Shown here: one piece after another, positions 1 through 64,000 of the stretch
Position numbering within the stretch: the stretch's first letter is position 1
How the letters are laid out: every line of letters starts with the position of its first letter
Assembly (NCBI RefSeq): GCF_900114925.1
Contig: NZ_FOUR01000001.1
Location: 310,001-374,000, forward strand
Source: Marinobacter pelagius
GTDB lineage: Bacteria; Pseudomonadota; Gammaproteobacteria; Pseudomonadales; Oleiphilaceae
Reading direction: 5' to 3'
Length of the DNA stretch: 64,000 nt
Position numbers and translations under genes: made by a program
The notes under the pieces: generated by a model
Seen by the model: the letters and a program-made list of their open reading frames with translations, nothing else
Told to the model about the DNA's origin: nothing
Databases searched by the model: none

Positions 1-1
1 G

Positions 2-1243
2 GAAGATACCGACTTCCTGCTGCAGGGCTTTGTCATCCAGAACAAGTCCGAACTTCAGGCCCTTCAGGCCCAATGCCAGTTCGTGTTTATCGAAGGCCGC
101 GTCGAGGCGGCCGCACCCGCAGCCCAATCGGAACAACCCGCCCGGAAACGCTTCAGCCTGTTCGGCAAGCGCAAGAAATACCCGGCCCAGCAGCCCCCCC
201 CGGCGGCCTCGTCCCGGAGCAAACTGCCCCGCAAGCGCGTCAATTACATCAACAAGGTGAGCATGTCGGAGGAAATGGGTCCGGCGGTGATGCGTTTCGA
301 GGAGGCCAGAGACACCGCGAAATCCCTGATGGCCGGGCTTCGCCTGGGGCGCACCCTGGATCTGAACAATGCCCGGAAAGTGGTCAACAGTTGCGTGGAC
401 AGCGTTCTGAGAAACGAGAATGCCCTGTTGCTGCTCACCAAGATCAAGAATCAGGACGAATACACCGCCGAGCATTGCATCAACGTGTCGATCCTCTCTG
501 CCGCGTTTGGCAAGCACCTGGGACTGCTGGAAGGGGAAATCCGCAACCTGGCCCTGTGCGGGCTGCTGCACGATGTTGGCAAGACCCGGATTCCGGACCG
601 GGTCCTGAACAAGCCCGGCGCCCTGACCCCGGACGAATTCAGCATCATGCGGGAACATACCAATCACGGCCGTACCATCCTCATGGGCACCAGCAATGCC
701 TTGGCAACGGCAGTGGACGTAGCCTTCAGCCACCATGAACGGATGGACGGTTCCGGCTACCCGCGCGGGCTGCAGAGCCACCAGATTCCGCTGTTTGCGA
801 AAATGGTCGGCCTGGTGGACACCTACGACGCCATCACCAGCAACCGGATCTACGACAAGGGCCGGGCCTCCATGCAGGCGCTGGAGATTATCCACACCCA
901 CCGGGGCACCCAGTTCGACGAGGAACTGGCCGAGGCCTTTATCCAGATGATCGGTGTCTACCCACCCGGTTCGATCGTGGAAATGCACAACGGCGAAGTG
1001 GGCATCGTGGTGGAAACCCGCCCCGGCCAGAAGCTCAAGCCCAAGGTCCTGCTGGTGCGGGAAGCAGACAAAACCCTGCTCGAACCCTACCGGCTGATCG
1101 ACCTGATGACCTCACCCGATGATCACGCCGGCAACACCTATCGCATCAAGAAAGAAGTGCCGGATGGCAGCTTCGACATCGTCTTGCAGGACTTCGTGGA
1201 TCAGGGGCTGATCACCAGCAAACCTTCACAACCAGCCCCGTAA
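2..1243 (+). CDS. HD-GYP domain cyclic-di-GMP phosphodiesterase, 5'-truncated by the window
   Basis: The reading frame is open from base 2, so the true start lies upstream of the window. The visible N-terminal residues (LLQGFVI, then QCQFVFIEG) fit the DUF3391 domain that often precedes HD-GYP domains. A basic linker follows, then the HD motif HDVGKTRIPD and the GYP-type motif HHERMDGSGYPRGL with its metal-binding histidines intact. By family knowledge such proteins hydrolyse cyclic-di-GMP and favour motility over biofilm. The end is the TAA at 1241-1243, six bases before the convergent thioesterase gene. The family is well supported; activity and exact function are inferred. Confidence 0.9.
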   Translation, partial: EDTDFLLQGFVIQNKSELQALQAQCQFVFIEGRVEAAAPAAQSEQPARKRFSLFGKRKKYPAQQPPPAASSRSKLPRKRVNYINKVSMSEEMGPAVMRFEEARDTAKSLMAGLRLGRTLDLNNARKVVNSCVDSVLRNENALLLLTKIKNQDEYTAEHCINVSILSAAFGKHLGLLEGEIRNLALCGLLHDVGKTRIPDRVLNKPGALTPDEFSIMREHTNHGRTILMGTSNALATAVDVAFSHHERMDGSGYPRGLQSHQIPLFAKMVGLVDTYDAITSNRIYDKGRASMQALEIIHTHRGTQFDEELAEAFIQMIGVYPPGSIVEMHNGEVGIVVETRPGQKLKPKVLLVREADKTLLEPYRLIDLMTSPDDHAGNTYRIKKEVPDGSFDIVLQDFVDQGLITSKPSQPAP

Positions 1244-1248
1244 TCCGA

Positions 1249-1677
1249 TTATCCCGGGCGCTTGGTAACCGCCATGGTCAGGCGTGAGATACAGGTGGTT
1301 TTGCCCTCTTCGTTCTCGATGCGGATTTCCCAGACCTGGGTGGCGCTTCCGATATGCAGGGCGGTGGCGGTTCCGTAAACCCAGCCCTTGCTGACCGGAC
1401 GGATGTGGTTGGCGTTGATTTCCAGACCCACGGCAACGGTACCGGGATCCTTCAGGCAACAGTTGGCGGCCATGCTGCCCAGGGTTTCCGCCAGCACCAC
1501 CGAGGCACCGCCATGCAGGATACCGAACGGCTGGACCGTTCGCTCATCCACCGGCATGCGGCCCTTCACGTAATTGTCACCGACTTCGAGGTATTCAATG
1601 CCCATGTGACCAACAGCCGTTTTCCGGCTGGCTTCCATCATTTGCTCAAGATTCGGGGTTCTGGTCCAGATTGCCAT
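1249..1677 (-). CDS. Hotdog-fold acyl-CoA thioesterase (PaaI/MenI-like)
   Basis: 142 aa, the normal size for a single hotdog domain. The motif FGILHGGASVVLAETLGS is the signature of the PaaI/YdiI (MenI) thioesterase group, where HGG and the downstream Glu shape the active site on the central helix. These enzymes hydrolyse aryl- or acyl-CoA thioesters in the cytoplasm; the substrate here cannot be read from sequence. The gene converges on the HD-GYP gene (5 bases between stops) and is divergent from the cytochrome c' gene, sharing a 139-base region. The ATG at 1677 is the natural start. A role in phenylacetate or menaquinone metabolism is possible but not supported by neighbours. Confidence 0.85.
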   Translation of the reverse strand: MAIWTRTPNLEQMMEASRKTAVGHMGIEYLEVGDNYVKGRMPVDERTVQPFGILHGGASVVLAETLGSMAANCCLKDPGTVAVGLEINANHIRPVSKGWVYGTATALHIGSATQVWEIRIENEEGKTTCISRLTMAVTKRPG

Positions 1678-1816
1678 GGTGGTATGTTGCTCCTGAATTG
1701 AACTTTTCCAGCGAGGGTTTGTCTGGAAAGAGTCTATACGGGTAGCATGCTTACCACCATTCCTTTAAGGAAGATTTTTGTTCGACCGTCACACCAACGA
1801 GAGAGGGAACTGACTC

Positions 1817-2281
1817 ATGAAGAAAGCTGGTATTTTTTCCGCCACTGTACTCGCGGCCGCACTGACCACACCGGTCATGGCGCAACTGGACGTGGAAGAG
1901 CAGATCGAGAAACGTCAGGCCGCATTCCAGTTTGCCGCCTGGAACATGGGCAAGATCAAGGCACAGGCCGTGGATGAGAGCGTTGCCTATGATGCCGACC
2001 AGATGCAGGCTGCCGCCAACGCAGTCGCTGCCGTCGCCAACTCCGGTCTGGGTGCGCTGTTCGGCCCCGGTACCGGCATGGATCAGAACGACAACACCAA
2101 GCTGAAGCCGGACTTTTTCGACGAGCCGGACAAGGCCCGGGAAGTGGCCATCAACTTCGCCCAGCAAGCCACCAAGCTGAAGGAAGTGGCCGCCACCGGT
2201 GACAAGGCTGCCCTGGCAAGCCAGTTCAGTGAAGTGGGCAAGGCCTGTAAGGCCTGCCACGACCGCTACCGGGCCGAGTAA
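1817..2281 (+). CDS. Periplasmic class II cytochrome c (cytochrome c'/c-556 family)
   Basis: 154 aa with a cleavable signal peptide (MKKAGIFSATVLAAALTT, cleavage probably after PVMA). The mature part is a four-helix-bundle type sequence whose haem-binding motif CKACH lies at the extreme C-terminus (CKACHDRYRAE), the hallmark of class II cytochromes c. A GAGAGAGGGA purine run about 7 bases before the ATG is a good ribosome-binding site. The cytochrome b561 gene converges on it with only 12 bases between stops, so the two may serve the same periplasmic electron-transfer or NO-binding process. The sixth-ligand state (c' versus c-556) is not determined. Confidence 0.92.
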   Translation: MKKAGIFSATVLAAALTTPVMAQLDVEEQIEKRQAAFQFAAWNMGKIKAQAVDESVAYDADQMQAAANAVAAVANSGLGALFGPGTGMDQNDNTKLKPDFFDEPDKAREVAINFAQQATKLKEVAATGDKAALASQFSEVGKACKACHDRYRAE

Positions 2282-2293
2282 GCCCTCAGGTCT

Positions 2294-2977
2294 TTACCAC
2301 CCCAGATCCTGGGGTGGAGGTGGCGGCGGAGGCAGCAGCCCGCCCGTCGCCACCCAGATCACCCCGGCGGAGACCGCCACGGCAAACAGGAAGGCATTGA
2401 TGCCGGCCATGCCGGTGTCTTCGCCCTGCCCCTCCGGCACCTCTTTTCGACCGGTAATCATTGGCTTGACCAGGTTGTCCTTGCGCACGTGGGTGTAATA
2501 CAGCACCGCCAGGATATGCAGGGCAATCAGGCCGTACAGCACCCATTCCGCCAGTTTGTGCCAGCGGGTGAACAGTTCATTCCACTCCGAGGACACCGCG
2601 CGGTATAGGGGACCATTGAAGGCAATCTCGTCAGTGGCAAACAGACCGGTGACCGCCTGCAAGGCGAACAGGCCAATCAGCGCCAACACCGACAGGGCTC
2701 CGAGAGGATTGTGCCCCACGCCCTGCCACTCGCCTCTGAGATAACGACGAACCGCCGACGGCCCGCGGACAAAGCTGGCAAACTGGGCGTGCCGGCTGCC
2801 CACAAACCCCCACACGACCCGGAAGCTCAGAAGTGCCAGCACCATCAGGCCAAATCGCTCGTGCCACACCATCCAGGTCCCGCCCAGCTTCACCGTCGCA
2901 ATGGCACCTGCCACCGCAACGACCAGCAACCAGTGGAACAACCGGATCGGCAGATCCCAGAGCTGTATGGTTTTCAT
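2294..2977 (-). CDS. Membrane cytochrome b561-family protein with a poly-proline tail
   Basis: 227 aa. Several hydrophobic helices carry conserved histidines at about 15, 39, 140 and 154 (LFHWLLV, VWHERFG, RWHKLAEW, ALHILAVL), the pattern of di-haem Ni,Fe-hydrogenase-type cytochrome b/b561 proteins. It probably moves electrons between the quinone pool and a periplasmic partner; the convergent cytochrome c' gene is an obvious candidate. A late hydrophobic segment is followed by seven consecutive prolines (216-222) and QDLGW, an unusual ending encoded by a GGTGGCGG-rich stretch. The start is the ATG at 2977. Family confident, partner inferred. Confidence 0.9.
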   Translation of the reverse strand: MKTIQLWDLPIRLFHWLLVVAVAGAIATVKLGGTWMVWHERFGLMVLALLSFRVVWGFVGSRHAQFASFVRGPSAVRRYLRGEWQGVGHNPLGALSVLALIGLFALQAVTGLFATDEIAFNGPLYRAVSSEWNELFTRWHKLAEWVLYGLIALHILAVLYYTHVRKDNLVKPMITGRKEVPEGQGEDTGMAGINAFLFAVAVSAGVIWVATGGLLPPPPPPPQDLGW

Positions 2978-3051
2978 GCGCTTACCTTTTCCCTGTCAGC
3001 AAAACGAAGTCTGGTGGACACCGGTAAGCTTGCTAAGTTCCCGGACGGGAG

Positions 3052-4434
3052 TCAATAAACCCGGACCAATTCCTGTTTCTCCCAGCCGAGCCGGCCGGTT
3101 TCCACAACCTGGCGGCGAATACCCGGCACCGGCCGGATCATGAACAGGTCGCCGTCGCGGCCCACCAGGGTCCGGGGCACACCGCAGGCCCGGGCAATAT
3201 CCGCATTGGTCTCCATGTGTTCCATCTCACCATGGACCGGAATCGCCAGGTTGGGTTTCACCCATCGGTACATGGTTTCCAGTTCCTCCTGGGCCGGATG
3301 ACCGGAGGCGTGGATGGGAACGCCGGCGTCTTCGGCGGTGATCACCCGGACGCCCAGCTCCTTCAGTCTCGAGATCAGCGCTGCAATGGCCTCCTCGTTA
3401 CCCGGGATCGCCCGTGCGCTGAAGATCACGGTATCACCGGCCTCCAGCTCGAAGTCCGGATGGTTGCCCATCGCCAGCCGCCGAAGCGCGGTCCTGGGCT
3501 CGCCCTGGCTGCCGGTCGCCACCGCCAGCACCTCTTCCCGGGGCAGGTAACCTAGGTGGGACGGATTGATCAGTTCATCGGCCCGGTCCCAGATTCCCGC
3601 TGCCTTGGCGGCACCACTCATGTTGATCAGGGAGCGCCCCAGCAGCCCCATGTAACGGCCGGTCTCCCGGGCGATCCCCGCCAGGGTATGCAGCCGGGCA
3701 ATGTTGCTGCCAAAGCAGGTCACCACAACACGGCCTTCGGCGCTGCGCACAGCGTCCAGAAGCCCCTTGTGCAGGGCCGCCTCGGACAGGGAATGCCCCT
3801 TCACCGTGGCGTTGGTGGAATCGCAGACCATGGCAGCCACCCCTTCCTCGGCAAGATCGGTGAAGGTCCTGGGCGAGTAGCCGTGGCCAACGAGGGGCTG
3901 GTCATCCAGCTTCCAGTCACCGCTGTGGAAGATGTTGCCTTGGGGTGTACGGATCATCAGGGCATTGGGATCAGGAATGGAATGGGTCAGCGCCAGCCAT
4001 TGCACACTGAACGGACCGATCTGCTTTTCCTCACCGGTATTGACCTCGATGATGGGCACCCGGTGCAGCAGGTCGAATTCCGCCAGCTTCCGGCGCAGGA
4101 TCTCGGCGGTGAACCGGCTGGTGTAGACCGGGCATTGCAGCATCGGCCACAGGTAAGGCACCGCTCCGACGTGATCCTCGTGGGCATGGGTGATCACCAG
4201 GCCTGCGAGCTGTTCGCGACGATCGGCGATAAAGGCCGGGTCGGCCATCTGTACCGGCGGCTCGCCACGGTGATGTACGGTGCCATCGGCGGCAATCCGG
4301 CCCGGTTTCGGGAAGGTGACACCGCAATCCACCATCAGCCACTGACCATCGTGACCGTAGAGGTTCAGGTTCATGCCGATTTCGCCGGTGCCGCCAAGGG
4401 GTAAAAACCAGAGGTCATTGTGGTCCGGGGTCAT
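3052..4434 (-). CDS. RNase J-like metallo-beta-lactamase-fold hydrolase
   Basis: 460 aa. The beta-CASP/MBL signature HAHEDHVG (His83, His85, Asp87, His88) gives the two-zinc site, followed by FHSGDWK and VCDSTNAT motifs and a C-terminal IHASGHPAQEEL segment typical of RNase J and relatives. Known members are RNA endo-/5'-exonucleases. It is shorter than Firmicutes RNase J (about 555 aa) because the C-terminal domain is reduced. Its ATG overlaps the stop of the upstream solute-binding-protein gene by four bases (ATGA), so they are probably co-translated. No functional reason for that pairing is visible. RNA as the substrate is inferred from family. Confidence 0.85.
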   Translation of the reverse strand: MTPDHNDLWFLPLGGTGEIGMNLNLYGHDGQWLMVDCGVTFPKPGRIAADGTVHHRGEPPVQMADPAFIADRREQLAGLVITHAHEDHVGAVPYLWPMLQCPVYTSRFTAEILRRKLAEFDLLHRVPIIEVNTGEEKQIGPFSVQWLALTHSIPDPNALMIRTPQGNIFHSGDWKLDDQPLVGHGYSPRTFTDLAEEGVAAMVCDSTNATVKGHSLSEAALHKGLLDAVRSAEGRVVVTCFGSNIARLHTLAGIARETGRYMGLLGRSLINMSGAAKAAGIWDRADELINPSHLGYLPREEVLAVATGSQGEPRTALRRLAMGNHPDFELEAGDTVIFSARAIPGNEEAIAALISRLKELGVRVITAEDAGVPIHASGHPAQEELETMYRWVKPNLAIPVHGEMEHMETNADIARACGVPRTLVGRDGDLFMIRPVPGIRRQVVETGRLGWEKQELVRVY

Positions 4435-5183
4435 TGCGGGGAGTTTTCCAGGTATTTCAGCACCAGAGCCTCGTGAGTTCCGTTCATTTCAAGCAGTTTC
4501 AGGGCCGCACGAATGTCATCGGCATAGGCCAGGGCCGGGGAATCCTTGGCAACCGCGATCCACGAGCGCTCCCCCGGCACGAAGAACGGCGACACACGGG
4601 CCGCCAGATCCAGTTGCCTGACAGTGTACAGCCCCACCAGTTCCGGCGCGATCACCACATCGACCCGGCCCCTGGCCATCATCAGCATCAGGTTCTCATA
4701 GCGGGTTGCCGGCTCTTTCATCAGATTCTCGTCACTGTCGAATCGGTTGAAATAGCGCGCGCCCTCAAGCACCCCGATGCGTTTTCCGTAAAGGTCCGAA
4801 TATCGCTCAATCCGGTGATTGTCATTGAGATAGAAAAACAGCCGGCGTTCCGGCGGGAAGGCCGGCGCCACGAATTCCAGCTGCGCGTCCCGCGCTTCGG
4901 TGCGTAACGGGCCAAGCATGATATCCACCTCGCCCTGGGTCACCATCCGGAGGACACGGCGGAAGGGGGCTTCCCGGTAATGCACCTGCCAACCGAGCAA
5001 ATCCGCGATTTCCTCGAAGATTTCCACGTAGAGGCCACTGTTCACTTCGGCTTCGATAATGCGGTAGGGAGGTGCGTGATTCACTCCCACCGTCACCTCC
5101 AACGGCTCGACGGTTTCTGTGCCCTGTTGTGCCATGGCCGGCAACGCCACCAGCACCAACAGGAGAGTAATGATACGTCCCAT
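4431..5183 (-). CDS. Periplasmic family 3 solute-binding protein (amino-acid-type)
   Basis: About 250 aa with a signal peptide (MGRIITLLLVLVALPAMAQ). The body reads as a SBP_bac_3 domain: VGVNHAPPYR near the start, a glutamate-rich lobe, VDIMLGPLRTEARDAQLEF, and YGKRIGVLEG. The first possible codon is TTG at 5186, but the ATG at 5183 with an AAAGGG upstream is the better start. No ABC permease or ATPase gene is adjacent. Many marine gammaproteobacterial homologues are stand-alone periplasmic binding proteins, so it may be a sensor or orphan binder rather than part of a transporter. It overlaps the RNase J-like gene by four bases. Confidence 0.85.
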   Translation of the reverse strand: MGRIITLLLVLVALPAMAQQGTETVEPLEVTVGVNHAPPYRIIEAEVNSGLYVEIFEEIADLLGWQVHYREAPFRRVLRMVTQGEVDIMLGPLRTEARDAQLEFVAPAFPPERRLFFYLNDNHRIERYSDLYGKRIGVLEGARYFNRFDSDENLMKEPATRYENLMLMMARGRVDVVIAPELVGLYTVRQLDLAARVSPFFVPGERSWIAVAKDSPALAYADDIRAALKLLEMNGTHEALVLKYLENSPQ

Positions 5184-5383
5184 CAACAGCGCCCTTTCCC
5201 CGAAGCCTCACTCGCCAGAGCTTGAGACCTATTGGTTTTAATCACCGTTCAGTATAGCCGTTCCAGATCTACCCCCCGTGAATTTACGTATGCACGGTTG
5301 AATCCGGACTGATCCGATGCCATTTCCTGAGGTATATCGGACAAAACGTGCCATTCATTCCGAAACGAGAGGTACCGACCTGT

Positions 5384-6067
5384 ATGAAGATCCTGATGGT
5401 TCTGACATCACACGACCAAATGGGCGACACCGGCCACAAGACCGGTTTCTGGCTCGAAGAGTTCACCGCGCCCTACTACGTGTTCAGGGACGCCGGTGCC
5501 GACATCACCATCGCTTCTCCCAAGGGCGGCCAACCGCCGGTGGACCCGAACAGTGAGGCCGAAGGCGCACTGACCGAGACCACCGAGCGCTTCATGAAGG
5601 ACGCCCACGCCAAGGAAATGCTCGCCAGCACCAAGAAGCTGAGCGACGTCGACATGAACGAGTACGACGCCATTTTCTACCCCGGCGGCCACGGCCCGCT
5701 GTGGGACCTGGCCAACGACGAGAAGTCTGTGGCCCTGATCAAGACGGCCTATGAGCAGGACAAGGTGATTGGCGCAGTCTGCCACGCCCCGGCCGTGTTC
5801 AAGAACGTGTTCATCAAGCCTGAGCAGAACCTTGTCGGCGGCCGGAAAGTCACCGGCTTCGCCAACACCGAGGAAGATGCGGTGCAGCTGACCAACATCG
5901 TTCCCTTCCTGGTGGAGGACATGCTCAAGGAAAACGCCGGGGAATACACCCGGGGTGATGACTGGGCACCGCACATCGTGGTCGACGGCAAGCTGATCAC
6001 CGGGCAGAACCCGGCATCCTCCGAGGGGGCTGCCAAGGCGGTGATGCAGGCGTTGCAGGAAGGCTGA
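5384..6067 (+). CDS. DJ-1/PfpI-family protein (type 1 glutamine amidotransferase fold, Hsp31-like)
   Basis: 227 aa from ATG 5384 (MKILMVLTSHD). An upstream in-frame ATG at 5348 lacks a good ribosome-binding site, whereas GAGAGG precedes 5384. The nucleophile elbow is AVCHAPAVF, with the acidic residue in FWLEEF and the loop YPGGHGPLWDL, as in class I DJ-1/Hsp31-type proteins. Family members are reported as glyoxalase III, deglycase-like or chaperone proteins. The cytoplasmic substrate is not predictable. It is followed directly by two palindromic repeats, the second of which could terminate its transcript. Confidence 0.9.
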   Translation: MKILMVLTSHDQMGDTGHKTGFWLEEFTAPYYVFRDAGADITIASPKGGQPPVDPNSEAEGALTETTERFMKDAHAKEMLASTKKLSDVDMNEYDAIFYPGGHGPLWDLANDEKSVALIKTAYEQDKVIGAVCHAPAVFKNVFIKPEQNLVGGRKVTGFANTEEDAVQLTNIVPFLVEDMLKENAGEYTRGDDWAPHIVVDGKLITGQNPASSEGAAKAVMQALQEG

Positions 6068-6081
6068 TTGCCGGCGACGTT

Positions 6082-6111
6082 GGGGTCTGATGAAATGCTT
6101 CATCTGACCCC
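6082..6111. repeat. Imperfect 30-base palindrome, first of a pair
   Basis: The left arm is GGGGTCTGATGAA and the right arm TTCATCTGACCCC. It differs from the second copy (6143-6172) by an A-to-T change in the left arm and by the central bases. Two near-identical palindromes about 60 bases apart resemble REP/BIME-type intergenic repeats. It also lies just after the DJ-1 gene stop and may act in transcript termination. Confidence 0.75.
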
Positions 6112-6142
6112 GACTTCAACCTCCGAAGCCCGACCCGAACCT

Positions 6143-6172
6143 GGGGTCAGATGAAAGCTTTCATCTGACCCC
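6143..6172. repeat. Perfect 30-base palindrome, second of a pair, followed by a T run
   Basis: The left arm GGGGTCAGATGAAAG is matched exactly by its complement, giving 15 base pairs with no loop, followed by TTTTT at 6173-6177. It may be a REP-like element mobilised by a RAYT transposase encoded elsewhere, or a Rho-independent terminator for the DJ-1 gene; the two are not exclusive. No transposase gene is present in the window. Confidence 0.8.
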
Positions 6173-6256
6173 TTTTTAATGTCTCCGGCTCCTCCAATAC
6201 ACATCACCCAGCCTGTGCTATGTTTCTGTGAAACTTCCTGCAGACTGGCCTTTGTC

Positions 6257-6985
6257 ATGAGCAACCCCAAGCACACTCTTTTCTGGATGACACTGTTCCT
6301 CGGCGTGGTTGTGGTCGTTGGTGTTCTTATCCACAAGCCGCTGATGACCGCCTTCATGGCCAACTGGGTCTTCAACCTGCTGATCGTCGGCGTTCTGATT
6401 GTCGGCATCGCCCTGACCTACCGACAGGTGTTTGTACTGTTCCCGGAGCTGCGCTGGATTGCCCAGTTCCGCACCGGGCATGCCGGCCTTTCCGTGGTGC
6501 AGGAACCCCGCCTGCTCAAACCACTGGCCCGGCAGCTGGGCGAAGATGCCAAACGGGATCGCTTCACCCTGTCCACCCTGTCCCTGCGCACGGTGCTGGA
6601 CGGCATTCACTCGCGCATGGATGAGCAGCGGGAGATCACCCGCTATTTCATCAGCCTGCTGGTGTTCCTGGGCTTGCTGGGCACCTTCTGGGGTCTGCTG
6701 GGCACCATCAATGCGGTGGGCCAGGTGATCACCGGACTGGACATGAGCCAGGAGGATTTCGGCAAGGTATTCGCGGAACTGCAGGACGGCCTGCTCAAGC
6801 CGCTGGAAGGCATGGGCACGGCTTTCAGCTCTTCCCTGCTGGGACTCGGCGGTTCCCTGATCCTCGGTTTCCTCGATATCCAGGCCGGCCACGCCCAGAA
6901 CCGGTTCTACGACGGTCTGGAAGAGTGGCTCACCGGCGTCACCAATCTGGTGGACCGGGTCGATGACGAGAAAGAGCTGTCATGA
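6257..6985 (+). CDS. MotA/TolQ/ExbB-like proton-channel protein
   Basis: 243 aa from the ATG at 6257. An upstream extension of 26 codons runs back into the repeat and looks non-coding. Two N-terminal membrane helices (residues about 10-30 and 35-60) precede a cytoplasmic section, and two more follow (LLVFLGLLGTFWGLLGTI and FSSSLLGLGGSLILGFLD). This is the order found in the MotA/TolQ/ExbB superfamily. It overlaps the MotB-like gene by four bases (ATGA), so the pair should form one complex. No flagellar, Tol or TonB genes are nearby, so a non-flagellar stator or force-transducing role is inferred. Confidence 0.85.
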   Translation: MSNPKHTLFWMTLFLGVVVVVGVLIHKPLMTAFMANWVFNLLIVGVLIVGIALTYRQVFVLFPELRWIAQFRTGHAGLSVVQEPRLLKPLARQLGEDAKRDRFTLSTLSLRTVLDGIHSRMDEQREITRYFISLLVFLGLLGTFWGLLGTINAVGQVITGLDMSQEDFGKVFAELQDGLLKPLEGMGTAFSSSLLGLGGSLILGFLDIQAGHAQNRFYDGLEEWLTGVTNLVDRVDDEKELS

Positions 6986-8028
6986 TCGGATCCAAGCGCC
7001 GCAGCCGGAGCAGCACCAACATCTGGCCGGGCTATGTGGATGCCCTGTCCGCCCTGCTGATGCTGGTGATCTTCATGCTGCTGGTCTATGTGGTCAGTCA
7101 GCTCTACCTGTCCCAGACCCTGTCTGACCGTGATACCCAGCTCGCCCGCCTGAACGCCCAGCTGGATGAGCTGTCCGAGCTGCTGGGCCTGGAACGGAGC
7201 AGGACCGAGGCCCTGGAAGAGCAGATGATCACGCTGCAGGATGACTACAGCAGCAGCCTGGCCCGTAACGAAGAGCTGGTAGACCGGCTGGAGTCCACCC
7301 GCGAACAGCTGATGCAACAGACCGCCACCGCCGAAGCCCAGGCCGAGCGTCTGGCCAGCATGGAGGAGTCCATCGACGAGAAGGATGAGATGTCCGCCAG
7401 CCAGCAGGCCATGATCCTGCGCCTGTCCAACCAGATTGCATCCCTTCGGGAACAATTGCGGAAGATAGCCTCGGCGCTGGAGCTTCAGGAACAGATGACC
7501 GAGGAGAAAGAAGAGGAGCTGGCAAAGGTCAGCCAGCGCCTGAACGCCCTGCTCGCCGAGCGGGTGAGCGAGCTGCAGCAGTACCAGTCCGAGTTTTTTG
7601 CGCGGCTCCGCGACATCTTGGCCAGCAACGAGAACATCCGGATCGTGGGCGACCGTTTCCTGTTGCCTTCGGAACTGCTGTTTGCCTCAGGCTCGGCGGA
7701 ACTGGGTGAAGACGGCAAGGGCGAACTCGACAAACTGGCGAACCTGCTCCTCGACGTTGCCGGCAAGATCCCCGAGGATGTCGACTGGATCCTGCGAATT
7801 GATGGCCACACCGACATCGTGCCCATCAATACACCGAAATTCCCGTCGAACTGGGAGCTGTCCACCGCCCGTGCGGTGGCGGTGGTACGCTACCTGGCCG
7901 CCCAGGGGGTACCCGAGCGGCGCATGGTCGCCGCCGGCTTTGGCGAGTTTTTCCCGGTGGCCGAAGGCACCAGCCCGGAAGCGCTGCAGAAGAACCGGCG
8001 GATTGAGTTGAAGCTGACGGACCGGTGA
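6982..8028 (+). CDS. MotB/OmpA-family peptidoglycan-binding partner of the MotA-like protein
   Basis: 348 aa. A single N-terminal membrane helix (YVDALSALLMLVIFMLLVYVV, beginning near residue 15) contains the Asp expected of a MotB/ExbD-type proton path. A long coiled coil follows (about residues 45-200, rich in Leu, Gln and Glu heptads). The C-terminal OmpA-like domain carries RIDGHTDIVPI and NWELSTARAVAVVRYL, which bind peptidoglycan in this family. The coiled coil is longer than in typical MotB and would span a good part of the periplasm. It is translationally coupled to the preceding gene. The cellular task is unknown. Confidence 0.85.
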   Translation: MIGSKRRSRSSTNIWPGYVDALSALLMLVIFMLLVYVVSQLYLSQTLSDRDTQLARLNAQLDELSELLGLERSRTEALEEQMITLQDDYSSSLARNEELVDRLESTREQLMQQTATAEAQAERLASMEESIDEKDEMSASQQAMILRLSNQIASLREQLRKIASALELQEQMTEEKEEELAKVSQRLNALLAERVSELQQYQSEFFARLRDILASNENIRIVGDRFLLPSELLFASGSAELGEDGKGELDKLANLLLDVAGKIPEDVDWILRIDGHTDIVPINTPKFPSNWELSTARAVAVVRYLAAQGVPERRMVAAGFGEFFPVAEGTSPEALQKNRRIELKLTDR

Positions 8029-8142
8029 GTGTGAATTCTGGAAAAAGACGCCATCCATGGCCTAAGATCGCTGATTGTCCTATCAACTAATGCGGACACA
8101 ACCGATGCAAAAATGGTAGAAAAGGAACCTGTTCATAACCGC

Positions 8143-8454
8143 TCAGGGATGCTTGCGCTGGATTGGCTTAGAGATCTTACCAACTACTTTCAATAACAAA
8201 TCACTTCGAGGCTTTATACAGCAGGCCAGAACCCGTCTTTGAGCAAGAGCCTCTTCATCAATATGGGCCTTGCTCATCGGTCGAGCAGCATACTCTCCCT
8301 CAAGGACTTCAACCTGGCAGACTCCACATCCACCGCCCCTACAACCTACTTGAATACCTTTTTTCCCGGCCCCGATCATGCACTCCAGTACGTTCTGGTC
8401 CTGGCGGCAGGTGAAATCAAGCTCCAGTTCTTCAAGATGTACCCGATACTGCAT
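8143..8454 (-). CDS. dmpQ: DmpQ/XylT-like [2Fe-2S] ferredoxin
   Basis: 103 aa chloroplast-type ferredoxin with cluster ligands Cys38, Cys43, Cys46 and Cys78 (CRGGGCGVC then VLACC). In Pseudomonas dmp and xyl clusters this protein re-reduces the oxidised, inactive iron of catechol 2,3-dioxygenase. Here it is the last gene of the lower operon, directly downstream of the second catechol dioxygenase (78 bases between), which supports the same repair role. In CF600 dmpQ lies between dmpP and dmpB, so its position differs. No convincing terminator was found in the 114 bases that separate it from the convergent MotB-like gene. Confidence 0.92.
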   Translation of the reverse strand: MQYRVHLEELELDFTCRQDQNVLECMIGAGKKGIQVGCRGGGCGVCQVEVLEGEYAARPMSKAHIDEEALAQRRVLACCIKPRSDLLLKVVGKISKPIQRKHP

Positions 8455-8532
8455 ATCGAGCCTCCTTCATATTTTTGTAATCAAAGGAGTGGAACAGTCG
8501 CCTTCGAAACACGCCTGTCCCTCACCATCACT

Positions 8533-9468
8533 TCAGGTCACGACCGTCAAAAAGCTTTCCCTTGGCACGTTATCCTGAGAGAACTGGGCCGGCCCCATCT
8601 GGGAGGTATCCCAGGTCAGAGTCGGGGTATCCGGGTAATGCACGTAACCGCCCGAGAATACTTCGTTGCGGTTACCGGAAGGATCGAAGTAATAGATTGT
8701 GTTGCCCCTGGTAACGCCGTGGCGATTGGGTCCTACGTCCACGGGAATCCGGTACTTGCCAATCAGATCTGCGGCGTGGATGACATCAGTCGCAGATTCC
8801 AGCAGAAATGAAACATGGTGGAATCGTCCTGGTTCTGGCTGGATAACGAACGCTACGTCATGGGGCTTGGTGGAACACGTAAGGAACAGTGCCAGCGATT
8901 CGCGACTTTCCTCATCCTCGATGCGTTCACTGAGGTCGAAATCAAAAACTTCCTTGAACAGGCGACCACATTCGTCGATATTCGGTCCACCCAGCAAACA
9001 GTGATCGAGGCGATTGATACGAAACCCACGAATCACACCTTCGTCTGGCATCACGCCCGGATTGCGGGTACCCAGGGTATTGCCGATCTGCTCTTTCTCG
9101 GCAAACAACTGCATTCTGTGCCCCGAAGGCAGGATAAACTCGAGCCTGCGGCCACTTTTGGGATAAACCCCGGCGTCAATGTGCGCCACCTCGAGTCCGA
9201 ACGCTTCGACCTTCGGTTCCAAATCGGTCAGGGTTTGATCGTCGTAGACCTTGAACGCGACATAATCCAGCCCTGCCTCATCCGCTTCACGTAGCACCAC
9301 CGAGTGGTGGTCGTGCTCATCCCACGCCTTGCAGTAGATCTTTCGTTCTTTTTCGTCACACATAACCTCGATGAGGCCCATGCGGTCCACGTAATGGGTG
9401 CGGGCCAGGTCCAGGTCGAGGACACGTATACCTATTTCTCCGAGTCGGAGAACTCCTCTAAGAGCCAT
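8533..9468 (-). CDS. Second catechol 2,3-dioxygenase (extradiol, type I)
   Basis: 311 aa, two-domain extradiol dioxygenase. Iron ligands by alignment to XylE are His156 (RLDHCLLG), His217 (FHHVSF) and Glu269 (NRNEVF). Second-sphere His203, His250 and Tyr259 are also present, so it should be active. It cleaves catechols to 2-hydroxymuconic semialdehydes. It diverges clearly from the first copy (15013-15942), for instance in residues 30-60 and 100-150, so substrate preference may differ. GAGGTGGAAC precedes the ATG. It is separated from dmpG by a strong hairpin plus T run (9513-9539), so its expression probably depends on read-through. Confidence 0.92.
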   Translation of the reverse strand: MALRGVLRLGEIGIRVLDLDLARTHYVDRMGLIEVMCDEKERKIYCKAWDEHDHHSVVLREADEAGLDYVAFKVYDDQTLTDLEPKVEAFGLEVAHIDAGVYPKSGRRLEFILPSGHRMQLFAEKEQIGNTLGTRNPGVMPDEGVIRGFRINRLDHCLLGGPNIDECGRLFKEVFDFDLSERIEDEESRESLALFLTCSTKPHDVAFVIQPEPGRFHHVSFLLESATDVIHAADLIGKYRIPVDVGPNRHGVTRGNTIYYFDPSGNRNEVFSGGYVHYPDTPTLTWDTSQMGPAQFSQDNVPRESFLTVVT

Positions 9469-9512
9469 GTTCCACCTCTTGTTCTTGTGATTGAGTGTCT
9501 TGATATCCGGTG

Positions 9513-9539
9513 AAAAAACAGAGCCTGAAGCCAGGCTCT
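9513..9539 (-). terminator. Rho-independent terminator or attenuator between dmpG and the second dioxygenase
   Basis: Read on the minus strand, an 8-bp stem (AGAGCCTG with its complement, four-base loop) at 9520-9539 is followed by TTTTTT (complement of 9513-9518). It starts at the dmpG stop codon. Only 45 bases remain before the next ATG, with no obvious promoter, which suggests partial read-through. Confidence 0.8.
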
Positions 9540-10603
9540 TAACTTGCCACCGCTTTCAGCAAACCTCGCTCCTTCGCCATGGTCATGGCCGTATCATCAA
9601 TCATGTCTTCCTGACCACCGATCATCTTCTTGCGGCCCAGCTCCACCAGAATGTCCCTTGCCGGAACACCGTAGCGCTCTGCCGCGCGTTTGGCCGGCAG
9701 CAGGAATGTTGAATAAACGCCGGCATAACCCAGTGCCAGAGATTCCCGGTCAATCCGGACAATGTGATCCATCATCGGTACGATGATTTCCTCGGCTACG
9801 TCGGTCAGTTTGAATACATCAACGCCAGTCTCGATGCCCATTCGCTCACACACCGCGGCAAACACCTCCAGCGGCGTATTGCCCGCACCAGCGCCCAGGC
9901 CGGCCACGGATCCATCGATTCGTGTAGCCCCGGCATCGATGGCCGCAATGGAGTTGGCGATACCCATGCCAAGGTTGTGATGACCATGGAATCCGATCTC
10001 GGTTTCGGGCTTGAGTACATCCCGAAGCGCCTGTACCCGGGCCTTGACGTCTGCCGGCAGCATGTAGCCGGCGGAGTCCGTGATATAGACGGTGTGGGCC
10101 CCGTAGGACTCCATCAGTTTGCCCTGCTCCGCGAGCCCTTTCGGGTCGTTGAGGTGGGCCATCATCAGAAAGCCTGTGGAATCCATACCCAGTTCCCTGG
10201 CACAGGCAATGTGCTGGGGCGAGGTATCAGCCTCTGTGCAGTGAGTTGCAACATGCACGCTTCGGGCACCGGCCTCATACGCCGAGCGCAGTTCGTCCAT
10301 TGTGCCCAGGCCCGGGATCAGCAATACCGAGACCTTGGCCTGCTTCATCCTGGAAGATACTGCATGGATATATTCTTCGTTGCTGGCTAGCGCAAATCCG
10401 TGCTGAAGGGAGTTCCCGCCCAAGCCCGCTCCATGGGTGACCTGCAGGTACGGCACACCTGCGTCATCCATCGCGGTTGCCACCTTGATCATTTGCTCAA
10501 CGGAAATCTGCTCACGCTTGGCATGCATTCCGTCACGCAGGCACATGTCGTGCAGAATTACTTTCCGGCCTTTCAGATCGCCGGTGATCATTGAATCGGT
10601 CAT
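9539..10603 (-). CDS. dmpG: 4-hydroxy-2-oxovalerate aldolase
   Basis: 354 aa. It splits 4-hydroxy-2-oxovalerate into pyruvate and acetaldehyde, the aldehyde being channelled to DmpF. Catalytic residues correspond to DmpG: Arg23, Asp24 and His27 in [10 protein letters not shown], and metal ligands His206 and His208 in GFHGHHNLG, all at a constant +6 offset from CF600 numbering. Its ATG shares one base with the stop of dmpF (TAATG arrangement), consistent with translational coupling of the two-enzyme complex. Penultimate step enzyme of the meta pathway. Confidence 0.96.
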
Positions 10604-11517
10604 TACGCTACCTCCACGGGCCGGGGCTTGAACGTACCCTCGATAATTTCCTGGGCGAACATCTCCGCAGTGCGGGTTGCCGCGGCAGTCATGATGTCCA
10701 GATTGCCTGCGTATTTCGGCAGGTAATCACCCAGCCCCTCAACTTCCATAAACACTGTAACCCGCTTGTCATCGAACACCGGTCCGTTGACCAGGCGATA
10801 ACCAGGAACGTACTTCTGTACTTCTTTGATCATGGCCAGTACAGATTTGGTGATGGCCTGCTCATCTGGCGTCTCATCGGTGAGACAAGAAACAGTGTTA
10901 CGCATGATCATGGGAGGCTCGGCAGGATTGATCACCGCCAGAGCCTTGCCCCGTCGGGCGCCACCCACCTTGGTCAGTGCGTTGGAGGTGGTGTAGGTAA
11001 ACTCGTCCAGATTTGCCCGGGTTCCCGGACCGATTGAATGCGAAGCCAGAGTGGCCACGATCTCCGCATAATCCACTGGTTGCACCTGAGCCACAGCATT
11101 GACGATGGGAATGGTTGCCTGCCCGGCGCAGGAGATCATATTCACATTCATTTCGTATTTGTCGGTATGCTCTTTGAGATTAACCGGAGGCACACACAAA
11201 GGACCGATGGCAGCCGGGGTCAAGTCAATCATCAGCACACCCAGTGCATTCAATTTACGACTGTTTTCTGCGTGAACGTAGGCGCTGGTTGCGTCGAAGG
11301 CGATCTGGATGCCATCTTTTTCCACATGGGGGAGCAGACCATCAACGCCTTCCGCGGTCGTTTTCAGTCCCATTTCCTGAGCCCGCTTCAACCCTTCCGA
11401 CTCTGGATCGATACCCACCATCCAGACCGGCTCCAGGTACTCACTGCGCTGGATCTTGTAGATCAGGTCAGTGCCAATATTTCCTGAACCGATCAAGGCA
11501 CATTTAATCTTCTGCAT
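10603..11517 (-). CDS. dmpF: Acetaldehyde dehydrogenase (acylating)
   Basis: 304 aa. Oxidises acetaldehyde with NAD+ and CoA to acetyl-CoA in complex with DmpG. A Rossmann glycine motif GSGNIG lies at residues 10-15. The nucleophilic cysteine is Cys130 in [11 protein letters not shown], matching DmpF Cys132. The gene lies three bases after dmpI and is coupled to dmpG by a one-base overlap. The length equals the family norm. The dmpF-dmpG pair is adjacent as in all known meta operons, although here dmpH and dmpI come before rather than after it. Confidence 0.96.
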
Positions 11518-11520
11518 TGT

Positions 11521-11748
11521 TCAATCCTCTGCCTTTTTCAATTCAGCACCAGCAATTGACTGAGCCTTGAGCGCGGGCGCAACCCCCGCTACGTAAAACT
11601 CCGCTCCCCGGTGTTCGGTTATCAGAATCCGGACAGACTCTGCACGTACCCCCAGGCTGGTGGTGATTGCTTCGGTAATTGCTTTGGCCGCTCCGGATTT
11701 CTGCTCGGTGGTACGACCTTCCATAAGATGCATTTCGATAATGGGCAT
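11521..11748 (-). CDS. dmpI: 4-oxalocrotonate tautomerase
   Basis: 75 aa. Isomerises 2-hydroxymuconate (4-oxalocrotonate enol) to its keto form. All key residues of 4-OT can be read, counting from the exposed proline after Met removal: Pro1, Arg11, Arg39 and Phe50. The chain is about a dozen residues longer than the 62-residue 4-OT of P. putida, through a Lys/Glu-rich C-terminal extension (AGAELKKAED). It is followed three bases later by dmpF. Confidence 0.95.
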   Translation of the reverse strand: MPIIEMHLMEGRTTEQKSGAAKAITEAITTSLGVRAESVRILITEHRGAEFYVAGVAPALKAQSIAGAELKKAED

Positions 11749-11766
11749 GTTCTGCTCCCTTTCTTG

Positions 11767-12564
11767 TTATTCACCAAACCGGATGGATACGCTGCCGAGA
11801 TCCTGATATCTGGCAATAACGTGGTCCCCGGGTTGGACGGCAACTGCCTCAGTGATACCGCCACTCATGACAAAACTCCCGGCAGGTAGTCTCTCGCCAA
11901 GGTCATGCAGAATGTTGACCAGCATGGCGACAGCCTCAGCGGGATTACCAAGTACGGCGGCTGACGCGCCCATACCGACAACCTCACCGTTTTTCTCCAT
12001 CACCACCCCGAGCGTCCGCAGATCGATGTCTTTCGGGCGCCGCGCCCTGCCACCACCGACATAACGTGCCGATGAGCCGTTGTCGGCAATCACACTTTCA
12101 AGGTCGAATTTGAAACCGGAAAAACGGGAATCGATAATCTCGATGGCTGGCAAGACATAGTCAGTTGCGTCAATAACGTCTCCGGCAGTCACACCCGGAC
12201 CAGCCAGATCCTTGTTGGTCACGAAGGCGACTTCACACTCAACTCTCGGATGCACCAGATCAGAGGTTGAGATCACCGAGTTTTCCGGTCTGGCCATCTT
12301 GTCGGTGAGGAAACCGATCGACGGTACGTTCACGCCCATCTGTTCCATCTTGGCTTTTGACGTCAGGCCAGCCTTCCAGCCAACCAGGGTATGCCCTTGC
12401 TCGATAAATCGACGGCGCAATTCCGACTGCACGGCATAGCCGTCCTCAATGGTCATGCCCGGGTATTCGTTGGTCAGTTTGGGAATGGCGTAGGCTCTGG
12501 TTTGCGCACCCTCAACCCGCTCGCACAGACGGACGATATCCTCACGATTCAAGGTAATGCTCAT
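11767..12564 (-). CDS. dmpH: 4-oxalocrotonate decarboxylase
   Basis: 265 aa. Decarboxylates 2-oxo-3-hexenedioate to 2-hydroxypenta-2,4-dienoate. It belongs to the same fumarylacetoacetase-like hydratase/decarboxylase family as the preceding gene product. Shared motifs are VGWKAGLTSKAKMEQMGV near residue 60, VECEVAFV near 108 (Glu-x-Glu-type Mg site) and the C-terminal GGITEAVAVQPGD. The decarboxylase call over hydratase rests on closer resemblance to DmpH and on presence of a second paralogue (12561-13358) that better fits the hydratase. ATG overlaps the hydratase stop by four bases, so the two are likely made in equal amounts and form the known DmpE/DmpH complex. Confidence 0.92.
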   Translation of the reverse strand: MSITLNREDIVRLCERVEGAQTRAYAIPKLTNEYPGMTIEDGYAVQSELRRRFIEQGHTLVGWKAGLTSKAKMEQMGVNVPSIGFLTDKMARPENSVISTSDLVHPRVECEVAFVTNKDLAGPGVTAGDVIDATDYVLPAIEIIDSRFSGFKFDLESVIADNGSSARYVGGGRARRPKDIDLRTLGVVMEKNGEVVGMGASAAVLGNPAEAVAMLVNILHDLGERLPAGSFVMSGGITEAVAVQPGDHVIARYQDLGSVSIRFGE

Positions 12565-13358
12565 ACAGCGCTCCTCCCGGCAAATCGAACGGAGCAGCTA
12601 CCAATGCCGCCAACCGTGCATACCAATTCATCACCATCGACAACGGGCACCAGATTGGACTGGGAACCTGACAGGATCACTTCACCGGCCTTGAATGGGA
12701 TGCCCAACTCACCCAGAGTATTCGCAAGCCATGCAACCGCGTTGGCAGGGGAGCCCTGGACTGCGGCCCCTACTCCGGTGGAGAACAGCTCACTGTTCTT
12801 TTCCAACACCATGCCTGCCATCGTGATATCGACATCTCGAGGATCCGCCTTGCAGGATCCGATCACGTAAACCCCGCAGGAAGCATTATCTGCGACCGTG
12901 TCCTGAATGAGGATCTTCCAGTCCCGGATCCGCGAATCGACAATCTCGAAACAGGGCGCTACGTAATCGGTGGCACGGATCACATCCATGGCGGTCACAC
13001 CGGGTCCCTGCAGGTCTTCCTTGAGCACAAACGCCAACTCGGCCTCGGCTTTCGGCTGGATCAGGCCGCCCAGATCAATCACATCCCCTTCCTGGTACAC
13101 CATATTGGAAGTCAACTGCCCGAAATCCGGCTGGAACACACCCAGAAAATCCTGAACCGGCTTACTGGTCACACCTATTTTCTTGCCGACAATGGCTTCA
13201 CCGGCATCCACTCGACGCTGAATGAACCGCAGTTGAATCTTGTAGGCATCTTCCAGAGTGATGTCCGGATCCCTTTCGGTGAAAGGCGCAATGGTTTTCC
13301 GGTCAAGAAATGCCTGATAGAGCTCATCACCGTATTGATCAATCTTTTCCTGATTCAT
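12561..13358 (-). CDS. dmpE: 2-hydroxypenta-2,4-dienoate (2-oxopent-4-enoate) hydratase
   Basis: 265 aa from MNQEKIDQYGDELYQAF. The open frame continues 34 codons upstream into dmpC, but that extension overlaps the real dmpC end and was discarded. Hydrates the dienoate to 4-hydroxy-2-oxovalerate. Family motifs are VGKKIGVTSKPVQDFLGV and KAEAELAFVLKEDL with acidic metal ligands. It lies seven bases after dmpC and overlaps dmpH by four bases. It is paralogous to DmpH, as in other meta operons. Confidence 0.93.
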   Translation of the reverse strand: MNQEKIDQYGDELYQAFLDRKTIAPFTERDPDITLEDAYKIQLRFIQRRVDAGEAIVGKKIGVTSKPVQDFLGVFQPDFGQLTSNMVYQEGDVIDLGGLIQPKAEAELAFVLKEDLQGPGVTAMDVIRATDYVAPCFEIVDSRIRDWKILIQDTVADNASCGVYVIGSCKADPRDVDITMAGMVLEKNSELFSTGVGAAVQGSPANAVAWLANTLGELGIPFKAGEVILSGSQSNLVPVVDGDELVCTVGGIGSCSVRFAGRSAV

Positions 13359-13365
13359 ACTCGCC

Positions 13366-14826
13366 TCACATCTTGATGCAGACATTGCGCATCTCGGTGT
13401 AGAACTCCAGGGAGTGAACTCCTCCCTCCCGGCCGATTCCTGATTGCTTCGAGCCACCAAATGCTGTGCGCAGATCGCGCAGGAACCAGCTATTAACCCA
13501 TGTAATGCCTACATCCACCTTCGCGGCAACACGGTGGGCACGAGTAAGGTTTTCGGTCCAGATTGTGGTGGAAAGGCCATAATCAGAGGCGTTGGCCAGC
13601 TCGACCACTTCCTCTTCGGAATCAAACGGACGAATGTGGCAGCAGGGGCCGAAGATTTCTTCCTGAATCACGGCAGAGGATTCCGGTAGATCTGTCCAGA
13701 TGGTGGGCTGCACCCAAGAGCCTTCCGCCAGCTCCCCTGGCATATCCGGAACACCACCGCCGGTGACGATGGTAGCGCCGTCCGCTTTGGCCTTGACATA
13801 GTAGGACAGCACCTTGTCACGATGCTCATGGCTGATCAGCGGGCCGTAGTTCACACCGTTATCGGTCGGCCGCCCCAATGTCACGCCTTCGACTTTGTCT
13901 TTCAGAGCGGCAACAAAGCGCTCGAAGATTGGCCGTTCAACATAAACACGCTCGGTCCCCAGGCAGACCTGGCCGGTATTCAGAAACGCGGAACGGAAAA
14001 TACCGTCGATGGCCTTATCGAAGTCACAATCAGCAAAGACGATACCCGCGTTTTTGCCGCCCATTTCAAAGGAAACATCCCGTATGCCATCGGATGCAGC
14101 CTTCATGATGGTCGAACCGGTACGGGTCTCACCGGTGAAGGTAATGGCATCCACATCTTTATGACGGGTCAGAAACTCACCTGCCGAGTCCGGTCCAAAC
14201 CCGTTGATAACGTTGTAAACGCCCTTTGGAACCCCGACCTTATTCATGACTTCACCGAGCAGCGTGGCAGTGAGCGGCGTCTCTTCCGACGGTTTGACCA
14301 CCACGGTGTTGCCACAGGCCAGCGCCGGCCCCACTTTCCAGGTCATCAGCAAGAAAGGCGCATTCCATGGTGCAACCACGCCAATCACACCCTTAGGTAC
14401 GCGCATCCCGTAGTTGAGTGCGCCACGGCCATCGGGGGTATCCATGTGGAAGGTTTCAGTGGGAACGTTTTTGATGATGTCCGCAAATACTTTGAAGTTG
14501 GCTGCGCCACGGGGAATGAACGCATGGGTCATTACGTGGTGCGGTTGTCCTGTATCGGCCATTTCGGCCGCGACGAAGTCATCGAATCTCCGAGTTATCT
14601 CGTCCGCAACTCCGTACAACAGGTCAACACGATCATTGGTGCCAAGCTGCCCCCATTCACCCGTCAGAGCGTTTTTTGCAGCCGTTACGGCCTGATCGAC
14701 TTCTCCCTGTCCGGCCTCGGCAATGCTTGCAATCACCTGGTTATCCACCGGGGAGCGTTTGTCAAAGCGCTGCCCCGAGCTGGAAGCGACAAACTCGCCA
14801 TTAATGAAGTTGTTTATCTGGCGCAT
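13366..14826 (-). CDS. dmpC: 2-hydroxymuconic semialdehyde dehydrogenase, first gene of the lower operon
   Basis: 486 aa NAD+-dependent aldehyde dehydrogenase. Oxidises the ring-fission product of catechol to 2-hydroxymuconate (4-oxalocrotonate), the entry to the dehydrogenase branch. The catalytic Glu254 (FEMGGKNAG) and Cys288 (NTGQVCLGTERVY) are present. It is preceded by its own LysR-type promoter (14903-14968) and by the terminator of the upstream operon, so it begins a separate transcription unit. In the classical dmp operon dmpC is instead embedded after dmpB in one long transcript. Confidence 0.96.
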   Translation of the reverse strand: MRQINNFINGEFVASSSGQRFDKRSPVDNQVIASIAEAGQGEVDQAVTAAKNALTGEWGQLGTNDRVDLLYGVADEITRRFDDFVAAEMADTGQPHHVMTHAFIPRGAANFKVFADIIKNVPTETFHMDTPDGRGALNYGMRVPKGVIGVVAPWNAPFLLMTWKVGPALACGNTVVVKPSEETPLTATLLGEVMNKVGVPKGVYNVINGFGPDSAGEFLTRHKDVDAITFTGETRTGSTIMKAASDGIRDVSFEMGGKNAGIVFADCDFDKAIDGIFRSAFLNTGQVCLGTERVYVERPIFERFVAALKDKVEGVTLGRPTDNGVNYGPLISHEHRDKVLSYYVKAKADGATIVTGGGVPDMPGELAEGSWVQPTIWTDLPESSAVIQEEIFGPCCHIRPFDSEEEVVELANASDYGLSTTIWTENLTRAHRVAAKVDVGITWVNSWFLRDLRTAFGGSKQSGIGREGGVHSLEFYTEMRNVCIKM

Positions 14827-14902
14827 AGTATTTCCTGCTCAATCCTGTGTCAGATGCCCCGTCTCAAGAGCCTTTGGTATCCGGTTGTACCACCCTATTT
14901 CG

Positions 14903-14968
14903 AGTCTAGGATTGTAAATACATACCGTCTAATACCATTTTATAAGCCAATCATTACCTTTTTGGTAT
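14903..14968 (-). promoter_or_regulatory. LysR-type operator and promoter of the dmpC operon (copy A)
   Basis: On the plus strand, TTAC-N7-GTAT (14954-14968) is the distal site and ATACCGTCTAATACC (14922-14936) the proximal site. On the minus strand the proximal site contains a -35 candidate TTAGAC, then 18 bases, then -10 TAGACT (complement of 14903-14908). All distances match copies at 29728-29793 and 31226-31291. The strong distal palindrome and weaker proximal half fit recognition and activation sites of BenM/CatM-like LysR proteins. Predicted start of transcription is about 70 bases before dmpC. Confidence 0.8.
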
Positions 14969-14980
14969 TGAAATGAAGGC

Positions 14981-15003
14981 TCGCGACCCAAACCGGGTCG
15001 CGA
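14981..15003 (-). terminator. Hairpin terminating the phenol hydroxylase-dmpB operon
   Basis: A perfect 9-bp stem TCGCGACCC with its complement and a five-base loop, ten bases after the stop of the first catechol dioxygenase. The T tract on the minus strand is weak (GCCTTCATTTC), so termination may be partial. It separates the sigma-54 operon from the LysR-type promoter of dmpC. Confidence 0.65.
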
Positions 15004-15012
15004 CTCCAGGTA

Positions 15013-15942
15013 TCAGCTGACAACAGTCAGGAAGGTCTCATGCAGTTTCCGCTGAGGGTAGTCCAGACCCTGACCAAAATTATCAAAGGTCCAGGTCAGA
15101 GGCTCATAGTCCGGGTATGGCTGGTAACCGCCCATAAAGGTCTCGAAACGGTTACCGGATGGATCCCATGCGTAGATGGTGCAGCCACGCGTCACACCGT
15201 GACGTGTCGGACCGATGTCCACAGGCACCTGATGCATCGACATGATGTCACCGGCACGCAATACCCGCTCCCAACTTTCCATCAGGAAGGAGCAATGATG
15301 CAGTTTGCCCGGCTCCGGGTACTCCGCAAAGGCAATGTCATGCACTTTGTGGGAACAAGACAGCCATATTGCCGCCTCGCTTTCACCATCTTCTCCAAGA
15401 ACTCGCTCAACCAGATAGAAGCCCAGTACATCCTCAAAGATCTTTTTGACCTCAGCAATGTTTGGGCCGTACAGCAGTGTGTGGTCCAAACGGACAGGGG
15501 CTATGCCGCGCTCGGAGTCAGCACACCAGGGTCCGGGATTAACCGCCGGAATTCCATTTCCGACAGCAGTCTTGGTCGCATAAAGCTCAATCTCATGACC
15601 AGACGGAAGAGTGAAACGGACCCTTTCACCAGTCTCTAGTAGGTCGCCGGCCGGAAGACGACGGGTTTCAATGCCGTAAGCATTCAGGTCTTTCTCCAGC
15701 TGATCGAGAGTAGCTTCATCAAGCACCTTGAAGCCGAAGAAATCGATGCCCGCCTGATCCGACTCTCGAAGAATGTAGCTGTTGTGGTCGCGTTCATCCC
15801 AGCATTTGAAATAAACACGGCCCTGATCATCCCTGCCGGTTTCAACCAGTCCGAGCACATCCCTGTAAAAAGTCACTGCTTTGTCGAGCTCAAGTACTCG
15901 AACCTGAGCGTGTCCTGGGCGTAAAACTCCAGTCATTGCCAT
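15013..15942 (-). CDS. dmpB: Catechol 2,3-dioxygenase, first copy (DmpB/XylE type)
   Basis: 309 aa extradiol ring-cleavage dioxygenase turning catechol into 2-hydroxymuconic semialdehyde. Iron ligands His154 (RLDHTLLYG), His215 (LHHCSF) and Glu267 (NRFETFMGG) match XylE His153, His214 and Glu265; second-sphere His248 and Tyr257 are present. The start is taken as ATG 15942; ATG 15936 is possible. It is the last gene of the dmpKLMNOP operon, 32 bases after dmpP with no dmpQ between. It looks closer to XylE/DmpB than the second copy does (e.g. RDDQGRVYFKCW). Confidence 0.96.
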   Translation of the reverse strand: MAMTGVLRPGHAQVRVLELDKAVTFYRDVLGLVETGRDDQGRVYFKCWDERDHNSYILRESDQAGIDFFGFKVLDEATLDQLEKDLNAYGIETRRLPAGDLLETGERVRFTLPSGHEIELYATKTAVGNGIPAVNPGPWCADSERGIAPVRLDHTLLYGPNIAEVKKIFEDVLGFYLVERVLGEDGESEAAIWLSCSHKVHDIAFAEYPEPGKLHHCSFLMESWERVLRAGDIMSMHQVPVDIGPTRHGVTRGCTIYAWDPSGNRFETFMGGYQPYPDYEPLTWTFDNFGQGLDYPQRKLHETFLTVVS

Positions 15943-15974
15943 TTTGAATACCTCACTGCGTGTTATCGTTATTT

Positions 15975-17036
15975 TCAGATAGATTTGAACAGCGGGCTTC
16001 TCACCTGCTGGGCGTCCGCTGCGGAGATAAATTTCTCCGTGTAGATGTCACGCTCGAAAAGCCGGCCCTGCATCAGGGTGGAGATGCAGGAATCGATCAT
16101 TCTGGGCGGACCGCATAGATAAGCCTTGTTACCACTGAATTCATTACCGAAATGCTCTTTGGCCGCATCGTGAACGTACCCACGAAAGCCTTGCCATGAT
16201 GAATCTTCCGGTTCATCGGACAACGCCGGTACGTAGGTGAAGTTCTCGTACTGCTTTTCGAGTTCCAGAAACTCGTCGTGGTAATAGAGTTCTTCCTGGT
16301 TACGCTGGCCGTAGACAAGAGTGATGGGAAGGTCAAAGCCCTCCTCAAGAAGGTCCAGAATCATGGATCTCGGACTGGAAAGACCGGAACCACCCGCCAT
16401 GAAGATGACCGGAACGTGTGCGGATTTTTTCACGAAGAACCGACCGTACGGCCCGCTCACGGTCAGCTCGTCACCCACTGCCAGCTGTTCATGGAGATAA
16501 GTTGTGCCTTGCCCGCCTTGAACGATCCGTACGTTAAGCTCGATTTCACCGGAGTTGGACGGCGCATTGGCAATTGAAAAAGCCCGATGGCCGATGTCTT
16601 CCGGCAACGCAAGATTGATATACTGGCCTGCCTGGAACTCCATCCCCTCGCCTGATTTCGGGCGCAACCAGATACCTTTGATGGTCGGCGTCAGATCCTC
16701 TATCCGTGTGACGACACATTGGTAATCCTCCACCGGCAGATTGCGGGCGTCTGGATCCTCCTCAATCTCGGCCTCAATCACCAGATCGCTTTCAGCGGTT
16801 GCACAACAGGCCAGGCACTTCTGTTCTTCTCGCTCGAAATCCATCAGTGCGAAGTCAGAAACCTCGCCGTGCTCCACCTCACCGTCGACGACCTGGACTT
16901 TACATGTTGCACAGAGGCCATGGCAGCATGCGTGGGGCAGGTAGATTCCCGCTCGCAAAGCAGCATCCAGTATGGTCTGACCGTCTTCAATCTCAACGGT
17001 CTGCCCTAATGGCTCAATCGTCAGTTCATAACTCAT
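15975..17036 (-). CDS. dmpP: Phenol hydroxylase reductase component
   Basis: 353 aa, exactly the CF600 DmpP length when started at ATG 17036 rather than the adjacent in-frame GTG 17039. Passes electrons from NADH through FAD and a [2Fe-2S] cluster to the diiron hydroxylase. N-terminal ferredoxin ligands are Cys37, Cys42, Cys45 and Cys77 (CCHGLCATC and CLACC). FAD-binding RAFSIANAP near residue 190 and NAD-binding MAGGSGLSSPRSMI near 215 follow, ending with CGPPRMIDSC. Located directly between dmpO and dmpB. Confidence 0.96.
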   Translation of the reverse strand: MSYELTIEPLGQTVEIEDGQTILDAALRAGIYLPHACCHGLCATCKVQVVDGEVEHGEVSDFALMDFEREEQKCLACCATAESDLVIEAEIEEDPDARNLPVEDYQCVVTRIEDLTPTIKGIWLRPKSGEGMEFQAGQYINLALPEDIGHRAFSIANAPSNSGEIELNVRIVQGGQGTTYLHEQLAVGDELTVSGPYGRFFVKKSAHVPVIFMAGGSGLSSPRSMILDLLEEGFDLPITLVYGQRNQEELYYHDEFLELEKQYENFTYVPALSDEPEDSSWQGFRGYVHDAAKEHFGNEFSGNKAYLCGPPRMIDSCISTLMQGRLFERDIYTEKFISAADAQQVRSPLFKSI

Positions 17037-17052
17037 CACACTCTCCCGCTGT

Positions 17053-17403
17053 TCAACCGCAAATGCTATTCAGGGAAGGCGTTTTGAAACGCAGCAGCAT
17101 CTTGTGGCCAATCCCATTAGCCGCAAGGGTTTCATCCCAATTCGGCGTCCAGGGCTGATTTCCCTTGAGCCAGGTGACCGAGTCCCAGTCGATTTTTTCA
17201 GCATCGGGATCGGCACCGATCAAAGGGATGACATTGTTCTGCACCATGTCGCGGAAAACGGTCTCCGGAGAGACAAATAGCAGGAAAGCCGAAGCAAACA
17301 GCAGGTGGTTGTCCCAGCCCACATAAACCAGTTGGTTGCCGTTAAAGTTCTCAACGCGGTCTCTGGGAACACCGATATATTCTTTTCTGGAAACAACAGA
17401 CAT
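17053..17403 (-). CDS. dmpO: Phenol hydroxylase subunit DmpO (gamma subunit)
   Basis: 116 aa, the family length. It is the small structural subunit of the (LNO)2 hydroxylase core. The N-terminal FNGNQLVYVGWDNHLLFA and the central FRDMVQNNVIPLIGADPD are characteristic of phenol hydroxylase P4 proteins. No catalytic residues are expected. It lies between dmpN (71-base gap) and dmpP (16-base gap) in the canonical order. Confidence 0.95.
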   Translation of the reverse strand: MSVVSRKEYIGVPRDRVENFNGNQLVYVGWDNHLLFASAFLLFVSPETVFRDMVQNNVIPLIGADPDAEKIDWDSVTWLKGNQPWTPNWDETLAANGIGHKMLLRFKTPSLNSICG

Positions 17404-17473
17404 AAGATATCTCCTTGTTTTTGTTATCAGGCTGCCCGATATCCGGAACCCCGGACTCGGGCAGCCCTCAATG

Positions 17474-18991
17474 TCAGTTAGATGTGGTCATCTCGCGCCA
17501 CTTCTGGAAGCTGACCTGGTCGTGCGATCCCTTGAAATCGCCGTTATCGGATCCGTTTTCCAGGCAAGCCCATTCCATCCACGCCTCCAGATCACCATTG
17601 AGAGGTGCCTGGAACAGCGCCGGCATAGGCAGCCAGGCCTGAATGAACTTTTCGGGTTCCTCTTTGAAGATGTCACAGCAGTGGTCGGAGCAGAACTGGT
17701 AGGTTTCGCCTTTATATTCAGTCTCCCGGTGGCACAGACTTGAAGGATCGCCCGGCTCGCTGAAGACAGTCGGTAACTGGCAGGTCTGACAGAGTTTTGC
17801 CAGACCGAAATTGTTGAACGGGGTACCCGCCTCATCCATCTTTTTGATGTGTTCCCAGCGGGGACGGTAGTACTTGTCAAAAGTGTCCGGGTACTTCTTC
17901 GACAGCCAGTCCATGTCCTCATCACTGGGAATCCAGCTATGGAATGCAGTACCAAAGTTCCACTGGTATAAAGCCAGCATGAACTGGTGGGACATGTGAT
18001 CTACGGCTTCACCGGCGTCTTTCCACCCTTTCGGCGGACGGATACCGTAGCGGGCCAGATCGTTGAACAGCGCACCACCATTCTCCTCCCCGTAGATATC
18101 CCAGGCTTCGCGCCATGACATTACGCGTTTCGGCAGCATGTAATCCATCATGGTGCTGACCAGGCCAAGCACCCGGAAGCCGCGCCAGAACCACTTATCG
18201 ATCCACTTTTGCACGATCTCCACGTTGGCCGGATCCTGCTCGAGCATGAACTTGATGCATTCCAGTCCGAGGGTCATGTGACGCGCCTCGTCGGACTGAG
18301 CAGAGAAGCCAAAGGTTACGGTCGACATGTCGCCGTTATAGGCCGCACCAGACATGAACGGTACAAACAGCAGGTTGGTGAGCACGTACTCGAACGAGAA
18401 GCCGATGGCGATCATGAACTCGAACGGCCCGGCCGACATCGCGTCATCAAAGAAGGACCGCGCTACCGAGGTGTACCAGATGCGATCGCGCTGGTCGGCA
18501 AACGCGTGGAAGCCGCTGTAGAACTTGTTGTAGTTCGACATGGCGTGGATCTGTGTCTGGGCATGACGGATTTCGTCAATGGCCTGCATCTGGCAGGCAA
18601 CCTGGGGGCCGACACCGGGGAATTCCCGCCCAGCACGCGCGAAACCTTTGTGGGCAGCATACTCACCCGGGCTGATTGCCTGCAGGAAAATCTTCAGCGC
18701 AGAGAGATAGCGGGCGTCGGTAATCTTGAGGTGGCCGTTGTTCTGGGCAAACGCATCGATGATGGCGTAGAACTTGCGCTCTTTCTCAGCCTGGTATTTC
18801 CAGTAGGCATCCATGGTCAACCGGAACGGGTCTTCCCACTTCTCCCAGTCGTGGACCTTGATGCCTTCATAGGTTGCGTACGGGAACAGATCCTCTTTCT
18901 TCTGGTAGGACGGCTCCCAGGCAAGGTCCCGGGTCAGATAGCTGTACTTCTCTTTGAGGCTGAGTTTTTTCTTGTTTACTGGGGTATCCAT
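17474..18991 (-). CDS. dmpN: Phenol hydroxylase catalytic diiron subunit
   Basis: 505 aa large (alpha) subunit carrying the carboxylate-bridged diiron centre. Ligands by pattern are Glu110, Glu140, His143 (DEIRHAQ), Glu201, Glu235 and His238 (DEARHMT). Toward the C-terminus a YHS-type cysteine-rich module (KLCQTCQLP then QFCSDHCCDIF, about residues 395-460) is present, as in DmpN. The enzyme ortho-hydroxylates phenol and methylphenols to catechols. The length is slightly below the 517 of CF600, with no missing motif. Middle gene of the operon, 16 bases after dmpM. Confidence 0.97.
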   Translation of the reverse strand: MDTPVNKKKLSLKEKYSYLTRDLAWEPSYQKKEDLFPYATYEGIKVHDWEKWEDPFRLTMDAYWKYQAEKERKFYAIIDAFAQNNGHLKITDARYLSALKIFLQAISPGEYAAHKGFARAGREFPGVGPQVACQMQAIDEIRHAQTQIHAMSNYNKFYSGFHAFADQRDRIWYTSVARSFFDDAMSAGPFEFMIAIGFSFEYVLTNLLFVPFMSGAAYNGDMSTVTFGFSAQSDEARHMTLGLECIKFMLEQDPANVEIVQKWIDKWFWRGFRVLGLVSTMMDYMLPKRVMSWREAWDIYGEENGGALFNDLARYGIRPPKGWKDAGEAVDHMSHQFMLALYQWNFGTAFHSWIPSDEDMDWLSKKYPDTFDKYYRPRWEHIKKMDEAGTPFNNFGLAKLCQTCQLPTVFSEPGDPSSLCHRETEYKGETYQFCSDHCCDIFKEEPEKFIQAWLPMPALFQAPLNGDLEAWMEWACLENGSDNGDFKGSHDQVSFQKWREMTTSN

Positions 18992-19007
18992 AATTCTATC
19001 CTCGGCG

Positions 19008-19274
19008 TTATTTCCAGCTCAGAGTGAACGTGTCTTCGTCTTCAGTGAGGTGACCAGACATGGTGATCAGGTTGACTTGCAGTTCCTGCAGGTCATATTC
19101 CCTGCCGATCTGGTCCTCAATTGTTTCCCGACGAATCACCAGCTCATCCGGCGCGTCGATCTTCACCATGGCCGGTTCCTGGTGCACGGTTGCTGAAGGG
19201 TTATCCAGTTCGATGGCTTCGATAACCGGGCGTGTTTCTTCGTTGGTCTGAAAGGCAATAAAAACGGTGGACAT
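19008..19274 (-). CDS. dmpM: Phenol hydroxylase activator (coupling) protein
   Basis: 88 aa, cofactor-free regulatory protein of the MmoB/DmpM family that binds the hydroxylase and couples NADH use to oxygenation. The start MSTVFIAFQTNEETRPVIEAIE is typical, and the region around LQVNLITMSGHL resembles the family core. Lies 9 bases after dmpL and 16 before dmpN. Confidence 0.95.
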   Translation of the reverse strand: MSTVFIAFQTNEETRPVIEAIELDNPSATVHQEPAMVKIDAPDELVIRRETIEDQIGREYDLQELQVNLITMSGHLTEDEDTFTLSWK

Positions 19275-19283
19275 GATCTCTCC

Positions 19284-20276
19284 TTAAAGCGGAATGCCGG
19301 TTTTGACGATGCGTGCGCGGAAGGCATCCAGTTCTTCGGACACCAGCTCATCGACTCGCTCATCCACCACAGAATTCACAATGGGAAGCAGTGCGGAAAC
19401 CGCCCGATCGCTCCAGTGGTTGATCCAGTCAGCCAGAACCTGCGCATTCTCGGGAGACTCAGCGGCAGCAACCTTCAACACTCCGGTGGTCCACTTTTTC
19501 GATTCGGTAAACCAGTTGGTCATGAACTGCGTCAACATGGCCACCGCCTGTCCACCCTGCGAGGCGAGGTAGGTGTCTACCAGACGCTCATAGACAATGG
19601 GGTAAAGCAGGCCGTCCAGCACTACGTTCTGCAGTACAAACACTTCAAAGGGATCTCGGATAACCATGCTGTCTTCAACGTAACGACGCAGCGACTGCCA
19701 GGCAGGATCGTTGATCCAGATGTCCTTGCCTTTTCCCAGTGCGTCGGTACCGCCAAGCAGCAGACCGATACGGGAGAGGTACTGGGAGATGCCCAGGTTA
19801 TCCATGGCGTGGTACATGCAAGGCTGGGTGAAGACCACCCCAAAGCCGTAACCGCACACCAGTGTGTTGTTCTGGTTTGCACCCCAGGCTGCATGGCGCA
19901 GCGGCACCAGAAGGCTCAGCGCAGTTTCTTTGAGCTCATCGGCGAGCATGTCCTGCAGGCCACGGGCCTCGACGAAGGCAAAATTGGCCTCCATGTTTTC
20001 CTGCTGGCGGGAACGGGCAAGCGTGTAGGTGCTGTAGTAGAACTGCCGGGGATCCTTCAGGTCGTACCAGTCTTTCATCCGGATGCGTGACAGGTTGGGA
20101 TCATAAAGCTCCTGATCCGGATCCCAGGTCGGGCGGTAATGAAGGTTCTCCGCCGCCTGGATATCGTAGCTGCCTTCCTGGTAGCGGGATGCGGGCTTGT
20201 CCCCGAACCGGCGAGCCAGATGGTCAAAGGTTTTTCTGACCGGCTCGATACTTACTGTTCTCAGGTCAATCTGCAT
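19284..20276 (-). CDS. dmpL: Phenol hydroxylase beta subunit
   Basis: 330 aa. Structural partner of DmpN in the hydroxylase core; it has the same ferritin-like fold but lacks the diiron ligands. Recognised by the N-terminal RKTFDHLARRFGDKPASRYQE and by PRQFYYSTYTLARSRQQE, as in P1/DmpL proteins. Length equals the family norm (about 330). Positioned between dmpK and dmpM in canonical order. Confidence 0.95.
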   Translation of the reverse strand: MQIDLRTVSIEPVRKTFDHLARRFGDKPASRYQEGSYDIQAAENLHYRPTWDPDQELYDPNLSRIRMKDWYDLKDPRQFYYSTYTLARSRQQENMEANFAFVEARGLQDMLADELKETALSLLVPLRHAAWGANQNNTLVCGYGFGVVFTQPCMYHAMDNLGISQYLSRIGLLLGGTDALGKGKDIWINDPAWQSLRRYVEDSMVIRDPFEVFVLQNVVLDGLLYPIVYERLVDTYLASQGGQAVAMLTQFMTNWFTESKKWTTGVLKVAAAESPENAQVLADWINHWSDRAVSALLPIVNSVVDERVDELVSEELDAFRARIVKTGIPL

Positions 20277-20331
20277 TTATTGTTGTCCTCTGCTGTTGTT
20301 ATTACTTGAGATTCTTGAAAGTAATCAGTAA

Positions 20332-20619
20332 TTACCTGAAACGTTTGCCAGTGGCATCACGAAGGTTCCAGGCGAAATCCGCCATTCGATCTTCCGGACC
20401 TGCATCCTCTGCAGGCCCCATGGTCTGCACCTGGTTCATTTCACAGAATTCCTCAAAGGCGGGACGCGAAAGAATCATTTCCACGAAAAGCTCGGGCTCG
20501 CCAACGGCGAAGTCGAACTCCACAAATCCGTCCGCGCGCTCCCCGGTAATCCGGACAAAGCGACGCTCGGTATCCAACTGGGCAGTGGGAATGTCTGCCG
20601 GGTAACTGGCTTCTGTCAT
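20332..20619 (-). CDS. dmpK: Phenol hydroxylase assembly protein DmpK
   Basis: 95 aa from ATG 20619, where GAGGTGAAG sits about 5 bases upstream and the length fits CF600 DmpK (92 aa). The frame stays open to 20760, but the extra 47 residues have no counterpart I know of and are treated as untranslated leader. DmpK binds apo-hydroxylase and is needed for growth on phenol, probably by aiding assembly or iron loading. FVRITGERADGFVEFDF and the C-terminal MADFAWNLRDATGKRFR fit the family. First gene of the operon. Confidence 0.92.
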   Translation of the reverse strand: MTEASYPADIPTAQLDTERRFVRITGERADGFVEFDFAVGEPELFVEMILSRPAFEEFCEMNQVQTMGPAEDAGPEDRMADFAWNLRDATGKRFR

Positions 20620-20791
20620 TTGCTTCACCTCAACCGCTGGCCCCAGGGCCAGAACTTGTGGTGACATCAATTGCCCTGGTGTGCAGGGCGGGGGGATTTT
20701 GATGCCATCTTGTTTTTGTTTATTCATGTCGGCGCCAGCTGCTGACACCGACCATGACAATCAGAAATTGATCATCATCAACCTTGTACTA

Positions 20792-20807
20792 AGCACCCGG
20801 CGTGCCA
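20792..20807 (-). promoter_or_regulatory. Sigma-54 (-24/-12) promoter of dmpKLMNOPB
   Basis: On the minus strand the sequence is TGGCACGCCGGGTGCT. GG and GC are separated by exactly ten bases, the required sigma-54 spacing, and the -24 block TGGCAC is perfect; the -12 block reads GTGC rather than TTGC. It lies about 170 bases before dmpK and downstream of the candidate activator sites, as in the CF600 Po promoter. Confidence 0.8.
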
Positions 20808-20868
20808 ACTACTCAACCAACTGTTTTAAATGGCTTTTCAACACACATCTGCAAATAAGCTCCCGTAA

Positions 20869-20916
20869 CGCCTTACATTTTCGAACGTCATCCAGGACCG
20901 CCTTACAAATTTGAAC
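20869..20916 (-). promoter_or_regulatory. Candidate upstream activating sites for the DmpR-like regulator
   Basis: Two direct repeats, CGCCTTACATTTTCGAAC (20869-20886) and CGCCTTACAAATTTGAAC (20899-20916), match at 15 of 18 positions and are spaced 30 bases, close to three helical turns. Each includes a partly palindromic TTYRAAWWTGTAA core on the minus strand. They lie about 97 and 127 bases upstream of the predicted start, a normal place for enhancer sites. They do not match the TTGATCAATTGATCAA consensus closely. Confidence 0.55.
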
Positions 20917-21172
20917 ACCCGGACTTATCAGGTGTCGTCGCTTTGTGTGACATCGAGAATGGGAAAAGGAAGAGGGGGGGGACTCCCCCGATTCAATATC
21001 GTTCGGGCATGGGCTTGCTCAAGAGCTCGCTGAGGGCGGCTCTTGATACGGATTTGAAAATATCCACAGAGAAGCAGAATTGCGGGGGATTTAGTGGGGT
21101 ACCAGTGAAATGAAACTTGCATGACACGTCGGGAAGCTGTGCCCTCCCGACCTGCCACTCAACGTCAGGAGT

Positions 21173-22852
21173 TTATCTTTCCCGGGATTTCTCGACGCTG
21201 TTTTTTAATCTATAGGCCAGTTGCCGTCTGGAGACTCCCAGCAACTTCGCCGCATGGGTTAGATTGCCTCCGGCTTTCTTAACTGCCATATCCATCAGCA
21301 TCAGTTCGTGTCGGCCAAGATCAAAGCTGCCTTCCAGAAGTTTTTCGGCCATACGCACCTCCTGTTCCGACGCCTGACTACTGACGATTCCTTCCTTGCC
21401 AACTTCCACCCCTCCCTGGGTCTCCAGCCCTGAAATGAAAACGTGATCCAACTCGATAAATCCTCCGTCAGGCGCAAGTAACACACCTCTTTCAATCACA
21501 TTTTCAAGTTCACGAACATTGCCAGGCCAGTCGTATTCCAGAAGGCCGTGGGCTGCTTTTTCGGACAAGCCTCTGATCTTCTTGGAATAGACCGGAGCGT
21601 ATTTGGCTATCATGGCGTCAACCAGCAAGGGAATGTCCGATTTTCGGTCCCTTAATGGAGGAATATGAACGGGATAGGTTGAGAGACGGTAATAGAGATC
21701 GGAACGGAATTTTCCCGAGGCAATGGCGTCCTGAAGGTTAACGTTGGTTGCAGCGACCAGCCGGACATTGACCTTGATGGTCTTGTCATCACCCAATCGT
21801 TCCACTTCGCCGGTCTGGATAACCCGCAATAATTTCACCTGGGCTGAAGGTGACAGATCGCCAATCTCATCAAGAAACAAGGTGCCACCATCAGCGCGCT
21901 CGAATCTGCCACGACGAGACTCCTCCGCTCCCGTGAATGCTCCCTTTCGAACGCCAAACAGCTCCGACTCAATCAGGTCATGGGGAATAGCAGAACAGTT
22001 GACCGCGATAAAAGGCTGTTCTGCCCGACTACTGTGCTTGTGGAGCCAATGGGCGAAAACTTCCTTACCGACACCGGTTTCCCCAAGTAAAAGGACGTTT
22101 ATGGGGCTGTCTGCGGCACGCTCGAGAAGATTGAAAGCGCTCCTGAATGCCTGGGACTCACCAACCAGGTCGCCTCTGCCACGTTGAAGCCCCAGGCTTT
22201 CACGCAGAGAGGATACTTCTTCTTTGAGTTCCCGAATCTCGAGATCGATATTGTCCGGCTTGAACAGTTTGACGTATTCCTGGTCGTCCAATTCTTCGGC
22301 TGGCTTGCCGACAATCGAACATTTGTCATCACCGCAACACAGGCATAGCTCTTCCCGAAAAACGACAAACCGGTTGAAAAACCGTGTTACGTATCCCGAG
22401 GCATAGCCAGCGAGAGTCCAGCATGCGGCTTCCGTCCCGATTCCGAACAGCTGAATGTGGGATTCCGCCTCCCATGAGCCCTGCCAATCCACGGTTCCGA
22501 AAAAGGTGCCTTTATCCCAGTCGATGTCAGCCTCGGTAATCGTCGCCTTAACCAGACCCTCAAAGGCATGCAATTGCGGGCCAACCCGGAATACATCAAA
22601 AGGCTCACCGGTGCCCGTGAGCTTCCTGGCCAATTCCGCATCCCGTTGCCCGGATTCGAAGCCCATTCTCAACAACAGGCCTTTCGCCCGCTTCAAACCC
22701 AATGACTGGATCAGCTCCTTTCGCAAAGCACCCAGGGCAGATGCATGCAGCAGCAGCATCCGGTTCTCATCCAGCCAGATATTACCTTCTTCAATGTTGA
22801 AGCGAAGATGGGACCGCAGATTGAACTGCTCCATGAGTTTTTGCGCAGACAT
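21173..22852 (-). CDS. dmpR: Phenol-responsive sigma-54 activator (DmpR/MopR/XylR family)
   Basis: 559 aa. The N-terminal XylR_N plus V4R sensor spans residues 1-190, a linker 200-225, the AAA+ domain about 228-465 and a Fis-type helix-turn-helix 528-552. Walker A GETGVGKE is at 257-264, GAFTGA at 304-309 and Walker B TLFLDEIGD at 324-332. With a constant offset of 11, MopR's zinc ligands map to Cys144, Glu167, Cys170 and Cys178, and its phenol-contacting His106 and Trp134 map to His95 and Trp123. It should therefore sense phenols directly. Unlike CF600, it is transcribed in the same direction as the hydroxylase operon. Confidence 0.95.
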   Translation of the reverse strand: MSAQKLMEQFNLRSHLRFNIEEGNIWLDENRMLLLHASALGALRKELIQSLGLKRAKGLLLRMGFESGQRDAELARKLTGTGEPFDVFRVGPQLHAFEGLVKATITEADIDWDKGTFFGTVDWQGSWEAESHIQLFGIGTEAACWTLAGYASGYVTRFFNRFVVFREELCLCCGDDKCSIVGKPAEELDDQEYVKLFKPDNIDLEIRELKEEVSSLRESLGLQRGRGDLVGESQAFRSAFNLLERAADSPINVLLLGETGVGKEVFAHWLHKHSSRAEQPFIAVNCSAIPHDLIESELFGVRKGAFTGAEESRRGRFERADGGTLFLDEIGDLSPSAQVKLLRVIQTGEVERLGDDKTIKVNVRLVAATNVNLQDAIASGKFRSDLYYRLSTYPVHIPPLRDRKSDIPLLVDAMIAKYAPVYSKKIRGLSEKAAHGLLEYDWPGNVRELENVIERGVLLAPDGGFIELDHVFISGLETQGGVEVGKEGIVSSQASEQEVRMAEKLLEGSFDLGRHELMLMDMAVKKAGGNLTHAAKLLGVSRRQLAYRLKNSVEKSRER

Positions 22853-22940
22853 GGTCTCCCCAAGGCCGTGAGAATCAATCCTCGCCCAGCGTCCTCGTCT
22901 GAGTATTATTCTGGCGGGATCTACTCCTGTTTTTGTAATA

Positions 22941-22967
22941 AAGGGGCCAATCTCCTTCAGGCCCCTT
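22941..22967 (-). terminator. Candidate terminator after the MMPL gene
   Basis: An 8-bp stem AAGGGGCC with its complement and an 11-base loop, 28 bases after the MMPL stop. On the minus strand it is followed by TATTACAAAAAC, a weak T tract. It separates the envelope-module operon from the dmpR-like gene. Confidence 0.55.
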
Positions 22968-22994
22968 GAGTAAAATCAATGTATACCGATGGTT

Positions 22995-25397
22995 TCAGCT
23001 TGTCACCGCTTTCATTCTAGGAACCAGAAGGAAGCGGGCAAGCGCTGGCAGCAGAATGAGCGCACCCAGCATGTTCCAGATGAACATGAATGCCAGCAGG
23101 AATCCCATGTCCGCCTGGAACTTGATCGGCGAGAAGCCCCAGGTCATGACCGCGACGCCTAGAGTAACCCCTGTCAGAATCACTACTTTTCCGGTAAACA
23201 GCAGGGCCCCATAGTAGGCATCCGAAAGAGACTCACCAGCTTTGAGTCTTGCCAGGGTAACCGAGAGGATATAGAGCGCATAGTCGACACCAATGCCCAC
23301 ACCAAGGGCAATGACAGGAAGCGTGGCCACTTTTATACCTATATCCATCCATACCATGAGGGCCTGGCACAGTGCCGAAGTTATCATCAGCGGAACGACT
23401 GCACAGACAACCGCACGCCATGACCGAAAGGTCACAAGAGCCAGCAGGATAACCGCTGTGTAGACCAACAGAAGCATCTGGAAATTGGCTTTTTCGACCA
23501 CTATGTTCGTGGCAGCTTCAATCCCCGCATTACCTGCAGCATTCAGGAACTGGATCTTGTCGGTGCTGTATTTCTGCGAGAACTCCTGGGTGACATCGAC
23601 CACGCTATTCAGGGTGTCGGCCTTGTGATCCTTGAGGTAAGCGAACACCGTCAAAAGATCACATTCCTGATTGAACATCTCCCGGGGAGCTCGGGTAACA
23701 ATTGCATTCAGCATTCCCTGGGAGTTTGGAATACCCCACCACTTCATACTGCCTTCGTTCATCCCGACGTTGGCAACCTTTGCGAGGCCGGCCAGCGATT
23801 GTGTCGACTCAACGCCCGGCAGCTGTTTCAGTCTCCGTTCAAGAGCATCGACCACCTTAAGTGTTTCGTAATGAGCACATGCGTACTGCTCTGTTTTAAC
23901 CATTACCACGTAGACATCGCTGCTCGCGGCATAGTTGGTCACCATGAATTTATTATCAAGGTTGTACTGTGAATTGGCGCGGAGCTCCGGCGCACCAATG
24001 CCAGTGTCGCCAATTTTCACGTTGCTTCCCACGAACAGCCCCACGCCACCAAGAAGCGCAAACACCAGTATGGTAATGCCGGCAACCTTTCGTTCTGTAA
24101 ACCGGTCCAGAAGCGCCCACACAGGGTGCTTGGCATGGTCTTTATCATTCTGGTTAGCGATGTCTGCCTGAACACTGCGAGCAGCTGCTTTCGCGTTTAC
24201 GCCAGTGTATGAGAGCAGAATCGGCAACAGAATAAGGTTGGTAAATATCAGCGCAGCAACGCCTATACTGGCGGTCACCGCAAGATCCTGGATAACCGGA
24301 ATATCAATGACCATCAATACCGCAAAGCCAACAGCATCAGAAACCAGTGCAGTTAACCCTGCAACGAAAAGGCGCCTGAAGGTGTGCCGCGCTGCTACCA
24401 AACGGTGAGTCCCCCGTCCGATATCTTGCATGATGCCATTCATTTTTTGGGCACCATGACTCATCCCGATTGCAAAAACCAGAAACGGAACCAGTATCGA
24501 ATAGGGGTCGAGCCCAAAATCCAGAATGCTCAGCAAGCCGAGCAGCCACAGGACGGCCACCATGGAACAAGCAACAACCAACAGGGTGCTGCGCAGGCAT
24601 CGGGTATAGAAGAAAAGGACCAGTGTGCAGATAGCAATCGTCAATGCCAGAAAAAGCAGTACCTGCTGCATACCACTGATGAGATCACCAGTCACTTTGG
24701 CAAAACCGGTAATGTGAATATTTACACCATCGGCTTCATAGTTGTCTCGCAGTATCTCAAGCTGCTGACCTAACTCGTGATAGTCGATTTTTTCGCCGGT
24801 AACACTATTGGTTTCCTGCAAGGGCACGAAAATCACTGTGGAACGATAGTCCTCGGCGACCAGTTGCCCTATTTCCCCTGAGCGTTCAACGTTCTCGCGC
24901 ACCTGGTCTATGCTCTCTCCCGAACCGTCATAATCAGAGGGAATGACCGGACCACCGTCGAGCCCTACTTCCGTCACACCGGACCAACGAACCGCTGGCG
25001 CCCACAGATGCTTCATGTAGGGCCGATCAACACCCGGCAAGAGGAATACTTGCTCGCTAAGCTCTCGTAAGGTTTCCAGGTACTCCTGATCAAAAATGGT
25101 GCCTTCCCTTGCTTCAACCGCGATACGCAGAGAGTTCTCGATACCAGCCAGCTCACTGCGATTCTCGAGATAGTTCACGATGAAAGGATGATTCGTTGGA
25201 ATCATCTTCTGAAAGGCTGCATCCATGGTGAGATTCCGGGCCTGGAAGCTCAGAAACAGTGTAATCACCAGGCACAACAGAACGACAACCATGCGGTTGT
25301 TGAACAACATTCTCTCAACGACATTTCCGGAGCGGGTATCAAAATCCTCAAGTCGGCGAATGATGTCGGGATTCGGCTTGTCGACGCTCATATTCAT
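22995..25397 (-). CDS. MMPL/RND-family membrane transporter of the envelope module
   Basis: About 800 aa from ATG 25397; an open extension to 25424 overlaps the upstream gene. It has two halves, each with an N-terminal membrane helix, a large periplasmic domain and a block of five or six helices (e.g. IAICTLVLFFYTRCL, LPVIALGVGIGVDYALYI). This is the HpnN/MmpL-like, sterol-sensing-domain-like RND architecture rather than the AcrB type. Such proteins move hydrophobic molecules. It is the last gene of a DUF1302-DUF1329-YCF48-MMPL set that I recognise as recurrent in hydrocarbon- and steroid-degrading proteobacteria. Cargo is unknown. Confidence 0.88.
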   Translation of the reverse strand: MNMSVDKPNPDIIRRLEDFDTRSGNVVERMLFNNRMVVVLLCLVITLFLSFQARNLTMDAAFQKMIPTNHPFIVNYLENRSELAGIENSLRIAVEAREGTIFDQEYLETLRELSEQVFLLPGVDRPYMKHLWAPAVRWSGVTEVGLDGGPVIPSDYDGSGESIDQVRENVERSGEIGQLVAEDYRSTVIFVPLQETNSVTGEKIDYHELGQQLEILRDNYEADGVNIHITGFAKVTGDLISGMQQVLLFLALTIAICTLVLFFYTRCLRSTLLVVACSMVAVLWLLGLLSILDFGLDPYSILVPFLVFAIGMSHGAQKMNGIMQDIGRGTHRLVAARHTFRRLFVAGLTALVSDAVGFAVLMVIDIPVIQDLAVTASIGVAALIFTNLILLPILLSYTGVNAKAAARSVQADIANQNDKDHAKHPVWALLDRFTERKVAGITILVFALLGGVGLFVGSNVKIGDTGIGAPELRANSQYNLDNKFMVTNYAASSDVYVVMVKTEQYACAHYETLKVVDALERRLKQLPGVESTQSLAGLAKVANVGMNEGSMKWWGIPNSQGMLNAIVTRAPREMFNQECDLLTVFAYLKDHKADTLNSVVDVTQEFSQKYSTDKIQFLNAAGNAGIEAATNIVVEKANFQMLLLVYTAVILLALVTFRSWRAVVCAVVPLMITSALCQALMVWMDIGIKVATLPVIALGVGIGVDYALYILSVTLARLKAGESLSDAYYGALLFTGKVVILTGVTLGVAVMTWGFSPIKFQADMGFLLAFMFIWNMLGALILLPALARFLLVPRMKAVTS

Positions 25398-25401
25398 TTG
25401 A

Positions 25402-26499
25402 TTATTTGAACTCCGTGCTATCAAGTTCCAGACGCTTTGGTCCTCTGGCAGTTGACATAACCAACTGCCCTCCCGGGCTTACAATCAGGTCGGTAATCGC
25501 CGCGTCTGAGGCTTGAGCGAGCTCGCGTACTTGTTCACTATCGCCTGACTTAAGGAACAAACGACCTGTCACATCCCCGAGAACAATGCCCACTGGTGTC
25601 AGAACTCCAGCACTGAACGAGGCCTGGGAGCCTGTCGGAATCTGTGTCCAGCTATCCCCAGCGCCTGCCCACACGTTCCCCCGCAATCCGAATAAAACGA
25701 ACTGGTCTGAACCCGACGCAACACCACCAAAGAACGTGCCCTGATAGTCAATAGGCGATGATTCAAATACGCCGGACTCCTCCGCTGAACGCGAAACCAG
25801 TCCACGCTCGCCGACGATGAGACCATCGTGCGAATCAGCAGGTATATATTGATAGAGATGATAGGAATTCGGATTGCCCGTAATTGAAAAAGCGGAATCC
25901 CATGTCTGACCAGCATCCCGGCTATGGAGGGCAATACCATAGGCGCCGAGAAGCCATCCTTCGCCATTTTCTGAAAAATGCACATCCAGAACAGGCTCGT
26001 CCCCGGTCAGGTAGCTGGCGTTCCGCTTGAGCACATCGGCCATATCTTCACTTTCGGGCAAAGACTCGACGGCCGTCTTAATTGTCGCCACAATCTCCTG
26101 ACCGGTCATCACCTTTACCCATTGTTCACCTGCGGTTTCCGTTCGCAGTACAACGCCCGAATGACCAACGGCCCAGCCTTCTGTCGGCGAGATGAACTCA
26201 ACATCCGTCAGCGTTACACTCACCGGAACACCGGAAGCCTGGGACCAGCTCTGGCCATCATCATCGGACAACAAAACGATGCCCTGTTCTCCAACAGACA
26301 CCAGCCGATTTCCTGCTCTGGCCACTGCCAACTGAACAGAGTGGTTGGCGTCATCAACACGCATCGCAGGCAATTCTGTCAGGTCAGGCAAAACCTCACT
26401 GATCTCCTGCGCGCACAACCCCAGGGGAGCATGCATCAACAGCAGGCCCGACAGCATTAACGCCCCATGCGCCACGAATCCAGAAGCCGTCTTTTTCAT
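25402..26499 (-). CDS. Exported YCF48/BNR-repeat beta-propeller-like protein
   Basis: 365 aa from ATG 26499, which gives a clear signal peptide (MKKTASGFVAHGALMLSGLLLMHAPLGLCA); an extension to 26583 overlaps the DUF1329 gene end and was rejected. Repeated blades with the pattern ...DDGQSW...EGWAVGHSGVVLRTETAGEQW...GEGWLLGAYGIALHSRDAGQTW are typical of YCF48/photosystem II stability factor and sialidase-type propellers. Its stop lies four bases before the MMPL start. Homologues pair with MMPL/RND proteins, so it is plausibly a periplasmic accessory factor. No enzymatic residues could be assigned. Confidence 0.88.
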   Translation of the reverse strand: MKKTASGFVAHGALMLSGLLLMHAPLGLCAQEISEVLPDLTELPAMRVDDANHSVQLAVARAGNRLVSVGEQGIVLLSDDDGQSWSQASGVPVSVTLTDVEFISPTEGWAVGHSGVVLRTETAGEQWVKVMTGQEIVATIKTAVESLPESEDMADVLKRNASYLTGDEPVLDVHFSENGEGWLLGAYGIALHSRDAGQTWDSAFSITGNPNSYHLYQYIPADSHDGLIVGERGLVSRSAEESGVFESSPIDYQGTFFGGVASGSDQFVLFGLRGNVWAGAGDSWTQIPTGSQASFSAGVLTPVGIVLGDVTGRLFLKSGDSEQVRELAQASDAAITDLIVSPGGQLVMSTARGPKRLELDSTEFK

Positions 26500-26544
26500 C
26501 TTTACGTCACCCGGTATTAAGCATTTCATTTGCCAAAACCCGAT

Positions 26545-26570
26545 GCAGGCACCCAGCCAGGGGTGCCTGC
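26545..26570 (-). other. Strong intercistronic mRNA hairpin in the envelope-module operon
   Basis: A perfect 10-bp stem GCAGGCACCC with its complement and a six-base loop, between the DUF1329 stop and the YCF48 start. On the minus strand it is followed by ATCGGGTTTTGG, so it may be a weak terminator or a 3'-end stabiliser favouring DUF1302/DUF1329 over the distal genes. Confidence 0.6.
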
Positions 26571-26579
26571 GGCCAAGGA

Positions 26580-27932
26580 TCATCGCATGGCTTCGGCAGC
26601 GACAGCGTCGCCCGTAAAGTAGGTTTCTGGTTTGGTCGGCACGACCTCCAGGTACTCTTCCTGCAGCGCCTGAATGATGCTCAAAGTATTGGCCTGGAGG
26701 TTAAACACCAGCGTTGTCTTGAGCATGGTTGCCGGAACGGTTGGAACAACAAAGGGCGTGGTCATGGACGCTCGCCAGAGGTTCCCCTCCGAGTCGTAGC
26801 CGTCAACGAGGGCGATCAGCCATGTATCCTCATCAAGGAAGTAGGTCCTCTTGGGAACCGCATGTCGCATGCCATCACGCACGTTCGCCTCAATTTCCCA
26901 GACACGATGACGCTCCCACCTGACTTCTTCAGGGTTGGCGTGATACTCGAGGTAGGCATCATCCAGACTCGCGCCAATGAAACCATTGTTGTTGTAGGGA
27001 ATGAGCATCTCCCGCTTACCTACCAGCTTCCAGTCAAATCTATCCAGCGAACCAAAGAAGCCTTGGACTTCATCAAAGTAGTTTGCGCCTGAAGCCACAA
27101 AATCCGGCGTATCGTAGGATACGGTTGGCGCCTGCCGGACACGTCGCTGGCCGAGCAGGTACTGCCATGCCTGCCTGGACTTGTCCTGATCTATGCTATC
27201 CCTGATAACGAGAGATTCACCCGCCTTGAATGGAGGTGCCAGAGTATTGAACCGGAACATGGCGTACTCGCCGCTCCAACTGTCCGGTGTTACACCCTCA
27301 TAGAACTGGGGATACTGGAAGGCAATTTCGTTACGTGTCGCCAGTGTGTGAGAGCCATCCGAGTTGCCGACGATGTTTCTGAAGGTATATTCAATGGAAG
27401 GCGCCTCGGTCCTCAGGAGGAAGTTCCACATCACTTCGACGCCCGATTGTGGAATGGGGAAAGGTGTTCCCCCCGCACATCCTTGCAGCGAATAACCTCC
27501 GTCAGCCGTCTCACAGCGAGTCGCGTTTGCCAAGGCATTGTCATAGACCGACTGGGGATGTGCGCCCGTCCGGTGCGTGGGATATACATTCAGGTAGAAC
27601 GTGTCCGGATATTTATTCAATAAGGCTTTAACCCCTTCCGACAACAAATCCCCATACTCGGACATGTTGGACCTGGTCACCTTGTAGAGGGGTTTTTCGT
27701 CTTCGAAAATCTGGGCAGGAATATCCCCCATGTGTTTACCGGGAAGCGGATCCACAATGCCGCCCGTCCATTCAGGAATGGTTCCATCCGCATTTCCGGA
27801 GCGCTCTGCACCAACCGGGGTCAGCTCATTTTTCAGACTCTCAGCCTTTTCTGCAGAGACAGCCGAATATGCATCTGTCGCTCCCAAAGCCAGAACAGAG
27901 GCGATGACTGCTACGATATTATTTTTTTTCAT
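26580..27932 (-). CDS. DUF1329-family exported protein
   Basis: 450 aa with a signal peptide (MKKNNIVAVIASVLALGATDAYSA). The N-terminal GNADGTIPEWTGGI, the central Tyr-rich strands and RTYFLDEDTWLIALVDGYDSEGNLWRAS identify DUF1329. Structures of relatives suggest a LolA/LolB-like lipid-binding fold, so a periplasmic or outer-membrane carrier of hydrophobic molecules is a reasonable inference. It is second in the operon after the DUF1302 gene, with 36 bases between. No reaction is known. Confidence 0.9.
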   Translation of the reverse strand: MKKNNIVAVIASVLALGATDAYSAVSAEKAESLKNELTPVGAERSGNADGTIPEWTGGIVDPLPGKHMGDIPAQIFEDEKPLYKVTRSNMSEYGDLLSEGVKALLNKYPDTFYLNVYPTHRTGAHPQSVYDNALANATRCETADGGYSLQGCAGGTPFPIPQSGVEVMWNFLLRTEAPSIEYTFRNIVGNSDGSHTLATRNEIAFQYPQFYEGVTPDSWSGEYAMFRFNTLAPPFKAGESLVIRDSIDQDKSRQAWQYLLGQRRVRQAPTVSYDTPDFVASGANYFDEVQGFFGSLDRFDWKLVGKREMLIPYNNNGFIGASLDDAYLEYHANPEEVRWERHRVWEIEANVRDGMRHAVPKRTYFLDEDTWLIALVDGYDSEGNLWRASMTTPFVVPTVPATMLKTTLVFNLQANTLSIIQALQEEYLEVVPTKPETYFTGDAVAAEAMR

Positions 27933-27944
27933 GACAAACTCCTC

Positions 27945-27962
27945 GTTACACCTGCGTGTAAC
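27945..27962 (-). other. Small intercistronic hairpin between the DUF1302 and DUF1329 genes
   Basis: GTTACAC with its complement GTGTAAC around a four-base loop, 7 bp of stem with no T tract. Probably an mRNA processing or stability element rather than a terminator; low certainty. Confidence 0.4.
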
Positions 27963-27968
27963 CGACCA

Positions 27969-29657
27969 TCAGAATGTGCGTTGAATAGAGAGGGAAACGA
28001 AATCCCGGTCACCGTGAAAGTTCTCATAGGAAAGTTCCGGCACGGCGGTGTCGTATTTGATGATTGAACCAGCCGCTCCGTAGTAATGGGTGTAGCTGAG
28101 CCCGGCCTGCCAGGTTCTCTGGTAATCAGCAGTAATCCCAAGACTCACGTTCCCGCCATGCTCTGAGGGGAACAGAGCTCCATTGACAGAAGAACGGCCA
28201 TCAACTCCATAACTGGCGCCAATCGGGGTTTTCAGATCCAGTCCCGGAGCAACCTGGAAATACTCAGGCGTGAAAAGAAACTGGACAGCTGTGGCATCAC
28301 GGGTGGCGCTGGGATCCAGTTGGTCACCGTTCTCTGAAATACTCAGGCGTCGGTTGAATGCCATCTCAGCCAACAGGGAAGCGCCATCCCAAAGCGCACT
28401 TTCGTTAAAAACGTTGATCATCGAGAGGTTGGCGTGGAATGTTCTACCAACGGGATAGGCCGCATTGTCCCCGTTATCTGCAGTAGTATTTCCTGGCAAG
28501 ATCACAGTGTTGCCGGAAGCAACCAGTGGCATGTCATCACGGAATGAAATCTCGGCTGCCACATTCGCTTCGCCAATCAGCGTGCTCACACTGGCCCCCA
28601 CCATCTTGATGTCCTCGGCATAAGTGAGGACGTAGTCGCCGATGCTACCCGCCTGAACGTTCACGCCCGGGCGAACATAAAACTGAGGCATCTTGTCGTG
28701 GTACTGGGCTGCATAAAGTCCAAAATCATAATCGCTGGCTTTGAACTTGAGCTGGGCTCCAAACTGGCCACTGTCACTGGCTTTTTGGTCACTGCCACGA
28801 AACACTGATTGGCCCGGGCCAAGAATGATTGTCTCGCCACCTTCGTCAGCAAAGTCGGCAAAACTGAAATAGCTCCCAGAGGCCGGCAACTGGGTTTTAC
28901 GCCACTCGAATTGGTAGTAAGCACCCAAAGAAACCTTGGGGCTAAGTTGAAGCTGAGCAGAAAACTGATTGATCGGACGCAGAATTTCCTGAAAACGGGA
29001 ATTGGGAACGGACAGCGCTTTCACGAGATCCAGGGATGTCTGACCAGCAGCCACCCCGTTGGATCCGAAGAAAAGACTTTCACCATAGAGCTGCGTGAAG
29101 CGACCCGCTTTCATATTCAGGCTCTTTTGGCCCAGGTATATGTTGCCGAAAGCGAACGCATCCAGAAGCTCTGCATCCCGGCCATGAAGCTTCTCGGTTT
29201 CATCGGTAAACTCATCGGTATCGACAGATCTCGGGTTGTACAACGCCCCACCCAAGGCTCCGGGATTATCGTGCTCAGTGTTGTAGACAGAGTCATACCA
29301 GGCAGCACCACTCAACCGGAAGCCGTAACGACGCTTGTAATTGAAGTTGAACTCCGAGAGGAGATCGACGCGGTTTGAAATCAGACCTTTGTCAAAGTTC
29401 AGGTCGCCATCGTTGGTGTTTGCCTGGACACCAATGGAATTATCAGCGACTTCCGGATCCTGATCTTCGACACGCCAGGCTGCGCTGTACTTGAGCGTGT
29501 TGTTCCAGCTCATCCGTATGTCACGATTGCCACTGTCAATCGTCATGGCATTAGCGCCGCCACTTAGTGCCATTCCGGCCAGGATCGTTGAAAGGATGGG
29601 AGTGCATCGTTTCAGCACTGAATGCTTTTGATTGTGGGTTTTGTTGTTCTCGGCCAT
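27969..29657 (-). CDS. DUF1302-family outer-membrane beta-barrel protein
   Basis: 562 aa with a long signal peptide ending in ALSGGANA. The start RDIRMSWNNTLKYSAAWRVEDQ, alternating amphipathic strands and the C-terminal aromatic residue (SLSIQRTF) fit an outer-membrane beta-barrel of the DUF1302 family. Family members occur next to DUF1329 genes in alkane, terpene and steroid degraders and are presumed channels for hydrophobic substrates. First gene of the four-gene module, preceded by a LysR-type promoter identical in layout to that of dmpC. Cargo unknown. Confidence 0.9.
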   Translation of the reverse strand: MAENNKTHNQKHSVLKRCTPILSTILAGMALSGGANAMTIDSGNRDIRMSWNNTLKYSAAWRVEDQDPEVADNSIGVQANTNDGDLNFDKGLISNRVDLLSEFNFNYKRRYGFRLSGAAWYDSVYNTEHDNPGALGGALYNPRSVDTDEFTDETEKLHGRDAELLDAFAFGNIYLGQKSLNMKAGRFTQLYGESLFFGSNGVAAGQTSLDLVKALSVPNSRFQEILRPINQFSAQLQLSPKVSLGAYYQFEWRKTQLPASGSYFSFADFADEGGETIILGPGQSVFRGSDQKASDSGQFGAQLKFKASDYDFGLYAAQYHDKMPQFYVRPGVNVQAGSIGDYVLTYAEDIKMVGASVSTLIGEANVAAEISFRDDMPLVASGNTVILPGNTTADNGDNAAYPVGRTFHANLSMINVFNESALWDGASLLAEMAFNRRLSISENGDQLDPSATRDATAVQFLFTPEYFQVAPGLDLKTPIGASYGVDGRSSVNGALFPSEHGGNVSLGITADYQRTWQAGLSYTHYYGAAGSIIKYDTAVPELSYENFHGDRDFVSLSIQRTF

Positions 29658-29727
29658 CTTGTTCTCCTCAAGTAAGGGAGTCTTTGTTTTTTTGGTGAGG
29701 CAACTTCAGAAATCCGCCTCTGAGTAA

Positions 29728-29793
29728 ACGTTAAGCGTCGCTATGATTACCTTCCAATACTATCTCGTGGCCATCCTGATACCTTTTTGGTAT
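29728..29793 (-). promoter_or_regulatory. LysR-type operator and promoter of the DUF1302 operon (copy B)
   Basis: Distal site ATAC-N7-GTAT at 29779-29793 (perfect palindrome ATACC-TTTTT-GGTAT), proximal half sites TTACC at 29747 and ATACT at 29757. On the minus strand -35 is TTGGAA, spacer 18, -10 TAACGT (complement of 29728-29733). Every offset equals that of copies A and C. The predicted transcript starts about 64 bases before the DUF1302 gene. Confidence 0.8.
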
Positions 29794-29934
29794 TGATATG
29801 GTTAAAGCCTCTCTTTGCATCAGGTCGATAATCTCCACTCGTCAAAAGACCATCGCGACCCCGTGAAGGCTCAACTGAGGTTGGATAAAGGATTTACCTG
29901 GCCCGAAATCCATTGCAGACACTCGCTTTAGCGT

Positions 29935-30339
29935 TTATTGGCGCTTTCGGTTTTCAATTTCCGATTTTCGCAGGTCACTGGCAAATCGGCCGCCAATACA
30001 CCAGTCCTCAGGTTCAACACGGATACAATGCCCACGTACCAATTCAACCTCCACTTCCAGGACTCGCCCGATCAGTTCGCTGAATTCCTGCGCGATCTTC
30101 TGCCGTTGTTCAAGCGAGCGGCCCTCGAGCACGATGAACTCGAAGAACACAGAACGTGGACCCGGCACCTGTCCCATGGTCGCCACGTCAGTATCAGCAT
30201 GAGATACATAAAACGCCCGAACCCTGTCCATGGGGCACTCAAGAACACCGGCGTATTTTTCCGAAGCCTCGCTCAGAAACTTCCTGACGACCTGATCCGG
30301 ATGGCGAGGGCCCGAAACATGAAACTTGACGACTGGCAT
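29935..30339 (-). CDS. Tautomerase-superfamily protein, tandem 4-OT-like
   Basis: 134 aa, roughly two 4-oxalocrotonate-tautomerase modules in one chain, as in cis-CaaD or MIF-like members. The amino-terminal proline (MPVVKF) and an arginine at position 11 of the mature chain are present, and Arg38/Arg40 lie near the 4-OT Arg39 position; the second module contains FFEFIVLEGRSLEQRQ. It probably catalyses enol-keto tautomerisation or a related hydration, substrate unknown. It follows the SDR gene by 11 bases and shares its LysR-controlled promoter. Redundancy with dmpI is possible but the architecture differs. Confidence 0.8.
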   Translation of the reverse strand: MPVVKFHVSGPRHPDQVVRKFLSEASEKYAGVLECPMDRVRAFYVSHADTDVATMGQVPGPRSVFFEFIVLEGRSLEQRQKIAQEFSELIGRVLEVEVELVRGHCIRVEPEDWCIGGRFASDLRKSEIENRKRQ

Positions 30340-30350
30340 AGGAGTTCTCC

Positions 30351-31148
30351 CTAAGGCAAACCGCGACGACGTCCGGAATCGAGCATTAGCGTGGCCCCCG
30401 TCATGGCTCCAGCCTCCTCATCCAGCAGGAGTGAAACCGCCCAGGCTACCTGCTCAGGCGTCGTAAATTGGGAAATCGATGATTCCGACAACATCTCATC
30501 CAGCACTTGCTGGACCGACACGCCACCCTGCTGCGCCCGGGCAATTGCAACATTTCGCAAACGCTCCGTCTCCGCGGGCCCAGGGGCAACAACATGTGCT
30601 GTAATTCCCCGGGCGCCATATCCCAGGCTGAGCTGACGAACGACATTGACCAGAGCTGCATTCGCCACTCCGGCAGAAGCGGCATAAGCGGTCGGCTCCA
30701 GACCGTAATGACCACCAATGGCGATAATTCTTGAGTTTTTTGTCATGTACTTTTCCGTCGCGCGAACCACCCGCAGCAGACCACCAACCTTGATGTTGAC
30801 GGCCTCATTCAGGATATCGATATCCGCATCCAGTATGCCGCCGGCAACACCAACACCCGGTCCATGCACAACAGCCCTCACCCGCCCCCTGACCGCCCGG
30901 GAGATATATTCAATCGATTCTTTCGATGCCACATCAGCGCAACAGGTACGAAGACCCGGCAATTCATCCTGAAGAGTTCCAAGAGCGGACTCGCTTCGGG
31001 CAACAGCCAGGACGTCCAGCCCCCGATCCAGCAATTTCGAAACGATCACTCGACCGAAGGCCCCTGTAGCCCCAATAACAACGGCGGTCTCGGCGGACGT
31101 TTCACGTTCCGGACCTCCTGCATAACCCACCACATTTACCTCACTCAT
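30351..31148 (-). CDS. Atypical short-chain dehydrogenase/reductase-like protein
   Basis: 265 aa Rossmann-fold SDR. The nucleotide-binding motif appears as VIGATGAFGR (residues about 24-33) and the C-terminal GATLMLDSGRR is usual. The active-site region reads IIAIGGHYGLEPTAYAASAGVANA: the Tyr is present, but the Lys four residues later is Ala, and the catalytic Ser is replaced in GGHYG. It may therefore bind a nucleotide without classical oxidoreduction, or use different chemistry. It starts the SDR-tautomerase unit, divergent from the LysR gene with a shared operator region. Confidence 0.82.
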   Translation of the reverse strand: MSEVNVVGYAGGPERETSAETAVVIGATGAFGRVIVSKLLDRGLDVLAVARSESALGTLQDELPGLRTCCADVASKESIEYISRAVRGRVRAVVHGPGVGVAGGILDADIDILNEAVNIKVGGLLRVVRATEKYMTKNSRIIAIGGHYGLEPTAYAASAGVANAALVNVVRQLSLGYGARGITAHVVAPGPAETERLRNVAIARAQQGGVSVQQVLDEMLSESSISQFTTPEQVAWAVSLLLDEEAGAMTGATLMLDSGRRRGLP

Positions 31149-31225
31149 TATCGCCTTGCTCTCGCTTATTGCCGGGGAGATGTGAACACGGTGTCGAGGG
31201 AGACACGACTGCCCTGTTTGACTTG

Positions 31226-31291
31226 AGTCTAGAAACCCAAAAAGATACCGTCTAATACCGTTACAGAAAGCAATCCATACCTTTTTTGCAT
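31226..31291 (-). promoter_or_regulatory. LysR-type operator and promoter of the SDR operon, overlapping the lysR upstream region (copy C)
   Basis: Distal site ATAC-N7-GCAT at 31277-31291, proximal site ATACCGTCTAATACC at 31245-31259, identical to the proximal site of copy A. The minus-strand promoter is TTAGAC, 18 bases, TAGACT (complement of 31226-31231). The distal site ends 21 bases before the lysR ATG, a position suited to negative autoregulation. Confidence 0.8.
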
Positions 31292-31312
31292 GACCACAAA
31301 GGTGTTCAAACC

Positions 31313-32227
31313 ATGGACCTGAGAAAGCTCCGCTATTTTTTGACGGTGGCCGAGGAACGGAATCTTGGGCGTGCAGCCGCTTTGCTGCACATATCGCAGC
31401 CGCCTTTGACTCGGCAAATCCACCAGCTTGAGCAGGAACTTGGTGTGCAACTGTTCAACCGCACACCAAAGGGAATGGAGCTTACGGAAGCAGGGACATT
31501 ACTGGCACAGGAAGCGCGGAATATTTTCTCGCTGGTACAGCAGGCATCAGAGAAAACCCAGAGAGCCAGCCAGGGCAGGCTTGGCCGCCTGGATGTGGCT
31601 GTATTCGGCTCAGGGGTTCTGGACACCATTCCCCGGGTTTTGCGCCGCTTTAAAGAAGACTATCCCGAGGTGAAAGTGGTTCTGCACACGATGGAAAAAG
31701 AAGAACAGATTCAGGCTCTGAGGCAGCACAGAATCACGGTGGGCTTTAACAGAATGCTCAAACCCCTCCCCGACATCACAACTGAACTGGTCAACAGGGA
31801 AAGGTTGTTACTGGCGGTGAACGAAAACAGCCCCCTCGCAACCCGGTCCGTCATCAAGCTTCGGGAACTGGCCGACTACCCCATGGTCCTGTTCTCATCA
31901 AGCGCACGCCCCAATTTTGTCGATAAGGTGATGTCACTCTGCTATGCGGCAGGTTTCACACCTGAAATCACTCAGGAAGTCGGTGATGTGGTTACTGGAG
32001 TCTCGCTTGTAGCCAGCGATTTTGGTGTCTGTCTGGTTTCAGAATCGGCGGCGTCGCTCTCATTACCCGGAGTCGTCTACAGAGAAATCTCGGATCTACC
32101 GGCAAGTGCAGCCATTGACCTCTCATGCATCTTCAGGGCGGATGATAATTCGATGCTTCTGAAATCCTTCCTTGGAACTCTAAGAAACTTCAAGAGTGAG
32201 GAGCTTCTCGAAGACGAGGCACGATGA
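31313..32227 (+). CDS. LysR-family transcriptional regulator (BenM/CatM-like)
   Basis: 304 aa from ATG 31313 (MDLRKLRYFLTVAEERNLGRAA); a nine-codon extension to 31286 would overlap the operator and was rejected. The winged helix-turn-helix is at residues about 3-60 (LHISQPPLTRQIHQLEQELGVQLF) and the effector-binding domain at about 90-295. Closest in style to CatM/BenM/ClcR regulators, which bind ATAC-N7-GTAT sites and sense muconate-like inducers. Such sites occur three times nearby, always oriented to minus-strand catabolic genes. The inducer is not known; a meta-pathway intermediate or ring-cleavage product is plausible. Confidence 0.92.
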   Translation: MDLRKLRYFLTVAEERNLGRAAALLHISQPPLTRQIHQLEQELGVQLFNRTPKGMELTEAGTLLAQEARNIFSLVQQASEKTQRASQGRLGRLDVAVFGSGVLDTIPRVLRRFKEDYPEVKVVLHTMEKEEQIQALRQHRITVGFNRMLKPLPDITTELVNRERLLLAVNENSPLATRSVIKLRELADYPMVLFSSSARPNFVDKVMSLCYAAGFTPEITQEVGDVVTGVSLVASDFGVCLVSESAASLSLPGVVYREISDLPASAAIDLSCIFRADDNSMLLKSFLGTLRNFKSEELLEDEAR

Positions 32228-32258
32228 TCAGGCCGCACCGAAAGATGCGGCCTGATCA
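32225..32258. terminator. Bidirectional terminator between lysR and frmA
   Basis: A perfect 13-bp stem, TGATCAGGCCGCA with its complement, and an eight-base loop, beginning at the lysR stop codon and ending 14 bases before the frmA stop. GCTTTAAT follows on the plus strand. It marks the right edge of the catabolic island. Confidence 0.75.
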
Positions 32259-32271
32259 GCTTTAATGGCTA

Positions 32272-33420
<1,149 letters not shown>

Positions 33421-33518
33421 TTAACACCATTCCGGTCCCGGCCAATCCTGTTTGACGTCATGGCCGTAATTACGGGACATTCCACCGTAGAGTGCACCGT
33501 AGAAGGGGGACACATACG

Positions 33519-34844
33519 TTGCAAACACTTTACTGGTTTACGCGGGACCTGCGCCTGCACGACAACGCCGCCCTACTGGCCGCCGCCCGCTCGGACATGC
33601 TGCTGTGTGTCTACGTGGTGGATCCGCGCTGGTTTGCCACTGGCGGGCTTCAGAGCAAGGCCATGGGCAGTCACCGCTGGCGCTTCCTGTGGCAGAGCCT
33701 GATGGCCCTGGAACGAAGCCTCAGGCCCATGGGGCAGCGTCTGCACATTGCCTTCGGCCCGCCGGAACAGGTCATCCCCGAGCTGGTCCACGCCCATGGC
33801 ATTGGCCGGGTTGTGCGCTCGCGCCTGCCGGGCACCGAGGAAGCGGCCCAGTGGCAGGCACTCAAGGCGGCGCTGCCTGGTACCGTGTTCCAGCAATTCG
33901 AGACCCTGTCCCTGTTCACTGAGGGGGCGTTGCCGATGCCCCTGGCAGAGCTGCCTGACACCTTCTCCCAATTCCGTAAACAGGTTGAAAAAACCGGGCA
34001 CCGGTACAGCGAGCAGATGCGCATCCGCACCCTGACTGCATTACCGCCGGCCCCCGGTTTTCCCGAGGACAACCGGGGTGAATGCCCGCCCATCCCGGAA
34101 CCGGTGCACCCGCTGCAGTTCACCGGAGGCGAGGACGCCGGCCTGAACCGGCTCCGGGAGTTCCTGTTCATCAATCACGGCATTGCCCGTTACAAGGAGA
34201 CCCGCAATGCCCTGGATAGCTGGGACGCCTCCTCCAAGCTGTCGCCCTGGCTGGCCAATGGCTGCCTGTCGGTACGGGAAGTGGCTGAGAGCATTGCCGA
34301 ATACGAGCGTCGTGAAACCAGCAACGAGTCCACGTACTGGCTCTGGTTCGAGCTGTTATGGCGGGAATATTTCTTCTGGTATGCCCTGAAGCACGGCGCC
34401 AACCTGTTTCGCCGGGATGGCGTGCAACGCAAGCGGCGGCCTGCAACCTTCTATGGCCACCGCTTCAAGGCCTGGTGCGAGGGCAACACCGAGTACCCGA
34501 TCGTCAATGCCGCCATGAACCAGCTGCGGGAGACCGGCTACATCAGCAACCGGGCCAGGCAACTGGTGGCCAGCTGCTTCGTGAATGAACTGGGACTGGA
34601 CTGGCGCTACGGTGCGGCATGGTTCCAGGAGCAACTTATCGACTATGATGTAGGCAGTAACTACGGCAACTGGCAGTATCTGGCCGGTGTCGGCGCCGAC
34701 CCCCGGGGCTTGCGCCAGTTCAACCTGGAAAAACAGGCGAACCAGTACGATCCCTGCGGCACCTTCATCGATCGCTGGGGTGGCCATGCCGAACAACCCG
34801 TGGGACTCCATACCGTTGACGCAGCTGACTGGCCCCTGTCATGA
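33519..34844 (+). CDS. DASH-type cryptochrome/photolyase
   Basis: 441 aa from TTG 33519, which has GGGGGA eight bases upstream and gives the normal N-terminus (M)QTLYWFTRDLRLHDNAAL; the alternative GTG 33492 lacks support. The N-terminal alpha/beta domain binds the antenna pigment and the C-terminal helical domain binds FAD. DYDVGSNYGNWQYLAGVGADPRG and FNLEKQANQYDP are marks of the DASH group. Known DASH proteins repair cyclobutane dimers, mainly in single-stranded DNA, using blue light. It is followed by a four-base overlap with the next gene. Confidence 0.9.
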   Translation: MQTLYWFTRDLRLHDNAALLAAARSDMLLCVYVVDPRWFATGGLQSKAMGSHRWRFLWQSLMALERSLRPMGQRLHIAFGPPEQVIPELVHAHGIGRVVRSRLPGTEEAAQWQALKAALPGTVFQQFETLSLFTEGALPMPLAELPDTFSQFRKQVEKTGHRYSEQMRIRTLTALPPAPGFPEDNRGECPPIPEPVHPLQFTGGEDAGLNRLREFLFINHGIARYKETRNALDSWDASSKLSPWLANGCLSVREVAESIAEYERRETSNESTYWLWFELLWREYFFWYALKHGANLFRRDGVQRKRRPATFYGHRFKAWCEGNTEYPIVNAAMNQLRETGYISNRARQLVASCFVNELGLDWRYGAAWFQEQLIDYDVGSNYGNWQYLAGVGADPRGLRQFNLEKQANQYDPCGTFIDRWGGHAEQPVGLHTVDAADWPLS

Positions 34845-35331
34845 CGAACCCTGAACCGAATGCTTCCGCCGCCACGACCCTGGCCCGCATCCTGGATACC
34901 GCGCAGCCGGGCAGTGTTCTTTGCTGCGGCACGACCGCCCTGGACGTCGCCAGATTCTGGTGCGACCAGAAACCGGATACCAACCTGCAAATCCTGGACA
35001 CATCCGACCCAAACGCCGACCTGCCGCCGGGTAGCGTGAAGGATCTGGCCCTGGTAACCGATACCCTGGAGCACCTGCCCTTCGACGAAGGGGCGCTTCT
35101 GCTCGGCCAGTTGCGCAACTACGGCACCCACCAGATTGCCGTGCTGGTCGGAGAGACACCCGACTGGGCCTTTACCGACTTCATCGGCCTCGGCTTCCGG
35201 CGTCACGCCGAGATCGACGCGGATCAGGGCCCGCTCACGCTCTACACCTACAACCTGGACAGCTACAACCACAAACGGGCCTGGAACAATCCCGACAACT
35301 GGGCCAATCCGGAAATGTGGGGGAAGTCGTG

Positions 35332-35338
<7 letters not shown>
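34841..35338 (+). CDS. DUF6231-like small protein
   Basis: 165 aa, no signal peptide or membrane helix. The sequence begins with a Rossmann-like turn (GSVLCCGTTALDVARFW) and has LVTDTLEHLPFDEGALLLGQLRNYG, resembling the core of a degenerate methyltransferase fold, then an aromatic and Asn-rich tail (NPDNWANPEMWGKSWW). I believe it matches the gammaproteobacterial DUF6231 family but could not confirm. Start overlaps the photolyase stop by four bases. Function unknown. Confidence 0.75.
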
Positions 35339-36975
<1,637 letters not shown>

Positions 36976-37007
36976 TTTCCGGACACTCACCCGGTCAAAG
37001 GACAGGT

Positions 37008-37433
37008 ATGGCATTGTTCAGCGAAAAGAAGGCCCGCCAACAGTTGGATGCCGAGGCATCGAAAGTCCACCGCCAGGATCTGGAAACCCTGCTGGACCGG
37101 CAACGGGCCATCGAGGACAAGGTCAAGGGCAGTGGCAAGCTCCAGCGCTTTGGCACGGACATCAAACTGATGTTCTCGATGATCCGGGATTACTGGTACG
37201 GCAACTATCGCTCGGTACCCTGGAAAACCATCGCCGCGGTCGCCGGGGCCCTGCTCTACGTGCTTAACCCGCTGGACTTCATTCCCGACTTCATTCTCGC
37301 GGTCGGCTTCCTGGATGATGCCGGCGTGGTCGCCCTGTGCCTGAAGCTGGTGGAGTCCGATCTGCACCGCTATGCCGCCTGGAAGGAACAGCAGAAAACA
37401 GATCAGGGATCACGATCCGACAAAGCCGGATAG
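37008..37433 (+). CDS. DUF1232 (YkvA-like) small membrane protein
   Basis: 141 aa. A charged N-terminal half (residues 1-60) is followed by PWKTIAAVAGALLYVLNPLDFIPDFILAVGFLDDAGVVALCL, the DUF1232 signature with the conserved Asp pair and two short hydrophobic segments. The function of the family is unknown. It lies 32 bases after the oxidoreductase gene, with GGACAGGT near the start, and converges on the CrtC/AttH-like gene (19 bases between). Confidence 0.88.
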   Translation: MALFSEKKARQQLDAEASKVHRQDLETLLDRQRAIEDKVKGSGKLQRFGTDIKLMFSMIRDYWYGNYRSVPWKTIAAVAGALLYVLNPLDFIPDFILAVGFLDDAGVVALCLKLVESDLHRYAAWKEQQKTDQGSRSDKAG

Positions 37434-37452
37434 GGTCAGCCTGCCTCAGCGT

Positions 37453-38523
37453 TTATCGGTATCCCGTGAGTTCCATGTAGCCCTCTCCGGTATGACTGCC
37501 GGAGATATCGACCGGGCTCTCCCAGTAGGGGTAGAGGCCCTGATTCGTGTAGTCTCCCGGAGGCGCGGACAGCTCCAGGTGCACACCCTGTTCCGGCAGT
37601 TCAATCCGCCAGCGTACCGGCACGCCCTCGCGTTGCTCGATCGCCGACAGGGCCAGCTGCCCGGAATCCAGGGGCTGTACCTGGCCGCTTGCCGGAATCC
37701 AGGTCCCCGAGACGAATGGATTCCCTTCCTCCCGCAACCGGAAAGCCATAAGCTTGTCCCCCGAATCCAGGTGCAGGGCAAACCAGTCCCAGCCCTGCTG
37801 GCCGGTCTTGAGAAACTGGCTGCTCCACTCCCGGTCAAACCAGCCCCGGCCCTTCACGGCCAGCGACTGGTCCTCAAAGGTGACTGTGCCGCTGATGGCG
37901 ATGTCCACGTAACTGAAATACATCGAGCCCTGACCGCTATCGGATTTGGCGCTGAAACCGTCGATGCCGTGGGCCACCGGCTGGTCGTTAATGGTCAGAG
38001 TCAGGTCATAACCGAAGCTTTCATCCTTCACCTGAAGCCGCCATTGATCCTCAGAGACAGATTCCAGCTGCCACTGATCCAGCCACACGGAAAAGGGCCG
38101 GGCCTCGGCCCCTGCGTTACCCACATCACCCCGGGCCAGACGCTCGGCAAACACGTGTTTCCCATTCCAGCTCACGGCGGCGTGGGCCATCCAGGCCGCT
38201 TCCAGGGGCCAGGTTTCAGGCTCAGGTATTGATCCAGCCTCCCTCGGCACCAGTGCCTGCCGGAACTGGGTCCATTGCAGCCCCAGCGGCTCGCCGGATT
38301 TGGTTCTCAGGTTTGCGGTCAGATACCACCACTCGATGCGATGGCGCGGATGGGGGCCCAGATCCTCCGGGAACGTCAGGCCGGTGTCCGGTCCGGGCTG
38401 CAGATAGGACAGCTGTCCGCCCTCATTCACACCCTCAGCCAGTCCGGCAAAACCGGCCTGTTCCGGTTCCTGCGAGCAACCGGCCAGCACCATCCACAGC
38501 AGGACCAGCATCGTCCGCCTCAT
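37453..38523 (-). CDS. CrtC/AttH-like (lipocalin-like) lipoprotein
   Basis: 356 aa with a lipoprotein signal (MRRTMLVLLWMVLAGCSQ; lipobox LAGC, lipidated Cys16). The body has HRIEWWYLTANL near residue 63 and WFDREWSSQFL near 235, signatures of the carotenoid 1,2-hydratase/AttH/Svf1 lipocalin-like fold. It overlaps the FtsX-type permease gene by four bases. The same trio (ATPase, permease, AttH-like protein) is known from attEFGH-type loci, so it is probably the secreted partner of this ABC exporter and not a carotenoid enzyme. Confidence 0.85.
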   Translation of the reverse strand: MRRTMLVLLWMVLAGCSQEPEQAGFAGLAEGVNEGGQLSYLQPGPDTGLTFPEDLGPHPRHRIEWWYLTANLRTKSGEPLGLQWTQFRQALVPREAGSIPEPETWPLEAAWMAHAAVSWNGKHVFAERLARGDVGNAGAEARPFSVWLDQWQLESVSEDQWRLQVKDESFGYDLTLTINDQPVAHGIDGFSAKSDSGQGSMYFSYVDIAISGTVTFEDQSLAVKGRGWFDREWSSQFLKTGQQGWDWFALHLDSGDKLMAFRLREEGNPFVSGTWIPASGQVQPLDSGQLALSAIEQREGVPVRWRIELPEQGVHLELSAPPGDYTNQGLYPYWESPVDISGSHTGEGYMELTGYR

Positions 38524-40799
38524 CGCTCACCTCCTGTCAGGCTGCTGGCCGATACCGGCAAGGCCGCCCCGGCCCGCAACTGACGTCCCATGAGCAGGGC
38601 GATGCCCAGGCCGATCAGCAGGCTGAGCCCGATCAGCTCCACCCAGAACCCCGGGTAGACCGCCATCGGCAGCGACCAGCCGAAGGCCAGGGGATTGATC
38701 CGATGCACCAGGACCCAGGTGAGCCAGATGCCCAGCGGCAGTGCCAGCAACGCCACGCTGCCGGTCAGCCCGACGGACAGGCGGGTCAGCTGCGCCGCCA
38801 CCTCGCGACGGGACAGCCCCCAGGTAGCCAGCAGCCGGAAATACCAGTTGCGGCCGGTGAAGAACACCCAGCCCATGACCAGCAACGCCAGGGCGGCCAG
38901 GGTCAGGGTAAGGACCGTCATGGCGCGGGTCAGCAGGAAGGTCTGATCGAACACGCCGGTGGCCAGAGCACGGATTTCCTCGTTGTCGCGGACGGTCATG
39001 CCGGAAACCTGCCAGACCGCTTCGAGACCGCGGATCAGTTCGGCCCGGGTCAGGGTTCCGGGGGTGATAGAGAAACTCTCGAAGTCCGGCCGGAACTGCT
39101 CCGGAAGCAAGGCGCCACTGATCAGTATCTCGCCGGCAGGCCGGCCATAATCGGCGTAGACCCCAGAAATCGGCAAGTTCAGCTGTTGGCCGGCCACCTC
39201 AAGTGCGATGCGGTCGCCGACACCGAGTTCCAGCCGTCGCGCCAGCTGCTCATTCACCAGCACACCTTCCCCGCGTGTCAGGGTCGCCCAGGGATCATCC
39301 TCAGCATCAAGCAAATCCCAGCTGGTGACCAGGGAGGAAACCGGTGACAGTGCAAACAGGTCCACCGGCGTTGGGGCGCTGCCAGAGACCGATACGCTGC
39401 CACGGCCACGGATCACCCGGTGCCAGACACCACTCGTTTGCAGCTCGGGCTGCGACGTCAGCCACCGGGCGGCGGCCTCCCCCGACCGCCCTTCGGGCAC
39501 CGCAACATACAGCTCTGCCTCCAGGCGCTGCCCGAGCCAGCGATCAAATGTGTCTTCAAAGGTGGTGACCAGGGCCTGGATCGCCAGCACCATGGCGAGG
39601 GTGAACTGCAGAGCGACAACCGGCAACGCCAGCTGCCGGGCCATGACCGCCAGCTCCCGGTAACGCCACCGGCTCAGCGGGTCAGCGCTGGCATCGGCGG
39701 CGCGGTCAGCCAGCCGGTTGATCAGGGCCGGGGTGAGCAGGCCGGCACCGGCAAAGACGATAGCGACCGCCACGAAAACCCAAACCAGGGACGGGCTCAG
39801 CAGCGCCAACACCAGACCGGTGACCAGAAACCCGCCGGCCAGCTTGCCCTTGCCCCGGCTGCCGGCAAGACGATGGGCGCCAGGCACCAGGAAATCGGCC
39901 AGACAGGCCACCAGCACCACGGCCATCATGGTAAACGCCGGCGCCAGCCACTGGCCGGGGGCCGCGTACAGGGGTGCGTCGAACAGACCCTCAAGGGAAC
40001 GCCCGAAGCCCTGTCCTAGCAGGCCCGCCAGCCAGCTGCCAAGCCAAAGGCCCGGAAGAATACAAAGCGCGGACAGGACCAGAAGTTCCACCACCAGCCA
40101 GCGATCAATCTGTGCCGGAGGTACCCCGAAACGGTGTAACAGGGCGAAGCTGTCCCGGCGCTGGACGATGCCCAGGCGATAGACCGAGCGCAGCAGCAGG
40201 GCAGTGATCAGGAGCACCAGGATTCCCAGGGCATCCAGGTTAAGCAGGAAACTCTCACCCAGCTCTCCGGTATCCGGGCCCCTGCTGAAGTCTGCAAGCC
40301 GGTACCCGGCAGGCACGGCGTCGGCTGTCACCTCCCCTGCGGCAATCAACGCCAGGGAAGGCGGGGGCTCGGCAGCTGGTAACTCGCGGGCCATGCGTGC
40401 GGCTTCACTGATGTCGACAAAGGGTTCTCCCTCAAGCCGGATCTGTGAATTACCAAAGGCACCGCCCGCCCCCCCGAAACAGGCCGCTGCAAGGGGATCA
40501 ACGCCAATGACCAGCCCCACATCGCCCTGCCGGGGCACTTCCAGCCAGGGCATGACGCAGAGACCCGCCCGGCGAAGAGTCACGAAATCACTGACGGTCA
40601 GCGCGGCACCGTCCACCCGCACCACCTGCTCCCGCCCGGCAATCACCTGTTCACTCTGGGACAGGCTGGTGCGCGCCTGCTCGGTGAGCTGTCGCACTCC
40701 GGACCAGAGTGTGGTCGCCACCAGGATCATCAGGGCCAGTGCCGCCAGTTGCAGGGGGTGGCGGCGGTAATGGCTGAACACGGCGGCAAAGAGGGTCAT
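38520..40799 (-). CDS. FtsX/MacB-like ABC transporter permease
   Basis: About 759 aa from ATG 40799 (MTLFAAVFSHYRRHPLQLAALALMILVAT). Two FtsX-type membrane cores are separated by a large periplasmic region, with helix blocks near residues 230-420 and at the C-terminus (SVALLALPLGIWLTWVLVHR, LIGLSLLIGLGIALLMG). Coupled at both ends: its start overlaps the ATPase stop and its stop overlaps the CrtC/AttH-like start. This architecture suits lipoprotein or lipid extrusion across the inner membrane rather than solute uptake. Confidence 0.88.
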   Translation of the reverse strand: MTLFAAVFSHYRRHPLQLAALALMILVATTLWSGVRQLTEQARTSLSQSEQVIAGREQVVRVDGAALTVSDFVTLRRAGLCVMPWLEVPRQGDVGLVIGVDPLAAACFGGAGGAFGNSQIRLEGEPFVDISEAARMARELPAAEPPPSLALIAAGEVTADAVPAGYRLADFSRGPDTGELGESFLLNLDALGILVLLITALLLRSVYRLGIVQRRDSFALLHRFGVPPAQIDRWLVVELLVLSALCILPGLWLGSWLAGLLGQGFGRSLEGLFDAPLYAAPGQWLAPAFTMMAVVLVACLADFLVPGAHRLAGSRGKGKLAGGFLVTGLVLALLSPSLVWVFVAVAIVFAGAGLLTPALINRLADRAADASADPLSRWRYRELAVMARQLALPVVALQFTLAMVLAIQALVTTFEDTFDRWLGQRLEAELYVAVPEGRSGEAAARWLTSQPELQTSGVWHRVIRGRGSVSVSGSAPTPVDLFALSPVSSLVTSWDLLDAEDDPWATLTRGEGVLVNEQLARRLELGVGDRIALEVAGQQLNLPISGVYADYGRPAGEILISGALLPEQFRPDFESFSITPGTLTRAELIRGLEAVWQVSGMTVRDNEEIRALATGVFDQTFLLTRAMTVLTLTLAALALLVMGWVFFTGRNWYFRLLATWGLSRREVAAQLTRLSVGLTGSVALLALPLGIWLTWVLVHRINPLAFGWSLPMAVYPGFWVELIGLSLLIGLGIALLMGRQLRAGAALPVSASSLTGGER

Positions 40800-41491
40800 G
40801 GTGCTGGACCGGCCTGGTTCCCGTGCGCCAGGTCGAGGGTAACCTGGCACTGTTCGGCCAGCTCCGGATCGTGGGTGGCCAGAACAAGTGCGACACCGGT
40901 TTCCGCCTGCAACCGGAACAGCTCTGCCGTGACTTCTTCAGCGGTGCGGCGGTCCAGGCTACCGGTGGGCTCATCCGCAAGGATCAGATCCGGGTTCATG
41001 GCAAAGACCATGGCCAGGGCCGCCCGCTGGCGCTGGCCACCGGACACCTGATCCGGATACCGCTCGGCCAGCTCGCCGATACCGAGGCGCTCGAGCCAGG
41101 TCTGGCACTGCTCCAGGGGTTGTTCCGCCAGTCGGGCCCGGAGCCGGACGTTGTCCAGCAGCGACAATGCCGGCATCAGGTTGGCTTCCTGGAACATGAC
41201 TCCGATCTGGCGCCGCCGAAGCCGGGCCCAACGCTTTTCCTGCTGTCCTGCCGCTCCCGCCTCCCGGTAATCAAAGCGTTCGCCCAGCAGGGTAATCACA
41301 CCGTTGTCGGGCCGCTCCAGGCCACAGAACAGGTTCAGCAGAGTACTCTTCCCGGAGCCCGAGCGGCCCATCAGAGCCAGGGATTGCCCCGCGGCCAGGG
41401 AAACAGACAGCCCGGAAAACACCGCGATCCGTTCGGCACCGCTGGCAAAGGTCTTGCTCAGATCCCTGGCTTCCAGTACCGGCTGGTTCAT
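40796..41491 (-). CDS. ABC transporter ATPase (LolD/MacB-like)
   Basis: 231 aa from ATG 41491 (MNQPVLEARDLSKTFASG); a longer frame extends into the RND gene and was rejected. Walker A GRSGSGKST, signature VSGGQRQRAALA, and Walker B LILADEPTGSLD are all intact. It energises the FtsX-type permease that follows with a four-base overlap. It lies 16 bases after the RND transporter gene, so all five genes 45907 to 37453 may form one transcript. Confidence 0.93.
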   Translation of the reverse strand: MNQPVLEARDLSKTFASGAERIAVFSGLSVSLAAGQSLALMGRSGSGKSTLLNLFCGLERPDNGVITLLGERFDYREAGAAGQQEKRWARLRRRQIGVMFQEANLMPALSLLDNVRLRARLAEQPLEQCQTWLERLGIGELAERYPDQVSGGQRQRAALAMVFAMNPDLILADEPTGSLDRRTAEEVTAELFRLQAETGVALVLATHDPELAEQCQVTLDLAHGNQAGPAP

Positions 41492-41507
41492 ACTCACTCC
41501 TGCGCAG

Positions 41508-44500
41508 TCATGACTGGGCCCCGAGGGGTTCGGCATGGTCACCGTGGCGCTGGGCCCGCCACTCGCGGAACTGCTCCAGCCAGGACAGCAGTGCCGGAAT
41601 AACGAACAGGACCAGCAGGGTCGAGAGACCCAGACCGAAGGCAATGGAGGTGGCCATGGGAATCAGGAACTGGGCCTGAAGTGAGGTTTCGAACAGCAGC
41701 GGCAGCAACCCGCCGATGGTGGTCAGGGAAGTCAGCAACACCGCCCGAACCCGTTGTACCGCCGCCTCGTTCAGGGCCTCCTGGATCTCCAGCCCCTTCT
41801 GCCTCTGCTGGTTGTAGAAGGAAACAAGGATGATGGCGTTGTTGACCACGATCCCGGACAGGCCAAACAGCCCGAACAGGGACAGGATGGTCAGCTGCAG
41901 CCCCATGATCCAGTGGCCCAGCAGTGCCCCGACCAGGGCAAAGGGAATGATGGCCATCACGATCAACGGCAGGCTCCAGGAGGCAAACACCCAGGCCAGC
42001 ACCACGTACATCAGGGCCAGGCCAATCATCAGGCCGGTTTTCATGTCCGCCATGGTTTCCCGCTGATCCGCAGCCCGGCCCTCGAAGCTGTATCGGACAC
42101 CATAGCGATTGGCGATATCCGGCAGGGCTTCGGCCTGCAGGCTGTCCAGGATCTGATCGGTGGTGGCCACCCGGGTGTTCAGGGCGGAGGTGACTTCCAC
42201 CGCCAGTTTGCCCTCGGCATGGCGCAATGCCTGGAAGCCCTGGCGATGATCCAGGTTCATCACCTGGGACAGCGGCACGAAACGGCCATCGGGAATCCGG
42301 ATGGTCATACGGGCCAGGGTCGACAGCCGTTCCCGCTGGTTCCGTGGTAACTGGACGCGCACTTCCACCTCATCCCGTCCGTCCTGGTAGATCTGGGCGA
42401 TGCGACCGTCAAAGGCCGCCCGCAGCTGCCGGCCCAGGTCGGCGGTGGTCAGGCCCAGGGCCTCGCCGTAGGGGCTGACCTGGTAGATCAGCTGCTCCCG
42501 GCCCCAGGGCATGTCGTCTTCCACATCGAGCACGCCAGGCAATGTGGCCAGTGCCTGGGCCAGTTCGTCGGCGGCCCGCTTGAGGCCCTCGGCATCGTTG
42601 CCGGTCAGCCGGATGTTCACATCCCGGCCGGGGGGACCGGCCTGGCGCTCGGAAATGGTCAGGTTATCGATGCCCGCGGGCAGCGACAACCGGCTGCGCC
42701 AGGCCTCGATGAACGCCGGATTGCGAACCGAGCGCTGATCCGACGGCACCAATTCCACCAGCATGGAACCCAGTTCGTCACCATTTCGGGAGGTACCCTC
42801 GGCACCCTGGGTTGCCCCCCGGGTCGTCACTGCATGCAGGATCAGATCACCGCCAAAGGCCTCTTCGGTCTCGTTCAGCGCCCGCTGCATCTGCTCCAGG
42901 AAGCGGTCGACGGTATTCTCGTCGGTACCGGCGACGAAACTGGCATTGGCATAAAACACCGAGGGCTCCGGGGTCGGGAAGAAGTTGAACCCGAGCCGAC
43001 CACCGGCCAGCAGGCCCACGGTGACAATGGCCAGGGCCAGGGCGCTGGCGACGGTCACGGCCCGGTACTTGAGGCTGAGACGGGAAAACCGCCGGAAGCG
43101 GCCCTCTCGAAACGCATCGAAACGTTGTTCGAATCCCTTGCGCAGACGCGCCACCGGATTCGGCTTGCGGGTATCCGCTTCTGCAGAGTTGGTTTTTGTT
43201 CGGCGCGGAACGAAGGCATGGCGCAGGTGCGCCGGCAAGACGATGAAACATTCCACCAGCGAGGCCACCAGCACGCAAATCATCACCATCGGAATATCGC
43301 CCAGGATATTGCCGATCACACCGCCCACCACCAGCAGCGGCATGAAGGCGGCCACCGTGGTCAGCGACGAGGCGAGAACCGGCCACACCATGCGCTTGGC
43401 CGCGCCTTCGGAGGCGTAGATCGACGGCTCACCCATGCGGGCATGGGCATCGGCGTCCTCCCCCACCACGATGGCATCGTCGACAATCACCCCCAGCGCC
43501 ATGATCAGCGCGAACAGGGAGATCATGTTGATGGAGCCACCTGCCAGCCAGAGCACCGCCAGCGCCGCCAGGAATGCCGTGGGAATGCCCACCGCCACCC
43601 AGAAGGCCACCCGACCCGGCAGGAACAGGTACAGCAGGCAGATCACCAGCACCAGGCCACCAAGACCGTTGTTCACCAGCAGCGAGATACGGTCGTCCAG
43701 CAGCTGCCAGGTTTCATCGTAGACCTCGATCTTTACCGAGGGCGGCAGCACCGGTCGGGTATCCGCCAGCCAGCCTTCCAGCACGTTTGCCGCCGCCAGG
43801 GAGTTGCCGTTTTCCGCCCGCTGGAGCTGGAGCTCTACCGCCGGCATCCCCTCGTTCTCGAGTGTTGTCTGGTTATCCCTGGATTCCTGGCGAATGATGG
43901 CGATGTCACCCAGCCTCAGCTGGATCCGGTCGCCGCTGAGTACCGGTATCGTCTCGAAAGCCTGGGGACTGCGCCGCTGCTCCACGGAACGCAGTTCCCG
44001 GGTGGCGTCCTGCTGCGCCAGCAAACCGGCAGGCAGGTCCCGGGAGATGGCAGCGACCCGGTCGGCAATCTGGTCCAGGGACAGGTTCAGGGATTCCAGG
44101 CGCTCTACCGGCACATCGATGCTGATCTGCTGCTCCGGAAGCCCCCGGATATTGACCCGGTCAATGCCCCGCTCCAGCAACTCGTCCTCGTAGCGATAGA
44201 CCAGCTGGCGCAATTCACTGCGATCCATATCGCCATACACCAGCAGGCGTGCCACGGGTTCATAGCGTTCCACCCGGGTGACCTGGGGTTCCTCGGCATC
44301 GGCGGGGAAGTTATTGAACTCATCCACCTGCTGGCGCACGTCATCCAGCGCCTGGATTGGATTGGTGCCCTCGTGGAATTCCAGGGTGATCGACGACACG
44401 CTCTGCGCCGAGGTGGAGGTCATTTTTTTCAGGCCGTCCACGCTGCGCAGCCGTTGCTCCAGGGGATCGGTAATCCCCCGCTCCACGTCCTCCGCCGATG

Positions 44501-44672
44501 CCCCGCTCCAGACCACCCGAACACTGACCACGTCCAGGGCGAAGGTGGGAAAAAACTGGATATTCATGCGGGTCAATGCCAGCGCGCCGCCGAGCAGCAT
44601 CACCAGCATGACCAGGTTGCCCGCCACCCGGTGGTGGACAAAAAATCCGATCAGCCCCTTCCTGCGTTTCAT
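41508..44672 (-). CDS. RND efflux pump inner-membrane transporter (HAE1-like), first locus
   Basis: 1054 aa, the full AcrB-type length. Twelve helices, with the proton-relay aspartates in TM4 (ALGVIVDDAIVVGED) and a second block near the C-terminus (LFGLSGIVVNNAIILVSF). Periplasmic porter and docking domains lie between TM1-2 and TM7-8. Its ATG overlaps the adaptor stop by four bases. No outer-membrane TolC-like gene is present, so it must borrow one. Substrate unknown; no regulator gene adjoins the operon. Confidence 0.93.
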   Translation of the reverse strand: MKRRKGLIGFFVHHRVAGNLVMLVMLLGGALALTRMNIQFFPTFALDVVSVRVVWSGASAEDVERGITDPLEQRLRSVDGLKKMTSTSAQSVSSITLEFHEGTNPIQALDDVRQQVDEFNNFPADAEEPQVTRVERYEPVARLLVYGDMDRSELRQLVYRYEDELLERGIDRVNIRGLPEQQISIDVPVERLESLNLSLDQIADRVAAISRDLPAGLLAQQDATRELRSVEQRRSPQAFETIPVLSGDRIQLRLGDIAIIRQESRDNQTTLENEGMPAVELQLQRAENGNSLAAANVLEGWLADTRPVLPPSVKIEVYDETWQLLDDRISLLVNNGLGGLVLVICLLYLFLPGRVAFWVAVGIPTAFLAALAVLWLAGGSINMISLFALIMALGVIVDDAIVVGEDADAHARMGEPSIYASEGAAKRMVWPVLASSLTTVAAFMPLLVVGGVIGNILGDIPMVMICVLVASLVECFIVLPAHLRHAFVPRRTKTNSAEADTRKPNPVARLRKGFEQRFDAFREGRFRRFSRLSLKYRAVTVASALALAIVTVGLLAGGRLGFNFFPTPEPSVFYANASFVAGTDENTVDRFLEQMQRALNETEEAFGGDLILHAVTTRGATQGAEGTSRNGDELGSMLVELVPSDQRSVRNPAFIEAWRSRLSLPAGIDNLTISERQAGPPGRDVNIRLTGNDAEGLKRAADELAQALATLPGVLDVEDDMPWGREQLIYQVSPYGEALGLTTADLGRQLRAAFDGRIAQIYQDGRDEVEVRVQLPRNQRERLSTLARMTIRIPDGRFVPLSQVMNLDHRQGFQALRHAEGKLAVEVTSALNTRVATTDQILDSLQAEALPDIANRYGVRYSFEGRAADQRETMADMKTGLMIGLALMYVVLAWVFASWSLPLIVMAIIPFALVGALLGHWIMGLQLTILSLFGLFGLSGIVVNNAIILVSFYNQQRQKGLEIQEALNEAAVQRVRAVLLTSLTTIGGLLPLLFETSLQAQFLIPMATSIAFGLGLSTLLVLFVIPALLSWLEQFREWRAQRHGDHAEPLGAQS

Positions 44673-45907
44673 TGGCCCGACTCCCCGGCCGGCTCAGCCA
44701 CGGTCACTTTCAGGCCGGTAATGGCATTGGGCAGGTGGGTGGTGATCAGCCGGCTTCCGGGCACCAGGCCCTCTCCGGCAATCAGCAACTGGCGCTCGCC
44801 GTTGCTGCTGCGGGCTTCGCCAATCCGTTGTACCTCCACCCGCTGCATCCGGCCCTCATCATCCATCAGGTAGACACTGCCCGCGCCGTAGAGGGCGCTG
44901 AAGGGTACCGCCACCGTGTCGGGCCTCGGCGGCCGTTGCAGAACCACCGGCAGCAAGCCGCCCGGGCGCAGCCCACCGGGCTCACCGATCAGCTCCAGGA
45001 TGGCCTCGGTCCCGGCCGGGTCCGCCAGGCCTGCGAACCGGACCAAGCGGAACTGGTGGCCGGTGTCGGCTGCCGCCACCAACTGGTCACCCCTCGCAAG
45101 GGCGTCGAGCAGCTCTGCCTGAAACACTTCCGGCACCCGCGCGCGCAACTCCAGCCCCTCCGTCGGATAGATCGATAACAGCCGCTCATTGCGCGCCACC
45201 TGATCGCCGGTAGCCACCTGGATGCCGGTAACCACGCCATCGAAGGGGGCAACCACACGGGCGCGCTCGGCATCCCGCTGCACCGAGTCCAGGTTGGCCC
45301 GCGCCTGCTCGAGCTTGGCCTCCAGGCTCTGAAGTCTTGCCGGGTGCTCGTCAATGGCCCGCTGCCGGGTGCTGACCGTAAGCTCGGCCCGGGCCAGGCC
45401 ATCGGTGGCCGCTTCCAGGTTCTCCCGGGAAGCCAGGTTCCGCGCCACCAGGGACTCGATGCGCTCAAACTGCCGGCGGGCGTTCTCCAAAATCGCCTGC
45501 TCGCTTTCCAGGGCCCTGCGATCATTACGGAAACGCACCTGCTCGGAACGGATCTGGGCCTCCAGGTCCGCCACCTGGGCCCGCGCCTGCGCCAGAACCG
45601 GGGCAATATCGGCATCGGACAGCGCCAGCAGCAGGTCTCCCTCCCGGACGTCCTGGCCCTCGGCCACGGGCCGCTCGGCAACACGGCCAGCCAGGGTCGC
45701 GGTGATGTCCACCTGTTCCGGTGCCACAATTTCCCCATACAGGGGCAGTATCGGTGTGTGGGTACCCGGCTGCACGGTTTGTACATCCACCTGCCAGCTG
45801 CGCTCGGACGCACTCACTTCGGCCGGCTCCGGCCGGGTCGCTTTCAGGAAGACGAAACCGGCAACGCCGATGGCGAGAATGATCAGCGGCAAAAGACGTT
45901 TAAGCAT
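44669..45907 (-). CDS. RND periplasmic adaptor subunit, first locus
   Basis: 412 aa membrane-fusion protein. An N-terminal anchor (LLPLIILAIGVAGFVFLKA), a lipoyl/barrel-sandwich half near VDITATLAGRVAERPVAEGQDV, a long alpha-hairpin coiled coil (about residues 95-205), then the second half near ARVVAPFDGVVTGIQV. It links the inner-membrane pump to an outer-membrane channel. First gene of the RND-ABC-lipoprotein operon, divergent from the ion-channel gene. Confidence 0.93.
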   Translation of the reverse strand: MLKRLLPLIILAIGVAGFVFLKATRPEPAEVSASERSWQVDVQTVQPGTHTPILPLYGEIVAPEQVDITATLAGRVAERPVAEGQDVREGDLLLALSDADIAPVLAQARAQVADLEAQIRSEQVRFRNDRRALESEQAILENARRQFERIESLVARNLASRENLEAATDGLARAELTVSTRQRAIDEHPARLQSLEAKLEQARANLDSVQRDAERARVVAPFDGVVTGIQVATGDQVARNERLLSIYPTEGLELRARVPEVFQAELLDALARGDQLVAAADTGHQFRLVRFAGLADPAGTEAILELIGEPGGLRPGGLLPVVLQRPPRPDTVAVPFSALYGAGSVYLMDDEGRMQRVEVQRIGEARSSNGERQLLIAGEGLVPGSRLITTHLPNAITGLKVTVAEPAGESGQ

Positions 45908-46041
45908 CAGTGATTAGCCTGTCAGGTTGATCGCGGGGCGACACGGAAAAGTATTGAATCTACTATACAATCTGGAGTCCCGTTCAGATTCCCCCAACCA
46001 GGGGGGTGCGTCATTTTTTCGCATGTGGAGTAGCGCCGGTC

Positions 46042-46485
46042 ATGGAATCCCACGTCAACCTGTTCCTGGTGACAAGCATGAACGTGGCGATCGTGTGCCT
46101 GGTTGTCGTGCTCCACAACGCCGTGCTGGTCCGCCTGAGCGGACTGTTGTCCACCATGCGCCAGAGCCATCATTTCCGTCTCATTGTTGCGGTACTCGGG
46201 TGTCTCGCCGCCCATTCTGCCGAAGTCTGGCTGTTTGCCACCGGCTTTTACTATATGCATCACGCCCCGGGCTGGGGTGAGCTGATCGGCAACTTCAACG
46301 GCACCCTTCTCGACTGTGTCTACTTTTCGTTCACAACGTTCACCACCCTCGGTTACGGCGACATCGAGGCCCTCGGCCCGCTACGCTTCCTGACCGGAGT
46401 CGAGGGCCTGACCGGCCTGGTGCTGATTACCTGGAGCGCCTCGTTCCTGTTCGTGGAAATGCAGCGTTACTGGCCTACCCGATAA
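46042..46485 (+). CDS. Small two-helix potassium-type ion channel
   Basis: 147 aa from ATG 46042 (MESHVNLFLVTSMNVAIVCLVV), preceded by GGAG; an in-frame upstream start at 46006 is less likely. Membrane helices near residues 8-28, 50-75 and 115-135 flank a pore loop FTTFTTLGYGDIEALG, a K+ selectivity filter in the variant form TLGYGD. No ligand-binding or voltage-sensor domain is seen. Regulation and physiological role are unknown. Confidence 0.85.
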   Translation: MESHVNLFLVTSMNVAIVCLVVVLHNAVLVRLSGLLSTMRQSHHFRLIVAVLGCLAAHSAEVWLFATGFYYMHHAPGWGELIGNFNGTLLDCVYFSFTTFTTLGYGDIEALGPLRFLTGVEGLTGLVLITWSASFLFVEMQRYWPTR

Positions 46486-46491
46486 GCCCTG

Positions 46492-49400
46492 TCAGAGCCA
46501 TTTGCAACGGGCCAGGTTGTAGTAAAGCAGTGGTACCACAATGACCGTAAACAGGGTGGACATGGCCAGGCCGAACACCAGCGAGATGGCCAGACCGTTG
46601 AAGATCGGGTCGCTCAGAATAAAGTAAGCGCCTACCATCGCGGATATCGCGGTCAGGGCAATGGGCTTGATACGCACGGCACCGGCGAGGACCACCGCCT
46701 CACCCAGCTCAACCCCCTCATCCAGCAACTGGCGGATGAACACCACCAGCAGGATGGAGTTACGCACGATGATCCCGGCCAGGGCAATCATGCCGATCAT
46801 GCTGGTGGCGGTGAATTCCCGTCCCAGCAGCGCATGACCCGGCATGATGCCGATCAGGGTAAGCGGGATTGGCGCCATCACCACCAGGGGCAGGATGTAG
46901 GACCGGAACTGGGCCACCAGCAGCACGAAAATCATGAAAATGCCTACGCTGTAGGCCGCCCCCATATCCCGGAAGGTTTCGTAGGTAATCTGCCATTCGC
47001 CGTCCCATTTCAGGGTACCCTTCTCGGGCAGCGGGGGCTGGCTGATGAAAAACTGCTCCGGGGCATCCGGGTCCTGCTTGAGTCGGTCGACCATGGCGAA
47101 CATGCCGTACAGGGGCGAATCGATCTCCCCCGCCATATCCGCGGTCACATAGGTCACCGGTAACAGGTTCTTGTGGTAGATCGCACCCATCCAGTCGGCT
47201 TCCCAGACCTCGGCGAAGCTGGCCAGCGGCACCAGCTGGCCACTGCGGCTGCGCACCTTCACCGACAACAGCGCCGAAGGCTGGGCTTTGTCACCCTCTC
47301 CCAGGATTATTCGGATCGGCACCGGGTATTTGGCATGATCATCGTGCAGAAAGCTGACCCCACGGCCACCCAGTGCCGTCTGCAAGGCACCAACCACCTG
47401 GGCCTGAGAAACACCGAGTCGGGCCGCGCGGGCCCGGTCAACCACCACTTCCCATTGCCGCGTCGGCGCTTCCAGGGTGGTGTCGATGTCCACCAGCCCT
47501 TCGATTTCGGTCATGCCCTCGGCCACCCGGGTCGCCAGTGCGGCCCGCCGCTCATTGTCCACCGCATAGATCTCAGCCACCACCGGCGACAGCACCGGCG
47601 GGCCGGGTGGCACCTCGACCATCTTGACCTCGGCATCGTAGCGGTCGCCGATTTCCGTCAACGGGCCACGCAGGGACTGAGCAATGGCGTGGGATTGCCG
47701 GTCCCGGTTCTCTTCACCCACCAAATTGACCTGGATATCCCCGTGGTACGGGTCACCGCGCAGGTAATACTGCCGTACCAGGCCATTGAAATTGATGGGG
47801 GATGCCGCGCCGGCATAGGCCTGCCAGTTGGCCACTTCGTCCACGTTTTCCAGGTAGTGGCCCATTTCCAGCAGCACCCGCTGGGTCTTCTCCATCGGCG
47901 TGCGCTCGGGCATGTCCACCACAATCTGCAGTTCGGACTTGTTGTCGAACGGCAGCATTTTCAGGATCACTGCCTGGAATACCGGCAGCGAAGCCGCCCC
48001 GACCGTCAGCAACACCACCCCCAGAGCCAGGAACCGGCGCCGCCAGGAGTGATCCCCCAGGAAGGGCGACAGAAGTGTGCGGAAAATCTTCAGGGCCAGC
48101 GGGCTGACACCCTCCGCGGAATTCGAGGCGTCGGCTGCTTCTTGAGCGGCCTGCCCCTTCTTGTGCCGCAGCAGGCGAAACGCCAGCCAGGGTGCGACCA
48201 CAAAGGCCACGATCTGGGAGATCACCATACCGGCGGAGGCATTGATCGGAATCGGGCTCATGTAGGGCCCCATCAGGCCACTGACAAAGGCCATGGGGAT
48301 CAGCGCGGCCATGATGGTCAGGCTGGCCATGATGGTGGGGGTGCCCACCTCGTCCACGGCTACGGGGATGATGTCTTTCACCGCCCGGCGGGAGTTCTGG
48401 ATCCGCCGGTTGATGTTCTCGGTAATGACGATGCCATCATCCACCAGGATGCCGATGGAGAAGATCAGGGCAAACAGGGACACCCGGTTGAGGGTGAAGC
48501 CCCAGGCCCAGGAGAACACCAGGGTCAGCAGCAGGGTGATCAGGACCGCGATCCCGACAATCAGCGCCTGGCGCCAACCCATGGCCGCCAGCACCAGGAT
48601 CATCACCGCCAGGGTGGCAGAGATCAGGTCGGTAATCAGTTTGCGCGCTTTCTGGGAGGCGGTCTCACCATAATCCCGGGTGACCAGCACCTCCACTCCC
48701 ATAGGCAGGGCGCGGTTACGAAGCAGTTCCAGCCGCTCCTGGATCGCGGTGGTGATATCGATGGCATTTTCACCGGGCTTTTTGGCCACCGCCAGGGTCA
48801 CCGCCGGATAGACCTCTCCGGGTTCACCGATAGCTCCGGTCTGCTGGCCGGGTCCGAAACCGGTCATCACGCTCTGGTCCACCACGGTACCGCCCCGGCG
48901 AATCTCAGCGACATCCTCGAGGTAAACGGCAGCCCCATTGTGCATCCCAACCACCAGGCGACGGACATCTTCCACCGTCTCCAGCAGAGTGCCAACCTGC
49001 ACCGGAATCGACAGGTTGTTCCGGGTAACCCGGGACTCCTGGCTACTGGTGTTGGCCGATTGCAGGGCATTCTCGACATCACCGACGGTGAGCTGGAAAC
49101 CCGCCAGCAGCGCCGGGTCAAACAACACGTCCACCCGATCCGGCACGCCACCGACGGTGTAAACATCCCGGGTACCGGGCACCCGCTTGAGGGCTACTTC
49201 CAGCATGTGCGCCAGCCGGGTGAGTTCCTCGCCGGCGTGGCGCCCGGTGGGATCGAACAGGGTCAGGGTCATGACCGGCACATCGTCAATGCCCTTGGGT
49301 TTGACCACCGGCTGGGTGGCGCCCAGGTTGGCCGGCAGCCAGTCCTGGTTCGAGTAGACCTGGTTGTAAAGCCGCACCAGCGCTTCCTGGCGTGGCACCC

Positions 49401-49722
49401 CCACCTCGAACTGGACGGTGATCACCGCCTGACCCTGGCGGGAGACGGAATAGACATGCTCAACGCCCTGGATTTCGCTCATCACCTGTTCGGCGGGCGT
49501 GGCGATGGCGCTCTCCACTTCCCGGGCACTGGCGCCCGGAAAGCCCACCATGATATCCGCCATGGTTACGTCGATCTGGGGCTCTTCCTCCTTGGGCGTG
49601 ATGATCACCGCCAGCACACCCAGGACAATGGCCAGCATTGCCAGTAAGGGTGTCAGTTTGTTGTCCTGAAAAACCCGGGCAATGGCGCCGGAAGGTCCGA
49701 CGCCCGGCAGTTCCTCGCTCAC
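46492..49722 (-). CDS. RND efflux transporter, second locus
   Basis: 1076 aa. Start codon is GTG (49722), overlapping the adaptor stop in a GTGA arrangement. The TM4 acidic pair is present in SIGILVDDGIVITENI, and the second membrane block has IALAGIIVRNSILLVVF. It is clearly divergent from the first RND protein (for example SPIPINASAGMVISQIVAFVVAPWLAF), which places it nearer VexF/HAE-type pumps with a broad solvent or metabolite range than to AcrB. No outer-membrane component is adjacent. Ends six bases from the convergent ion-channel gene. Confidence 0.92.
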   Translation of the reverse strand: MSEELPGVGPSGAIARVFQDNKLTPLLAMLAIVLGVLAVIITPKEEEPQIDVTMADIMVGFPGASAREVESAIATPAEQVMSEIQGVEHVYSVSRQGQAVITVQFEVGVPRQEALVRLYNQVYSNQDWLPANLGATQPVVKPKGIDDVPVMTLTLFDPTGRHAGEELTRLAHMLEVALKRVPGTRDVYTVGGVPDRVDVLFDPALLAGFQLTVGDVENALQSANTSSQESRVTRNNLSIPVQVGTLLETVEDVRRLVVGMHNGAAVYLEDVAEIRRGGTVVDQSVMTGFGPGQQTGAIGEPGEVYPAVTLAVAKKPGENAIDITTAIQERLELLRNRALPMGVEVLVTRDYGETASQKARKLITDLISATLAVMILVLAAMGWRQALIVGIAVLITLLLTLVFSWAWGFTLNRVSLFALIFSIGILVDDGIVITENINRRIQNSRRAVKDIIPVAVDEVGTPTIMASLTIMAALIPMAFVSGLMGPYMSPIPINASAGMVISQIVAFVVAPWLAFRLLRHKKGQAAQEAADASNSAEGVSPLALKIFRTLLSPFLGDHSWRRRFLALGVVLLTVGAASLPVFQAVILKMLPFDNKSELQIVVDMPERTPMEKTQRVLLEMGHYLENVDEVANWQAYAGAASPINFNGLVRQYYLRGDPYHGDIQVNLVGEENRDRQSHAIAQSLRGPLTEIGDRYDAEVKMVEVPPGPPVLSPVVAEIYAVDNERRAALATRVAEGMTEIEGLVDIDTTLEAPTRQWEVVVDRARAARLGVSQAQVVGALQTALGGRGVSFLHDDHAKYPVPIRIILGEGDKAQPSALLSVKVRSRSGQLVPLASFAEVWEADWMGAIYHKNLLPVTYVTADMAGEIDSPLYGMFAMVDRLKQDPDAPEQFFISQPPLPEKGTLKWDGEWQITYETFRDMGAAYSVGIFMIFVLLVAQFRSYILPLVVMAPIPLTLIGIMPGHALLGREFTATSMIGMIALAGIIVRNSILLVVFIRQLLDEGVELGEAVVLAGAVRIKPIALTAISAMVGAYFILSDPIFNGLAISLVFGLAMSTLFTVIVVPLLYYNLARCKWL

Positions 49723-50792
49723 TGGCCTGCCTCCCCGCCAGCGTCCGCTGAACGGGACAGACTCAACCGGTCACTGCCCACCAGGATCTGCGGGTTGCGG
49801 ACAATCCGCTCGCCCTCGCTCAGTCCCGCCAGTACTTCCAGGCGCTCCCCGTCCTGGGTGCCCACCCGCACCTGACGCAGGCGGGGCCGATCCTGCTCAT
49901 CCAGCACAAACACGGCCCTCAGCTCGCTGTGACGGATCAGGCTGCTGGCCGGAATCCAGAGCGATTCACGCTCGCCTACGGGCACGCTGACCTTGACCAG
50001 CATTCCCGGGAACAGGGAGCCATTGGGCTCGGTCAGGCGCATCCGCAAGCGGAACGTATGGGTCGCCGGATCGGCGTAGGGATAGAAGGTCATCTCGCCG
50101 GTTTCCAGTAACCGGCCGTCCGAGAGTGCCACGCTGGCCCGGCGCTCGGAGCGGGCCAGGTCCGCGTATTTCTGGGGCAGATCAACCACCACCCGCAACT
50201 GTTCCAGGGAAAGCCCGCTGAGCAGCGGCTGGCCGGGATTGACCGCCTCCCCGATTTCCACGTGCCGCTCGGTCAGGATACCCCCGTAAGGCGCCACGAT
50301 GCGGGTATAGCTCAACTGTTCCTCGGCCTCGGCAACCGCCGCCCGGGCCCGTTCCACCCGGGCCCGGGCGGCGGCCAGGTTGTTCCGGGCCTGATCGAAT
50401 TCCTGGCGCGACACCAGGCCCCGCTCATGGACCGCCTCGATACGTTCGAACCGCTGCCGGGCATCGGCCAGCGCCGCGGTGGCTTCCTCCAGTCCGGCCC
50501 GGGCCTGGCTCAGCCGAGCCCGCTGTTCACTGTCTTCCAGCTGAACTATCAGGTCTCCCGCCGCCACCGAATCGTCCACATCAAAAGGAAGCTCCAGGAC
50601 GGTGCCACTGGTCTGGGCCGAGACGGTGCTTTGCTGAACGGCCTCGATAACGCCATCCAGGTGAACCGTCTCCTCGATGGGAGCACGTTCGACCTGGACA
50701 ACTTCCAGTTGCTCCTGCTGGGCGAGTGCCAGGGCGGGCACCAGCAGGGCGACGGCGGCCAGCCAGGGGTGAAAACGCGAACGGGTAACCAT
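49719..50792 (-). CDS. RND periplasmic adaptor subunit, second locus
   Basis: 357 aa from ATG 50792, giving a signal peptide (MVTRSRFHPWLAAVALLVPALALA, cleaved before QQEQL). Lipoyl-like halves flank a coiled-coil hairpin (about residues 80-150, e.g. QRFERIEAVHERGLVSRQEFDQARNNL). The upstream in-frame start at 50840 would put coding sequence over a palindrome and was not used. Partner of the second RND transporter. Confidence 0.92.
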   Translation of the reverse strand: MVTRSRFHPWLAAVALLVPALALAQQEQLEVVQVERAPIEETVHLDGVIEAVQQSTVSAQTSGTVLELPFDVDDSVAAGDLIVQLEDSEQRARLSQARAGLEEATAALADARQRFERIEAVHERGLVSRQEFDQARNNLAAARARVERARAAVAEAEEQLSYTRIVAPYGGILTERHVEIGEAVNPGQPLLSGLSLEQLRVVVDLPQKYADLARSERRASVALSDGRLLETGEMTFYPYADPATHTFRLRMRLTEPNGSLFPGMLVKVSVPVGERESLWIPASSLIRHSELRAVFVLDEQDRPRLRQVRVGTQDGERLEVLAGLSEGERIVRNPQILVGSDRLSLSRSADAGGEAGQ

Positions 50793-50833
50793 GGGCAGCT
50801 GATTCCTTTGGGTTATTTGCTCATAACTACATG

Positions 50834-50847
50834 GTAACAATCGTTAC
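50834..50847. promoter_or_regulatory. Candidate repressor operator upstream of the second RND operon
   Basis: GTAAC-AATC-GTTAC, perfect 5-bp arms around a four-base centre, 41 bases before the adaptor ATG. The size and A/T-centred layout resemble TetR-type operators, but no regulator gene is near. Low certainty. Confidence 0.4.
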
Positions 50848-50911
50848 ACCACACAGGAACGTAGTCGTAGACAAGCATAGCCCATGGCTTTCGGAGTGCT
50901 TTGATATGACA

Positions 50912-50952
50912 CAAAAAAAGCCCCGCATGGAGGAGTTGGATCCATGCAGGGC
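50912..50952 (-). terminator. Rho-independent terminator of the TonB-dependent receptor gene
   Basis: A 12-bp stem with one mismatch (GCCCTGCATGGA on the minus strand, nine-base loop) followed by TTTTTTT (complement of 50913-50919), 49 bases after the receptor stop. Strong by eye. Confidence 0.88.
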
Positions 50953-51001
50953 CGAATGTCACCCGCCGGCTATGAGAAGCGGGTAACCGCCATACTTTGA
51001 C

Positions 51002-53014
51002 TTACCAGCGAGCAGTCAGTGCCGCCCGGAATGTCCGGCCCGGCTCGTTGACCCGGTAGACTTCGCCGGTAAACAGGTCTTCGCGACTGACATGGGGTGC
51101 CCAGGTCTTGTCGAACACGTTATCCACCGCCCAGCTCAGGGTCAGGTAGTCCATCAGCGGATGGCTGCCGTTCAGGTTGAATACGCCATAGCCCGGGGAA
51201 GTGCTCGGATCGAGGCCGGACTCCTCATCAATCCGGTCCTGTCGGCGCGCCAGCATCCATTCCGCCTGGACGGTATGACCCATGTGGTGCCAGCCCAGGG
51301 TCTGGATGTACTGCACAGGCGGAATCTGCGGCAACGGCTGGTCGGTGTCGTTATTGGTTCCCCGGACACTGGCCAGTTTGCCGGTGGCACTCCAGGTACC
51401 GTTGCTCCAGCCCAGTTCGCCCTCGACACCCAGCAGGCGGGCATCGATATTCCGGTAGCGGATCACGTCTGGTGTCGGCTCGTAGCGCAGCACGAAATCG
51501 TCCACTTCATCGACCCAGATCGCCGGGCGCCAGTGCCAGCCATCACTCTGCCCGGCCAGGCTCAGTTCCAGCTTGTGGTGTTTCTCGGTTTCAAGATCCG
51601 GGTTGCCGACCCAGGCCATGCCCTTGGTGACATAGCGCTCGTTGACGCCGGGAGAGCGGACGCTGTGGGAAGCGGTCAGTTCCAGGGTGTTGAGCGGCGA
51701 GACCCGCCATTCGCCGGTCATGAAACCGCTGATGTTGTCATCGGTGGCTTTGGTATCGGTTACGCCATAAACATTCTCGTAGATGGATGCCGGCGACATG
51801 GGCATCGCATCCGGGTTCATGGTGAACGTCTCGTCAGCCCGATTGGCGTCCATTTCCACCCGGTCATAGCGGATGCCCGCGCCCAGGCGCATGTTGACCC
51901 GGATACGGTGGAAGGCTTCGGCAAACACCCCGACACGATCACGCTCCACATCCGGCCACAGGAAGGAAGCCTCGTTGGTCAGATCCATGCCGTTGTACAT
52001 GGTGGCATCCCAGGTGTTGCTCTCGACGTCCACACCGACAGCGATGTCCTTGGTGTAGTCGATGGTCTGGTCCAGCACCAGCCGGGCGCCCTGGGTCCGG
52101 GTTTCCGACAGGGTCTGCATTTTCATGGGCATTCCCATCATCACCGGCGGCTCACGCAGGCTGAAATTGTCCATCACGTGATCCACATCCGCCTGCCAGG
52201 CCATCAGGTTCCAGCCACCATTGGCCACTGGCGCACCCAGTTCCAGGCGGTACATGTCGGTGTCGGTCTTCGGCGCATCCATGCCGGAGGCGTATTTCAC
52301 ATCCCGCTCTTCCTGGCGGCTGACCATGCCTTTCACATAGAAACCGTTGTCTGCCGTCCAGGCTCCGTCAACGCGGCCCTCGGTGTTTTCGAAGGCACTC
52401 CGGACCTCGTTGCCATCGCCGTCCTCGTAATCGTCGGCTTCTTCGTAACCGGCAGACAGCCGAAGGTAATTTTCACGATCGCCCACCGCAGCACTGCCAT
52501 TGACCAGTTTACCCTCACCGTTATCGGACCCGCCGATGGTGAGGTGACCGGTCGTGCTATTACCGTCGGCAAAGGTCGGCGCCGCCGTCGTGGCCACCAC
52601 CTGGCCACCGGCAATGGGGCCCCAGCGCAGGGTACGGTTGCTGGTACGGACTTCCAGCACCTGGGGTAACGCGGAGCTCAGCCGGCTGGTGGGTGGATCC
52701 ATCCGGTTAGGGCAGGCACCTTCCACCCGCATGCCGTCCAGCAGCACATCGACCCGTTCCTGGCCCTGACCATGGATCACCGGGTCCAGACCACGCCCGC
52801 CCAGACGGGAAAGCGATACCGAGGGCTCCGAATCCAGCCGGGACACCGGCTCCGACGCCAGGGCCGCTTCAGACAACCGGGCCGCCTCGGCGGACTGGCC
52901 TTCGGTGACCCGGATCAACAACTGGTCATCATCCTGTACCTGGGAAAAAGCGGGGGCAGTGGCACATCCGGCCAGAATCAGGCCGATAATGCGTGCCAGG
53001 GGTTTCTCGGTCAT
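51002..53014 (-). CDS. TonB-dependent outer-membrane receptor, OprC/NosA-like (copper)
   Basis: 670 aa from ATG 53014; a further 79 codons upstream are open but lack character and were rejected. The signal segment is ARIIGLILAGCATAPAFS. Plug domain carries GQGQERVDVLLDGMRVEGACPNRMDPPTSR, matching the OprC/NosA group, then about 22 strands and an RTFRAALTARW end (terminal aromatic). Methionine clusters (PVMMGMPMKMQ and MNPDAMPMSPAS) fit copper binding. It ends with its own terminator and is divergent from gdhA. Copper as ligand is inferred. Confidence 0.85.
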   Translation of the reverse strand: MTEKPLARIIGLILAGCATAPAFSQVQDDDQLLIRVTEGQSAEAARLSEAALASEPVSRLDSEPSVSLSRLGGRGLDPVIHGQGQERVDVLLDGMRVEGACPNRMDPPTSRLSSALPQVLEVRTSNRTLRWGPIAGGQVVATTAAPTFADGNSTTGHLTIGGSDNGEGKLVNGSAAVGDRENYLRLSAGYEEADDYEDGDGNEVRSAFENTEGRVDGAWTADNGFYVKGMVSRQEERDVKYASGMDAPKTDTDMYRLELGAPVANGGWNLMAWQADVDHVMDNFSLREPPVMMGMPMKMQTLSETRTQGARLVLDQTIDYTKDIAVGVDVESNTWDATMYNGMDLTNEASFLWPDVERDRVGVFAEAFHRIRVNMRLGAGIRYDRVEMDANRADETFTMNPDAMPMSPASIYENVYGVTDTKATDDNISGFMTGEWRVSPLNTLELTASHSVRSPGVNERYVTKGMAWVGNPDLETEKHHKLELSLAGQSDGWHWRPAIWVDEVDDFVLRYEPTPDVIRYRNIDARLLGVEGELGWSNGTWSATGKLASVRGTNNDTDQPLPQIPPVQYIQTLGWHHMGHTVQAEWMLARRQDRIDEESGLDPSTSPGYGVFNLNGSHPLMDYLTLSWAVDNVFDKTWAPHVSREDLFTGEVYRVNEPGRTFRAALTARW

Positions 53015-53124
53015 GCCTGGAGGTTCCTTACCATCACGGGAGTGGAAAAATCGGGTTAATTGCCGGTAATAATAAAGACAAACCCGGCCACGGGCTTGGG
53101 ACACAATGCCGCACCCCTTTGTAG

Positions 53125-54618
<1,494 letters not shown>

Positions 54619-54625
54619 TCCGGCC

Positions 54626-57202
54626 ATGACCAGCAACGAGCCTCTCCAGCCGACCGACCGGGTCTCCACCGGCCTGGCCGGACTGGATGAGGTTCTGGAT
54701 GGCCTTCGAATCGGCGATAACGTGGTCTGGCGGGTTTCCAACCTCGACGACTATCGCCGCTTCGTCCTTCCCTTCATCGATGCCGCGGCCCACGCGGGCA
54801 GACAGATCATCTATCTGCGCTTCGGGGAACACGCTCCGATCGTATCCGAACACCCCGCAGTCCGGGTCATTCATATCAACGCCCTGGGCGGATTCGAAAG
54901 CTTCACCAGCCGGATCTGGCGGCTGATCGAAGAGCATGGTCGCGGTGCCTTTTATGTTTGCGACTGCCTGAGCGAATTGCTCAATGCCTGGGCCACCGAT
55001 GCCATGGTGGGCAACTTCTTCCGGGTCGTCTGTCCGTTCCTGTTCGAGCTGGACACGGTCGCCTGGTTCGCCCTGCATCCGCAACACCACTCCCGCATGA
55101 CCCTAGACCGGATCCGGGAAACCACCCAGGTCATGATCGACGTACACCGGGATGGTGCAGAAGTACAGATTCACCCCATCAAGGCCTGGCGCCGGCAATC
55201 CCCTACCATGTTCCTGCCGCACCGGGAACAGGGCGGCCGCTTCGAGCCGATCACCGACAGTAGCGACGCAACCCGCGTCCAGGCCAGCCTGGAACTGGAA
55301 TATCTGCATCGCCAGCCGCTGCTGGATTACTGGGACAAACTGTTCCAGGAAGCCGGCCGGGCCCTGGCCAATCACGAGCAACACTGCGTGGACGATCTTC
55401 AGGACCAGGTCCTTAAGGTGCTCATCAGTCGCGATCCCAAGATACTGGAGCTGGCCAGGCGCTACCTGAGCCTCGAGGATCTGCTGACCATCCGCAGCCG
55501 GATGGTGGGCAGCGGCTACATCGGCGGCAAGGCCACCGGCATGCTGATTGCGCGCAACATTCTGCTGCAGGAGGATCCGGATACCTGGAAAGCCTGCCTG
55601 GAACCCCACGATTCAAGCTACCTGGGCACCGACGCCTATTACGCCTTCCTGGTCCACAACGGTCTGTGGCCGTCGGTCATGCGCCAGCGCTCGGAGGCCG
55701 GCTACCTTGCCGAAGCCCCGGAATTACAGCAAAGCATCCTCAAGGGCGGTTTTCCCGACGAGATCCGCTCTGAGCTGGAGCGCCTGCTGGATCATTACGG
55801 CCAGTACCCGATCCTGGTGCGGTCCAGCAGTCTGCAGGAAGACGGTTTCGGCAATGCCTTTGCCGGCAAGTACGACAGCGTATTCCTGGTCAACCAGGGC
55901 GGGCCGGAGCAGCGACTGGCGGCACTGGAAGACGCCATCCGGCAGGTCTATGCCTCGTCGATGAGTGAGGATGCCCTGGTGTATCGCCGGCAACGGGGCC
56001 TGCATCAGCGGGAGGAGCCCATGGCTCTGTTGATCCAGCGGGTGAATGGCCGTTTTCACGGCCGCTATTACCTGCCGGACGCCGCCGGGGTGGGCGTCTC
56101 TCGCAATACCTTTGCCTGGGACAGCAGCATGGACCCGGAGGCGGGCATGGTCCGGCTGGTCATGGGGCTTGGTACCCGGGCGGTCGACCGGATCGAGGGC
56201 GACCACGCCTGTGTCATGGCCCTGGACCAGCCCGGCCGTCACCCGTTCCGGAACCAGGATGAAAGCTACCGCTTTTCCCAACACCTGGTGGACCTGCTGG
56301 ACCTGCAGGAAGGCGCCCTCACCACCTGCCCCCTGAGCCAGCTGGCGCAGGACGTGCCGGCCCTGCCCCTGCCATACCTGGCGGAAGTGGACCGTCCGGC
56401 CAGCGAACGGGCGGAGCAGCTCGGGCTGGCCGGGCCGGTCTGGCGACTGACGTTCACGCCGCTGGTGAAACGCTCCCGGTTCATCGAACGCCTGTCACGG
56501 CTGCTGAAAACCCTCGAAGCCGGCTACCGACACCCCGTGGATGTGGAATTCACCCTGCACCTGGACCGCCAGGGGGAGCCATCCTTCAATCTGGTACAGT
56601 GTCGCCCCCTGGCCACCATCGGCGAAACCGGGCCGGTCACCCTGCCGGAAGAGCCGGACCCTAAGCGGGTGCTGTTCCGTACCGAAGGTCATTTTATGGG
56701 CGGCAACATCAACCTGACCCTGGACCGGGTGATCCGCATCGACGCCTCGGTCTACTCCCGACTGACCACCGGTCAGCGCTACGAGGTCGCCAGGCTGGTT
56801 GGGGAAGCCGTGCGCCAGGGCAACGGCCACACCCTGCTGATCGGCCCCGGCCGCTGGGGCACCAGCAGTCCCGAGCTGGGGGTACCGGTGCGATTTGCCG
56901 ACATCACCGGGGTATCGGTGCTGGTGGAAGTATCGGAAAAAGCGGGGGATATGGTGCCGGATCTGTCCTATGGCTCACACTTCTTCCAGGATCTGGTGGA
57001 AACCGGCACGGCTTACGTGGCCCTGTTTCCGGACGACAGACAATGCCTCTACCAACCCGAACTGCTGGAGCCGGCACCCCGGCAGACCGAACCCGAAGTC
57101 CGACCGGAGGATGCCATTCTGGTTACCACCACAGTTGATCGGCCACTGCATCTTCGTGCGGATGTGATCAGCCATCGACTGATCTGCTACTTCGATGATT
57201 GA
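54626..57202 (+). CDS. KaiC-like/PEP-synthase-like composite protein of unknown function
   Basis: 858 aa. Residues about 12-230 resemble a KaiC/RecA-fold domain (STGLAGLDEVLDGLRIGDNVVWRV), but the Walker A loop after it reads SNLDDYRRF, with no GxGKT. Residues about 290-660 match the ATP-grasp domain of pyruvate phosphate dikinase and PEP synthase (GGKATGMLIARN, ILVRSSSLQEDGFGNAFAGKYDS, NLVQCRPL). A distinct C-terminal domain (about 690-858) contains LLIGPGRWGTSSPELG and SYGSHFFQDLVE. The phospho-His and PEP-binding domains are absent. It sits between gdhA and a RegB/RegA-like pair. Probably a phosphotransferase or ATP-dependent regulator; not assigned. Confidence 0.8.
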   Translation: MTSNEPLQPTDRVSTGLAGLDEVLDGLRIGDNVVWRVSNLDDYRRFVLPFIDAAAHAGRQIIYLRFGEHAPIVSEHPAVRVIHINALGGFESFTSRIWRLIEEHGRGAFYVCDCLSELLNAWATDAMVGNFFRVVCPFLFELDTVAWFALHPQHHSRMTLDRIRETTQVMIDVHRDGAEVQIHPIKAWRRQSPTMFLPHREQGGRFEPITDSSDATRVQASLELEYLHRQPLLDYWDKLFQEAGRALANHEQHCVDDLQDQVLKVLISRDPKILELARRYLSLEDLLTIRSRMVGSGYIGGKATGMLIARNILLQEDPDTWKACLEPHDSSYLGTDAYYAFLVHNGLWPSVMRQRSEAGYLAEAPELQQSILKGGFPDEIRSELERLLDHYGQYPILVRSSSLQEDGFGNAFAGKYDSVFLVNQGGPEQRLAALEDAIRQVYASSMSEDALVYRRQRGLHQREEPMALLIQRVNGRFHGRYYLPDAAGVGVSRNTFAWDSSMDPEAGMVRLVMGLGTRAVDRIEGDHACVMALDQPGRHPFRNQDESYRFSQHLVDLLDLQEGALTTCPLSQLAQDVPALPLPYLAEVDRPASERAEQLGLAGPVWRLTFTPLVKRSRFIERLSRLLKTLEAGYRHPVDVEFTLHLDRQGEPSFNLVQCRPLATIGETGPVTLPEEPDPKRVLFRTEGHFMGGNINLTLDRVIRIDASVYSRLTTGQRYEVARLVGEAVRQGNGHTLLIGPGRWGTSSPELGVPVRFADITGVSVLVEVSEKAGDMVPDLSYGSHFFQDLVETGTAYVALFPDDRQCLYQPELLEPAPRQTEPEVRPEDAILVTTTVDRPLHLRADVISHRLICYFDD

Positions 57203-57265
57203 TCCTCGACAAGCCCGTTGAAAACAAATCTGCCGCAAGCCGTGACTGTTGATAGAATCCGAACC

Positions 57266-58543
57266 ATGGAATGGCTCACTCACTCTCAAACCGGTATTCG
57301 CCAGGCGGCCCGCTACCTCCTCGGCATGCGGCTGGCCATCGTAACGATCCAGCTGGTCGCCCTCGCTGTTGCGGAATCGATGATCACTCTGGCGTACGAA
57401 GCCGAGGCACTCTTACTTTGCCTCGGTTACGCTGTGCTCGCCACCCTGGGCTGGCTCTGGTTCACCCGTCGCCCACCGGCCTCATCCCTGGCCGTGAGTG
57501 CCGGGTTGCTGGCGGATATCGTCCTGATCGGCAGCTGGCTGTTCCTGACCGGCGGCTACACCAACCCCCTGGTTTCCCTCCTGTTGCTGCCCATTGCGGT
57601 GGCGATCATCCTGGTTCCCCTGGGCCAGAGTATCGCCATTACCATCAGCGGTATAGCCGCCTACACGGCCCTGGTGCTCTGGCACACCCCGATTACCCAC
57701 GGTCAGCACAATGACAACCTTGCCCAACTGCACCTGTTCGGCATGTGGGCAACCTTTGCTTTGACCGCGGCCATACTGTTGCTGGTGGTTGGTGCCCTGG
57801 CCCGTCGCCTTCGCAGCCAGCAGTTGCAACTGGCACAGTTTCGGGAAAACCGCCTTCGGGATGAGCAGATCATTGCCCTCGGCCTCTCCGCCGCCGCTGT
57901 GGGCCACCGGCTGGGGACACCCCTGAACACCATGACCCTGTTGCTGGACGAGATCCGATCGGAAACCGGTCGAAATAGCCCCACTGAACAGACCGGTGCC
58001 CTGCAGGAAGACCTGGACACCATGGAGCAGCAGATCCAGCTGTGCAGCCAGCACCTCCAGCAGCTCACCCGCGCCGCGGTGGAGGCCCGATCCGCCCGCC
58101 AGGAAACCCTGACGGTGGAGGATTGGCTGTTGCGCCTGAGGGAATCGGCCACCCTGCTCTGGCCATCCGGCCCGATCCACTGGCAACAACCGTTCCCGAA
58201 AGCGCCGGTGGCCGTAGACGCGACCCTCGACCAGGCGGTACTGAACCTACTGGCCAACGCCCTGACCGCGAGCCCGGCCTGGGTCGGCGTGGCGGCCCGC
58301 AGCGGCGCTCCGGGCCGGATCGAGATTGTCGTGGAAGATCACGGGGAGGGCCTGGAGGCTGCCCTTGAGGGCGCTCCGGGGGAAGAAATCGTGGATTCCA
58401 GAAACGGACTCGGTGTCGGCCTGTTCCTGTCCAATGCCACGATCCAGCGCCTGGGGGGCACCCTCAGGGCCAGGGCCGATGAGAACGGCACCACCATGGT
58501 CATTGATTTGCCGGAAGCGGACTCTAACGGAGACAGCGCATGA
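57266..58543 (+). CDS. RegB/PrrB-like redox-sensing histidine kinase
   Basis: 425 aa from ATG 57266; a 16-codon extension from 57218 lacks support. Six N-terminal membrane helices (residues about 20-175) include GGYTNPLVSLLLLP, the quinone-binding GGxxNPF-like motif of RegB. The H-box is AVGHRLGTPLNTM with His214. Cys260 in QIQLCSQHL lies where RegB has its redox-active Cys265. The ATP-binding domain has the N-box LNLLANALTASP and DHGEGL and NGLGVGLFLS glycine boxes. It would phosphorylate the adjacent RegA-like regulator in response to quinone or redox state. Confidence 0.92.
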   Translation: MEWLTHSQTGIRQAARYLLGMRLAIVTIQLVALAVAESMITLAYEAEALLLCLGYAVLATLGWLWFTRRPPASSLAVSAGLLADIVLIGSWLFLTGGYTNPLVSLLLLPIAVAIILVPLGQSIAITISGIAAYTALVLWHTPITHGQHNDNLAQLHLFGMWATFALTAAILLLVVGALARRLRSQQLQLAQFRENRLRDEQIIALGLSAAAVGHRLGTPLNTMTLLLDEIRSETGRNSPTEQTGALQEDLDTMEQQIQLCSQHLQQLTRAAVEARSARQETLTVEDWLLRLRESATLLWPSGPIHWQQPFPKAPVAVDATLDQAVLNLLANALTASPAWVGVAARSGAPGRIEIVVEDHGEGLEAALEGAPGEEIVDSRNGLGVGLFLSNATIQRLGGTLRARADENGTTMVIDLPEADSNGDSA

Positions 58544-59073
58544 GCCAACATAACCTCTGGCTGATTGTGGATGATGACGCAGCCTTTCTGCAGGTACTGC
58601 AACGTTCCCTGGCCCGCCAGGACATCGAGGCGGTGCCAGCCACCAGCGGGGCGGAGGCCCTCGCCCTGATCGAAGCAAGGGATTTCGGGCGTTGCGTGCT
58701 GGATCTCAACCTTTCCGGTGAGAGCGGCCTGCAGTTACTGCCGGAATTGCTGGCCCGCAGGCCGGATCTGGAAATACTGGTTCTGACCGGCTATGGCAGC
58801 ATTGCCACCGCGGTCGAAGCCATGCGCCGGGGGGCTATCAATTACCTGTGCAAACCGGTAACCGTGCATCAGCTTGTCACCGGCTTCGAGCCACTGGACG
58901 CGCCACCGGAGCTACGCCCGGAACCGCCTTCAGTGGAAGAAATGGAGTGGGAGCACATCCAGCGTGTGCTCAACGAGCACGACGGCAATATTTCCGCCAC
59001 CGCCCGTGCTCTGAACATGCACCGTCGCACCCTCCAACGCAAACTGCAGAAACATTCCCGCTGGCGCAGCTGA
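58540..59073 (+). CDS. RegA/PrrA-like response regulator
   Basis: 177 aa, overlapping the kinase stop by four bases (ATGA). The receiver domain contains VDDDAAFLQ, the phospho-acceptor Asp in CVLDLNLSGESG, TGYGS and the Lys in YLCKPV. The Fis-type helix-turn-helix is HDGNISATARALNMHRRTLQRKLQKH. A proline-rich linker (PPELRPEPPSVEE) separates them, as in RegA/ActR/PrrA. The family globally controls respiration and carbon or nitrogen redox balance. Its target sites cannot be identified here. Confidence 0.94.
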   Translation: MSQHNLWLIVDDDAAFLQVLQRSLARQDIEAVPATSGAEALALIEARDFGRCVLDLNLSGESGLQLLPELLARRPDLEILVLTGYGSIATAVEAMRRGAINYLCKPVTVHQLVTGFEPLDAPPELRPEPPSVEEMEWEHIQRVLNEHDGNISATARALNMHRRTLQRKLQKHSRWRS

Positions 59074-59250
59074 ACCGAGAGCGGGAATCGATACTAAAAC
59101 TGACATCCGTCAATTTCTGGCAGGCAGCAGCCCGTGCCAACCGGCCTGACTTCGGGTAGCATCTTCGCCTTTACGCTGCATTTTGCAGTAAGTGTCACAC
59201 AAGGAGGCGTGCTCGCAATCCATCAGCCAGACCAGCAGAAGCAAATCTGA

Positions 59251-61368
59251 ATGCCGAAATCGACGGAAGTTGTAGAGCCCCTCGGGGGCATTGACGCCGA
59301 ACGCCTGGCCCTGGTGGCCGCCACTACACCCAACCTGATCCTGTTCCTGGACGAAGCCGGTACCATCGAGTGGGCGAACCCCAGTTTCGAACAGCACACC
59401 GGTCATCTGTTGGCCGACATCCGGGGCAAGCACCCCAGAGACGTGCTCTATGGACCGGACACCGATCCCGACACCATCGCCCGGATCAATCGCCATCTGT
59501 ACCTGGGTGATACCTTTGCCGAGGACATCCTGCACTACACCCGCTCCGGCACCCCTTACTGGGTCCATAGCTACTGCGTGCCCATCGGCAGGGAGCAGGG
59601 CGTCGCCCCCGGCTACGTCGTGATCCAGAACAACATTTCCGACCGCAAGCACAGCGAGCGGGGTTTGCGGATCGCCGCCAGCGTCTTTGACCGCAGCCAC
59701 GAAGCGATCATCATCTCCGACCACAACAACCGCATCCTGGACGTCAATCCGGCGTTCTCCCGGATCACGGGCTACAGCCGTGAAGAAATCCTGGGCCTTA
59801 ATCCGGCCATCCTCAGCTCCGGCCGACATTCGAAGGAGTACTACCAGTCCATGTGGCGGTCCATCGAAAAGACCGACCACTGGCGGGGCGAGATCTGGAA
59901 CCGCCGCAAGAACGGCGAGGAGTTCATCGAGCTGCTGTCCATCAGCCGGGTCCACCTGGACGAGCCCGGCCAGTATTACCATGTGGCAGCGTTCTCGGAT
60001 ATCACCGCACTTAAGAATCACGCCCGGGAGCTGGACCGCGCCGCCAACTACGACGATCTGACCGGTCTGCCCAACCGTCAACTGGTCGAGGAGCGTTTGC
60101 GTTCGGCCTGCAGCCACGCCGAGCGCCACGGGCGGCGACTTTCGGTGTGTTGCCTGGATCTGGACGGGTTCAAAATGGTCAACAACCGCCTTGGCCAGGA
60201 TGCCGGCGACCAGGTACTGCGTACCCTCGCGGAACGCCTGGCCCACACCCTGCGCAGCGGTGATACCGTTGCCCGGGTCGGGGGCGATGAATTTATCCTG
60301 CTGCTGCAGAGCGACGACACCAACGCGGTTTACCACCGCATTCTCTCGGTCATTGGCGAGCCCATAGCGGTGGGGGACGACCAGGTAACCCTGACCGCCA
60401 GCCTGGGCGTCACCCGTTATCCGGAAGACCTGGCCGATGCCGAAGGCCTGATCCGCCACGCCGACCAGGCCATGTATTCGGCCAAGGAAAAAGGCCGCAA
60501 CCAGTTCCATTTCTTCGATCCGGATCTCGATCAGCACCGGCAGAAACGGCGGCAACAACTTATGGAATTGACCCGGGCCCTGGAGAACCAGGAATTCGAA
60601 CTGTTCTTCCAGCCCCAGGTCCGGATGTCGGATTATTCCCTGGCCGGGTTCGAGGCCCTGATCCGCTGGAACCGGCCGGAGTCGGGACTGGTCAGCCCGG
60701 GCGAGTTCCTGCCCTATGTGGAGAACAGCCACCTGGAAGTGCCCCTGGGCCAGTGGGTCCTGAAAGAAGCCATCCACCAGCTGAACACCTGGCAGCAGGC
60801 GGGTGAGGACCTGACCGTCAGCATCAACATCACCGCCCGACATTTGCTGGACCGGAGTTTTTCCGACTACCTGGAAAGCTACCTGCACAGCCACCCGGAG
60901 CTGGATCCGGCCCGGGTTACCCTGGAAGTTCTGGAGTCCACCGCGCTCGAGGACACCAAGCAGGCCAATCACGTACTGACCCGGTGCCGCAGTCTTGGCC
61001 TGCAGGTGGCGCTGGATGATTTTGGCACCGGCTTTTCCTCCCTGAGTTATCTGCGGACCCTGCCCATCGACCTGATCAAGATTGACCAGAGTTTCGTGCG
61101 CAACATGATGGACAGCCCCAGTGACAAGGCAATCGTCGAAAGCGTGATTTTCCTGGCCCAGCGCTTCGAACATCCGGTGCTGGCCGAAGGGGTGGAAACC
61201 GCAGAACAGGCCCGCACCCTCGCCCGGATGGGCTGCAACCAGATCCAGGGCTACGGGATTGCCCCGCCCATACCAGCCGCAGAAGTTCTGGGGTGGGCAA
61301 ACCGCTGGCGCACCCGGAAACAGCAAGGGCTGGATCAGGACCGGCTCGCCCAGGGCGATGGTATCTAG
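59251..61368 (+). CDS. PAS-PAS-GGDEF-EAL cyclic-di-GMP enzyme
   Basis: 705 aa, no membrane helices. Two PAS domains span about 12-130 and 140-262 (ITGYSREEILGLNPAILSSG). A GGDEF domain spans about 270-430 with an intact RVGGDEFILL at about 343, and an EAL domain about 445-690 with FEALIRW, NITARHL and DDFGTGFSSL. Both catalytic signatures look intact, so it may be bifunctional. The gene stands 177 bases after the RegA-like gene. Its stop shares bases with the stop of the convergent gene (CTAG). Confidence 0.93.
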   Translation: MPKSTEVVEPLGGIDAERLALVAATTPNLILFLDEAGTIEWANPSFEQHTGHLLADIRGKHPRDVLYGPDTDPDTIARINRHLYLGDTFAEDILHYTRSGTPYWVHSYCVPIGREQGVAPGYVVIQNNISDRKHSERGLRIAASVFDRSHEAIIISDHNNRILDVNPAFSRITGYSREEILGLNPAILSSGRHSKEYYQSMWRSIEKTDHWRGEIWNRRKNGEEFIELLSISRVHLDEPGQYYHVAAFSDITALKNHARELDRAANYDDLTGLPNRQLVEERLRSACSHAERHGRRLSVCCLDLDGFKMVNNRLGQDAGDQVLRTLAERLAHTLRSGDTVARVGGDEFILLLQSDDTNAVYHRILSVIGEPIAVGDDQVTLTASLGVTRYPEDLADAEGLIRHADQAMYSAKEKGRNQFHFFDPDLDQHRQKRRQQLMELTRALENQEFELFFQPQVRMSDYSLAGFEALIRWNRPESGLVSPGEFLPYVENSHLEVPLGQWVLKEAIHQLNTWQQAGEDLTVSINITARHLLDRSFSDYLESYLHSHPELDPARVTLEVLESTALEDTKQANHVLTRCRSLGLQVALDDFGTGFSSLSYLRTLPIDLIKIDQSFVRNMMDSPSDKAIVESVIFLAQRFEHPVLAEGVETAEQARTLARMGCNQIQGYGIAPPIPAAEVLGWANRWRTRKQQGLDQDRLAQGDGI

Positions 61369-62027
61369 GGTCGGTAGCGGCGCTGATCCAGGGTCGTGAG
61401 CCGGTCGGGGTGGAACACCATCAGGCCGGTCACGAAAGTGCCGTTAACGAAGCCTTCCGGCAGCATGATCAGGGGCAGGTAGCGGATGTACTCGTGGATC
61501 AGCTCATCGAAGGTATAGACCCCGCTGGACCACAGCATCAGGCACATCACGATCCCGGCCGCAGCCACGGCAATCCCGGCCCCGAAGAACCCGCAGAAGA
61601 AGATATAGGCGAAGAAGTTGCGGAAGTTGCGGCGGCGCTCCCACACCATGATCCCGTGACTCACCAGTGCCGGCACCATGACGGTCACCAGCCCGTTGGC
61701 TGCGAACATCATGAGCGGCTCCCGCCCCGTGATGACGGTGATCACCAGCGCCAGAAGACCACTGAACACTGCCAGCGCCCAGCCCAGCATCAGGGTAATG
61801 ACGGTCATGCCGAAGATATGGATGGCAAGCCCGGGCGAGATCCCGGCGCGCAGTTGCCACAGGAATCCCAGCGCCACCGCCGCGCCGAAGAACGAATGCT
61901 GGAGGGCGTTATCCCGGCGCAGCGCCTGCCAGTCGACGGAGCGGGCTGCCTGCGCCAGGATCAGCAGAAACAGCACGGCCGTGAACAGCCACTGTCCCGT
62001 TGATAGCAGGTTTTCCGTCATCCCCAT
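61365..62027 (-). CDS. Orphan CbiM/energy-coupling-factor-like membrane protein
   Basis: 220 aa with six or seven hydrophobic helices. The segment AIHIFGMTVITLMLGWALAVFSGLLALVIT and the C-terminal LPEGFVNGTFVTGLMVFHP resemble the CbiM/NikM permease family. The N-terminus (MGMTENLL) lacks the Met-His-Ile-x-Asp-Gly metal-binding motif of CbiM, and no CbiN, CbiQ or CbiO gene is present. A metal transporter role is therefore doubtful. An alternative ATG lies at 62021. It overlaps the stop of the PAS-GGDEF-EAL gene. Confidence 0.78.
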   Translation of the reverse strand: MGMTENLLSTGQWLFTAVLFLLILAQAARSVDWQALRRDNALQHSFFGAAVALGFLWQLRAGISPGLAIHIFGMTVITLMLGWALAVFSGLLALVITVITGREPLMMFAANGLVTVMVPALVSHGIMVWERRRNFRNFFAYIFFCGFFGAGIAVAAAGIVMCLMLWSSGVYTFDELIHEYIRYLPLIMLPEGFVNGTFVTGLMVFHPDRLTTLDQRRYRP

Positions 62028-62086
62028 GGCACGCGCATCCCCGGATCATGAATTCAGGCGAGAGTCAGGAACAATGATAGCGGGTC

Positions 62087-62112
62087 AGCCCGCCCCGTTG
62101 CCAAGGCGGGCT
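62087..62112 (-). terminator. Hairpin after the SulP gene
   Basis: An 8-bp stem AGCCCGCC with its complement around a ten-base loop, 4 bases after the SulP stop. No T tract follows on the minus strand, so its efficiency as a terminator is uncertain. Confidence 0.45.
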
Positions 62113-62116
62113 TGAT

Positions 62117-63853
62117 TCAGGCGGTCTGCGCCACCGGTTGCCGGTGGTTGGTGAGCGTGGTCCAGGCGTCGAAGGTGCTCAGAAATACCTGACCACCCAG
62201 ATGGGCAAGAAATTCCGTACCCCTCAAGCGGTCCATGACGGGTCCCTTGACCTCCGACAGGTGCAGTCGCACCCCGGCATCGTTCAGGCGTTCGTTGATG
62301 GCCTCAAGGCTCTCCAGGGCCGAAGCGTCGATCAGGTTCACCGCCGGGCACACCAGCACCAGATCGCGGAGTTCCGGCTCCCGGGTCACCAGGTCCATAA
62401 CCGTCTCTTCCAGGAACCGGGCATTGGCAAAATACAGGCTTTCGTCCACCCGCAGGAAGGTGACTTTCGGGCACAGCTGCACGTCGTGACGCAGCACGTT
62501 GCGGAAATGCTCGGTACCCGGAACCCGGCCCACCACGGCACTGTGTGGCCGGCTGGTGCGGTACAGGAACAGGCCGATGGACAATGCCACCCCGGCGATG
62601 ATGCCCGCCTCCACACTGTGAACCAGGGTCAGCAGGATGGTGGCCAGCATGGCTCCGAAATCGGTACGCGAGTATCGCCAGGTGCGGGACAGTGCTGGCA
62701 GGTCGATCAGGGTGGAGACCGCCACAATGATGGTTGCCGCCAGGGTTGCCTGGGGCAGCCAGGCAATGGCCGGGGTCAGGAACAGGGTCGCCAGGGCGAT
62801 GCCGACAGCGGTGTAGGCGCCGGCGGCCGGGGTTTCCGCGCCGGCATCAAAATTGACCACGGACCGTGAAAATCCGCCGGTCACCGGCATGCCTCCGGAG
62901 AAGCCTGAGCCCAGATTCGCGGTACCCAGCCCGATCAGTTCCTGGTCCGGGTCAATCCGCTGGCGACGCTTGGCGGCCAGGGTCTGGCCCACCGACACCG
63001 ATTCGACAAAGCCGACAATGCTGATCAGCAGGGCACTGACCGCCAGCTGGGACCACAGACCGGTATCCATGGGTGGCATGGTGAATTCCGGCAGCCCGGA
63101 AGGCACCTCTCCCACCAGCCGCACCCCTTTCTGGTCCAGCTGGAAGTACCAGGCAACCAGGGTGGTCACCAGCACCGAGAGAATCGGCGCAGTCTTGGTC
63201 AGGATGTCCGCCAGCCTCGGCTTTACCCCGAGCCTCATCAGCAGGGGTTTCAGATGCTTGCGGGCTGCTACCAGGAATATCAGGGCACCGAGACCGATCG
63301 CCAGGGTGTAGAAGTTGGTGGTTGCCAGAGAAGTCAGCAGGGACTCGGCAATCTCCACCAGGTTATGCCCGGAAGCCTGGATGCCGAAAATGTGTTTGAA
63401 CTGACTGGCGGCAATGACAATACCGGAGGCGGTGATGAATCCGGAAATTACCGGATGACTCAGGAAGTTGGCCAGGAATCCCAGCCGGAGCACCCCCATG
63501 AGGGTCAGCATCAGACCGGACATCACCGCCAGCAGTACGGCACCTGCCACATAGGCAGCAGTACCCGCCTCGGCAATGGGCGCGAGGGCCGCGGCGGTCA
63601 TCAGCGAGGCTACCGCCACCGGGCCGACCGACAGGGTCCGGCTGGTGCCAAATACGGCGTAGATCACCAGCGGCAGGATACTGGCGTACAACCCCACATG
63701 CGCCGGCAGGCCCGCGAGCAGCGCATAGGCCAGGGACTGGGGAATCAGCATGACGGTAACGATGACCGCGGCCACCAGATCACTGGTGGCCTGGTCACGA
63801 TCGTACCGGGGTGCCCATTGCAGAATGGGCAGGTACCGCTTGATCAGATTCAT
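62117..63853 (-). CDS. SulP/SLC26-family anion transporter with STAS domain
   Basis: 578 aa. Ten or more helices (residues about 25-430) with SLAYALLAGLPAHVGLYASILPLVIYAVFGTS, the SulP signature, and TANLGSGFSGGMPVTGGFSRS. The cytoplasmic STAS domain occupies about 445-565 (DLVLVCPAVNLIDASALESLEAINERL). Family members carry sulfate, bicarbonate or organic anions. The substrate cannot be fixed without neighbours; a sulfate permease is the default guess. Start ATG 63853. Confidence 0.92.
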   Translation of the reverse strand: MNLIKRYLPILQWAPRYDRDQATSDLVAAVIVTVMLIPQSLAYALLAGLPAHVGLYASILPLVIYAVFGTSRTLSVGPVAVASLMTAAALAPIAEAGTAAYVAGAVLLAVMSGLMLTLMGVLRLGFLANFLSHPVISGFITASGIVIAASQFKHIFGIQASGHNLVEIAESLLTSLATTNFYTLAIGLGALIFLVAARKHLKPLLMRLGVKPRLADILTKTAPILSVLVTTLVAWYFQLDQKGVRLVGEVPSGLPEFTMPPMDTGLWSQLAVSALLISIVGFVESVSVGQTLAAKRRQRIDPDQELIGLGTANLGSGFSGGMPVTGGFSRSVVNFDAGAETPAAGAYTAVGIALATLFLTPAIAWLPQATLAATIIVAVSTLIDLPALSRTWRYSRTDFGAMLATILLTLVHSVEAGIIAGVALSIGLFLYRTSRPHSAVVGRVPGTEHFRNVLRHDVQLCPKVTFLRVDESLYFANARFLEETVMDLVTREPELRDLVLVCPAVNLIDASALESLEAINERLNDAGVRLHLSEVKGPVMDRLRGTEFLAHLGGQVFLSTFDAWTTLTNHRQPVAQTA

Positions 63854-63860
63854 GCGGTGC

Positions 63861-64000
63861 TCAGAACAGGTTGACCGGAACTTTCAGGTAGACCTGCCCG
63901 TTATCTTCGGCCGGCGGCATGTGGCCGGCCCGCATGTTGACCTGTACCGACGGCAGGATCAGCCGTGGCATGTCCAGGGTGGCGTCCCTCTCGGTGCGCA
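63861..64000 (-). CDS. C-terminal end of a gene that continues past the window
   Basis: The minus-strand frame is open from the window edge to a TGA at 63861-63863, giving 46 residues. They include RDATLDMPRLILPSVQVNMRAG and end in QVYLKVPVNLF. It lies seven bases upstream of the SulP start and is likely co-transcribed. The fragment is too short for me to name the family. Confidence 0.6.
   Translation of the reverse strand, partial: RTERDATLDMPRLILPSVQVNMRAGHMPPAEDNGQVYLKVPVNLF

Follow-up and report, generated by a model that had tools for sequence, protein, structure and literature searches.

A probable AmeABCD-type efflux module with a predicted LysR operator in common with the phenol genes of Marinobacter pelagius

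Next to the phenol meta-cleavage genes of Marinobacter pelagius is a tight run of four genes, DUF1302-DUF1329-YCF48-MMPL, reading on the minus strand from 29657 down to 22995 of the window (the whole stretch of 64,000 nucleotides that was analysed), and with a probability of about 0.6 we take it to be a tetrapartite RND efflux system of the AmeABCD type that serves the phenol island, exporting hydrophobic aromatics or their intermediates for the sake of tolerance. The computation gave the gene set and its order, two folds, a shared operator, linkage to aromatic regulators and mobility with the island. The original prediction, which named the four families, was right about them, all four being Pfam members in tight order on that strand, but its span of 22995-31148 holds only as far as 29657, the remainder being tautomerase-like and SDR genes with an operator of their own (Table 1).

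The start of the YCF48-like gene is probably an inner ATG, before a signal peptide MKKTASGF..., within a listed ORF that reaches 26583, and that of the MMPL gene is likely the ATG just past the YCF48 stop, some 27 nt downstream of the listed TTG. A signal sequence is also present at the N-terminus of the DUF1329 protein. As PDB sequence searches with DUF1302 and with DUF1329 gave no match, the folds of these two were taken from predicted models. In Foldseek comparison with the PDB the AlphaFold2 model of DUF1302 (pLDDT 79.8) resembles AlgE, OpdK and OmpF-type barrels, with TM-scores of only 0.33-0.45 on query length, and such matches, being to porin-like barrels in general, would not identify a cargo. 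The DUF1329 model (pLDDT 88) matches LolA3 (9tp6, E 8.9e-16) and a DUF1329 structure (4z48, E 2.3e-14). On these models DUF1329 has a LolA fold and DUF1302 is a beta-barrel, and with the family matches they bear out the path across the envelope that had been proposed, of barrel, LolA-like carrier, propeller and RND pump. The YCF48-like protein matches solved Ycf48 chains at E 5e-15. Among NCBIfam subfamilies MMPL matches HAE3 best (TIGR00921, E 4.7e-44), its 150.6 bits lying under the curated cut-off of 351.9; S322-H323-G324 and Q326 are conserved in 78/78 sequences with letters there, as is D714-Y715 in 76/76. Its solved relatives by sequence are few, the hopanoid transporter HpnN and MmpL4/MmpL5, and assignment as HpnN itself was rejected on the equivalog cut-off.

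Table 1. Coordinates of the module, its neighbours and the candidate control sites within the window
Feature	Position	Strand	Basis or remark
Phenol meta-cleavage genes: phenol hydroxylase subunits, dmpB, dmpC, lower pathway	8533..20760	-	Pfam
Second C23O-like gene	8533-9468	-	Pfam; within phenol meta-cleavage stretch
Two-part LysR-type operator 5' of dmpC	14922..14968		motif search
Sigma-54-like -24/-12 site 5' of dmpK	20792..20807	-	sequence match, TGGCACGCCGGGTGCT, one mismatch
DmpR/XylR-type sigma-54 activator (MobR-like), adjoins module	21173..22852	-	Pfam XylR_N, V4R, Sigma54_activat
MMPL / putative HAE3-type RND inner-membrane transporter (AmeD-like)	22995..25424	-	809 aa; PF03176, E 7.4e-19
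YCF48-like periplasmic propeller (AmeC-like)	25402..26502	-	PF14870 (PSII_BNR/YCF48), E 2.6e-16
DUF1329 periplasmic LolA-like hydrophobic carrier (AmeB-like)	26580..27932	-	450 aa; PF07044, E 1.1e-120
DUF1302 outer-membrane beta-barrel (AmeA-like)	27969..29657	-	562 aa; PF06980, E 2.2e-127
Two-part LysR-type operator, module (5' of DUF1302)	29747..29793		palindrome ATACCTTTTTGGTAT at 29779-29793
Tautomerase-like protein (4-oxalocrotonate tautomerase related)	29935..30339	-	weak NCBIfam match, E 3.9e-8
SDR-family oxidoreductase	30351..31148	-	PF13561, E 9.3e-27; first gene of third LysR-operator unit
Two-part LysR-type operator between SDR and divergent LysR gene	31245..31291		motif search
LysR-type regulator, CatM/BenM/AlsR group (AphT-like)	31313..32227	+	PF00126, PF03466; start at ATG 31313

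Is the promoter of the module that of dmpC? A 47-bp two-part LysR operator pattern, WTACCKTCYAATAC-N18-WTACCTTTTTKGYAT, was built from the three window sites and so has zero mismatches at them by construction, but with up to 3 mismatches allowed there is no fourth two-part operator in the whole 3.8-Mb genome (reversed control, 0). Crude comparison of the whole dmpC and module sites gives 33/50 identities, which is unconvincing against random 50-mers, whose best chance match averaged 28.5 with a maximum of 34, and for that reason the case for the operator rests on motif count and conservation. Sites of the ATAC-N7-GTAT type, an odd palindrome T-N11-A, are at dmpC, the module and SDR/LysR, a single mismatch being present in two of them. 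A CatR/CatM-type LysR gene accompanies a T-N11-A palindrome 5' of lower-pathway genes, as in AphT regulons; the best NCBIfam matches of this LysR are AlsR, PRK09986, CatM and BenM, every one under its cut-off. Ahead of DUF1302 no convincing sigma-54 site was found, matches across the window being at chance level, and since such matches are to be expected by chance in 64 kb the one 5' of dmpK is only suggestive. An AphS/BphS-type GntR site was searched for and none found. On sequence, then, the dmpC-type promoter is a predicted LysR (AphT/CatM-like) one, distinct from the promoter of dmpK, which is probably of the sigma-54/DmpR kind; the DmpR/XylR-type activator matches MobR (NF041906) at E 3.4e-171, under that model's cut-off.

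Among 70 close relatives of the module, in counts that treat related genomes as independent, the four genes are together in all but one and the order is kept in 60, most exceptions being a duplicated or split call. Kinship ignored, this LysR gene is a neighbour in 57, a DmpR-type gene in 50 and at least one of them in 61, and modules with the same regulators occur in alpha-, beta- and gammaproteobacteria alike. Such sets had been placed near genes for breaking down hydrophobic substrates, and a neighbourhood analysis had been suggested as the check; with 61/70 beside the same LysR and/or DmpR-type regulator, it did not yield the outcome that would have counted against this, conserved neighbourhoods unrelated to catabolism. 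ATAC-N7-GTAT occurs within 300 bp 5' of DUF1302 in 54/56 LysR-linked loci (1.03 expected), 112-251 bp upstream of its start, the perfect site being absent there in L042 and L043; an earlier pass over LysR-DUF intergenic regions, some of them clipped by ORF ends, had it in 42/57 (0.4 expected). The full two-part operator expression had no match in related Marinobacter loci, and conservation beyond the window genome appears clear for the palindromic half only. Motif and conservation among relatives are together strong evidence for a predicted promoter in common, and the claimed match with that of dmpC, now with a third copy at SDR/LysR, stands.

Of 120 Marinobacter genomes, four have module orthologues, and these four and no others have the matching phenol hydroxylase (dmpN). 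The same island is present in M. guineae (L003). A second type of phenol locus, in 27 genomes, carries a different MMPL lineage instead, and this is no more than 10 kb from the other phenol-hydroxylase type in 26/27 genomes having it. Both types occupy one common chromosomal slot. The island looks horizontally acquired because of its GC content, 53-55% against 60-63% in the surroundings, and because the genes that flank it are only 1.3-3.1 kb apart in three genomes (G001, G009, G011). The module is not strictly required for carrying a phenol pathway, since two nearly complete genomes, G043 and G083, have phenol hydroxylase and, at the thresholds used, neither DUF1302 nor such an MMPL. Marinobacter, with phenol genes beside module I, module II, both or neither, is a natural comparison set.

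As to substrate, direction, effector and physical complex, we infer the following. MMPL, powered by the proton gradient and with the YCF48-like propeller docked onto it, would collect a hydrophobic or amphiphilic cargo from the periplasm or the inner membrane, the LolA-like DUF1329 protein would ferry this cargo through the periplasm and the DUF1302 barrel would be its exit. The cargo is probably either the aromatic substrate itself, such as phenol homologues, cresols or BTEX, or lipophilic intermediates accumulating in the membrane, so that the role would be in tolerance and not a catalytic step. The AphT/CatM-group LysR, probably sensing a ring-cleavage product, would switch on three units, the module, dmpC with the lower pathway, and SDR with the tautomerase, while DmpR would drive phenol hydroxylase; switched on with the lower pathway, the module would be active when the pathway runs.

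The closest known counterpart is AmeABCD of Castellaniella defragrans 65Phen, an experimentally studied HAE3-type RND tetrapartite system whose deletion lowered monoterpene tolerance and let de-energised cells accumulate more Nile Red (PMC6394551). It has the same four families in identical order (DUF1302, DUF1329/LolA superfamily, COG4447/YCF48 and RND, the last of the HAE3 type in Castellaniella) and likewise belongs to an island for breaking down a toxic hydrophobic compound, though that island is for monoterpene rather than phenol and no LysR/AphT operator is reported there (PMC6394551). The likeness is one of families and gene order (four adjacent genes, with a modelled barrel and LolA-like partner), between a system tested at the bench and one known from sequence. 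Of the two roles earlier envisaged, handling of a hydrophobic aromatic or toxic export, it is the latter that agrees with AmeABCD. Suvorova and Gelfand (2019) had placed these four genes, by prediction, in the AphT/AphR/AphS regulons for phenol in Betaproteobacteria, as operons DUF1302-PF07044-COG1033-COG4447 whose proposed role, as here, is in coping with toxic aromatics (PMC6449761). There too the genes adjoin phenol genes, with a CatR/ClcR-type LysR and odd palindromic site, but those operons are in Betaproteobacteria only, whereas M. pelagius is a gammaproteobacterium, has the operator three times and yielded no site of the AphS/BphS type. ‘Little described’ is accordingly a fair term for the module and ‘uncharacterised’ too strong, as this kind of pump and its link with phenol genes had been described in other bacteria (PMC6394551, PMC6449761). 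What is new is the 61/70 regulator linkage, the 54/56 operator conservation, the 4/120 co-occurrence and the shared slot; that such a pump pairs again and again with phenol genes at a single chromosomal site seems not to have been described earlier. The Zoogloea oleivorans Buc paper lists DUF1302 and DUF1329 in a phenol-hydroxylase cluster, naming two of the four genes and giving no role (PMC7012976); its module locus was among those recovered (L013). A ‘Nanopod’ cluster of the benzene-degrading Desulfobacterota ORM2a, strongly expressed in a culture that degrades benzene, shares DUF1329, YCF48-related and MMPL genes and also has porin-like and universal stress proteins, but it is anaerobic and of a distant lineage, its function likewise predicted only (PMC13101534).

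LolA-like and barrel parts are compatible with either direction of transport, and scepticism about export is served by Pseudomonas putida, which needs PP_0765/PP_0766 and PP_2018/PP_2019, of the same four families, to grow on Tween 20 (PMC10866462). They differ from the module in being two unlinked pairs without an aromatic operon, and resemble instead a split second set (C11 pair and C15 pair) that the window genome also keeps. By analogy the Tween 20 need would be equally in keeping with export and with uptake or processing at the surface, and deletion of a Delftia DUF1329 gene, as cited by a 2026 paper, impaired growth on phenanthrene (PMC13101534). Could the module then be a route by which a hydrophobic aromatic or aromatic ester feeds the phenol pathway, DUF1302 admitting it, DUF1329 ferrying it and MMPL/YCF48 energising or recycling the carrier? 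A route for a substrate would be in keeping with the co-regulation with catabolic genes, but we think it unlikely, as cells that had lost ameABCD suffered more toxicity and accumulated more dye (PMC6394551). Phenol and BTEX traverse membranes without a carrier, and induction, the operator being common to the lower pathway, would follow ring cleavage, which is late for an uptake system. To our knowledge RND/MMPL transporters of known function are exporters, which counts against it also.

Alternatively, the aromatic itself might not be carried, the module exporting a lipid, hopanoid-like molecule or altered phospholipid in upkeep of the outer membrane and its asymmetry under solvent stress. HpnN and MmpL4/MmpL5 as the few solved relatives, and the lipids carried by the LolA fold, point that way, and a paralogous set in nearly every Marinobacter genome, with or without phenol genes, suggests a general envelope task. 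This is nevertheless a rather improbable account, as MMPL is no HpnN member (51.8 bits against 751.85) and a specific cargo accounts more readily for a dedicated copy in each phenol island. The acquired look of the island, with its GC content and closely spaced flanks, would also suit a mere passenger whose sharing of regulators is accidental and which has no aromatic role, but retention of the module with the same regulators in three proteobacterial classes, the conserved operator and a different Ame-like lineage in the other phenol-locus type make that very improbable indeed.

To return to efflux in the service of the phenol island, a wider form of it is offered tentatively and may well prove wrong: that aerobic phenol/BTEX meta-cleavage islands have generally, and more than once, taken on an Ame-type module as partner, with a specialised lineage under a ring-cleavage-sensing LysR exporting an intermediate (catechol, methylcatechol, semialdehyde) and not the starting substrate, and with two unrelated Marinobacter lineages having come to do so at one site. 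A DUF-labelled protein family is in any case tied to a clear biological setting in which its role is directly testable and, if confirmed, would help explain life on toxic aromatics and be of use in bioremediation and in making solvent-tolerant production strains. The tautomerase-like protein beside the module had no match in a PHROGs search; in two loci, L047 and L048, its gene comes after the C23O and SDR genes.

The envelope module of the phenol island is real and well supported, and it is of a kind mostly described before. Each of its proteins has a solid Pfam match, the genes being read in the order DUF1302, DUF1329, YCF48-like and MMPL, and the DUF1329 protein shares 92% identity with its M. 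guineae counterpart. The sequence places 36 nt between DUF1302 and DUF1329, with the MMPL start immediately after the YCF48 stop. As MMPL is followed 3′ by a GC-rich inverted repeat and then T-rich DNA, the gene for DmpR, the sigma-54 activator, is probably a transcription unit apart from the module. On the upstream side lie a tautomerase-like gene, an SDR gene and a divergent LysR gene, and on the downstream side the genes for phenol hydroxylase, catechol dioxygenase and the lower pathway. The island holds two catechol 2,3-dioxygenase-like genes, like that reported for Zoogloea oleivorans.

Coordinates of the module and its surroundings in the window
Feature	Position	Strand	Remark
OmpA-family gene	6982-8028		left flank of island
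Phenol island	8100-33450		preferred slot, OmpA-family gene to photolyase
Catechol 2,3-dioxygenase-like genes	8533-9468; 15013-15942		
Sigma-54-like site	20792-20807		upstream of dmpK; expected for DmpR; window matches at chance density
DmpR gene	21173-22852		
Module	29657 to 22995	-	
MMPL	22995-25424	-	
YCF48-like	probable start 26502	-	from sequence; signal peptide after start
DUF1302	start 29657	-	from sequence
LysR gene	31313-32227		
Photolyase gene	33492-34844		right flank of island

How might expression of the module be controlled? Common to three places, upstream of DUF1302, upstream of the lower-pathway gene dmpC, and between the SDR and LysR genes, is a site in two halves, the first resembling ATACCGTCTAATACC and the second being ATACCTTTTTGGTAT or nearly so. 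The ATACCTTTTTGGTAT half agrees with ATAC-N7-GTAT, i.e., the T-N11-A rule of LysR sites, and leftward units stand downstream of all three. The pattern was derived from these same sites, and the informative test is a genome search with three mismatches permitted; in the whole 3.8-Mb genome it yielded no fourth site, and the reversed-pattern control no match. With the same site at both genes and only three genome-wide, the original prediction that the module has the promoter type of dmpC is supported. The neighbouring LysR protein is the likely regulator acting there.

AmeABCD, the tetrapartite HAE3-type RND system of Castellaniella, is built of these four families with an identical gene order; cells from which it is deleted tolerate monoterpenes less well and, once de-energised, contain more Nile Red (PMC6394551). 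According to a prediction by Suvorova and Gelfand, AphT, AphR or AphS controls these families in Betaproteobacteria, and the part suggested for them is protection from toxic aromatics (PMC6449761); a gammaproteobacterial case seems to be new. Two of the four are listed for the Zoogloea oleivorans phenol cluster (PMC7012976), a benzene-degrading culture expresses a related gene set at a high level (PMC13101534), and ebA326-335 of Aromatoleum EbN1, a putative solvent efflux cluster under EtpR, may be such a gene set (PMC4630880). The best reading is of a tolerance pump, of presumed direction and cargo, induced together with the lower pathway. Nevertheless, it may be an uptake system, a reading kept alive by P. 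putida homologues: growth on Tween 20 requires both PP_0765/0766 and PP_2018/2019, which are also predicted to interact (PMC10866462). Their split arrangement is that of a second set in the window genome, a DUF1302-DUF1329 pair (contig C11:31167-32951, L001) and a YCF48-MMPL pair (contig C15:197368-199659, L074), a parallel that speaks for joint action of all four proteins; MMPL like the latter copy is near-universal in Marinobacter.

As a tolerance pump, the module would hand cargo from MMPL to DUF1329 and on to DUF1302, with YCF48 attached to MMPL, judging from folds and the predicted PP_ complexes. Structural matches of the DUF1329 model (pLDDT 88) include LolA3 and a DUF1329 protein of solved structure. 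The DUF1302 model (pLDDT 79.8) forms a barrel that resembles porins in general, with TM-scores that are low on query length. The proton-site motifs of MMPL are asymmetric: D714-Y715 in the second half is invariant in every sequence with a residue there and lines up with D-Y in MmpL4/MmpL5, and the equivalent first-half position (residues 322-326) is S-H-G-x-Q, invariant in 78 sequences, a pattern that suggests a histidine in addition to one acidic proton site.

Scanning 84,980 species genomes gave 70 loci with a close DUF1329 relative, all but one having all four genes, in genera including Aromatoleum, Zoogloea, Thauera, Azoarcus, Zavarzinia, Alteromonas, Pseudomonas, Rugamonas and Hydrocarboniphaga. 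A LysR matching that of the window at >300 bits is present in 57, directly divergent from DUF1302 in most, a DmpR-type regulator in 50, and one or both in 61; the size of this regulator-linked family seems to be new. Genes for phenol hydroxylase or catechol 2,3-dioxygenase are in at least 31, the stretches covered often ending too soon. In 54 of 56 LysR-linked loci ATAC-N7-GTAT precedes the DUF1302 start by ≤300 bp, where stretches drawn at random from those loci give an expectation of 1.03. Regulator-linked loci cluster in the MMPL tree, with 6 changes versus 13.0 on shuffling and 0/500 shuffles as low, a figure helped by near-copies. The few neighbours that lack this linkage have different enzymes of aromatic metabolism (hydroquinone dioxygenase-like, L070) or a P450 (L067). 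Plasmid relatives of the window MMPL (40 records) reach at most 66% identity. In Zoogloeaceae/Rhodocyclaceae modules (L005:14965-16047, L013:14980-16005 and eight further loci) a universal-stress-protein and hemerythrin fusion is encoded 3′ of MMPL, and Pseudomonas modules L038, L040, L045 and L052 have an extra DUF1329 gene upstream of DUF1302.

The module belongs to a phenol island that is mobile and has a preferred site, since the slot is near-empty or occupied in relatives and GC is 53-55% inside versus 60-63% outside. Among 120 Marinobacter genomes, the OmpA-photolyase distance, 25 kb in the window, is 1.3 kb in G009 and G011 and 3.1 kb in G001; the pair flanks another phenol-locus type in G004, G056, G063, G076, G088, G098, G099, G103 and G108, and both types in tandem in G089. 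Two module types sharing one chromosomal slot seems to be new. Module orthologues (DUF1302 and MMPL ≥86% identical) are in 4/120, the window genome (G000), G089, G118 and G024, and exactly these have a phenol hydroxylase gene, dmpN, that is ≥91% identical. A different dmpN (63-68% identical) is in 36, 27 of them with a different MMPL, ≤10 kb from dmpN in 26; no genome of the 120 has that MMPL without that dmpN. L091, the only such locus covered from end to end, has the order DmpR, YCF48, MMPL, DUF1302, DUF1329, unlike the window module, and a very long branch separates the two MMPLs. The two phenol-locus types are thus accompanied by two modules that are alike in kind but only distant relatives. 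Fisher tests of the two pairings give 1.2e-7 and 1.8e-19, indicative only as related genomes are non-independent. The nearly complete, dmpN-bearing G043 and G083 had neither a DUF1302 nor an MMPL match at the cut-offs applied, and therefore hydroxylase carriage is not strictly module-dependent. The second, non-orthologous YCF48-MMPL(-DUF1302-DUF1329) module lies by the other phenol-hydroxylase type at L091:11313-18083, L088:15462-18931 and in L087, and in L091 an ABM-domain gene comes next.

Follow-up and report, generated by a model that had tools for sequence, protein, structure and literature searches.

A gene directly downstream of gdhA in Marinobacter pelagius encodes an uncharacterised ATP-binding protein, named KGP here, that is strongly linked to glutamate dehydrogenase (GDH) in bacteria of several phyla. 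We propose that KGP is a dedicated GDH regulator that derives from the front half of a dikinase of the PPDK/PEP-synthase type and works by a dikinase mechanism, a reading whose chances we consider evenly balanced; KGP probably controls the fixation of ammonia into glutamate. GDH stands at the junction of carbon and nitrogen metabolism, and KGP follows it across phyla, shifting gene orders and two GDH types, which makes the prediction a specific one.

The features discussed (Table 1) lie in the window, i.e., the whole 64,000-nucleotide stretch of DNA that was analysed. The coordinates agree with the original prediction of an 858-residue open reading frame placed seven bases past gdhA (which ends at 54618) and 63 bases ahead of a histidine kinase (with its ATG at 57266). 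Between positions 53000 and 59300, no promoter-like site was found, and the count of terminator-like sites was not above that in shuffled sequence.

Table 1. Coordinates of KGP, its domains and its neighbours in the window
Feature	Position	Strand	Remarks
gdhA, hexameric NADP-type glutamate dehydrogenase	53269..54618	+	NF006929, 773.1 bits (cut-off 536)
KGP	54626..57202	+	858 aa; pseudo-KaiC, PPDK-type ATP-grasp and C-terminal domain
KGP residues 1-225, KaiC/RecA fold without Walker A	54626..55300	+	VIA; invariant GDN (30-32) and D113
KGP residues 298-668, PPDK_N ATP-grasp	55517..56629	+	PF01326; K302, R399, E641, Q658 and R660 invariant
KGP residues 664-858, C-terminal domain, weakly swivelling beta/beta/alpha-like	56615..57199	+	predicted model, pLDDT 92.4
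PGRWGTSSPELG motif, residues 741-752	56846..56881	+	conserved across 71 alignment rows
His785 codon, candidate phosphocarrier	56978..56980	+	the same residue in all 71 rows, those of the KaiC-less variant included
RegB-like sensor histidine kinase (HK)	57266..58543	+	best NCBIfam match ActS/PrrB/RegB, 127.1 bits (cut-off 350)
RegA-like response regulator (RR), receiver and Fis-type HTH	58540..59073	+	best NCBIfam match ActR/PrrA/RegA, 146.3 bits (cut-off 250)

Association of KGP with glutamate dehydrogenase

In the main sample of 198 evenly drawn genomes, gdhA is present in 27 of the 30 genomes that carry KGP and in 45 of the 198 overall (Fisher 3.4e-18, a value that ignores kinship among the genomes), and the three KGP genomes without gdhA have another GDH gene 130, 351 and 3278 bp from KGP. 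The pattern recurs in the window's class (gdhA in 5/5 KGP genomes versus 38/274 genomes; p 4e-5) and in another phylum (5/5 versus 38/149). All 27 further KGP genomes, hand-picked from 80 loci that were the best 80 of at least 560 confirmed relatives, also carry gdhA, partly without adjacency to KGP. Within Marinobacter, an orthologous gdhA is found in each of the 12 KGP genomes, and gdhA is present in 13 of 25 genomes overall. In genome G017, gdhA is reduced to its first 23 codons, with one internal stop, upstream of HK; as KGP is absent there, the remnant indicates that the two genes were lost together. Another Marinobacter genome, G022, has kept gdhA alone, so gdhA can function without KGP, and 33 of the 38 gdhA genomes of the class sample likewise have no KGP.

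Encoded beside its presumed target, KGP has a GDH gene within 3 kb (match limit, bit score 80) at 21 of 30 loci in the 198-genome sample and, in four orientations, at 30 of 69 non-Marinobacter loci drawn from the best 80 of at least 560 relatives. In the sequence retrieved around the other 39 of these 69 loci, no GDH is present; for 12 of the 39, the contig ends no more than 1.5 kb away. Among 20 control loci, of which 15 carry the canonical His motif and the remainder are PPDK_N-like matches or unclear, none has GDH within 3 kb. Two Marinobacter loci among the 80 (L070 and L071) lie on contigs equal in length to those of G014 and G024 and so probably repeat these same-genus genomes. The gdhA gene itself is near KGP at 32 of 72 non-Marinobacter loci, and this figure alone is independent of choice, since the other markers were picked after the loci had been viewed; by those markers, loci without nearby gdhA often contain gltBD, carAB or amtB/glnB. 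Further neighbours in some genomes are purF, pyrG, guaA and asnB, and the presence of carAB, purF or pyrG suggests a wider role in nitrogen metabolism. A link between KGP and glutamate metabolism, originally put forward as conceivable, is strongly supported, far beyond the window, by co-occurrence and adjacency in many genomes, and a conserved neighbourhood exists, namely with gdhA.

A KaiC-less variant of KGP pairs with a second GDH type. Its N-terminus is unrelated to the pseudo-KaiC domain and its core is homologous to that of KGP over 610 columns (E 1e-130); a GdhA_Arch-like GDH lies alongside in 9 of 11 loci, the other two being cut by contig ends. One genome of this group (G793) also carries a KaiC-type fragment and was counted only as KaiC-less. 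Seven of eight further Bacillota matches form a more distant branch in which GDH is not adjacent, and this third, Bacillota branch is not GDH-linked.

Domain anatomy of KGP

The N-terminal domain shares the fold of KaiC and RAD55-type RecA ATPases (VIA Z 20.9 against KaiC 7s65_B, with 196 residues aligned at 3.0 A) but differs from them in that Walker A is gone: GK[ST] occurs in none of the 61 KGP homologues examined, and GDN is present in all 61. The RecA/KaiC-like N-terminus without Walker A that had been recognised in the window is confirmed, and the identification of KGP as a KaiC-type ATPase was rejected because the motif is missing in 61/61 sequences.

The PPDK/PEP-synthase ATP-binding domain, also part of the original prediction, was recovered as a match to PF01326 (E 4.6e-45; 154.8 bits, cut-off 27). 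The five ATP-grasp residues listed in Table 1 are invariant in the homologue alignment, and the domain is, as judged from its sequence, intact. Its best match in the PDB is rifampin phosphotransferase (RPH; 5hv6 and 5hv1, in separate searches), and HpeI (9goj) is also among the matches. No Pfam match to a PEP/pyruvate-binding barrel was obtained in KGP, and the protein stops at residue 858; an ordinary PEP synthase was rejected as its identity, both the barrel and the canonical His being absent. KGP resembles PEP synthase and PPDK in that a PPDK_N ATP-grasp is followed, in the same position, by a weakly similar fold, and differs from them in lacking the barrel and the canonical phosphohistidine motif and in having the pseudo-KaiC domain added.

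Both terminal domains are covered by no named family in Pfam or NCBIfam (for the C-terminal domain, none of 61 family members gave a significant Pfam match), which places KGP outside characterised families, as had been supposed. The third domain, first noted for its PGRWGTSSPELG motif, is well conserved: P741, G742, R743, G745 and G752 are the same in all 71 rows, and H785, R743, D789 and E792 stay unchanged even among widely diverged sequences. Its predicted model weakly resembles a swivelling phosphohistidine domain, with VIA Z 6.0 against RPH 757-866 and PPDK 377-508; functionally unrelated folds (thermosome apical domains, LD-carboxypeptidase and others) lie within 1-2 Z, so the phosphohistidine rows are not clearly apart in the list, and the best Foldseek match has an E of 0.089. 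Sequence homology to the PEP-synthase His domain was not found by profile comparison (hhalign probability 0.4 percent), the insignificant alignment favouring a register that loses the His, and a search of the C-terminal profile against PDB sequences returned chance matches only. By eye, the model runs through a strand (736-741), a second strand (765-769), the H785 loop, a helix (786-792) and a third strand (796-800), and this order was set beside that of the PPDK His domain. As sequence homology was not found, it is from this order and the weak fold match that His785 may be likened to the PPDK His. The early claim that KGP lacks both phospho-His and PEP domains accordingly holds by sequence, since Pfam finds no canonical phosphohistidine motif or domain in KGP or in the 61 C-terminal domains, but its phospho-His part may fail at the level of structure.

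Proposed working and competing readings

The mechanism that we infer comprises ATP turnover, a phosphocarrier role for His785, contact with GDH and a direction of regulation. The intact ATP-grasp would bind ATP and phosphorylate the swivel-like C-terminal domain, with His785 as the candidate residue. Because the acceptor domain of a dikinase is missing in KGP, the loaded domain would act on another protein, for which GDH is the obvious candidate, through either binding or phosphoryl transfer, and ammonia assimilation would thereby track the energy and nitrogen state of the cell. The pseudo-KaiC domain may be a sensing or oligomerisation module, exchanged in the variant that is paired with the other GDH type. 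More tentatively, and with a probability that we place somewhat short of even, the family could represent an unrecognised multi-phylum form of nitrogen control, in which NADP gdhA-type and GdhA_Arch-like GDHs are governed by a PPDK-derived phosphorelay with a His785 swivel and exchangeable N-terminal sensors.

No published description of the KGP family or its link to GDH, and no GdhA partner protein of this kind, was found in the open-licence literature. Regulation of a glutamate dehydrogenase by a dedicated protein is familiar from GarA/PknG in actinobacteria; these proteins are unrelated to KGP, and their target is a different, large GDH type. VadK (Rv1127c) of M. tuberculosis is a truncated PPDK with autophosphorylation on His422; it interacts with enzymes of the methylcitrate cycle whose genes lie nearby and is reported to regulate them (PMC13400623). 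Likened by description, VadK and KGP are both truncated PPDKs without a substrate domain, encoded near the enzymes that they are proposed to control. In VadK, however, the phosphohistidine domain is of the canonical type (with His422), and its description mentions no KaiC domain; in KGP, the ATP-grasp is likewise present, a carrier domain may be present, as judged from a weak match in fold and one His that never varies, without detectable sequence similarity to the PEP-synthase His domain, and the partner is GDH. If the proposal is true, the regulation of metabolic enzymes by truncated dikinases would not be confined to a mycobacterial example but would also operate in a widespread system of nitrogen assimilation.

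KGP could instead be a metabolic enzyme, a phosphotransferase or ligase that uses ATP, has a small molecule from glutamate or ammonia metabolism as its substrate and is located near GDH by shared pathway, which we consider unlikely. The intact ATP-grasp and the neighbours gltBD, carAB, purF, pyrG, guaA and asnB would suit such an enzyme, and both RPH (PMC4844700) and the two-component kinase HpeHI (PMC12167813) are PPDK-like small-molecule kinases, the latter illustrating that such dikinases can be divided over two proteins. KGP differs from both in being GDH-linked and in having no small-molecule-binding domain (no acceptor-binding domain was recognised by Pfam), and in RPH, unlike KGP, the His domain is C-terminal and follows the RIF domain. 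KGP also accompanies GDHs of two separate types, G022 shows that a gdhA gene can do without it, and a swapped N-terminus on a conserved core suits signalling better than single-substrate catalysis. Improbable, too, is a role as energy sensor or assembly factor without catalysis, in which a nucleotide-induced change of shape would control or scaffold GDH without phosphoryl transfer. The loss of Walker A from the KaiC domain in 61/61 rows and the canonical phosphohistidine motif going undetected by Pfam speak for it, but the catalytic-type ATP-grasp residues and H785, R743, D789 and E792 are all invariant, which suggests chemistry.

The RegBA-like pair and gene order

The two-component pair downstream of KGP deserves its original RegBA-like label in that RegB and RegA families are the best NCBIfam matches, although both scores fall below the cut-offs. 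It adjoins KGP in 11 of the 12 Marinobacter KGP genomes, as would be expected if KGP belonged to a redox circuit with the pair, but such a circuit is very unlikely: of 25 genomes of the genus, 22 have HK, among them 11 that lack KGP, one genome with KGP (G003) has no HK, and no HK or RR match lies beside KGP at any of 72 non-Marinobacter loci. The suggested link to redox control is not supported, and the pair was rejected as a defining association of KGP; it is probably a neighbour within the genus and not part of the KGP system.

Mere joint descent as one conserved block of genes, which might be read from the fixed order within Marinobacter (gdhA adjoins KGP in 12/12 KGP genomes) and the relatedness of the sampled genomes, is disfavoured to the point of being scarcely credible as the source of the KGP-GDH association, given the four orientations, a KGP/gdhA arrangement that changed 10 or more times on the tree, the occurrence of KGP beside GDH genes in several bacterial phyla, the two GDH types and the co-occurrence that persists without adjacency.

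The KGP gene and its neighbours within the genus

The gene downstream of gdhA, for which we coin the name KGP (KaiC-like, ATP-Grasp, PGRWG domain), lies between the glutamate dehydrogenase (GDH) gene and the genes for a histidine kinase (HK) and a response regulator (RR). KGP was found in 12 of 25 same-genus genomes (11 orthologues, 71–95 percent identity) and adjoined gdhA in all 12, while orthologous gdhA (at least 88 percent) was found in 13, including every genome with KGP. In genome G022, gdhA stands beside the HK/RR pair without KGP; in G017, the pair is kept and both gdhA and KGP are gone, and the gdhA relic that persists there indicates that the two genes were lost together.

Features of the Marinobacter pelagius window and of related loci (window positions unless a locus or contig is named)
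Feature	Position	Strand	Remarks
TonB-dependent-receptor-like gene	51002-53251	-	oriented away from gdhA
gdhA	53269-54618	+	
KGP	54626-57202	+	858 aa, uninterrupted reading frame; 7 bases after gdhA
HK	57266 (ATG)		63 bases after KGP; RR then follows
gdhA relic, G017	G017:C1 near 3105063-3105131 (L151)		gdhA codons 1-23, interrupted by one stop; precedes HK
Array, Omnitrophota	L128:1302-18949		amtB-glnB-glnA-gltB-gltD-KGP-carA-carB-purF-pyrG
AmtB-PII fusion, Treponema record	L142:1-1686		immediately before KGP
KaiC-less relative	L182:8818-11559	-	914 aa

Of the 25 genomes, 22 have the HK, and 11 of those 22 lack KGP; G003 carries KGP without the HK. Across the 72 non-Marinobacter loci drawn from the best 80 of 560 relatives, KGP had no HK or RR match next to it, and the best NCBIfam matches of the two proteins, the RegB and RegA families, both fell below cut-off. 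The pair is a genus neighbour of KGP. The TonB-dependent-receptor-like gene keeps its position in most same-genus KGP genomes, with no match in the G003 and G013 loci.

Association with glutamate dehydrogenase across phyla

A scan of genome contigs gave the best 80 of 560 relatives, whose records include Gammaproteobacteria, Desulfuromonadales, Planctomycetota, Omnitrophota, Margulisiibacteriota, Bacillota, Spirochaetes, and others. GDH lay within 3 kb of KGP in 30 of the 69 non-Marinobacter loci from this set (24 within 500 bp), with all four relative orientations represented (13, 11, 5, and 1), and the arrangement changed at least 10 times among linked rows of an 84-row tree. In the other 39 loci the stretch around KGP showed no GDH, and 12 of these have a contig end no more than 1.5 kb away; in control loci around PEP-synthase-like genes, GDH was found in 0 of 20.

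All 27 KGP genomes tested contained gdhA at 556 bits or more. In an evenly drawn class sample of 274 genomes, 38 had gdhA, among them all 5 of those with KGP (Fisher 4e-5, genome relatedness uncorrected), and in a phylum sample around a Desulfuromonas genome the figures were 45 of 198 and, for genomes with full-length KGP, 27 of 30 (Fisher 3.4e-18, likewise uncorrected for relatedness). The three exceptions encode a different GDH 130, 351, and 3278 bp from KGP. A sample around a Peptococcaceae genome gave gdhA (E 1e-100) in 38 of 149 genomes and in all five with KGP, three of which have the two genes adjoining by coordinates. The KGP-GDH link is strong.

Loci without adjacent gdhA carry gltBD, glnA, amtB, glnB, carAB, guaA, purF, pyrG, asnB, NifA-like regulators, or NrpR; for example, the Omnitrophota locus is a compact ammonia- and glutamine-metabolism array. 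At least one nitrogen-type gene was found in 51 of the 72 non-Marinobacter loci (among the best 80 of 560), the markers besides gdhA having been chosen from the same loci. The original prediction considered a link between energy status, glutamate metabolism, and redox control conceivable; GDH and nitrogen assimilation, rather than redox control, prove to be the association that matters. NrpR-like nitrogen regulators were also seen near KGP and GDH in the Desulfuromonas phylum sample (L188, L190, L192, L195, L196, L204, and L207).

Domain architecture and a putative mechanism

The anatomy first proposed, a KaiC fold without Walker A, a PPDK_N ATP-grasp, and a separate C-terminal domain, proved right. 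An AlphaFold2 model of whole KGP (alignment of 61 sequences) reached a mean pLDDT of 87.2 and a pTM of 0.85. Residues 1–225 adopt the KaiC fold (VIA structure-comparison Z 20.9 against 7s65_B, 196 residues, 3.0 A), in which Walker A GK[ST] occurs in 0 and GDN in 61 of 61 sequences. PPDK_N matches residues 298–668 (Pfam, E 4.6e-45), and its invariant K302, R399, E641, Q658, and R660 sit in motifs alignable with those of rifampin phosphotransferase (RPH) or PEP synthase. Among the RPH counterparts of KGP ATP-grasp residues, Lys22 and Arg117 are required for activity and Glu297 is dispensable (PMC4844700).

In none of 61 members did residues 664–858 match a Pfam family significantly; modelled by itself, this domain reached pLDDT 92.4. 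Foldseek returned nothing at E 0.001 (best 0.089), and the top VIA rows were Z 6.4 (3t05, pyruvate kinase C-terminal region) and 6.3 (2ioj), with 6.0 against both RPH 757–866 and PPDK 377–508, values below 8 that can reflect a common arrangement. His825, the catalytic residue of RPH, falls inside the matched RPH stretch (PMC4844700). Sequence-profile comparison gave no connection between the C-terminal domain and these phosphohistidine-type domains. Fifteen of its residues, including R743, H785, D789, and E792, are invariant across 71 rows, distant variant included, and the model places H785 directly ahead of helix 786–792, flanked by two strands. In PPDK-type domains the catalytic His occupies the position before a helix, between two strands, and by this placement H785 may be its equivalent.

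A search of openly licensed papers returned no description of the KGP family or its GDH link. VadK, described in PMC13400623 as a PPDK that has lost its substrate domain, autophosphorylates on a His; its gene lies close to prpC and prpD, and the protein interacts with the enzymes they encode and tunes their pathway. This truncated PPDK acting on enzymes encoded nearby offers the closest published logic to KGP. Such dikinases can also be divided between two proteins, as in HpeHI (PMC12167813). By analogy, ATP would charge KGP, and charged KGP would control GDH; catalysis, a role for His785, and direct KGP-GDH contact are proposed on that footing. That KGP is a small-molecule enzyme seems unlikely, and that it is a non-catalytic sensor equally so.

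Variants of the KGP core

A KaiC-less variant, its match limited to approximately residues 250–860, was found in 11 of 198 genomes of the Desulfuromonas phylum sample and is homologous to KGP over 610 columns (E 1e-130). It retains GPGRWG and the HFF-D-LVE motif (10 of 11 proteins aligned), with no Pfam match at family cut-off beyond PPDK_N in the four proteins scanned. GDH lies 9–688 bp away in 9 of 11 loci, a contig edge ending the remaining two, and is of another type, its best NCBIfam model, GdhA_Arch, being below cut-off in the four examined (L173, L178, L181, and L182). The core thus pairs with two GDH types while its N-terminus is exchanged, as is characteristic of signalling or regulatory proteins. 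In the L182 relative the N-terminal part is longer, at about 330 residues, and has no Pfam match.

A third, more distant branch comprises 7 of 8 further Bacillota matches (361–384 bits); GDH does not adjoin it, which counts against generality. Its members (G860, G836, G919, G852, G930, G880, and G894) have ORFs of 572–773 aa that hold the core of ATP-grasp and C-terminal domain.
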